Source: a virus. Taken from it: a DNA stretch of 28,400 bases. The position numbers and the translations under genes are program-made. Position 1 is the stretch's first letter. Every line of letters starts with the position of its first letter. Below are positions 1 through 28,400 of this stretch, one piece after another. Location: positions 1 to 28,400 of IMG/VR virus record IMGVR_UViG_3300009506_000973; one strand, given 5' to 3'. Under the pieces are notes generated by a model. It worked only from the letters and a program-made list of their open reading frames with translations, ran no database searches and was not told the origin of the DNA.

Positions 1-17
1 AAAACAATGGTTTTCAT
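1..17 (-). CDS. First codons of a further downstream gene, cut by the window edge
   Basis: An ATG at 17-15 follows the stop codon of the preceding gene by 4 bases. The sequence just upstream on the minus strand, GGAATAGGGTT, is purine-rich and could serve as ribosome binding site. Only five complete codons are visible (M-K-T-I-V), so the product cannot be named. The gene would continue the leftward late operon. Confidence 0.3.
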
Positions 18-21
18 AACC

Positions 22-429
22 CTATTCCAAATAGATTAAAATCTTGCAATCCGCAGCACTCGACGTGGTATTGTCTGTGGCGTCTATGACAAGCCTGACG
101 GGAATTGGCGGGTCATAAACTACGGTGCGTGGATCATCAGCACCGCTTACAAGCCCAGAATCGAAATACGCCGCGTTGTCTATTCCGCCGTCATGAATAA
201 TCATGCGGTCATTCGACGCTGACGGATAGAACACAATCCTTTTAATCTTGCTCCTCAAAACAGTTGAACCCTGCCCAGAAAGGTCATCTTCCCAAACCCA
301 ATCGGTTGAGCCATCAGGAACTATCTGAATTACCTTTTTGCTCGAACCAACCGATGTGGTATTTCCTGCTAATGCCCAAACAGGAATAAAAATCAGAGCC
401 ACCAAAATAACCAATGATTTCTTTAGCAT
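22..429 (-). CDS. Small exported protein with a Sec signal peptide, function unknown
   Basis: This 135-residue protein begins with a basic n-region (MLKK), a hydrophobic core at about residues 5-19 and an A-L-A|G cleavage-like site near residues 19-22, which together form a typical Sec signal peptide. The mature part of about 113 residues is rich in Asp, Ser, Thr and beta-formers and looks like a small beta-sandwich or binding domain, but I recognise no family. There is no obvious lipobox cysteine. The ATG is supported by GGGAG about 7 bases upstream. It lies after the ejection-protein genes, separated by a strong stem-loop with a T-tract, so it may be expressed at a different level. An exported phage protein made late could act in the periplasm or outer surface, for example in lysis, superinfection exclusion or as a virion accessory. 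The signal peptide call is firm and the role is unknown. Confidence 0.85.
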   Translation of the reverse strand: MLKKSLVILVALIFIPVWALAGNTTSVGSSKKVIQIVPDGSTDWVWEDDLSGQGSTVLRSKIKRIVFYPSASNDRMIIHDGGIDNAAYFDSGLVSGADDPRTVVYDPPIPVRLVIDATDNTTSSAADCKILIYLE

Positions 430-444
430 TTTTGTTCTCCCATC

Positions 445-480
445 AAAAAAAATGGCCGTTCAGGGTGTCCCCAAACGGCC
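445..480 (-). terminator. Strong intrinsic terminator-like stem-loop upstream of the signal-peptide gene
   Basis: On the minus strand a 7-bp GC-rich stem (AACGGCC... read on the plus strand as 454-460 pairing with 474-480) encloses a small inner GGG/CCC pairing. It is followed after one A by eight T residues (plus-strand A-run 445-452). It follows the 401-residue gene by about 80 bases and ends only about 15 bases before the next ATG, so the downstream gene has its ribosome site just after the T-tract. Confidence 0.8.
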
Positions 481-518
481 TTAAATAAGTGCTCGTCTTG
501 TTGCTATTTGTCTATCTT

Positions 519-547
519 ATAATACTAAAATCTCGCGTAAACTACAA
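519..547 (-). promoter_or_regulatory. Possible sigma70-like promoter
   Basis: In the 130-base gap before the signal-peptide gene the minus strand reads TTGTAG, then a 17-base spacer, then TATTAT. The -10 matches the consensus at five of six positions, but the -35 matches at only three. A transcript starting here would run at once into the stem-loop at 445-480, which would make an attenuator-like arrangement. The region is A/T-rich, so a chance match is quite possible. Confidence 0.3.
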
Positions 548-560
548 TTGTCATTTCCTA

Positions 561-1766
561 TTATTTAATCTGAATGCGAGAATAATCTTCATTTCCTATC
601 CTTATTGATTCACCAGATGCAATTTCTTTTGGTTCAGCCAGAGAGACCCTAATTTTTTTATTTCGAACCATTTCTTTAATAGTTGGTTTAATGTCTTCAG
701 TCGTCATTCCAAGTCTATCAGAAATTTCTTTTATTTTAATGAATGTACCGGTTCCGTGTTCTTTTGCTTTTATCACATTTTCATATGTATTTCTAATTAA
801 GTCTGATATAATTTTGTTTGCATGTTCGTCTTTTGTCACTTCATTAACAAGTTCATTCGCCATATTCTCAGATTGTATTTTGAAATATTTCGCTTCCTCA
901 ACCGCTTTTCTGATTGTCTCTTGGTTTAGATCCTTAACAGACATTGAAGAAAATGGAGTCAAATCTTTACCCTTGGTCGGATGGAACATATAACCTTCAG
1001 TGGCTTGGCCTTTCTCACCGTAAGCCTTGAACTCGAAATCGTAACCTGGAGCCGCATCGTTGAGAGCTTTTTCTATCTCAGCTTTCTGCGGGATTTCCGG
1101 TTTCGCGGGCTTTTCTTGAATAGGAACTTGCTCGGTTTTGGGAATCTGCCGCCCCTGGGCATCCTCTGCCGATGCCTTTATTTCGGTTTTCGGTTGTTCC
1201 ATCGCTTCCGGACGTGTCTCCGCAGAGGCAGCAGGTTTTTTATTAGCAATACGTTCATTTTTCCATTTATTGAATTTTTTTACACGCTCTGGATCAGATT
1301 TAATCCATTCATTAAAAAGACGTTCTTCTTTAAGCCGTTCTACTATTTCTGGATGTGAACGTAAAAATTTCCCCAATCCAGGAAGTTGATCTATCTGTGC
1401 TATCGTCCATGGAATATCGTCCTTCATTACAGATTTTTCCATGTCACCAAGATATTTAGCGTATTCTTCCTTCGATTCCCCAAGTTCTGGAAGTATTTCA
1501 TTGCTTGAGTAATCAACCGTCCACGGCGCAATATTTCCTTTTATGTTTTTATATAAACTCTCAAGACCTTGTTTCGTCCTATCAAGATATTCCGCTGTTT
1601 GCGTCCATGGATCAATTTGCTTTCCAGTTATAGTTGAAATCTGTTCTCTACTATCCGCAATATTATTTGGAAGAACTATTCCATGTGCCGGCATGAGATC
1701 ATCAAGAAAATCCATAGCCTTTTGCTTTACCTGATTAGGATTATCTAAGAAATCTAATGCGTTCAT
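561..1766 (-). CDS. Probable internal virion/ejection-module protein, 401 aa
   Basis: I do not recognise this family by sequence. The protein is strongly charged and mostly helical. It has Lys/Glu-rich segments and a Pro/Lys/Glu-rich low-complexity linker at about residues 175-235. A compact C-terminal part at about residues 340-400 has the feel of a winged-helix fold (helix, turn, helix, then beta strands ending at the C terminus). It starts with an ATGA overlap with the stop codon of the large ejection protein upstream, so translation is probably coupled. Position right after two large ejection-type genes, and the similar Lys/Glu-rich composition, suggest a virion-internal or DNA-delivery role. 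Base composition is visibly A/T-richer than the head genes. Coding is firm and the function is inferred from context only. Confidence 0.75.
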   Translation of the reverse strand: MNALDFLDNPNQVKQKAMDFLDDLMPAHGIVLPNNIADSREQISTITGKQIDPWTQTAEYLDRTKQGLESLYKNIKGNIAPWTVDYSSNEILPELGESKEEYAKYLGDMEKSVMKDDIPWTIAQIDQLPGLGKFLRSHPEIVERLKEERLFNEWIKSDPERVKKFNKWKNERIANKKPAASAETRPEAMEQPKTEIKASAEDAQGRQIPKTEQVPIQEKPAKPEIPQKAEIEKALNDAAPGYDFEFKAYGEKGQATEGYMFHPTKGKDLTPFSSMSVKDLNQETIRKAVEEAKYFKIQSENMANELVNEVTKDEHANKIISDLIRNTYENVIKAKEHGTGTFIKIKEISDRLGMTTEDIKPTIKEMVRNKKIRVSLAEPKEIASGESIRIGNEDYSRIQIK

Positions 1767-4345
1767 TCGTATCCGAACTGTTCTCTCAATATGTTAGCAG
1801 CAGAATCTCGGTCAAGTTCGCCATTTTTATAGGCTGATTTAATATCTTCTGGGCTATTATATTGTTTTGATTTCTGTTGTTCTTCAGTTGAAGCATATGG
1901 AGGTTCTGGTTCTTCTTCGTTTCCGATAATAGCAGAAATCTTAGATGCCAATTCAACGCCTTTTGGAACTGAATACGGAACCTTGAATCCATCAGTAAAA
2001 TATTGAAGACCGAATTTACTCAAATATATTTTAGACATATATTTTGGCGTAATAGCCAAAGCGGTCCCCTTTATAGGATTTCTAAAAATTATGCCAAGAG
2101 TACCCCAAGTCATAATTGTCTGACCAGTTCCAGACGGGTTTCCGGCCATTCTTTCGGCAGTTTGCATACGTCTTCCAACATCCGCAAGCTGATTTATTTT
2201 CTTCACTTTCTCTGGATCAAATAATACTTTAAGAACCCTATCACCATATTTATCGACAAGTCTAGCCATTGTGGCGGGTTTTATTGTTTCATTGATACTT
2301 TCTTTTGTGAATATTTTCTCAAGCAACTTCTCTCCCAACTGTTCATTTATGTAATCTTTTCCAACGGCAGTTTTTAGAACACTAAGATTCTTTAACAAGA
2401 TATGGGATTGCAATTTGCTTTCTGGCGCACCTATAATGGCATCAACAATGGTGTCAGGATATGTTTTGGAAATCGTTTTCAAAAACTGAAAACCAGGAAG
2501 TTGTTTATTAAGATCAAGACCATTTTTTGCAACCGCTTTTATTTGTTCTAACTCATATGGTCCGTAAATTTCTTTAAGAGTTTCATCTCCATATTTTATC
2601 AGATTCGCACGAAGAAATTTCGGTTCGAATATATCGTGTTTTACAGCCCCCAATAACTTGTTTGTGAATCCTTCTTTTATGCCATTAAATCCATCTGGGC
2701 CTAATGCCTTTTTAAGCAATTTGATTTCAGTTATACCGTTCGGTTTAATTGCCAAGTCAACCAATTTCTCTGGGTTAGCTGCTGCAATTTTCTTAATAGT
2801 ATTTTTTGCATAAACTCCCTTAAAATCTTCACGATAGAAAAAATTTGCAGCCTGAAATGCTTCCCATGCATTACCACCTTCAGCAGATGCAATATTTTCA
2901 AGATCTTTATCTAATGCCTGTCTTAATTGTTTATAGACACCAGCCTCTTTTGTCGCCACACCCTTCTGACCGTATTGGCCAGCACCATACATTGCATCTT
3001 CTTTTTGGATCAGATTGTATAAATCGCTTCTGAATTCTTGAAGGGTCGCCCAATCTCGTTTGACAACAAATTCATCACCAAAATCCATTAGAAATTGTTC
3101 TCTAAGAGTTTCCGGCAATTCATCAAGTTTTCTCAAGATTTCATCTGGAACATTTTTTTCTTTCGACGCCCAATTCAACATCGCCATCATTTTGCGGTCT
3201 TGATTTGGTAATTTTTCTTTTATCGCTAAAATTTCTTTGGCTTTTTGAGACAATGATGGAACTGTGTATGTTGCATCTTTTGGCAAAGAATTCCCAACTT
3301 CTGAATACAATTGCTGCGCTTTTCTAAAGGCATCGAAACTCTTTGCCTTTAACAACTCCTTTCCGGTCAATCCAATGGATTCAAAGGGCAAGTCTGTTCC
3401 AAGCCTTGCAATGATTTGTGCTCTCATATAATTTAGAGCGTCACCTTTTAGATTTGCTTGATTCTCTAAAAAATCTGTAACGTCAGTATATATTCTACGT
3501 CCGACCATATTGATTGATTCCGGAGGTGCTCCGTTATCTATCAATTTTTGTGCTTCATCTGTTAATGGTTTTAATTGTTCCTTTAATCTGAATTTCGTTA
3601 TGTAGTCTGAAGCCGTAATTGACTTTTCCATCATGGACTCAAAAAGGCCAAGACTTTTAGATTGCGTAACATCTGCCGGTGTTGGCTGAACCCCGTATTC
3701 TCGCGCAATTGAACGATAATATTGATTTTCCGGTGTCATCTGCTTGGCATAAGGCGCAGAAAGTTTTTGAAGTCCGGTTCCAATAACTTTCCCGGCAGAC
3801 TGTCCCATCATTTCAATAACAGCGCCTTCGCGCACATCGTTGGCAGTTGCCAGAGTTTCATTCATTACATCTTTCCAAAAACCAATATCCTTACTTGCGG
3901 TTTCCGGGGATATCTTCCATGCTTCAGGTAACGATTGCGGATTTTCTCCTGTAAACTTATTTATGAAATCGTCGATACGACGCTCTGCATTTTTTACGGA
4001 AGCGTATCCAAGTCCAGCTCCCGCAACCCCTCCAACCGCAGCAGTAACACCTCCAGGCGCACCAGCGGCAGCACCAATTATTCCACCAGCCGTAAGCCCG
4101 CCCATTTCTGCCGCAGGCTTTACATATTTGTTGTAAACACCACTGACGGTTGTTTGTTCCGGCCTTTCTGCCTGAAGTTGTTGTTCTGGATCAAACTGTG
4201 ATAGGTATTCGGCTATCTCAGTATCAGATTTTCCAGATTCTCTTGCCCTTTGAGCATCGAAGTTCGGGAACTTAGTGATAAGATAATCCGCTATTCCGCT
4301 ATCGGTGTTTCCAGACTGTCGTGCTTTTTCAATATCGAATGGCAT
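1763..4345 (-). CDS. Large ejection/internal virion protein, 860 aa
   Basis: This is the largest complete gene of the window. The ATG at 4345 is chosen over an in-frame TTG 12 bases upstream because it follows the previous stop codon (TAA) by two bases and has GGA at a workable distance. Residues 1-48 hold two related repeats of about 24 residues, with the pattern F-D-x-x-x-A-R-x-S-G-x-[TS]-D-x-x-I-A-x-Y-L. Residues of about 80-115 form a Gly/Ala-rich hydrophobic segment that could insert in a membrane. The rest is long and helical. The C-terminal tail is Pro/Glu-rich and ends in a short helical repeat-like segment (S-P-E-D-I-K-S-A-Y-K-N-G-E-L). This architecture and the place between the tail hub and the end of the structural region match podovirus proteins that leave the virion with DNA and form a conduit across the envelope. 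No lytic transglycosylase or peptidase motif was seen. Confidence 0.75.
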   Translation of the reverse strand: MPFDIEKARQSGNTDSGIADYLITKFPNFDAQRARESGKSDTEIAEYLSQFDPEQQLQAERPEQTTVSGVYNKYVKPAAEMGGLTAGGIIGAAAGAPGGVTAAVGGVAGAGLGYASVKNAERRIDDFINKFTGENPQSLPEAWKISPETASKDIGFWKDVMNETLATANDVREGAVIEMMGQSAGKVIGTGLQKLSAPYAKQMTPENQYYRSIAREYGVQPTPADVTQSKSLGLFESMMEKSITASDYITKFRLKEQLKPLTDEAQKLIDNGAPPESINMVGRRIYTDVTDFLENQANLKGDALNYMRAQIIARLGTDLPFESIGLTGKELLKAKSFDAFRKAQQLYSEVGNSLPKDATYTVPSLSQKAKEILAIKEKLPNQDRKMMAMLNWASKEKNVPDEILRKLDELPETLREQFLMDFGDEFVVKRDWATLQEFRSDLYNLIQKEDAMYGAGQYGQKGVATKEAGVYKQLRQALDKDLENIASAEGGNAWEAFQAANFFYREDFKGVYAKNTIKKIAAANPEKLVDLAIKPNGITEIKLLKKALGPDGFNGIKEGFTNKLLGAVKHDIFEPKFLRANLIKYGDETLKEIYGPYELEQIKAVAKNGLDLNKQLPGFQFLKTISKTYPDTIVDAIIGAPESKLQSHILLKNLSVLKTAVGKDYINEQLGEKLLEKIFTKESINETIKPATMARLVDKYGDRVLKVLFDPEKVKKINQLADVGRRMQTAERMAGNPSGTGQTIMTWGTLGIIFRNPIKGTALAITPKYMSKIYLSKFGLQYFTDGFKVPYSVPKGVELASKISAIIGNEEEPEPPYASTEEQQKSKQYNSPEDIKSAYKNGELDRDSAANILREQFGYE

Positions 4346-4347
4346 CG

Positions 4348-5751
4348 TTATTTCCAAAAATCATCCATACTTGATTTTATTATTTTTTCTTCTGGAACCT
4401 TATAACCGTATTCTTTGAATGCCTTTTTCTTTTCACTCGATACTTTTTTAACATAATCCAAAAATTGTTTTGCTGTTTCTGCAAAAGCAACATCATCTAA
4501 TGACATAGACGGAATCATTTCCAATGCAACCTGCAATTCTTTATCAGACAATTGCTTTCCACGCATTGCGTACATCAACCCCGGCAATCTAGCCACAAGA
4601 GTTCGTAATTTTATACGTTCTTTATCTGGCATGATGCCCCAATTATCTATTCTCTTTCTAACAAACTCCAATGGTCCTGTATCTGCTTTCCCCTTGTTTA
4701 TCATTGATTCTATGTCGTTCATTGTATCGGTATAGGCTTTGAATTCGCTCTGTTGCGAAACCTGTTGGGCAGGTAATGTTTTTTCACCGCCACCCGTATC
4801 TAAAATTAGGTTTCCATTTGAATCATATACCTTCATTCCTTTTTGAGGAGTTGGTTGCACACCTTTTAATATACGAACCTTCCCATTTTTTGAAACCTGA
4901 TAAACAACAGGACGGCCATCATCATCTGTTCCATTTTTTGGCGCAGACCATTTTTCTTCGTCTTCCTTTTCTGGACCTTTTGCTATTTCTTTTCCAGAAG
5001 CATCAACCAATGTCTGATTAGGGCCAAGAGTATAACGCTTTTCTCCACTTGCATTGGATGGAAGTGAAAATATTTCATTCCCATTTTGATCTATAACTGA
5101 TTGGCCGGGAGATACCGTAATTGGTTTGAATTCAGCAGTTTTATTGGGCGATTCGTAAATCACTTTTCCAGTTCTATCAATAACTGTCTGACCTGGACTT
5201 ACGGTGATTGTTTTATCGTCACCTGAAAGTCTATCCGACCGTTCTTTAGCAAGAATCTCACGTTTGACACCAAGCTCCTCACGGCCAAACGCCAATTTAT
5301 CGCGCTCAAGGTCACGTTCCAACGACTTGACTTCCATGTTCGCCCGTTGTTCCGCAGTCAGGCCGAACTTGTTTTTCCACTCATCGAAATTAAAACTTGG
5401 ATCTTCGACTTGCTCAACAGATGGGACGCTAAATGTCGGCAACCCACCTCTGCCATGGATATTATCTTGGACAAGCCATGGATAAATTTGACGATAATTC
5501 TCCTTTGTTACGCTTGGCAGTATTTTTTGCAAAGCATCATATTTAACTTGCATGTACCGATATGGAAGCATGGCCTGTTCGTCATCATATCTCTGCTTGT
5601 CACGTTCTTCTCTAATCTGTGCGAGATTCAAATACGCATCGGCACGTTTGTTTTCTGCTTCCTGCTGGCGCTGTCGTTGTTTAAAACCGGCATATTGACC
5701 AAGACGGGCCAACGTATTGTTAAAATTCGTCCATGGAACATATCCATTCAT
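4348..5751 (-). CDS. Probable ejection/internal virion protein with three beta repeats, 467 aa
   Basis: The N terminus (residues about 20-70) is Gln/Arg/Glu-rich and likely coiled coil, and a second charged helix lies at about residues 130-175. Residues of about 181-260 contain three copies of a short motif (see the repeat entry). The C-terminal third (about 335-467) is helical. Its neighbours are the Ala-rich ejection-type protein upstream and the 860-residue protein downstream, and the three have the gene order typical of podovirus DNA-injection proteins. GGAG lies about 10 bases before the ATG. I see no enzyme motif. Similar proteins are widely annotated as hypothetical in environmental phages, so the role is contextual. 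Confidence 0.75.
   Translation of the reverse strand: MNGYVPWTNFNNTLARLGQYAGFKQRQRQQEAENKRADAYLNLAQIREERDKQRYDDEQAMLPYRYMQVKYDALQKILPSVTKENYRQIYPWLVQDNIHGRGGLPTFSVPSVEQVEDPSFNFDEWKNKFGLTAEQRANMEVKSLERDLERDKLAFGREELGVKREILAKERSDRLSGDDKTITVSPGQTVIDRTGKVIYESPNKTAEFKPITVSPGQSVIDQNGNEIFSLPSNASGEKRYTLGPNQTLVDASGKEIAKGPEKEDEEKWSAPKNGTDDDGRPVVYQVSKNGKVRILKGVQPTPQKGMKVYDSNGNLILDTGGGEKTLPAQQVSQQSEFKAYTDTMNDIESMINKGKADTGPLEFVRKRIDNWGIMPDKERIKLRTLVARLPGLMYAMRGKQLSDKELQVALEMIPSMSLDDVAFAETAKQFLDYVKKVSSEKKKAFKEYGYKVPEEKIIKSSMDDFWK
4972..5214 (-). repeat. Triple in-frame protein repeat (S-P-G-Q-[ST]-V-I-D type)
   Basis: Within the 467-residue protein, residues 181-201, 211-231 and 240-260 repeat the pattern [IT]-[TL]-[VG]-x-[PG]-[GN]-Q-[ST]-[VL]-[IV]-D-x-x-G-[KN]-x-I. 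The copies are diverged and separated by short Pro/Asn/Lys-rich linkers. Each copy looks like a small beta-hairpin. A fourth, weaker echo (M-K-V-Y-D-S-N-G-N-L-I-L) follows at about residues 306-317. Confidence 0.8.
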
Positions 5752-5781
5752 TTTGCGTTACTCCAAACAATTAACTTTTAA

Positions 5782-7209
5782 TTACCACAACCCGGAATTC
5801 CGACCGTAACCATACATCATCATGGCGTTCATCGGAAGGTTCCCAAGCCCAGAGTATAGGTTCGCCAATGTATTTCCCTGCCCAATAGCCGATGCAGCAT
5901 TGGCGCTTCCGGTTCCCTGCCAGATATTCGCGATATTTCCCCCCGCTTGCATGGCTTGACTGCCACTTCCAGAAGCGGCATTCTGCCCGAGACTCGCCAG
6001 ATTATATGCTCTGCTCCACTGATTTTGAGCTTCGTCTGCCGAAACCCTCATAGCGGCATCAGCAAGCGCGTTTATTCCAACACGGGAATTATACAATCCC
6101 CTTGCTGCGAGGGCTTGATTGACGTATTTCGCCGCTTCTGATTGCTTCCATTGATAAATTGGGTCGTTTTCGTTTAATGTCGCCCCGCCAGTTAAAAACC
6201 CAAGGCCATAGTCGCCCTTGCCAGCCTCAATGTATGCCATTGCGTCTTCGCGGCTTAGATTGAACATATCCATAACAGCGTTTATGGCATTTTCATTAGC
6301 TTTGGCTTGGGCTTTTGCAGCATCTTTATAGGCATCTGACATCTGGTTCGCGCCGTATATTTCTCCAATCATTCCAGCACCGATACCAGCAAAGGGTGCC
6401 CATTTCGCCAAATCTCCAAGCGAAAAACCAGAAGAAACTGCATTGGGGATATTATTTGCCAAAAGATCTGTTCCCGTTTCGTTAAATACTGAGTATGGAG
6501 TTCCCAATTTATACGGAGCCAACTCAGACAAACCTAATTCGGCAGATGGACCAAGTATCCCTGGCGCTGCCGTAAACCCAGAAATAGGAGCAGTCGATCC
6601 AATAACTTCACCACCAGCCAGAACGTTATTCGCAAGTAAATCCAATCCAGTTGCACCACCAGCAGTGCTACCGACAGCAGGGGCACCAGAAAACGCACCG
6701 GCAGCCCCCATCATGAGCGCAGGAGCTGCAATCGCCGCAAGGCTTGGAGCCATCTGCATAAGACCTTCGGCGCTGTAAAACGGTCCAGACTGGTGCGTGG
6801 ACATCAGCTTATTGAACATTGCATATTGAGCATAGGCTCTTTCGGCGTCACCCCAAATCGGAAGTTGGGTTTCCCGATCGGCACCGCGTTTGTAACCGCT
6901 GAACTCATACGGGAAATTGTAGGTTGCTCCACCACGCCTGGCGTTTGATGGTTCTGTATAAACTGCGCCTATTCCGGTATTAATATCATGCGTCCATCCA
7001 GGCGGCAGCATATCGTTGCTGAGACTTCTTGCGTTTTTCGCAAATCCTGGCATCAAAATTTTTTGCAAAACTTCTGGACCGCGTGATGCAAAATTGGGGT
7101 GTTGGGCGAATTGCTTTACCCACTCTGGAACCTCGTTTATACCCCTTGATTTCAAATCGTCAACAATTGACTGCTGTAGTCCCAAAGAATCTACCAATAT
7201 GTTTGCCAT
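5782..7209 (-). CDS. Probable DNA-ejection protein, Ala/Gly-rich, 475 aa
   Basis: Residues of about 150-185 are a strongly hydrophobic Ala/Gly-rich stretch, followed by a Gly/Ser/Ala/Asn-rich low-complexity region. The C-terminal 190 residues are helical, with many Ala, Asn and Gln, and end in a Gly/Asn/Met-rich tail. P22-like ejection proteins and similar podovirus injection proteins show this mix of a membrane-active segment and an Ala/Asn/Gln-rich helix bundle. The ATG at 7209 has GGAG 7-8 bases upstream. The gene follows the gp10-like hub by 18 bases, which is the normal position for injection genes in P22-like tails. The family assignment is by composition and position, not by a specific motif. 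Confidence 0.7.
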   Translation of the reverse strand: MANILVDSLGLQQSIVDDLKSRGINEVPEWVKQFAQHPNFASRGPEVLQKILMPGFAKNARSLSNDMLPPGWTHDINTGIGAVYTEPSNARRGGATYNFPYEFSGYKRGADRETQLPIWGDAERAYAQYAMFNKLMSTHQSGPFYSAEGLMQMAPSLAAIAAPALMMGAAGAFSGAPAVGSTAGGATGLDLLANNVLAGGEVIGSTAPISGFTAAPGILGPSAELGLSELAPYKLGTPYSVFNETGTDLLANNIPNAVSSGFSLGDLAKWAPFAGIGAGMIGEIYGANQMSDAYKDAAKAQAKANENAINAVMDMFNLSREDAMAYIEAGKGDYGLGFLTGGATLNENDPIYQWKQSEAAKYVNQALAARGLYNSRVGINALADAAMRVSADEAQNQWSRAYNLASLGQNAASGSGSQAMQAGGNIANIWQGTGSANAASAIGQGNTLANLYSGLGNLPMNAMMMYGYGRNSGLW

Positions 7210-7227
7210 CTTAAAACTCCAACTTGT

Positions 7228-8718
7228 TTATTCGACTGTCTCTGTTATACCCGTTATGGATAAAGACGCGTTTGCGTGGCCCGATAGTTCCCATTGGCGC
7301 GACTTGTATCTTCCAAGCCGTCGCCAAGATATGTATGAATCGGCATTAGAACTGGACGCAACCGCCAAATCTTTTGTTTTGTATGAAGTATATGTTCTCT
7401 CGCCATCATTTCTGTAGCGCATGGAAAAATTTAGTGCGCTTGTACTGGATGTACGCTTTGCCCTCAAGTCCAGCCTTGCACTTCTCACCTGTTGGCCATG
7501 GTCTACGTGTCCTGTTCGGTAGAGCCAGTAAATGGCATCTGAACCATCTTGAAAAACTGTGTTATCAAATTTATAGATTTTACCATTAGATTTGTCACCT
7601 ACAAGGCAAACGTTCCATGCAGGGCAATAGCAAAAAGCAATCCCACGAAACAATTCGTGCGCGGGCGTTCCCGTGTTGTAATAAGTCCATTCATACCATT
7701 GGTCCGACAAAAAGTCGTAAACCCACGTTTTTGCAGAGGTTGGAAACGTAATTAGATAATAGGCGCGGCCAAACATGGGAATGTAAAAACCTCGCGCATC
7801 CGTTACCGTATATGTTTGAAAAGACCTATCTACAGATGTTGACAATGGAACAACCGACCGCCCATTTATCATAACAACTCGTTTGTGAGTATCCATATAA
7901 ACAAACGAACCGACCACTTCACAATAGGCAACTGAATGCGGCGAGCGTGTTCCAGAATCTATTCGTCCCTGCAAAAATTTAGAAAAAGGCGTAACTCCAT
8001 CGTCGTGCCAAACCTCAATTGTGCTTTCTCCGATACAATATAATTCGTCACCTGTTGTTCCTATGTACTTTGTTTTATCTCCGAGGGATTCTGCTTCAAA
8101 ATAATCTCCAGCCCAAGTGTCTGCATCGCCAACCGCTGAATAATAAATCACATCATTTTGCGGGTGTAAAGCAAGAAGATACTTGTCCAAATACGCGAGC
8201 TTTGACGCACCTATTGGCGCGTCGGTAGATGTCAGATTTGTATATGATGACGGGCCTATTTTTTTAATCTTTTGGTTGTCGGCAGGGTCTCCATTAACAG
8301 CGTAGGCATAGGCACCAAATTCAACGAACGACGCAGGTGTGCCAGCATCAAAGGTCTGCCCCGCATCTCCGTTGGGTATCTCTGCGAACGTGCCGCTGGA
8401 TGACGTTATTTTCCATAATTGATTTTTAGAAAGTGCCAATGCATAATCCAGACGCTCCCACCACCACAAAGCGTCAATCGGATATGCAGTTCCTAAATCG
8501 CAAAATTGCGTCAAACCGGGCCGCAATGCCAAACCACCAAGCTCATCAGTAATAAGATTTATTTTATCGTCGTTATACGGACCTTTGTTTATTCCTGACG
8601 TTTGGTTAGAATCCAAACGTCCACTAAACCCAACGAGCACAACACCCCCTCGTGAAAGGTTGAACGGATCTACGTTTTTAACGACGCCAAGTTCTATCGG
8701 TATTCTAATTTTTTGCAT
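7228..8718 (-). CDS. P22 gp10-like tail hub / packaged-DNA stabilization protein
   Basis: This 496-residue beta-rich protein resembles the P22 gp10 family, which closes the portal channel after packaging and anchors the tail needle and spikes. Signals include the N-terminal R-P-G-L segment (about residues 66-69), the I-Y-Y-S-x-x-x-D-x-D-T-W segment near residues 187-196, the G-E-S-T-I-E-V-W strand, and the following S-G-T-R-S-P-H-S-V plus D-x-x-x-R-V-V-x-x-x-G-R-S-V-V-P-L-S-T segments. Those are the recurrent blades of the gp10 beta-propeller-like fold. It lies between the tailspike and ejection genes, near a gp4-like adaptor, consistent with this role. The ATG follows the previous stop by 5 bases and no convincing Shine-Dalgarno sequence is present (the upstream sequence is A/T-rich), so translation may be coupled. 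Confidence 0.8.
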   Translation of the reverse strand: MQKIRIPIELGVVKNVDPFNLSRGGVVLVGFSGRLDSNQTSGINKGPYNDDKINLITDELGGLALRPGLTQFCDLGTAYPIDALWWWERLDYALALSKNQLWKITSSSGTFAEIPNGDAGQTFDAGTPASFVEFGAYAYAVNGDPADNQKIKKIGPSSYTNLTSTDAPIGASKLAYLDKYLLALHPQNDVIYYSAVGDADTWAGDYFEAESLGDKTKYIGTTGDELYCIGESTIEVWHDDGVTPFSKFLQGRIDSGTRSPHSVAYCEVVGSFVYMDTHKRVVMINGRSVVPLSTSVDRSFQTYTVTDARGFYIPMFGRAYYLITFPTSAKTWVYDFLSDQWYEWTYYNTGTPAHELFRGIAFCYCPAWNVCLVGDKSNGKIYKFDNTVFQDGSDAIYWLYRTGHVDHGQQVRSARLDLRAKRTSSTSALNFSMRYRNDGERTYTSYKTKDLAVASSSNADSYISWRRLGRYKSRQWELSGHANASLSITGITETVE

Positions 8719-8723
8719 TTTTA

Positions 8724-10721
8724 TTATGTTGAGACATTACTGTTTGCGATTGTAATCCATTCAGTTCCTGTCCATTCTAATTTAAGGGCATCATCAACAG
8801 CGTCAAATGCAAACACTTCGGGATCACTGGTTTCATGGTTGGTTACTGATAAAGTGCTTGCATTGTCTGAATTGGTCATTACAACCAATTTTTGCTGCCC
8901 GGCATACTGACCATCTCCAAGGGTGGCGGTAACTGCTCCACTACCTGAGTTTATATTTGTCACACCCCAAGGTTTGCATGTAAATGTACCTGTCGCAGTT
9001 TCGATCCATCCTCCCTGATTGTGCAATACTCGCAAATCCGTAGGTGTTGAAAGTACATTATATGGCCCGGTATCGTTCCCAATTAGGTTATTTTCGCTGA
9101 TCGTCACATATTCGGCAGAATTACTCCACTCCATACCATACGATTGTGTTTTTGTTCCTTGATCATCATACGAACGGTTTCCATATACAGTTCCATAAGA
9201 CGACCTAACCGATATACCAGCAGTCCCACTCCCGCCATTCTTTACTGTATTGTTTGCAAGAGAAAAGTTTGTCATCCCACCAAACAGCAACGGAGCGCCA
9301 GCCCCAGCCATGGCGATTTCATTTCCCTCAACAACAACACTATCAGTTTGTTGCGATCCGCCGAAATACAAACCATAATCAGAACTTGACCCTCCAACAA
9401 CCTGATTGCCACGAACATATATTCTGCGAGACAATCTTGTAGCATTTGTCACCGCAACATAAACAGCCGCACCGTAGCTGGCTCCAGAAGATTCCCCGCA
9501 TTGGTCAAATTGGTTGTCATGTATATTTACAGATTCGCAACCGTCTTCAATATGGACACCTTGCAATAGGCATTGAATAAATTCATTGTCGTGAACATTC
9601 ACACGCTTTATTGTCGTTCCAACACCCCCAGAAGCACCAAATCCAATTCCTCGTGCATCAGAATTGTCTCCGGCCCTATAAACAGTCAATCCAGATACGT
9701 GTATGTCGGTTGCGGAACCAGTTGGAACATTTATTTCGACGGCATCCCCCGAGATATATTCTATCCGTCCGCCAGATACAGTCAATCCGTTACCCCCGGA
9801 TGATGCCTCAGTAATAATTGGATACATTATGTCACAGGCATAAATATTCTCTATCCTAACGTTTTGCCACGTACTCAATAGATAAATCCCGTATCCATAG
9901 GGAACTGTGGTCGGCCAATTTCGAGTAATTGCTGAATTTATAACCCGTGGATTAATAACATTAACATTGGTACACGCACTTATTTTTAGTCCAATGTTTG
10001 ATATTGCGCCCGACTGATTAAGGTCGAGGGTCATGTTCTCAATTATTATTTCTGATTTCGATGAATAGGCGAAAAGAGTTTTGGATGAAACGGTCGTGTC
10101 CATTTTTAGGATCGCGCCGTCATCAAAAACAATTCTTTGATTGCTGGCACCAACCAACGTATCGCCAGTTATTAAATAAGTGCCATACGGAACAAGAATT
10201 ATTCCAGATTTTGCAAAAGGTAGGTTTAGTGTTGCCGTGTCGTTTGTGCTACCGTCGCCAGTTGCTCCCCACCATTTCGCTTTTATGGTCCCCCTGTTAG
10301 TGAATGTGACTGTACCAGATCCAGAAAATATCTGGCGTTGACCCGCAATAATATTCTCCGCACTGGGAAATGTTAAGGTTTTGCCGCTTGATACTGAAAA
10401 TATCGCTCCTGGTAAAAACACAAAGTCGATATTATCATATGTTGACAAGTCCAAATCGTCTGTAATCGTCCATGACCCGCTATCTAAAATACAAATTGTT
10501 TTTGTAGAAGTTCCAATGTCTGACAATAATGCGCTTAATGTCGTCAATGTTTTTCCCGTACCAGTACCATACGCGGAATATACGTTGACGATATTTTGGA
10601 CTTCATTTGTACCAAACATCTTCCTAAGAGCATTAAGGTTTTCCCCGACTACCTGGCCAAACCTCGTTGCTTCTTTAGGGTCTTGTGTTCTCGGAGGTTT
10701 AACGAGCGTGGTAAGCGCCAT
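8724..10721 (-). CDS. Tailspike with right-handed beta-helix (Pectate_lyase_3-like), 665 aa
   Basis: Residues 1-50 form a short N-terminal segment suited to virion attachment. Residues of about 145-180 carry the classic beta-helix entry signature, with K-W-W-G-A-T-G-D-G-S-T-N-D-T followed by a V-P-x-G-T-Y-L-I strand. From about 190 to 560 the sequence shows repeated Asn-rich coils (such as V-H-D-N-E-F, I-H-D-N-Q-F, V-R-G-N-Q-V, V-E-G-N-E-I, A-N-N-T-V), typical of parallel beta-helix tailspikes that bind or cut surface polysaccharide. The C-terminal 90 residues look like a small beta-domain with D-G-Q-Y-A-G-Q and a W-T-G-T-E-W ending, common at the ends of phage tail proteins. The active site cannot be assigned. 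The ATG overlaps the previous stop (TAATG). The host receptor is therefore probably a polysaccharide such as O-antigen or capsule. Confidence 0.9.
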   Translation of the reverse strand: MALTTLVKPPRTQDPKEATRFGQVVGENLNALRKMFGTNEVQNIVNVYSAYGTGTGKTLTTLSALLSDIGTSTKTICILDSGSWTITDDLDLSTYDNIDFVFLPGAIFSVSSGKTLTFPSAENIIAGQRQIFSGSGTVTFTNRGTIKAKWWGATGDGSTNDTATLNLPFAKSGIILVPYGTYLITGDTLVGASNQRIVFDDGAILKMDTTVSSKTLFAYSSKSEIIIENMTLDLNQSGAISNIGLKISACTNVNVINPRVINSAITRNWPTTVPYGYGIYLLSTWQNVRIENIYACDIMYPIITEASSGGNGLTVSGGRIEYISGDAVEINVPTGSATDIHVSGLTVYRAGDNSDARGIGFGASGGVGTTIKRVNVHDNEFIQCLLQGVHIEDGCESVNIHDNQFDQCGESSGASYGAAVYVAVTNATRLSRRIYVRGNQVVGGSSSDYGLYFGGSQQTDSVVVEGNEIAMAGAGAPLLFGGMTNFSLANNTVKNGGSGTAGISVRSSYGTVYGNRSYDDQGTKTQSYGMEWSNSAEYVTISENNLIGNDTGPYNVLSTPTDLRVLHNQGGWIETATGTFTCKPWGVTNINSGSGAVTATLGDGQYAGQQKLVVMTNSDNASTLSVTNHETSDPEVFAFDAVDDALKLEWTGTEWITIANSNVST

Positions 10722-11461
10722 TAATAATCACATCCAGGTTGAAAAAAAGCATCTTCGGGCGCGTCTTCGGGTTCGAATGAGTTGGCAACATTCAACGCCT
10801 CCTGCGCCAAACGTTCTACTTTATTAAATGTTTCCATAGAGACTTCTGGAAATTCAGGGGCAATGTCTCGCGCCAAAATAAATTTGATTGGTCGATAATA
10901 ATACCCTGGAATATCTATCTCATTCGAACCTACTGAGACAATTTCCAAAGGTTGTCTGTAAACCACAGCCCCACAATACGCGGCTGCTACAGATGTCGAT
11001 GGCTTGCAATCAAGATATAGAGTACCTGTCGAATTTGTACGCTCGTAATACCACCGCGTAGGCATTGATTGCTGAAGTTTGTTCGGTATATTGTAATATT
11101 CGTCATATCCGATTGGCTCTAAGTTCGTATCGGTGGTTGTACTCGTATGCCTCAAAAATACCGTTTTAATTTCCTCTGGTATCTGGATGCTTGCCTGTCC
11201 ACCGGGCTTTAATAAATAGGTGTTTCGCGTAGCCTCAAGTGTCAATGATGCGACTTCGGTTTGCCAAACCCTTACACCTTTAAACATGCGGTTGTTTGGG
11301 CCTTTTGCTTGGAGCAATATATGGTTAAGGGCTTCTATGGCGTTTGATTTTTCATTTGAGGACGGCGCTTCGTCTGGATCGACAACACCCAAAACGCGCA
11401 TAGCCGCCATAACCATCTGAGATGCTGTATATGTCAGTGTATAGGTTCCCGAAGTCGTCAT
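10721..11461 (-). CDS. Head-tail adaptor, P22 gp4-like tail accessory factor
   Basis: The 246-residue product starts M-T-T-S-G-T-Y-T-L-T-Y-T-A-S-Q-M-V-M-A-A-M-R and continues with a G-V-V-D-P-D-E-A-P-S segment and N-A-I-E-A-L-N-H-I-L. This opening is shared by the large group of podovirus head-completion proteins related to P22 gp4. These form a ring below the portal and accept the gp10 hub. The ATG at 11461 has GGAG 6-7 bases upstream. An in-frame upstream start at 11500 is rejected because it would read through the terminator stem-loop. It is followed directly by the tailspike and gp10-like genes, as expected for this assembly step. It is the first gene after the sugar cassette and is separated from it by a strong hairpin. 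Confidence 0.8.
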   Translation of the reverse strand: MTTSGTYTLTYTASQMVMAAMRVLGVVDPDEAPSSNEKSNAIEALNHILLQAKGPNNRMFKGVRVWQTEVASLTLEATRNTYLLKPGGQASIQIPEEIKTVFLRHTSTTTDTNLEPIGYDEYYNIPNKLQQSMPTRWYYERTNSTGTLYLDCKPSTSVAAAYCGAVVYRQPLEIVSVGSNEIDIPGYYYRPIKFILARDIAPEFPEVSMETFNKVERLAQEALNVANSFEPEDAPEDAFFQPGCDY

Positions 11462-11470
11462 GTTTTCTCC

Positions 11471-11506
11471 AAAAATAAAAAGGGCAATGGGGCCTCCCAT
11501 TACCCT
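11471..11506 (-). terminator. Intrinsic terminator-like stem-loop at the end of the sugar cassette
   Basis: Plus-strand 11481-11491 pairs with 11496-11506 (eleven positions with one internal mismatch, four-base loop). On the minus strand it is followed by TTTTTATTTTT. A second, weaker hairpin (stem GCAGA/TCTGC, 11515-11530) lies just before it. The next gene's Shine-Dalgarno sequence follows the T-tract almost immediately. Confidence 0.8.
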
Positions 11507-11546
11507 TGGTTGCCGCAGACGGCCATCTGCCTAAAGCTGCCTGTGA

Positions 11547-13088
11547 CTATCCGATGTGTTTCAGCAACGCCAACCAGAAATCATGCGGTGTAATCTGCGA
11601 CTGGCATTTCGCAACCCCTGTTTTTTCATCCCGGTTGCAATGCTCCCATCCGTATATCATCTTATGACACGGATAACACTCGCATTTATCTGAATATAGG
11701 CTTATACAATTGTACCAGTCCCGAGAAATATTTTCAATAGAAGAATGCGACAAAAACAAGATTTTTTTGATATCAAGAAACGAAACTGCATTCATAACTC
11801 CTGTTTCTGGCCCAACAATGATATCGGCTTCATGCGCGAAAGCCAATGATTCTCGAATCGTCCATTTCCCGCAACGCTTTAAAACCCGTGGTTCGTTTTC
11901 CCATCCGACCTCAAGAATCTGGTCAAATTCGCTTCCCACGAAGACAACCTTCCAATCGGGCAAATTGAGCATGATTTGGGCCACTGCATTGTCGAGATAT
12001 GGCCACGCCTTGTTAATTCCAGAACCGGACAGCGCCCACAGAATACACTTTCCAATTTTTTTCTTTTGCTTCTTCGCCCATTGGCGTTCCTCAAGCGTGG
12101 CATAAAACCGAGGGAACGGATCAAATTCGACGCCCGCAATTTCATGCATCATCTCAAGATAATTGTGATTCATATACCGATGTCGCGCTGAGGTAGGCCA
12201 ATAGAACGGTGGCCTCCCGGGCAACACCAAATATGAACCCTCAACGGATTCAGAGAAATTGATCCATTTGTCGAACTTTTTAGACCAATATTTCCAAAAT
12301 TCAAACAGGTTATCAGGTGGAACCTGATTTTTGTCCTGCACAAAAAAATGATCTATGTTCGGATCGTGCCTCATCAACTCCATGTTGTTTGGATTACAAA
12401 AAAACGTGATATCGTATTCCTGTTCCCTTAACTTCCTGAGAACAGAAGATGTTTGAATACAGTCCCCCACCCCGCCATACCTGACAACACCGGCACGTTT
12501 TTCTGGAAGCGGGAGATTGCAACTATACATATGGTCTGTTTTTCGTTCAAACTTTTTGTATACCTGGAAAAAGCTGTATTCGTTGCCGGATTTTCGAGTT
12601 TCGTTGACAACAAGATCCCAACCGCCAACAGATTTCATAATATCTATGATATCTTGTGGAATGAAATCGTGTTCATGCGAGTGATTTGAACTGTATGTTC
12701 CGATGTTTGGGAACAATTCCTTGTGCGGAAGATACAACACGAGATGGCCAGCAGGTCGTATCACCCGCCACCATTCACGAAGCACGGACTCCGTGTCTTT
12801 AAAATCTTCGAGTAAGTGGCTGGAAAACACGAAGTCCATGCTTTGCGAACTAAACATTGGAAGTCTTTGTGCATCTGCAACCACATCAACAGACAACCTC
12901 AACATAAGTTCCTCGTTGGAACTCATGTTTTCGCCGTGATACGAAAGATTATCGACGCCAATAAAATGGCGAAATGGCTTATAGTAGGAGCATCCTAAAT
13001 CAAGTCCCATTCCGCGTGTGTACGGGACGATTTCCCATTTTATTTTCGCTGCCTCATTGGATTGTGGTTGGTTAGGGTCAAATGTCAA
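11547..13088 (-). CDS. Fusion of SAM methyltransferase and GT9 (heptosyltransferase-like) glycosyltransferase
   Basis: Residues 1-180 form a class I SAM methyltransferase: G-L-D-L-G-C at 28-33, an acidic strand end G-V-D at 44-46, A-D-A-Q-R-L-P at 71-77, and F-V-F-S-S-H-L-L-E at 86-94, followed by a W-R-V-I-R-P-A-G-H-L segment. Residues of about 197-513 resemble ADP-heptose:LPS heptosyltransferases (GT9): V-R-Y-G-G-V-G-D at 202-209, a G-S-G-x-N-K-x-W-P segment at 355-363, V-V-F-V-G-S at 381-386, and G-P-E-T-G-V-M-N at 426-433. A Cys-rich tail segment follows. The product may transfer a sugar and methylate it, for example as a chain-capping step. The start is a TTG overlapping the previous stop as TTGA, and no in-frame ATG occurs before motif I of the methyltransferase. 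It is the last gene of the sugar cassette. Both domains are clear and the substrate is unknown. Confidence 0.85.
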   Translation of the reverse strand: MTFDPNQPQSNEAAKIKWEIVPYTRGMGLDLGCSYYKPFRHFIGVDNLSYHGENMSSNEELMLRLSVDVVADAQRLPMFSSQSMDFVFSSHLLEDFKDTESVLREWWRVIRPAGHLVLYLPHKELFPNIGTYSSNHSHEHDFIPQDIIDIMKSVGGWDLVVNETRKSGNEYSFFQVYKKFERKTDHMYSCNLPLPEKRAGVVRYGGVGDCIQTSSVLRKLREQEYDITFFCNPNNMELMRHDPNIDHFFVQDKNQVPPDNLFEFWKYWSKKFDKWINFSESVEGSYLVLPGRPPFYWPTSARHRYMNHNYLEMMHEIAGVEFDPFPRFYATLEERQWAKKQKKKIGKCILWALSGSGINKAWPYLDNAVAQIMLNLPDWKVVFVGSEFDQILEVGWENEPRVLKRCGKWTIRESLAFAHEADIIVGPETGVMNAVSFLDIKKILFLSHSSIENISRDWYNCISLYSDKCECYPCHKMIYGWEHCNRDEKTGVAKCQSQITPHDFWLALLKHIG

Positions 13089-13531
13089 GACACAGCATCC
13101 TTCAATAATGCCACCAAATCCGGCCTTCTGGTGTCTGGAGAATAAGAAATCTTGCGCCTGGTAAGTTCCAACTTAATATCATCGTTCCGCAGAAAACCGA
13201 CATCCCGCCCGGCTTTTATTTCCAGCCGCTCTCTAATTTCTTCATCAGATCCGATATGTGACCCCACCCGAAAGTCGTCCATCGTCATTCCGCTTGGAGG
13301 CAATGGACCGCTTGCGCCATACCCGTCCATAAAATCGTCTTCATCTTGGATTTTCGGCTTGGGAATATCCTGTGGTTTTGGCCGCTCAACCTGCTTGGCA
13401 AGTTCCTTGTTGACATCCCCAACGCTACCATCCCTGAAAACTTGTCGCCATTGGGCATCGTAAAGGTTCCCATCGCATTCATAGGCGACACCGACCATGC
13501 CATAAACCCTACCGAAATGCTTGTTTGCCAC
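13085..13531 (-). CDS. Small protein with a C-terminal SAP/HeH-like helix-extension-helix
   Basis: The 148-residue product starts at a GTG that overlaps the preceding TAG stop by one base and is preceded by GGGGG. Residues of about 50-95 are Pro/Asp/Gly-rich and probably unstructured. The C-terminal 38 residues (D-D-I-K-L-E-L-T-R-R-K-I-S-Y and R-R-P-D-L-V-A-L-L) look like a SAP or HeH helix-extension-helix, a small motif seen in nucleic-acid-binding proteins and also as a short helper domain in phage head-completion proteins. The N-terminal part has no match I can name. It lies inside the sugar cassette but does not look like a sugar enzyme. It may be a virion or regulatory passenger. Coding is firm. 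Confidence 0.75.
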   Translation of the reverse strand: MANKHFGRVYGMVGVAYECDGNLYDAQWRQVFRDGSVGDVNKELAKQVERPKPQDIPKPKIQDEDDFMDGYGASGPLPPSGMTMDDFRVGSHIGSDEEIRERLEIKAGRDVGFLRNDDIKLELTRRKISYSPDTRRPDLVALLKDAVS

Positions 13532-13704
13532 TATCTTTCACCCCCTTTGCTACGCCCCAAAAACCCGCCATCTTCAGATTCACGCCACAACGAGTTCGGC
13601 GGCATTTCGTCGAGTTCTTCCTGGTTTTCGTTTTTGTATTCCGGGTCACAATGTCCCTGTTCGATTTCTTTCTTCTTCGCACCGTAATTTTCTTTGTATT
13701 GCAT
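13531..13704 (-). CDS. 57-aa acidic/charged small protein, unknown
   Basis: A textbook ribosome site, AGGAGG, stands 5-6 bases before the ATG at 13704, and the stop (TAG) shares one base with the GTG start of the next gene. The product is hydrophilic, Glu/Asn/Lys-rich, with one Cys, and ends in a Gly-rich basic tail. I recognise no family. The excellent Shine-Dalgarno sequence and precise stop-start overlap are better evidence than length. A longer alternative frame (13509-13766) in the same stretch lacks a ribosome site and is rejected. Confidence 0.75.
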   Translation of the reverse strand: MQYKENYGAKKKEIEQGHCDPEYKNENQEELDEMPPNSLWRESEDGGFLGRSKGGER

Positions 13705-13713
13705 TTGTACCTC

Positions 13714-14100
13714 CTATAAGTCGATTGTGCATTTTTCGGGGTGTTTGCATACCCGCCAACCGACAAATTTTGATTCGCGGCCCTTCATCCTAACCGTGTC
13801 AGACGCTCTGTCAAACGTAGAAATCTCCATGATAACAGAATCTTCAAGTGCCGTTACACTGTGCCACGTCTTCGGCGGAAGATTCAGTTTTTGTTGCGGA
13901 GAAAACATGCGTTCTTTTCCGTTTATATCCAAAACGGTTAATCCCTTAAGAATAACAAATGTCTCATCCTTGACGGGGTGATAATGATATGAAATCTGCC
14001 ACCCAGAATCTATAAATAAATATTTCAAACAATAGTTTGCTTTCCTGTTGTTTACGACTATTTCTTCCTTACCCCACGCTTTTTTGATTATTTTGTTCAT
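13714..14100 (-). CDS. Cupin-fold sugar isomerase-like protein (type II phosphomannose isomerase-like)
   Basis: A single cupin of 128 residues. Cupin motif 1 is Y-H-Y-H-P-V-K-D-E-T-F at 38-48, with metal ligands H39, H41 and E46, and motif 2 carries P-P-K-T-W-H with H80 as the fourth ligand. The N-terminal K-A-W-G-K-E and the C-terminal E-I-S-T-F-D-R-A-S-D-T-V-R resemble the cupin of type II mannose-6-phosphate isomerases and related sugar-phosphate epimerases or isomerases. All four metal ligands are present, so the fold is likely active. Sugar 3,4-ketoisomerases are also cupins and are an alternative. The ATG lies 32 bases inside the sulfotransferase gene, with only a weak ribosome site, so the two are probably translationally coupled. 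Confidence 0.8.
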   Translation of the reverse strand: MNKIIKKAWGKEEIVVNNRKANYCLKYLFIDSGWQISYHYHPVKDETFVILKGLTVLDINGKERMFSPQQKLNLPPKTWHSVTALEDSVIMEISTFDRASDTVRMKGRESKFVGWRVCKHPEKCTIDL

Positions 14101-14755
14101 CTTGGCTTGTGTCCACTAAAAACTTTCCGTCGATTATGACCTGATTCCACTTTACGGGGCGCTTAATGTTTTCGGGCGGAGCCATATCAAGGTATGGTGC
14201 AATTTGGTTTTGAACCACGTCATCAAAAAGCGAGTCAAGCTCCTCGTACATGATGAAACAAACTTTGCCCTTAATTTCATCCGGCATATTAAACCAGCTT
14301 TTTACATGCCCGTTCCATCTTGACTCCATCGTGGCATATTGAAAAAACTGGTATCTCATGCAAGACCCGTAGGGTTGCGCGTTTCTAAATTCCTGCATGG
14401 TTTCACAAACAGGCCCGGCGTGCCACGGCAACGACTTTATGTGTTTCATAAAACTCATCATAACCGCATCCACATTGCGATATATGTAAAAAAACCTAAA
14501 CCCATGCTCATACAACATGGGAATGCACGGAAGCATAAAATAACCGTCATAGTGCGACTTCACAACCTTTCCGTGAAGTTCTTCGGTTTCCAATAAATGT
14601 GAGAAAAAACAAAACATATTTTCGGGCGCGTAAAGCGTGTCTTCCCAGTTTTCAAGGTTGATGAAGTTTTTAGCGTCATACCCGAAGTTTTCAAGCGTGT
14701 TCATCAAAAAATGCGTGCCTGAGCGCTCGTGACTAAATACGCATGGCCATATCAT
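14069..14755 (-). CDS. PAPS-dependent sulfotransferase
   Basis: The 228-residue product shows the motifs of the Sulfotransfer_1-type family. The 5'-phosphosulfate loop is S-H-E-R-S-G-T-H-F-L at residues 8-17. The V-V-K-S-H-Y sequence at 64-69 contains the likely catalytic H68. The 3'-phosphate site is Y-I-Y-R-N-V-D-A-V-M-M-S at 90-101, with R93 and S101. A later Y-E-E-L-D matches the family's conserved strand-turn. It should transfer sulfate from PAPS to a hydroxyl or amine, here most likely on a sugar. The ATG at 14755 overlaps the glycosyltransferase stop and is preceded by AGGGG. A GTG/TTG-type extension further upstream is rejected. It uses PAPS supplied by the host. Phage-encoded sulfotransferases are uncommon. 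All key residues are visible. Confidence 0.88.
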   Translation of the reverse strand: MIWPCVFSHERSGTHFLMNTLENFGYDAKNFINLENWEDTLYAPENMFCFFSHLLETEELHGKVVKSHYDGYFMLPCIPMLYEHGFRFFYIYRNVDAVMMSFMKHIKSLPWHAGPVCETMQEFRNAQPYGSCMRYQFFQYATMESRWNGHVKSWFNMPDEIKGKVCFIMYEELDSLFDDVVQNQIAPYLDMAPPENIKRPVKWNQVIIDGKFLVDTSQDEQNNQKSVG

Positions 14756-15762
14756 AGCAAACCCCTGTAAACCTTTTTCCACAACCGATGTGCGGTGGCA
14801 TCAAAACTATGATTGCTTTGCACCCACATTCTTGAGGCACGTTTTTTGCGATATATTTTTTCGTCCGGCCATGAAAGAACGTCCAATAGCTTTTCCCGCA
14901 ATTCGGATATTGTGTTGGCAATGATAAGTTCGCAGTCTCCGTACTCACGCTCGTAATGATGGAAGTTAAGCGAATTAGTGATTACGATTTTACCCATTGC
15001 CGCGGCTTCAAAAGCCGTGTTCCCCCACTCTCCATATGGTTTTCCGTATGCGATTTCTGCGCATGTATCCAAGAAGATGTCGCACTCAGAAATCATAGCA
15101 AGATTGTCATAATACGCAAATATTCTCTTGTATTCCTCAAGGTCGAACCCGCCGTGCCACGCCAATCTATCCGCAACCGCCTTTTCACGACAGATATCCT
15201 TTATCATCTCTATTATATCAGCGGTTCCCTTCAGTTCTGGTTGGGAAGGAAAATGGCCTACGACTATCTTCTTGCTGTCGATCCTGTCGAAATTTGGCTT
15301 AATAAAATCCGTATCTACCGGGAAATAAATAAGGTGTTCGTTCTTGGCACCAAGGCCAAGCAAATCCGGCATTTGAATGATTGTTGCGTTGGCGATCTGG
15401 TTGTATAGTTCGTTAATAGGTTCGTGCCATACCCTATATTCGCGTCCGCTGTGCTGAAATACAATGTTTTTTGAAAAATAATCTGTTAATCCTACGTCTA
15501 TGAAATGAGAAGACGTATAATGGATAATTTGGGCGTTTTCAGCAAACGGTTTCAATTCGTGATTTTTGAACATCGGCGCGTGTTCGTGCATCCTAACCGC
15601 ATCTTGCATGGACGGATGTATGGGGGTTTGTTCTGGATAAAAATATGGATGATAGTTTCCCTTAAAACCCATGCATTTCAGACCAAGCCTACGCGCACAC
15701 TGAATGAACTTCCAGCCCGTGTTCGCCCAATCGTTGTATGTCAAAAACAGAACATCAAGCAT
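14752..15762 (-). CDS. GT-B fold glycosyltransferase
   Basis: A 336-residue protein with the layout of family GT4/GT1-type enzymes: an N-terminal Rossmann-like half beginning L-D-V-L-F-L-T-Y-N-D, a linker near residue 170 (I-V-V-G-H-F-P-S), and a C-terminal donor-binding half with Y-G-E-W-G-N-T-A-F-E-A-A-A-M-G-K-I-V-I-T at about 239-258, the equivalent of the E-x7-E region that contacts the nucleotide-sugar. An AAAGGA ribosome site precedes the ATG. It overlaps the dehydrogenase gene by 8 bases at its start and the sulfotransferase by 4 bases at its end. It probably adds a sugar made by the neighbouring enzymes to the growing glycan. Donor and acceptor cannot be told from sequence. Confidence 0.85.
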   Translation of the reverse strand: MLDVLFLTYNDWANTGWKFIQCARRLGLKCMGFKGNYHPYFYPEQTPIHPSMQDAVRMHEHAPMFKNHELKPFAENAQIIHYTSSHFIDVGLTDYFSKNIVFQHSGREYRVWHEPINELYNQIANATIIQMPDLLGLGAKNEHLIYFPVDTDFIKPNFDRIDSKKIVVGHFPSQPELKGTADIIEMIKDICREKAVADRLAWHGGFDLEEYKRIFAYYDNLAMISECDIFLDTCAEIAYGKPYGEWGNTAFEAAAMGKIVITNSLNFHHYEREYGDCELIIANTISELREKLLDVLSWPDEKIYRKKRASRMWVQSNHSFDATAHRLWKKVYRGLL

Positions 15763-16597
15763 TTCTTATCCTTTCGCAAATCCGTATGGCATCTCTGGTG
15801 TCTTCTATCCCGAACCCGGCTCCGTCCAATATCCGTTTGTAGCACTCTGTATGCAGTTCTCCGAAATTAGAACTGAGTTCGATCTTTTCTCCATTTATCT
15901 CCAGCGTTCGCCGCGGAACGTCTTTCATGCTAATTGAAAGTCTGAAATTAATTCTGGCACCCAAAAGCAGCATTGCCCCACTTACAACCTCATCTGTCTT
16001 ACATCCGAGTCTTAAACTAATAAGCGGACCAAATAGGTGTGAAAGCAGGTCGAACATATGTATGCCAATATTTGTAGCGAGTCCACCCGATTTCTGAACA
16101 TCAGACTTCCATGAAAACTTGTACCAATTGCCTCTTGGGGTACAGTAATCGACATTCACCAAATGCCCGACATCGTAATCGACAGAAGGAAGATTCGGAT
16201 GTAGTCTAAGTTGTAATATATTCCAAACCCGCCCGCCTGTTTCTTCCTCAAGTCTTTTCAACGCATCCAGGTTGTGCTCATTACATACCAACGGCTTTTC
16301 GCATATCGCATCAGCTCCGATTCTCAGCGCAAATGCGGTATGGCTTGAATGCAGGTAGTTTGGAGACGCGATACTAACATAATCGACTTTTGTTCCAGAA
16401 GCCATCAGCTTATAGATATGCCGGTCAAACCGCTCAAATTCTGTAAAAAAATGGCAGTCGGGGAAATAAGAATCTAAAATCCCAACTGAATCGTGAGGAT
16501 CAAGCGCGGCTATCAGGTTCCCGCCGACCGCTTTGATTGCTGCCATGTGTCTCGGAGCTACGTAACCAGCCGCGCCTATGAGCACAAAGTTCTTCAC
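15755..16597 (-). CDS. wlbA: WlbA/WbpB-type nucleotide-sugar 3-dehydrogenase (Gfo/Idh/MocA family)
   Basis: Starts M-K-N-F-V-L-I-G-A-A-G-Y-V-A-P-R-H-M and continues with the family hallmarks A-L-D-P-H-D-S-V-G-I-L-D-S-Y-F-P (31-46), F-E-R-F-D-R-H-I (54-61), Y-V-S-I-A-S-P-N-Y-L-H (73-83), the catalytic-Lys motif E-K-P-L-V (100-104, K101), N-I-L-Q-L-R-L-H-P (126-134) and S-G-G-L-A-T-N-I-G-I-H-M-F-D (170-183, H180). WlbA/WbpB uses NAD to oxidize C3 of UDP-N-acetylglucosaminuronate on the way to 2,3-diacetamido uronic acids of LPS. It is 280 residues, shorter than the roughly 310-350 of the family, with deletions in the C-terminal half but all visible active-site motifs kept. The start is GTG, overlapping the acetyltransferase stop (GTGA). 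The aminotransferase that normally follows in this pathway (WlbC/WbpE) is not in the window. Confidence 0.88.
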   Translation of the reverse strand: MKNFVLIGAAGYVAPRHMAAIKAVGGNLIAALDPHDSVGILDSYFPDCHFFTEFERFDRHIYKLMASGTKVDYVSIASPNYLHSSHTAFALRIGADAICEKPLVCNEHNLDALKRLEEETGGRVWNILQLRLHPNLPSVDYDVGHLVNVDYCTPRGNWYKFSWKSDVQKSGGLATNIGIHMFDLLSHLFGPLISLRLGCKTDEVVSGAMLLLGARINFRLSISMKDVPRRTLEINGEKIELSSNFGELHTECYKRILDGAGFGIEDTRDAIRICERIRNA

Positions 16598-16932
16598 TTG
16601 GCCGGATTGCCCTTTACGGTTGTAAATGCTGGAACATCTTTAGTCACGACTGCGCCAGCACCAATTATGGCTCCCTCACCGATATTTATTCCTGGCAATA
16701 TCGTTGCGTTGGCTCCAATAACTGCGTTGTCCCCGACTATTGTTGGAGGGCCGTTTTTCCACGCTCCGTTTGACGGCGGATATTTGTCGTTTGTAAAACA
16801 GGCATGGGGGCCGATAAAGACGTTGTTTCCGATAATCACATTGTCAGGTATAAACGCAAATGCCTGGATTTTGCACCCGTCCCCGATTTTGACATCCGGT
16901 CCAATAAAAACGTATTCATAAATTTTGTTCAT
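16594..16932 (-). CDS. Left-handed beta-helix N-acetyltransferase (WlbB/WbpD-like), short
   Basis: Hexapeptide repeats run through almost the whole 112-residue chain (I-G-P-D-V-K, I-G-D-G-C-K, I-G-N-N-V-F, V-G-D-N-A-V, I-G-A-N-A-T, I-G-E-G-A-I, I-G-A-G-A-V) and end with T-K-D-V-P and G-N-P-A-K, as in sugar N-acetyltransferases. The H-A-C-F-T-N-D segment (about 53-59) fits the WlbB/WbpD/QdtC-type enzymes that acetylate a 3-amino sugar. It is adjacent to the WlbA-like dehydrogenase, as in LPS loci, which supports that reading. The chain is shorter than the usual 180-190 residues, and the family's C-terminal extension is missing. ATG at 16932 with AGGA 7 bases upstream; a longer in-frame start at 17025 has no ribosome site and overlaps the LpxD-like gene. 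Confidence 0.78.
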   Translation of the reverse strand: MNKIYEYVFIGPDVKIGDGCKIQAFAFIPDNVIIGNNVFIGPHACFTNDKYPPSNGAWKNGPPTIVGDNAVIGANATILPGINIGEGAIIGAGAVVTKDVPAFTTVKGNPAK

Positions 16933-17566
16933 AACTATTCCTGTTTTTAAGAACCTTCGCCGGATTTCCAATAACCACATCCCCAGGGGACACATCCCTG
17001 ATAACGTTTGCCCCGACTCCCACAAGCGCGTAGTCGCCTATCCTTACTTTATTCATAATCGTTGCGCTTAGTCCGATCCACACCTTTTCCCCAACGACAA
17101 CGCCACCGCCAAACTTCGTGCCAGCAGCAATGCAGCTTCGTGCGCCAATGTTGCAGTTATGCGCAATATGAACATGGTCGTCAATCTTAACATAATCTCC
17201 AACCACCGTATCTTCGATTGTCCCCTGACAAACTGTCGTCAGTGCCCCAATCTCGACGTTGTTCCCAATTATTACACCCCCGGTATGTCCTATGGCAACT
17301 GGAGTTAGATCTTCCATAAACCCGAATGAGAATCCCTTGCTACCTATTACAGCACCGGACTTTATCAAGCATCCATTCCCGACAGCAACCCGGCCACGTA
17401 TCACAACATTGTCTTCAATCACAACGTTGTTTCCGATGAAAACGCCGTCCCAATCAATTGAACAATTGCTTCCAATTTTAAACTGCTTTTCCGCTCTTGG
17501 AAGATACTTTGTGCGGTCTACAGCGAACCTTAACCTGGATTCTATGTATTCGTTTACAGTCGGCAT
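16916..17566 (-). CDS. LpxD-like N-acyltransferase (left-handed beta-helix)
   Basis: This 216-residue protein has about ten hexapeptide turns. The pattern H-T-G-G-V-I-I-G-N-N-V-E-I-G (94-107), followed by Q-G-T-I-E-D-T-V-V-G-D-Y-V-K-I-D-D and H-V-H-I-A-H-N-C-N-I-G (131-141), is characteristic of UDP-3-O-acylglucosamine N-acyltransferase LpxD and its relatives, with the catalytic His in the H-I-A-H-N segment. The N-terminal uridine-binding domain of true LpxD is largely missing, so it is more likely an N-acyltransferase of a related sugar than a lipid A enzyme. It ends G-N-P-A-K like O-/N-acetyltransferases. The ATG at 17566 is chosen because AGGAG stands just upstream. It overlaps the end of the PIG-L gene by 13 bases, so the deacetylase and acyltransferase are made together. 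A free amine produced by PIG-L would be its natural substrate. Confidence 0.82.
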   Translation of the reverse strand: MPTVNEYIESRLRFAVDRTKYLPRAEKQFKIGSNCSIDWDGVFIGNNVVIEDNVVIRGRVAVGNGCLIKSGAVIGSKGFSFGFMEDLTPVAIGHTGGVIIGNNVEIGALTTVCQGTIEDTVVGDYVKIDDHVHIAHNCNIGARSCIAAGTKFGGGVVVGEKVWIGLSATIMNKVRIGDYALVGVGANVIRDVSPGDVVIGNPAKVLKNRNSYEQNL

Positions 17567-18180
17567 ATTCTCCTGTAATTCGCAAAGCACTCAGCGTATT
17601 CAGCGCCTATTTGCGCACCACGTACCCGAGCAAGCCCGTAAACAAATTGGGCGTCGAAATAGTGCCTATCCTGATGCTGAGATTTGTATTGAAACAATGC
17701 AAGCCACTTTTGACGGACATCCTGTTCTGAAATTACAGAAAATGCCTGGGACTGAAAATTCAGGTTGTTCCATAGAATTTCGTATCCCATAAGATCAGTT
17801 TTTTTAAATGCCCTAAACGCTTCTTCTGCGACCACTTTATGATCTTGGTGCATGTCGTCAAGGCATGGAACGAATACGGCATCCGGCATATATTCGTCGC
17901 GTATGTCGATCATGTTCTGTAAAACATCCTGCCTGTAGCTATGCAGTCGTCTATGTGGATAGTCATATACCTTTGTTTGAGATATTCCAAGAACTGTGTT
18001 GGCATCTTGGAATTCTATCTTGCGAGTATGTTTCCCAATTGATTTTCGGCCTATGTTTTCGGATGCCGTAAAAAGAACGTGGACGACATCAGCTCCCGAC
18101 TTGACCAATCGCCAAAGCGTAGCACCACAGCCCATCTCCGCATCATCTGGGTGCGGCGAAAATACCAAGATTCTTTTCAT
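17554..18180 (-). CDS. PIG-L/LmbE-family N-deacetylase
   Basis: The 208-residue product has the zinc-site motif S-P-H-P-D-D-A-E at 8-15, with H10, D12 and D13, and the second metal site L-D-D-M-H-Q-D-H at 107-114, with H111 and H114. Members of this family hydrolyse the N-acetyl group of GlcNAc-containing substrates (GlcNAc-PI, mycothiol and antibiotic or LPS sugars). The length matches the family and the catalytic residues are present. The ATG at 18180 starts at the hydrophobic first strand (M-K-R-I-L-V-F-S), and an in-frame ATG 42 bases upstream has no better ribosome site. It overlaps the methyltransferase gene by 38 bases and the LpxD-like gene by 13, forming a tight deacetylation and re-acylation pair. 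Confidence 0.9.
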   Translation of the reverse strand: MKRILVFSPHPDDAEMGCGATLWRLVKSGADVVHVLFTASENIGRKSIGKHTRKIEFQDANTVLGISQTKVYDYPHRRLHSYRQDVLQNMIDIRDEYMPDAVFVPCLDDMHQDHKVVAEEAFRAFKKTDLMGYEILWNNLNFQSQAFSVISEQDVRQKWLALFQYKSQHQDRHYFDAQFVYGLARVRGAQIGAEYAECFANYRRICRL

Positions 18181-18787
18181 GCGTGTCTTTCTTGGCTTCA
18201 AATACCATGTATGGCATTCCAAATGCCCCGTAAATAAAGTGCCAAAAACCCTTTATCCCCAAATACTCTAAAAACCTCAATAACTCACCCTTCCCCACAG
18301 ACCTTTCAAATGAACCTTTCCCGTGATCCGTAAAACTGTAAAGCGGGATGTTGCCAAATATGTAAAAATTGGGGTTTGAAAGCTCCCAAATTTTTTCCGC
18401 TATTCTGTGGTCGTCATTGAAATGTTCGAAGCTGTCCAAAAACCAAAATGCGTCAAACTTTTTGTCTGTCTTAAATTCGTAAAAATCTGTGCTCTCAGCA
18501 TTCAAACCGTTTCTTTGAGCGAATCCGATTGCCGATTCTGCCAAATCAATGCCGTGCCAATTGTCTGTAAATCCGTCCCCCCATATACTTCTTAGTGCCA
18601 ATGCGTGTATCCCAGTTCCGCATCCGACATCCAATATTTTTAAATTCTTATAATACGGTCGCTTTGAAATCTCCTTCATAACGATTTTCATCTTATCGAA
18701 ATTCATTTTAACATGACCGGAATCAATAATCCTGTCCTGCCAAATTTTATCCCAATATTCCTTTTGAGTGTCTATCCCAGCAAACAT
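18143..18787 (-). CDS. SAM-dependent class I methyltransferase
   Basis: Residues 49-60 read L-K-I-L-D-V-G-C-G-T-G-I, a clear SAM-binding motif I. An H-G-I-D-L-A strand end follows at about 78-83, and F-W-F-L-D-S-F-E-H-F (about 112-121) matches the post-motif strand of small-molecule or sugar methyltransferases such as UbiG/Methyltransf_11 relatives. The ATG lies inside the end of the preceding glycosyltransferase gene (16-base overlap), with GGAG 11 bases upstream. Context points to O- or N-methylation of the sugar, not of DNA: there is no DNA-methylase D/NPPY-type motif. The exact substrate is unknown. Confidence 0.85.
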   Translation of the reverse strand: MFAGIDTQKEYWDKIWQDRIIDSGHVKMNFDKMKIVMKEISKRPYYKNLKILDVGCGTGIHALALRSIWGDGFTDNWHGIDLAESAIGFAQRNGLNAESTDFYEFKTDKKFDAFWFLDSFEHFNDDHRIAEKIWELSNPNFYIFGNIPLYSFTDHGKGSFERSVGKGELLRFLEYLGIKGFWHFIYGAFGMPYMVFEAKKDTHEKNLGIFAAPR

Positions 18788-19833
18788 TTATAAAGTTGCT
18801 CCAATTTATGAATGTGGTTATCCATAATAAAATGCTGCCTTACTTTGACAAGTTGTTTCCGGCATTCTCGGTGCTCTCGCCATCTATCGCGTAGTTCTTC
18901 GATAGATTCAACGGTTATCCCGATTCCGTGTTCTTCTATGAATTCAGAACTATGCTTGGCGTTAATTGCCACGGTCGGAACCAATGCGCCCATATAATCA
19001 AATAATTTGTTTGGGAACGCTACTTCCCATTCAGGAGTATGGAATATGTTGCCGATCAAACCCCAATCATGCCTTGAAATCGCTGGGATTAGCTTATCAT
19101 AAACGCGCCCTTCATGCAAGAACGCAACGCTTTGATATAACTTCTGAAATTCCTCATTAGATGTAATCGGGCCATAAATGTGAAAATCAACTCCAGCTTT
19201 TGCAGCGCTGTGTGCCAGTTCCTCATAGTCCGAATACCGAAAACCCCTCAGGTCTGGGTTTTTTGCGATCTTTGACTTCAGGTCCACGCGGCCCTGATAC
19301 ACAAGACCGCCAAGCCAACCATCTGTTTTGTATTGATAAAACGTAAGCGGTAGATATGACGGAAGAATAAGATGCGGTTGTTCAAGTGCGAATTCGTTTA
19401 GGATTATGTTTGCGAACGGACGCGACGGAAACACAAGGGCGTCTGCAAGCTGAAAATTGTTTCGCTCCTCTGTCTGCACTCTAAAAACAAAATTGCCCCG
19501 ATCACGCTGTTCAAGTTCTTCTTCAGGTGTCATTCGCGCCAGATAAGAGTCGTGAACGTCTAACACAACTGGTTTGTCACAGCGTTCTTTTATCATCGTG
19601 ACAAACCAACTTGGCTCGTTATGACAATGAAACAGGTCTACGTGAGGGGCATATTTCTCGATTGCTTCTATGTAATGATTAAGGCCGACTGCGTATGAAA
19701 AACTATCGTAGGCTTCGTAAAAAGAGGGAAGCGCCTTGGCTATCATGTGTACCTTGTGGCCACGGCGCAAGAGTGGTATCGCCTGTTTCTGACATCGAAT
19801 ACAGGCGTGGCCGCTTACAAAACAGATTTCCAT
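18772..19833 (-). CDS. GT-B fold glycosyltransferase (first gene of the sugar cassette)
   Basis: 353 residues with GT4-like organisation. The N-terminal half starts M-E-I-C-F-V-S-G-H-A-C-I-R-C-Q-K-Q-A-I-P and has H-V-D-L-F-H-C-H-N-E (about 64-73) and V-V-L-D-V-H-D-S (about 88-95). The C-terminal half has F-P-N-K-L-F-D-Y-M-G-A-L-V-P-T-V-A (about 272-288), the donor-binding strip of the family. An AGGGAG ribosome site precedes the ATG. The gene starts about 20 bases after a GC-rich hairpin that ends the capsid gene block, and its end overlaps the methyltransferase gene. The donor is probably one of the sugars prepared by the cassette; the acceptor is unknown. Confidence 0.85.
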   Translation of the reverse strand: MEICFVSGHACIRCQKQAIPLLRRGHKVHMIAKALPSFYEAYDSFSYAVGLNHYIEAIEKYAPHVDLFHCHNEPSWFVTMIKERCDKPVVLDVHDSYLARMTPEEELEQRDRGNFVFRVQTEERNNFQLADALVFPSRPFANIILNEFALEQPHLILPSYLPLTFYQYKTDGWLGGLVYQGRVDLKSKIAKNPDLRGFRYSDYEELAHSAAKAGVDFHIYGPITSNEEFQKLYQSVAFLHEGRVYDKLIPAISRHDWGLIGNIFHTPEWEVAFPNKLFDYMGALVPTVAINAKHSSEFIEEHGIGITVESIEELRDRWREHRECRKQLVKVRQHFIMDNHIHKLEQLYKCLLG

Positions 19834-19852
19834 AACTCTCCCTTTGTTATGA

Positions 19853-19879
19853 CCGGACGGCCACAGAATGACCGTCCGG
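19853..19879 (-). other. GC-rich stem-loop between the capsid genes and the sugar cassette
   Basis: An 8-bp perfect stem (CCGGACGG at 19853-19860 pairing with CCGTCCGG at 19872-19879) with an 11-base loop. The minus-strand sequence after it is TCATAAC, not a T-tract, so it is unlikely to be a complete intrinsic terminator. It may stabilise the 3' end of the capsid mRNA, or slow ribosomes or polymerase before the sugar genes. Confidence 0.7.
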
Positions 19880-19890
19880 GTTGTTTGGTA

Positions 19891-20427
19891 TTACACCTGC
19901 CACTTGGTAGAAGTGTCATACTTTCGCACCCAATCAATGAAGAACGAAAGTGTTCCACCTCCGAGGATGGTTCCAACAGCGGCAGCAACAGTTCCATCGT
20001 CGCTGTTTGGAGTCGCAAGAAAGATAGTCACAAAGCGTCCCGCTTCGATTTCAGCCGAAGACGGGGTAATGTCGCTTGCAATGCCAAATCTTGCGGTTCG
20101 TCCACCGGCCCCACAAATTACATGGGTTGATCCGAGCATCGTTGACCTTGCGGTTCCAGAAGAATTCGATTTGTAAAATTCAACCGGAATGCGCTGGCGC
20201 TTCACGCTACCAGTACCGTTGTCGGCGCTGGCAAGTGTTGCACAAACAAAGGCACCCATTTTTTTAACCGCAATCGGGCCTTTCGGATACCACCGGGCGA
20301 CAACAGATTCAGTCGTGCCGGAAGCAATTGTAAATCCGCTGGCACATTCACCGCCGTACTTTCTCGGAAGCCCAAACCAAGTTCGCTCAATAACTCCGAA
20401 CTTTGCATCATCATATGTGTTAGGCAT
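19891..20427 (-). CDS. Small virion protein following the capsid gene (possible decoration protein)
   Basis: The 178-residue protein is Gly/Ala/Thr/Ser-rich and probably beta-structured, with a hydrophobic G-T-V-A-A-A-V-G-T-I-L-G-G-G segment near residues 144-157. I recognise no family. A strong ribosome site (AAGGAGGT) before the ATG predicts high expression, as expected for a structural protein made in many copies. It lies between the major capsid gene (28-base gap) and the sugar cassette. A head-decoration or head-tail role is the natural guess, and its surface-exposed Ser/Thr-rich character would make it a possible glycan acceptor. Both roles are inferences from place and composition. Confidence 0.75.
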   Translation of the reverse strand: MPNTYDDAKFGVIERTWFGLPRKYGGECASGFTIASGTTESVVARWYPKGPIAVKKMGAFVCATLASADNGTGSVKRQRIPVEFYKSNSSGTARSTMLGSTHVICGAGGRTARFGIASDITPSSAEIEAGRFVTIFLATPNSDDGTVAAAVGTILGGGTLSFFIDWVRKYDTSTKWQV

Positions 20428-20454
20428 CTATTTTTACCTCCTTCAGTGCCGTTT

Positions 20455-21399
20455 TTATGAGGTCGAACCCCACTTCACGATTCTTGCCTGTGCGACCGCA
20501 GTATGAACGATCCCGAATCCGCCCAAATAATACCAGGCGACACCTTTTGAACGTCCGTAGTCGCTGGGGATCTTGCCGCGCATTTCTTCCGGCACCGCAA
20601 TTGCCTCTGCAACCGTATCTTCTCCAAAGAAGAAAATCCAGTCACTGTTTGTCCATCCAGCCTTGGCGATGTTGGTTTGCTCAACGTACCGGCAATTCTC
20701 ATACCTTCCGATTTCACCGTTGGCAATCATCGCAAAACCCTCTGGGGTGTACTGATGGATGCTTTCCAGGTTGTTCTTGAAAGTCCGAATTGTCGTCGGC
20801 CACGTTAGGGCATAATAATCGTCATTCACATAGGGCGGAATATTGCGCTCTTTGAGAACGTCGATAATCGCTTTGGCATGGCTGTTGTTAAACGCGCAGG
20901 TCGAACTGATCTTGCTGGCAACCGTCGAGTTGGTTGTCAGCGTGACAGCGGAAGTGGACGTGCCGGAAGTCGGCTGAATCCACAACGGGGTCAGGTTGAA
21001 CTGCGCATGTGCCAAGATGTCGAAGGCTTTCTTGGCGTCGTTTTTCAGAACCTTGTTGATAATCTCCGTCACTGGATGTTCGCTAAGATTGTCCAGTTTT
21101 TGAGAGAACGGAACGCTGTTTCCAGCCTCCGTAATTGTCAGGGTTCCTTGTGTGATTGTGAAATTGCTTTCAGGCATGGTGTTGGTTTCAGCCAACGTTG
21201 TGCCTTGAGTCGCAATATCGCTATAAACATTCCAATGGTAGGTATCGCCCTTTGATTTGCCCTGCTGAGATGCGTCCTTTACGTCGCAAAATTGGCGGAA
21301 CTTGACTAGCGGCTGTACCGCCATTCTCAGCTTTTTGGACAGGTTAAGGGCATACATATAGCCGCCAAGAGAACTGACGGCCCAAAGCTGTCCACTCAT
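20455..21399 (-). CDS. Major capsid protein, HK97 fold, N4 gp56-like family
   Basis: The 314-residue protein has the layout of the N4-gp56 major capsid family: a strand-rich N-terminal arm (W-N-V-Y-S-D-I-A-T near 56-64), a T-L-A-E-T-N-T-M-P-E segment (68-77), then T-I-T-E-A-G-N-S-V-P-F-S-Q-K-L-D-N-L-S (about 88-106), a long helix (I-I-N-K-V-L-K-N-D-A-K-K-A-F-D), and a C-terminal strand region with P-E-E-M-R-G-K-I-P-S-D-Y-G. It is shorter than N4 gp56 (about 400 residues), as in many environmental relatives. It comes right after the scaffold gene and has a GGAGG ribosome site 10 bases before the ATG. The gene is the core of the head module and its product assembles the shell around the scaffold. 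Confidence 0.88.
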   Translation of the reverse strand: MSGQLWAVSSLGGYMYALNLSKKLRMAVQPLVKFRQFCDVKDASQQGKSKGDTYHWNVYSDIATQGTTLAETNTMPESNFTITQGTLTITEAGNSVPFSQKLDNLSEHPVTEIINKVLKNDAKKAFDILAHAQFNLTPLWIQPTSGTSTSAVTLTTNSTVASKISSTCAFNNSHAKAIIDVLKERNIPPYVNDDYYALTWPTTIRTFKNNLESIHQYTPEGFAMIANGEIGRYENCRYVEQTNIAKAGWTNSDWIFFFGEDTVAEAIAVPEEMRGKIPSDYGRSKGVAWYYLGGFGIVHTAVAQARIVKWGSTS

Positions 21400-21433
21400 A
21401 TTCTTTAAGCCTCCATAGCTTAAATTGTTTGTG

Positions 21434-22579
21434 TTATACCCGGCTACCCGGTCTGGAAGCCCGCATTTGCGCTATGACCTCCCTTGGTGTTTCGGGCTTT
21501 TCTTCCTTTGCCTGTGATTCTGTCTTTGCGTTGACCGATTCGATGTTGTCAATTTTACGTTTGACTTCCACGCGCCCCTTGAAATTTTCAGGGTTGGCTT
21601 CTACTGTGGGAATCGGAGCCGTTGCCGCTGGGGGATTTTCGACCGTCACGCGGTGAGCGGCGTCTTTTATCTTTAGATCCCAGCCAAGGTACTTTCTGAT
21701 GGTATCGCCAGCCTCTTTGTAGGTGTTCCAATCAAGGTCCGACCTTTTGTCTTCATGTATTAGCTTGTTTGCCTCAGCTTGAACGAGCTGGCGCGCTCTC
21801 AAATCGTCCCACAAATCTTTGTAGCCTCCTCTTTCCGGGGCTTCCATCGTGAATTTATCAAATATTTCCTTCTTCCGAATCTTGGTCCACGTTTTTTCCA
21901 CAACAGCATCCTCATTGAGGGTAGCTTGTTGCTCATGTTGTGGCGCACCCTTCGCGTCGTAATAGGCTTCCTGAGCGTTGAGATATGCTTCCCTGGCCGA
22001 AGACTGGTCTTCTTCCTCCTGGTATTGCAATGAATACTCATAGTCTTTCAGGGCCTTATTCATGGCGGTGCGCAATTCTTTTAAATCTGATTTCGGTTCT
22101 GCCTTGGGTTCAGGTTTTTTGACTTCAGGTTCGGGTTCGTCTTCGGTCATAGCCTTAATAAGGGTTTGAAGTTCGGCCCTCATTGTCTCGACTGATTTTT
22201 TGATTTCAGACGCCTCACGAAGCCTGCGTTCGGCAGCGAGTTCCATCTGGTACGCGGCGACTCCGCCATGCTCGTCAACCTCTGTCTTCGGCTTAACGAT
22301 TTCCTCACCGTAAACCTTGAGCTTGACAAATTCTGGTTTTTCCGGCTCAGGCTCTATTTCCTTTTCCGGCCCTGGCGCTTCGTCTTCTTGTCCCGTGGTT
22401 TCTTTTGCTGCTTCTGCTTCTGCTTCTTTGATTTCGTCTTCATTCTCGTCCTTTACCTCAAGTCCTGATTCTCGAAGATGCTCCTCTGCCACGCGGTCAG
22501 CAATGGCTTCCAGATCCTTGGTGTGCTTGTTGGCAACCGGGGATTCTTTCTCGGGAGTTTCCTTTTTCTTTCTTGACAT
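21434..22579 (-). CDS. Capsid scaffolding protein
   Basis: The 381-residue protein is highly charged, Glu/Lys-rich and low in aromatic residues in its first half, with Pro/Glu-rich linkers and a predicted coiled coil at about residues 110-150. This is the usual appearance of phage scaffolding proteins, which guide shell assembly and then leave. The C-terminal tail is basic (R-A-S-R-P-G-S-R-V), suited to contact the capsid's acidic inner face. Its place between portal and capsid genes fits. The start at 22579 is chosen because GGAGG stands 5-6 bases upstream; a longer in-frame start at 22651 would lie inside the branched hairpin. No protease motif was found. Confidence 0.85.
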   Translation of the reverse strand: MSRKKKETPEKESPVANKHTKDLEAIADRVAEEHLRESGLEVKDENEDEIKEAEAEAAKETTGQEDEAPGPEKEIEPEPEKPEFVKLKVYGEEIVKPKTEVDEHGGVAAYQMELAAERRLREASEIKKSVETMRAELQTLIKAMTEDEPEPEVKKPEPKAEPKSDLKELRTAMNKALKDYEYSLQYQEEEDQSSAREAYLNAQEAYYDAKGAPQHEQQATLNEDAVVEKTWTKIRKKEIFDKFTMEAPERGGYKDLWDDLRARQLVQAEANKLIHEDKRSDLDWNTYKEAGDTIRKYLGWDLKIKDAAHRVTVENPPAATAPIPTVEANPENFKGRVEVKRKIDNIESVNAKTESQAKEEKPETPREVIAQMRASRPGSRV

Positions 22580-22619
22580 AAAACCTCCAAGGTTCGATAA
22601 TTGGTTGTAAACGGCAAAC

Positions 22620-22677
22620 AAAAAAGGGACTTGGAAGCATTGCTTTCGCAATCGGGAGACGCTCCCAACGTCCCTTT
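22620..22677 (-). terminator. Branched terminator-like RNA structure (three-way junction) before the scaffold gene
   Basis: On the minus strand an outer 8-bp stem (AAAGGGAC/GTCCCTTT, plus positions 22623-22630 with 22670-22677) encloses two separate hairpins: GGGAG/CTCCC (22654-22666) and ATTGC/GCAAT (22639-22652) with a GAAA tetraloop. A run of T residues follows (22620-22625 read as T's). This is more elaborate than a simple terminator. Confidence 0.75.
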
Positions 22678-22732
22678 AGTGTCTGTCCCTGAAGCAGAGT
22701 GGCCGCTCGTGAATCAGGTTAGCCGAACTGTA

Positions 22733-23038
22733 TCATGTATCCGAAATCTGCTCCATTTCGTGTTGTTTTTCGAGAAGCGCAAGCGCCTGTTCTCCGCGCT
22801 TTATGGCCTCTGCTATCCAAATCAAAGCCTTTTCCGCTGCCTGAATTTTTAACTGAAGGTCTCTTACGATCCCTGTATTGGACGCATCGCAAAACTTTAA
22901 TTGCGCCGTGTATTTCTCGGACTCCTCAAGCGATTGATTGATAAGCCATTGACCAAGCCCGGATTTCCAAAACTTGTCGGCATCCTCGCCAAGAATTACA
23001 GCCTCGTAAAGCCTAGCCTTGCTGTCCTGCTGCTGCAT
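22733..23038 (-). CDS. Small helical protein between portal and scaffold, unknown
   Basis: A 101-residue charged, all-helical protein (Glu/Lys/Gln/Ala-rich). I recognise no family. It starts at an ATG at 23038 inside the end of the portal gene (26-base overlap), with GGGGAG about 13 bases upstream, a loose spacing. An in-frame TTG at 23059 has no clear ribosome site of its own. Genes of this size between portal and scaffold are common in podoviruses and usually remain hypothetical. It ends about 55 bases before the branched terminator-like structure. Confidence 0.75.
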   Translation of the reverse strand: MQQQDSKARLYEAVILGEDADKFWKSGLGQWLINQSLEESEKYTAQLKFCDASNTGIVRDLQLKIQAAEKALIWIAEAIKRGEQALALLEKQHEMEQISDT

Positions 23039-25037
23039 TTTTCTGTGGTTTCTCCCCAACCACCGGATTGGCTAAATCAAGTTTCTTTTCTTCCATCCTG
23101 GTTTCGAGTTCCGCAATCTTGCGTTTATTAAGATTGTCCTCTGTCATCTGACGCTCAATCAGTTTAACCTGCCTGTCACGTTCCTTATCTTGTAGCTGTG
23201 CCTGAAGTTGCTGTATGACTTGAGCCATTTCCTGCATTTTTTGCTGAATCTGCGCCATTCCAGGTTGCGCCCCCTGAAACACGAACCTATTCCCAGACTT
23301 GTAGCCTATCCTCATAAAAAGTTCACGCCCGACCTCCTCAACATTCAGGGTGGGTATCGGGAGTTGCTGTTGCGAAACTGAAATCTGGGTGTATTTGTCA
23401 CATGCAAACAGTAAGTGCTGCAACCTCATCATCGGGTCTGTGGAACCAAAGCCGACATTGACCGTAATCAAAAGCCGTTGCTGCAAAAACTCGGGGGTAA
23501 CTTGGTTTATTCCGTATTTTACCGGCAACATAGCCCTGTTCGCCGCAAGCTGAATAAGTTGCGTATCGGTTTCATAAAATTGTTCCAGCTTTACAATCTG
23601 GCGAATAACGGGTTCTATCCATGTTTCGCTAAATGTCTTTAGCGTGTATTCAGAAATCGCCGTGGCTGGCTGGCGGATCATCTGCATTCCGCCAACAGTT
23701 TCGTTCATGCGCCTGTTCGTCATAACAGATGATGTAGAAAAGTTCCCGGTCAATTCGTCAAAATCAGCGTTTAGCCGGTCTTGTTCCATATAGGAACTCG
23801 CAGTCACGTCTGGGAAATTAACCTCCTTGACATCAGCCTCCACATCTTCGACCAACGTAACGGAACCAGCGACATTGCGCGTAATGGATTTCAGATCAAC
23901 CTGGGAACCGCGTCTGACAAACCAACGCTTGTTTAAAACCAGTTTCACATTGTCGAGCCTTTGATTCGCTATCTCGTTAAGCTCGATTTGTAAATTGCGA
24001 CCAAGGCCCATCGTGCCTTCTGGGAAAAGACGATGGCTGTCAATAACCGATATCCCCATCACAACCGGCCTGTCTCCGGTCGGATACCTTTCTTCAATTG
24101 GCTCTGGGTCGGTCAGCATGTGTTGTGTACCAAGCGTGAAAAACACCATGTCGGCCCCGTCGCGCCTCAGAATGTTTTCATGCACCCAAACAACATCGTA
24201 TTCCTTTAGCTTCCCTGGCATTGCTACTTGGGCAGGATCTTCCCGCCCCTTGTCCCGCGTCATCTTCGTGGCGTCGTATGTGTGTCGCATCGCTGACTCG
24301 ATTTCTCCGTCAGTCAGCTTCTTCCACTTCGTGGCTCCAGTTCCCTTGTCAACAACCCTGTTCATGCGCTCTTTGACATCACGAACATACATCGGCCACA
24401 GGATAATGAGAAACGGGGATGAGTTTACTGGATCGTACCAATCGGCATTTGGATGGATTCTGATGTTTTCGACAGGAATTAGCTTGATATAGGGGCTGTC
24501 CTTTATGAGGACTTCTTTTTCAACAATAGCGTCAACTGGTTGACCGAAATCGTCTGTTCCCTGCATCTCGAATTTCTGTATCCTGGCGTCGTAGGCCCAA
24601 CCCTGATAACTTGCAACAACTCCGACCTTTTGGGCGTCCTGAAACGCGCCCATAGAAATCAGGAACCACGGGATTGTGTTTTTTAGACGATACGGCACTA
24701 GTTCCGCCATTAGGTCGCCAAGCGCCCTCTGAGCCTTGTTCAGGGGGTCTTCTGGTTCGAACTCTATGGCGTCTGGAGCCGCCAAAAACGTTGAAGCCGC
24801 TGCCTCGTTATTTCGGACAACGGCTCGTGACTTCGGCCTAAACATTTTCGACCGATAGCGAAAATCCGCAGTATTATATTTAGAACCAGAATGATGCTGA
24901 TTGGAAAAATGGCGAATCCCGTCTTCCCATTGCTTTCTGTAATTTGCATCAATGTAAGTTGTTGATGTCTGATAGATTTCGGCGGCCACCTCTGTCCATG
25001 TCATGCCTTCTGAAATAGAGGTCTTGGTATCAGCCAT
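23013..25037 (-). CDS. Portal protein (podovirus head-tail connector)
   Basis: 674 residues, the right size for a podovirus portal. Key signals are the N-terminal helical wing, the I-K-L-I-P-V-E-N-I-R-I-H-P-N-A-D-W segment (about 186-202), the conserved G-L-G-R-N-L-Q-I-E-L-N-E-I-A-N-Q-R-L-D-N-V-K-L-V-L helix region (about 344-368), and the following N-F-S-T-S-S-V-M-T-N-R-R-M-N-E-T-V-G-G-M segment (about 432-452). The last 130 residues are a Gln/Met/Glu/Lys-rich helical tail with coiled-coil character, corresponding to the barrel/crown region. The gene sits between the terminase region and the scaffold/capsid genes, the usual portal place. It forms the dodecameric ring through which terminase packs DNA. 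The ATG follows the preceding stop by 7 bases. Confidence 0.9.
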   Translation of the reverse strand: MADTKTSISEGMTWTEVAAEIYQTSTTYIDANYRKQWEDGIRHFSNQHHSGSKYNTADFRYRSKMFRPKSRAVVRNNEAAASTFLAAPDAIEFEPEDPLNKAQRALGDLMAELVPYRLKNTIPWFLISMGAFQDAQKVGVVASYQGWAYDARIQKFEMQGTDDFGQPVDAIVEKEVLIKDSPYIKLIPVENIRIHPNADWYDPVNSSPFLIILWPMYVRDVKERMNRVVDKGTGATKWKKLTDGEIESAMRHTYDATKMTRDKGREDPAQVAMPGKLKEYDVVWVHENILRRDGADMVFFTLGTQHMLTDPEPIEERYPTGDRPVVMGISVIDSHRLFPEGTMGLGRNLQIELNEIANQRLDNVKLVLNKRWFVRRGSQVDLKSITRNVAGSVTLVEDVEADVKEVNFPDVTASSYMEQDRLNADFDELTGNFSTSSVMTNRRMNETVGGMQMIRQPATAISEYTLKTFSETWIEPVIRQIVKLEQFYETDTQLIQLAANRAMLPVKYGINQVTPEFLQQRLLITVNVGFGSTDPMMRLQHLLFACDKYTQISVSQQQLPIPTLNVEEVGRELFMRIGYKSGNRFVFQGAQPGMAQIQQKMQEMAQVIQQLQAQLQDKERDRQVKLIERQMTEDNLNKRKIAELETRMEEKKLDLANPVVGEKPQKNAAAGQQG

Positions 25038-25044
25038 CTCTATT

Positions 25045-25440
25045 CTATAAACTCCTTGGTTGGTGTTGCGGTTTCAAACCATCGACCTTTTTGACCGTTT
25101 GCCCGTCCCATGGGCCGCGCTTCAAATTAGCGCGTTCCAAAAGCTCACCCGCCGCCATAACAATCTTGCGCCTGGCAATGCTATAATCGCTTAGGTTTTT
25201 CAGATGCAAAACCATACCCGGAAGACGGTTTGCGTTTACTTCGGCATTAATCTCGCCGCACCTGATGGTGACAACACCGTTCTTGCCATCTGTGTTCACA
25301 AGCCAATGATATCGCGGGTAAACGGCCATGAGAACAAACGCAATACGTCTTGAAAAATCAATATCGGAAATCTCTGTCCCGCAATCTTCTGGACTTACGA
25401 CCTCAATCTTTGGCTTTGCTCCGCGAATTATATGTTCCAT
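25045..25440 (-). CDS. Hypothetical protein upstream of the portal, 131 aa
   Basis: The product has a short acidic start, a hydrophobic beta/alpha core at about residues 30-80 (F-V-L-M-A-V-Y-P-R-Y-H-W-L-V) and a basic C-terminal tail rich in Lys, Arg, Gln and Pro. I do not recognise a domain. AGGA stands 3-4 bases before the ATG, immediately downstream of a strong hairpin. Placed between terminase-side small genes and the portal, it may be a small packaging or head factor. Coding is well supported by its exact fit between hairpin and portal gene. Confidence 0.75.
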   Translation of the reverse strand: MEHIIRGAKPKIEVVSPEDCGTEISDIDFSRRIAFVLMAVYPRYHWLVNTDGKNGVVTIRCGEINAEVNANRLPGMVLHLKNLSDYSIARRKIVMAAGELLERANLKRGPWDGQTVKKVDGLKPQHQPRSL

Positions 25441-25451
25441 AGTCCTGTTTT

Positions 25452-25478
25452 AAAAGCCGGGAGCAAGGTGCTCCCGGC
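25452..25478 (-). terminator. Perfect 10-bp stem-loop with short T-tract, second of a tandem pair
   Basis: GCCGGGAGCA (25456-25465) pairs perfectly with TGCTCCCGGC (25469-25478) around a 3-base loop. On the minus strand it is followed by TTTTAAAA. It lies 16 bases before the ATG of the 131-residue gene. Confidence 0.75.
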
Positions 25479-25481
25479 CAT

Positions 25482-25532
25482 AAGGAGGAGTGTATGGCAA
25501 AACCGAGCGGAAAGGGGGCGCCGCTCGGATAA
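25482..25532 (+). other. Plus-strand consensus ribosome site with a 12-codon open frame
   Basis: Between and across the two hairpins the plus strand reads AAGGAGGAG, five bases, then ATG and a short frame M-A-K-P-S-G-K-G-A-P-L-G ending in TAA at 25530-25532. This is a near-perfect Shine-Dalgarno site, the only convincing one I see on the plus strand. No promoter or longer gene goes with it, so it could be a leader peptide of an antisense transcript or chance. Confidence 0.25.
25499..25528 (-). terminator. Stem-loop with TTTT tail, first of a tandem pair
   Basis: CCGAGCGG (25503-25510) pairs with CCGCTCGG (25521-25528) around a 10-base loop, and the minus strand continues TTTTGCC. It starts 12 bases after the stop of the 53-residue gene. 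With the next hairpin it forms a tandem terminator-like pair. Confidence 0.65.
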
Positions 25533-25539
25533 GCCCGAA

Positions 25540-25701
25540 TTAAACCAAGTCGTCATTCGGCTCTGGATAAACCTCGTCGTCTATAACGTTCTCGCGCTGT
25601 TCGTCGGTAAGCCACGCATATTCTTCTGGACTGTAAACCGACTTAATAGGGTCTGGAAGACCGTCATAATCAGGATGCACAGTGTATTTAGGTTCCATCA
25701 T
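25540..25701 (-). CDS. 53-aa acidic small protein
   Basis: Starts with two ATG codons (25701 and 25698) inside the end of the preceding gene (14-base overlap), with a weak purine-rich site (CGGGA). The product is strongly acidic (many Asp and Glu) with Tyr and Pro, ends D-D-L-V, and shows no known domain. A patch reading Y-S-P-E-E-Y-A-W-L-T-D-E-Q is typical of small soluble phage proteins. Its end lies immediately before the tandem hairpins, so it closes this group of small genes. Confidence 0.6.
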   Translation of the reverse strand: MMEPKYTVHPDYDGLPDPIKSVYSPEEYAWLTDEQRENVIDDEVYPEPNDDLV

Positions 25702-25852
25702 AAATCCCGGTATCTTGATGGTCTGTTATCTTGAATTTACGCCCGCTGCTAAATTCGTAAACGTACTCATCCTTCTTGTAATGGTTCTTGTCGGACTTCA
25801 CGACTTCGGCCAACCATTGAATGTCGCGCCTTGTAACTGGATATTCAGGCAT
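25688..25852 (-). CDS. 54-aa small protein
   Basis: Begins at 25852, one base after the stop of the Cys-rich gene, with AGAGGA about 8 bases upstream. It encodes a mixed-charge product (M-P-E-Y-P-V-T-R-R-D-I-Q-W-L-A) with a probable helix followed by a beta-rich second half. I recognise no family. Good ribosome site and tight stop-start spacing support it as a real gene. Confidence 0.65.
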   Translation of the reverse strand: MPEYPVTRRDIQWLAEVVKSDKNHYKKDEYVYEFSSGRKFKITDHQDTGIYDGT

Positions 25853-25853
25853 C

Positions 25854-26039
25854 TCAGATATCCTCTAAAATGTTTACATCTATCCACTTGTCATCGAAAC
25901 AAGTTCCACACTTGCAACAATCACAGGGGGTTACGTCAATAATCATTTCACAGCTATCGGTGCAATAGTTTTTCTCGACCACCAACGGCTGCTTGCAAAT
26001 TGCACACCTTAAACTCATACCGTAACAATAACCGCCCAT
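25854..26039 (-). CDS. Cys-rich putative zinc-binding mini-protein, 61 aa
   Basis: Ten cysteines lie in 61 residues: C5, C12-x2-C15, C26-x3-C30, C39, C41, C42, C44-x2-C47. The first pair plus C26/C30 resembles a small zinc ribbon (C-A-I-C-K-Q-P-L, as in rubredoxin-like knuckles), and the second cluster may hold another metal. The start at 26039 is favoured because GGAG stands 8 bases upstream; an internal ATG at 26018 has none. Small zinc proteins in phages often bind host polymerase or nucleic acid, but no specific partner can be inferred. Confidence 0.7.
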   Translation of the reverse strand: MGGYCYGMSLRCAICKQPLVVEKNYCTDSCEMIIDVTPCDCCKCGTCFDDKWIDVNILEDI

Positions 26040-26060
26040 ATTACACGCTCCGTATAATTA

Positions 26061-26606
26061 TTACACACTTGTTGCATGTTTTGCAACAAGTTTTTGAAGT
26101 TGGCAATCAAATTCATGTAAAATCATCCCACACACATGCTTTCTGACCTGACCCGGCATACCATTAAATGTAAAAAATGTTTTTGGGTCTATATAATAGC
26201 TAATTCGCCCCTCACCATTTACGACTTCGATATGCATGTGGCGCGACTCAAGATCCATCATAGACGCAACTCTCAAAACCTTAAGTGTCTGAAAATGAAT
26301 ATCCATTTTGGAATATGACGTTAATGACTGCCCTTCCATATTTTTATAAAATAACCCGTTTCCATACATTGCCTTTCTGTAATAAGGGGGGATATGGTTG
26401 ACAACTTCCTTTCGTGGCTTTTCCAAAACAGAATTACCCCACCAGCGTCTGATATCGTTGATTAATTCATTATACAAATCAATGTATTTTGATCTTTCGT
26501 CAGAATGCCATTTTGCCATGGATTCGTTCATCTTGTTAGACTCTTGCAACCGCGCTATGCGCTCCCGCATCTTGCGCTTCTGTGTTCTACCAAAACGCTT
26601 GCTCAT
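26061..26606 (-). CDS. Hypothetical protein next to terminase, 181 aa
   Basis: The start at 26606 is chosen because the terminase stop is followed directly by TATG and the terminase end itself provides GGGGGAGG as ribosome site; an in-frame longer start would overlap the terminase gene. The N-terminal 40 residues are strongly basic and helical (K-R-F-G-R-T-Q-K-R-K-M-R-E-R-I-A), a likely coiled coil or nucleic-acid-binding helix. The rest is mixed alpha/beta with a hydrophobic core. I recognise no family. Its coupling to the terminase suggests a packaging-linked role, unproven. Confidence 0.75.
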   Translation of the reverse strand: MSKRFGRTQKRKMRERIARLQESNKMNESMAKWHSDERSKYIDLYNELINDIRRWWGNSVLEKPRKEVVNHIPPYYRKAMYGNGLFYKNMEGQSLTSYSKMDIHFQTLKVLRVASMMDLESRHMHIEVVNGEGRISYYIDPKTFFTFNGMPGQVRKHVCGMILHEFDCQLQKLVAKHATSV

Positions 26607-26607
26607 A

Positions 26608-28400
26608 TCACACCTCCCCCATGTGTTGCGGAATAAGTTCCTCCTGCTTGACAATTATCGGTGGCCCCAATCCGATGTCATAGAACCTCGACATGGCGTC
26701 CATCATATCTTTTGCATTGCCAACGGGGAAAAACATATACTCGTTGTGCAACAAATATTCAACCAAATCGTAAACTTTGTTCTCGTGGTTCTTCCTTTTA
26801 ATAGGTTTCGCAACAAGATACCCTTTTCCCCTGGCAACCAGCTCAGCTTGCGCACGGGTTTCAGACCCCGCATACGGATAAAAAAACTTCCAGTTCCTGT
26901 GATCGGGTTCCAAGCGGCGGATTCTGTCGTCCTTCGCTTCTGTTCCGTCATATGTCCAGCTGACTTCCTCAATTGGGAAATGGCACTCCTCGATCTTCAT
27001 CTGCTGCTCAAAATGCTCAACATCGGTCTGATGCCCATACCTCTCATACCCGACCCTGACAACCTGAATCCCGGGCTGAGACACCCATTTGTTGCGCAGC
27101 ATCTTGAGCATCTTCCAGCGCTCCGCCAGGCTCATTTTATGACAGGCACCGTCCAACAAATACTTATTCCTTGCCCTGTCTATTCCAATCACCGCAAACG
27201 CCGTGTTCGAGGTTCCCTTGCGCTTGCTCGACGCCGGATCACACAATATGCCCACATTTAAAGTCTCAGGCCTAATCTCGTAGCGCCTGATCCATTCCAG
27301 CTTAAATTCTTGCGCAGAACCCGCCAATGGATTCAGAAGTTGCTGGCAAGCTATCGTATGAAAACTCTCGGTTTTCTTCTTCTTTTCCCAAGCTTCCTCG
27401 GTCAACAAAACCGGCTTGCCGTCAAATGTTCCATCATCTGTCGCCGGGTACACCCTTGGTTTCAGCGCCTTGCGGTTCAAAATCACGCCATACGTGTCCC
27501 CAAAATGATACCTCGTCCCAATATGCCAAAATCTCGGAGGCCGCGCCCCCATCATCTCAAGCGTCGTAAGGTTCCTCGCCAGCTCCCAACGCTCGGTCGT
27601 CTTCATAATCATCTCGGGCGTCGTGACAGAATCCTCGGTAACAACGTCATCCAACACCATCAAATCGTAATGCTTCGATGTCGGCTGAGAATCAACCAGC
27701 CCAAACGCCTCCCACGTCTGTTCCTTCCGGTTCTTCGTCCTCCTGACACTCAAACCCTCATCAAGACTCCAAGTCTTCGCCTGCTTTCTCGGGTTCCGAT
27801 AAAAAATGTGAGGCCATATCAAAAACAGGTTCGGATTGTCCTCACACTCGTCTTTGATCTGACGCAAGAAAGACTTCGCTATCGGCCTCGTGTTAGACCC
27901 AATCCCTATCGCTATGTTCTGGTTTCTCACAACCTCCTGCACCGTGCCCGCAAATGTTATGCATGTGCTGTTATGTGTTGGTATCATCTCACGACCGACC
28001 AAATACCGACCACCCATGACTTGAATGCATTTTCCTTGGTCGGGTTGCGCCCTTTCTATAGAGTCTATTAAAAAACCGTTGCCACGCTGATACCACGTCT
28101 TGATCGGAATTACACCATCACGCTTCCGCTTAAGTCGAAAAGTATTTTCATCTGCCCGGAAATGAAGTTGCACAAGCCCCTGATGATTGTTCCGATACTG
28201 ATATCTCCTGACATCGTAACCAAGACCACGCATCAACATCTCTACATCATCACATAGCCCCCCTGGAACCTGAACAAACACAGCCTTTCCGTCACTTGTG
28301 TGCATATGGCCATCGGTATCCATCAGACCCTGAAGCAATGCCCGGCGCTGGGCTATAGATGCGAATTGATACTTGGTTGGAATATGCTTATCCCCGAAAA
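26608..28400 (-). CDS. terL: Terminase large subunit with intein, 5' end outside window
   Basis: The frame is open to the window edge; its upstream part (intein and N-extein) is not seen. After the splice site at 27969/27970 the C-extein of 453 residues starts S-T-C-I-T-F-A-G, the continuation of a Walker A motif. Walker B is D-L-M-V-L-D-D at C-extein 102-108, and the coupling motif is H-I-G-T-R-Y-H-F-G-D at 149-158. The RNase H-like nuclease has Asp at 244 (C-D-P-A-S-S), a second conserved D-G at 273-274, and a final Asp in D-M-M-D-A-M-S at 421-427. TerL cuts concatemeric DNA and drives it through the portal. All ATPase and nuclease signatures seen in this part are intact, so the product should be active after splicing. 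Confidence 0.92.
   Translation of the reverse strand, partial: FGDKHIPTKYQFASIAQRRALLQGLMDTDGHMHTSDGKAVFVQVPGGLCDDVEMLMRGLGYDVRRYQYRNNHQGLVQLHFRADENTFRLKRKRDGVIPIKTWYQRGNGFLIDSIERAQPDQGKCIQVMGGRYLVGREMIPTHNSTCITFAGTVQEVVRNQNIAIGIGSNTRPIAKSFLRQIKDECEDNPNLFLIWPHIFYRNPRKQAKTWSLDEGLSVRRTKNRKEQTWEAFGLVDSQPTSKHYDLMVLDDVVTEDSVTTPEMIMKTTERWELARNLTTLEMMGARPPRFWHIGTRYHFGDTYGVILNRKALKPRVYPATDDGTFDGKPVLLTEEAWEKKKKTESFHTIACQQLLNPLAGSAQEFKLEWIRRYEIRPETLNVGILCDPASSKRKGTSNTAFAVIGIDRARNKYLLDGACHKMSLAERWKMLKMLRNKWVSQPGIQVVRVGYERYGHQTDVEHFEQQMKIEECHFPIEEVSWTYDGTEAKDDRIRRLEPDHRNWKFFYPYAGSETRAQAELVARGKGYLVAKPIKRKNHENKVYDLVEYLLHNEYMFFPVGNAKDMMDAMSRFYDIGLGPPIIVKQEELIPQHMGEV
27970..28400 (-). mobile_element. C-terminal part of a LAGLIDADG homing-endonuclease intein in terL
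   Basis: In 143 residues to the window edge the sequence shows I-P-T-K-Y, then L-L-Q-G-L-M-D-T-D-G-H, a LAGLIDADG block. It then has the intein C-terminal signature K-C-I-Q-V (about 35 residues further on), Y-L-V-G-R-E-M-I-P-T-H-N followed by S. The T-H-N|S end carries the penultimate His, terminal Asn and +1 Ser needed for splicing. The N-terminal splice block and the first LAGLIDADG motif lie outside the window. Confidence 0.9.

Follow-up and report, generated by a model that had tools for sequence, protein, structure and literature searches.

What does a tailed phage do with a single gene that encodes both a methyltransferase and a sugar-transferring enzyme? The question is raised by a locus in an uncultivated phage known from a 28.4-kb IMG/VR virus record, the whole of which is referred to here as the window. 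The gene occupies one unbroken frame of 513 codons (513 aa) running from position 13088 to 11547 on the minus strand, a strand that the original prediction had not stated; read on the plus strand, 11547–13088 is interrupted by many stops. Its identification as a fusion of a SAM methyltransferase and a GT9 glycosyltransferase (MT-GT9) is supported by the frame, Pfam matches, an AlphaFold model, fold matches and full-length fused homologues, and the claim that both domains reside in one chain is thereby confirmed.

The start codon is TTG (13088–13086), within the minus-strand sequence GAAGGATGCTGTGTCTTGACA. As had been predicted, it overlaps the TGA that ends the upstream gene, in the tetranucleotide TTGA (13085–13088, minus strand). 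No alternative ATG, GTG or TTG is present in the MT-GT9 frame between the previous stop and this codon, and GAAGGA at 13103–13098, nine bases upstream of the TTG, is a plausible ribosome site for the gene. The conserved N-terminus of 32 relatives begins at the same point as the window start; among the 33 aligned starts, TTG is also used in L079 and GTG in L027. The upstream gene (13085–13531, minus strand; 148 aa) resembles, in its N-terminal part, a 130-aa gene located directly upstream of MT-GT9 in L002.

A class I SAM methyltransferase domain spans residues 6–183 (12540–13073, minus strand), as judged by Pfam, fold and the motif I sequence LDLGCS, with Methyltransf_11 (PF08241) matching residues 69–118 at 8.1e-11. 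The GT9 domain, of the GT-B fold, comprises residues 193–513 (11550–12512, minus strand) according to Pfam, alignment and fold; here Glyco_transf_9 (PF01075) matches residues 309–432 at 6.5e-5, its 22.8 bits lying narrowly above the cut-off of 22. Structure prediction with an input of 33 family members gave a model with both folds (mean pLDDT 89.0, pTM 0.87). Its N-terminal part (about 7–180) matches class I methyltransferases with Z of about 16, and its GT part (193–513) matches the GT9 structure 3tov (Z 23.4), WaaF 1psw (Z 22.3), and WaaC and TibC (Z about 20 each). Both domains thus appear to be sound. The best matches in a BFVD search, judged by length and coverage, were single-domain phage GT or MT proteins.

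Eight residues of the GT9 half (R203, G205, G208, D209, K360, E428, T429 and G430) are invariant in 33/33 aligned members; presumably the GD pair, K360 and E428-T429-G430 play the catalytic roles typical of GT9. Also invariant in this alignment are four cysteines near the C-terminus, arranged as C471-x2-C474-H-x8-C484-x10-C495 (11604–11678, minus strand), which by analogy with TibC may form a metal finger. The iron finger of TibC uses Cys 339, 342, 358 and 370, according to the consulted part of PMC4358343. The cluster is no proof of kinship with TibC, because a similar one occurs in 16 of 29 bacterial GT9 proteins that could be read (30 loci, one of which was dropped for a stop within the frame). 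Neither fold nor cysteine cluster separates protein-modifying from LPS-modifying GT9 enzymes.

The gene is phage-encoded, in a virus record with capsid, portal and terminase-like genes, and it belongs to the head-neck block, a point absent from the original prediction. The main genes of the window all lie on the minus strand, in the following order: terminase (cut at the window end), an SU10-type portal protein (23013–25037; Pfam SU10_portal, 6.1e-27), the major capsid protein (20455–21399; profile match to phrog_1357), a 178-aa protein directly after it (19891–20427), a nine-gene sugar cassette (13714–19833), the 148-aa protein, MT-GT9, a neck protein (10721–11500; phrog_12985) whose homologue directly follows MT-GT9 in many relatives, a beta-helix protein, a head closure Hc3-like protein (7228–8718; profile match), and then large proteins. 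Its position makes the 178-aa protein a candidate decoration protein and a candidate acceptor of the sugar. By Pfam and further searches, the cassette encodes a GT4-like protein, a methyltransferase, a PIG-L deacetylase, two hexapeptide acyltransferases, a Gfo/Idh dehydrogenase, a second GT, a sulfotransferase-like protein and a cupin. This places sulfotransferase-like and PIG-L proteins within a phage head block (13714–19833), and the second GT had no match among 50,697 phage records. At the window end (26608–28398, minus strand) the terminase frame begins inside an apparent intein, its N-terminal part being cut off; a weak LAGLIDADG_3 match (E 3.7e-4, below the cut-off) is followed by ...REMIPTHN/S at the presumed Walker A site.

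The idea that such a cassette is the main content between the capsid gene and MT-GT9 in all relatives was not borne out. Among the relatives examined the large cassette is particular to the window, and the corresponding stretch elsewhere holds small ORFs and large virion-type proteins; other sugar genes at this spot are a GT2 gene in L075 and TylF-like methyltransferase genes in L007 and L044. Large variable proteins of virion type (tailspike/pectate-lyase-like, laminin-G or virion structural) are encoded between the capsid gene and MT-GT9 in L022 (7548–9212), L046 (7645–9639) and L086 (12420–14597), and these are possible head fibres.

Could the fusion itself be an error? The original prediction had named a sequencing frameshift joining two genes, to be revealed by separate genes in close relatives, as the finding that would overturn it. 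Split pairs do exist in some relatives, as a merger of two genes by sequencing or assembly error would lead one to expect, but five of the first six viral-contig relatives, the nearest ones, are fused, and the sixth (L007) has separate genes in reversed order. Fused proteins with the same domain order are common: in a 33-sequence alignment, 32 others align end to end with the window protein, with full-length fused homologues at 38–54% identity. Another part of the MT-GT9 family, used as query, retrieved at least 515 contigs that encode it, and all of the 80 best are fused. The fusion is also carried by isolate genomes: a scan of bacterial genomes yielded 79 loci, and in the first 30 (L091–L120) both domains share one frame in 27 and GT9 stands alone in three, with a window-type capsid gene found by blastp in 23. 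Given these counts of fused homologues, we reject the artefact and regard it as next to impossible. One bacterial-genome locus, L094 (3388–6058), carries tandem copies: after a fused MT-GT9 gene come a second MT gene, which is separate, and the beginning of a further GT9.

A tree of the GT9 part (117 rows) requires at least nine changes of architecture. It includes a starred clade of split genes, methyltransferase first, nested within fused ones, so that the fusion stands; one split pair with the GT first; several rows with a decayed MT domain; and a starred clade of four GT9-only rows together with L021, on a very long branch. The fusion is real and, as far as the sequences indicate, evolutionarily old. 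It has been split in relatives at least twice, and the MT part has been lost or has decayed several times while GT9 was retained. The motif I pattern occurs in 126 of 136 fused members (the ten fused rows lacking it were inspected in part) and in two of seven rows labelled decayed. The GD of GT9 is found in 159/159 members and the MT is lost or decayed in some, which suggests that GT9 is the part retained by selection. Since some members have no more than GT9 and the MT domain of others has decayed, methylation is dispensable. The halves of split genes lie near one another in L007, L013, L014, L017, L022, L024, L030, L031 and L046, which argues that MT and GT9 act in one pathway.

The association with capsid genes was examined from two sides. 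In a sample of 80 of at least 599 loci, chosen by the capsid protein alone, GT9 is present in 32 of the 34 loci whose sequence continues for at least 6 kb past the capsid gene (24 fused, 7 split and 1 GT9 alone; the 24 follow a script rule that counts L080, with its decayed MT domain, as fused). The two misses are L065, with GT9 beyond 10 kb, and L020, without it. When the downstream limit was set at 2.5 kb instead, GT9 was found in 44 of 49 loci, L074 being without it and L023 and L050 undecided. A recognised neck gene immediately follows GT9 in 29 loci, with a median of −18 bases between the frames.

The other side is the scan already described, made with MT-GT9 itself and hence not chosen by capsid; its best 80 of at least 515 contigs are best matches to one query with near-copies included, and a capsid gene lies 7–1147 bases upstream of MT-GT9 in 76 of them (median 123.5; 53 within 200). 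In these 76 the capsid proteins are protease::HK97 capsid fusions (74) or of the window type (2). Of the remaining four loci, two begin at a contig end, and in L263 (4342–7464) and L266 (5297–7560) MT-GT9 lies between terminase and portal, two genes ahead of the capsid gene; in L266 a methyltransferase-like frame precedes it. The phages with protease::capsid fusions are lambda-like, with Phage_portal_2 (3.8e-91), Phage_attach, FII-like and TMP (tape-measure) genes. Their capsid protein is not recognisably related to that of the window (best blastp E 0.02 over 41 aa), and both types touch PF05065. A third kind is represented by L119, in which a GT9 with an MT-less N-terminal region follows an ordinary HK97-type capsid gene. 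Capsid type switches only once on the GT9 tree, so the two large capsid groups represent few independent events; a capsid gene swapped in place would give the same gene order.

Two further features of these loci may be recorded. Some members of the protease::capsid group (L111, L109 and L114; alignment A5) have ESM or ESV in place of the ETG motif of GT9, which may alter donor use. Some MT-GT9 phages have group I introns (Rfam RF00028) within their capsid gene or next to it, and these split the capsid reading frame, the sites being L002 2589–2895 and 3503–3795, L003 4356–4649 and L096 6115–6399; one of the two introns in L002 has a 285-aa ORF.

The gene is an optional part of this head, because it is missing from L020 and L074 and from the cultured relatives PTXU04 and Bas95 (E. 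coli phages) and Vibrio phage 219E41.1. The three cultured phages have a capsid protein about 51% identical and only small genes between the capsid and neck genes. The fusion was not found at ≥80% query coverage among 50,697 phage records, and none of the plasmids searched carried it over ≥80% of the query. Among 200 genomes of the Paraburkholderia family the single match was the centre genome itself. In Paraburkholderia sp. C35 the MT-GT9 region occupies about 20142–77457 of contig NZ_QBUY01000010.1, which is 148 kb long. A perfect 25-base repeat flanks it on either side, with copies near 20142 and 77433; it adjoins a phage integrase gene, with lysyl-tRNA synthetase and release-factor-like frames (named by eye) outside. 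This region is a probable prophage of 57.3 kb, to judge from its sequence. An integrase gene is located about 38 kb from MT-GT9 in P. rhynchosiae WSM 3937 and Aromatoleum anaerobium LuFRes1. The hosts look mostly Gram-negative.

Several known systems resemble parts of this one. For mycobacteriophages it is established that phage glycosyltransferases modify the capsid and the tail tube (Freeman 2023, via the consulted parts of PMC11256854, PMC12363180 and PMC12619734). Virion glycosylation in Che8, Corndog and Myrna likewise involves a phage-encoded GT, and the capsid is a target in those phages, as is proposed for MT-GT9. However, the parts of these sources consulted describe no GT9-methyltransferase fusion; in Maravista they place the GT genes near the 3′ end of the genome, whereas MT-GT9 lies beside the capsid gene, and the hosts here look mostly Gram-negative. 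The nearest solved folds are WaaC/WaaF and the Veillonella GT9 3tov (Z 20–23), but in MT-GT9 the glycosyltransferase shares its chain with a methyltransferase, and the gene belongs to the head-neck block of a phage and not to an LPS locus, so that gene location does not mark it as an LPS heptosyltransferase. TibC, of the BAHT family, shares the GT9-like GT-B fold and four C-lobe cysteines, and that family glycosylates protein. MT-GT9 lacks, however, the N-terminal beta-barrel of BAHT proteins (TibC/Aah), since residues 6–183 form a methyltransferase fold here. ADP-heptose is the donor both for the GT9 enzymes of LPS synthesis and for TibC, as stated in the part of PMC4358343 consulted.

Pseudomonas phage D3 (orf12-orf13) and PAJU2, PMG1, Psp6, Mulvp2 and Eowyn have a methyltransferase gene after a GT9-like gene; in the cultured phages D3, Psp6 and Mulvp2 this pair lies within the head-tail block. 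These are separate genes in GT-MT order, unlike MT-GT9, and kinship is weakly indicated (hhalign probability for the D3 pair 68% for GT and 63% for MT). Such side-by-side GT9-like and methyltransferase genes of cultured phages are the loci L284 (7001–8396, phage D3 orf12-orf13), L283, L285, L286 and L287. For three prophages of P. aeruginosa, PMC10449497 reports, in its consulted part, adjacent GT9 and methyltransferase genes, which it interprets as modifying DNA or O antigen; in one such prophage the pair lies in the head-tail block.

We propose that MT-GT9 is an enzyme made late by the phage to put sugar on a head protein, methylation being a further step that can be omitted, and assign this reading a probability of roughly 0.6. 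Its observed basis is the fused gene with both folds, the conserved GT catalytic residues and the recurring position beside unrelated capsid kinds. A soluble GT-B enzyme encoded in the head-neck block next to different kinds of capsid gene points to a sugar on a head protein. Timing, donor, acceptor, methylation site and benefit are inferred as follows. MT-GT9 would be made together with the head and neck proteins, and its GT9 half would attach an activated sugar to the capsid protein, to the small protein encoded after it or to a head fibre. The donor is probably a nucleotide sugar taken from the Gram-negative host, either ADP-heptose or one like it; ADP-heptose is the likeliest, because GT9 enzymes use it and Gram-negative hosts make it. 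The MT half, which probably acts on the same glycan since the halves are fused or kept near, would O-methylate the added sugar or a neighbouring one, and the nine-gene cassette of the window may build, modify or lengthen this glycan. Particle masking, stability or escape from host surface defences could be the benefit. The support comes from gene position and homology, and against the proposal count the absence of the gene from L020, L074 and the three cultured relatives, its location before the portal gene in L263 and L266, the single switch of capsid type on the GT9 tree, and the fact that protein-modifying and LPS-modifying GT9 enzymes share fold and cysteine cluster.

A WaaC/WaaF-like GT9 might instead alter the LPS of the infected cell or lysogen, blocking superinfection or freeing progeny. 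GT9 is the LPS heptosyltransferase family, some carriers are prophages, and the O-antigen reading of the P. aeruginosa pairs in PMC10449497, as far as consulted, goes in this direction. We nevertheless consider host surface conversion unlikely, as the gene lies within a same-strand head-neck block near unrelated capsid kinds, a Pfam search of 20 window proteins revealed no flippase-type partner (GtrA/GtrB), and one carrier contig, L121, was binned to an actinobacterium (binning that may be wrong). A slightly lower rating is given to the function originally predicted, in which GT9 adds the last sugar of a chain, MT methylates it and growth ends, as in WbdD-type O-antigen termination. The fusion and the nearby split pairs agree with it, and further GTs of the window could build a chain. 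WbdD too joins methylation to glycan assembly, with methylation-linked chain-length control (PMC3482155, consulted in part), but it is a kinase-methyltransferase without GT9, and no polymer is known for MT-GT9. Many loci (partly scanned) lack another recognised GT between the capsid gene and MT-GT9, and in some members the MT domain is absent or decayed. The original prediction is therefore upheld for a real, old fusion whose halves stay near each other when split, and is not supported for the chain-ending cap as a general function. Because MT was lost in several lineages, methylation is better seen as an accessory step than as a necessary cap.

Transfer of sugar onto modified bases of the phage DNA is very improbable. 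The GT9 family is not known to include enzymes that glycosylate DNA, Pfam identified no base-modifying partner in the 20 window proteins searched, and nothing about a location next to capsid genes suggests a DNA target. What speaks for such hypermodification is that phage glycosyltransferases often act on DNA (PMC12619734, in the part consulted).

Returning to glycosylation of the head, a wider proposal may be put forward tentatively, at a little under even odds: a large, unnamed capsid-glycosylation system in which a fused enzyme encoded near the capsid gene of unrelated heads would place an O-methylated sugar on the virion, the GT9 core being kept, methylation being gained, split and lost, and hypervariable neighbours supplying the acceptor or extending the glycan. 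Phage-made capsid glycans and GT9 enzymes of the WaaF/TibC type are already known; the open-licence literature searched yielded no description of the capsid-linked fused form.

In the sources consulted, the proof so far that phages coat their own particles with sugar comes from mycobacteriophages. The closeness of MT-GT9 to a head-protein gene in hundreds of mostly uncultured tailed phages suggests shells coated with a methylated sugar, and a family of at least 515 contigs predicts virion glycosylation in phages that infect many hosts from the environment, mostly Gram-negative ones; a few carriers are prophages in culturable bacteria. If true, sugar on the capsid would matter for how stable the particles are, how they are recognised and how they interact with the host surface, and the family would be a source of new enzymes, both GT9 and methyltransferase, for glycosylating proteins.
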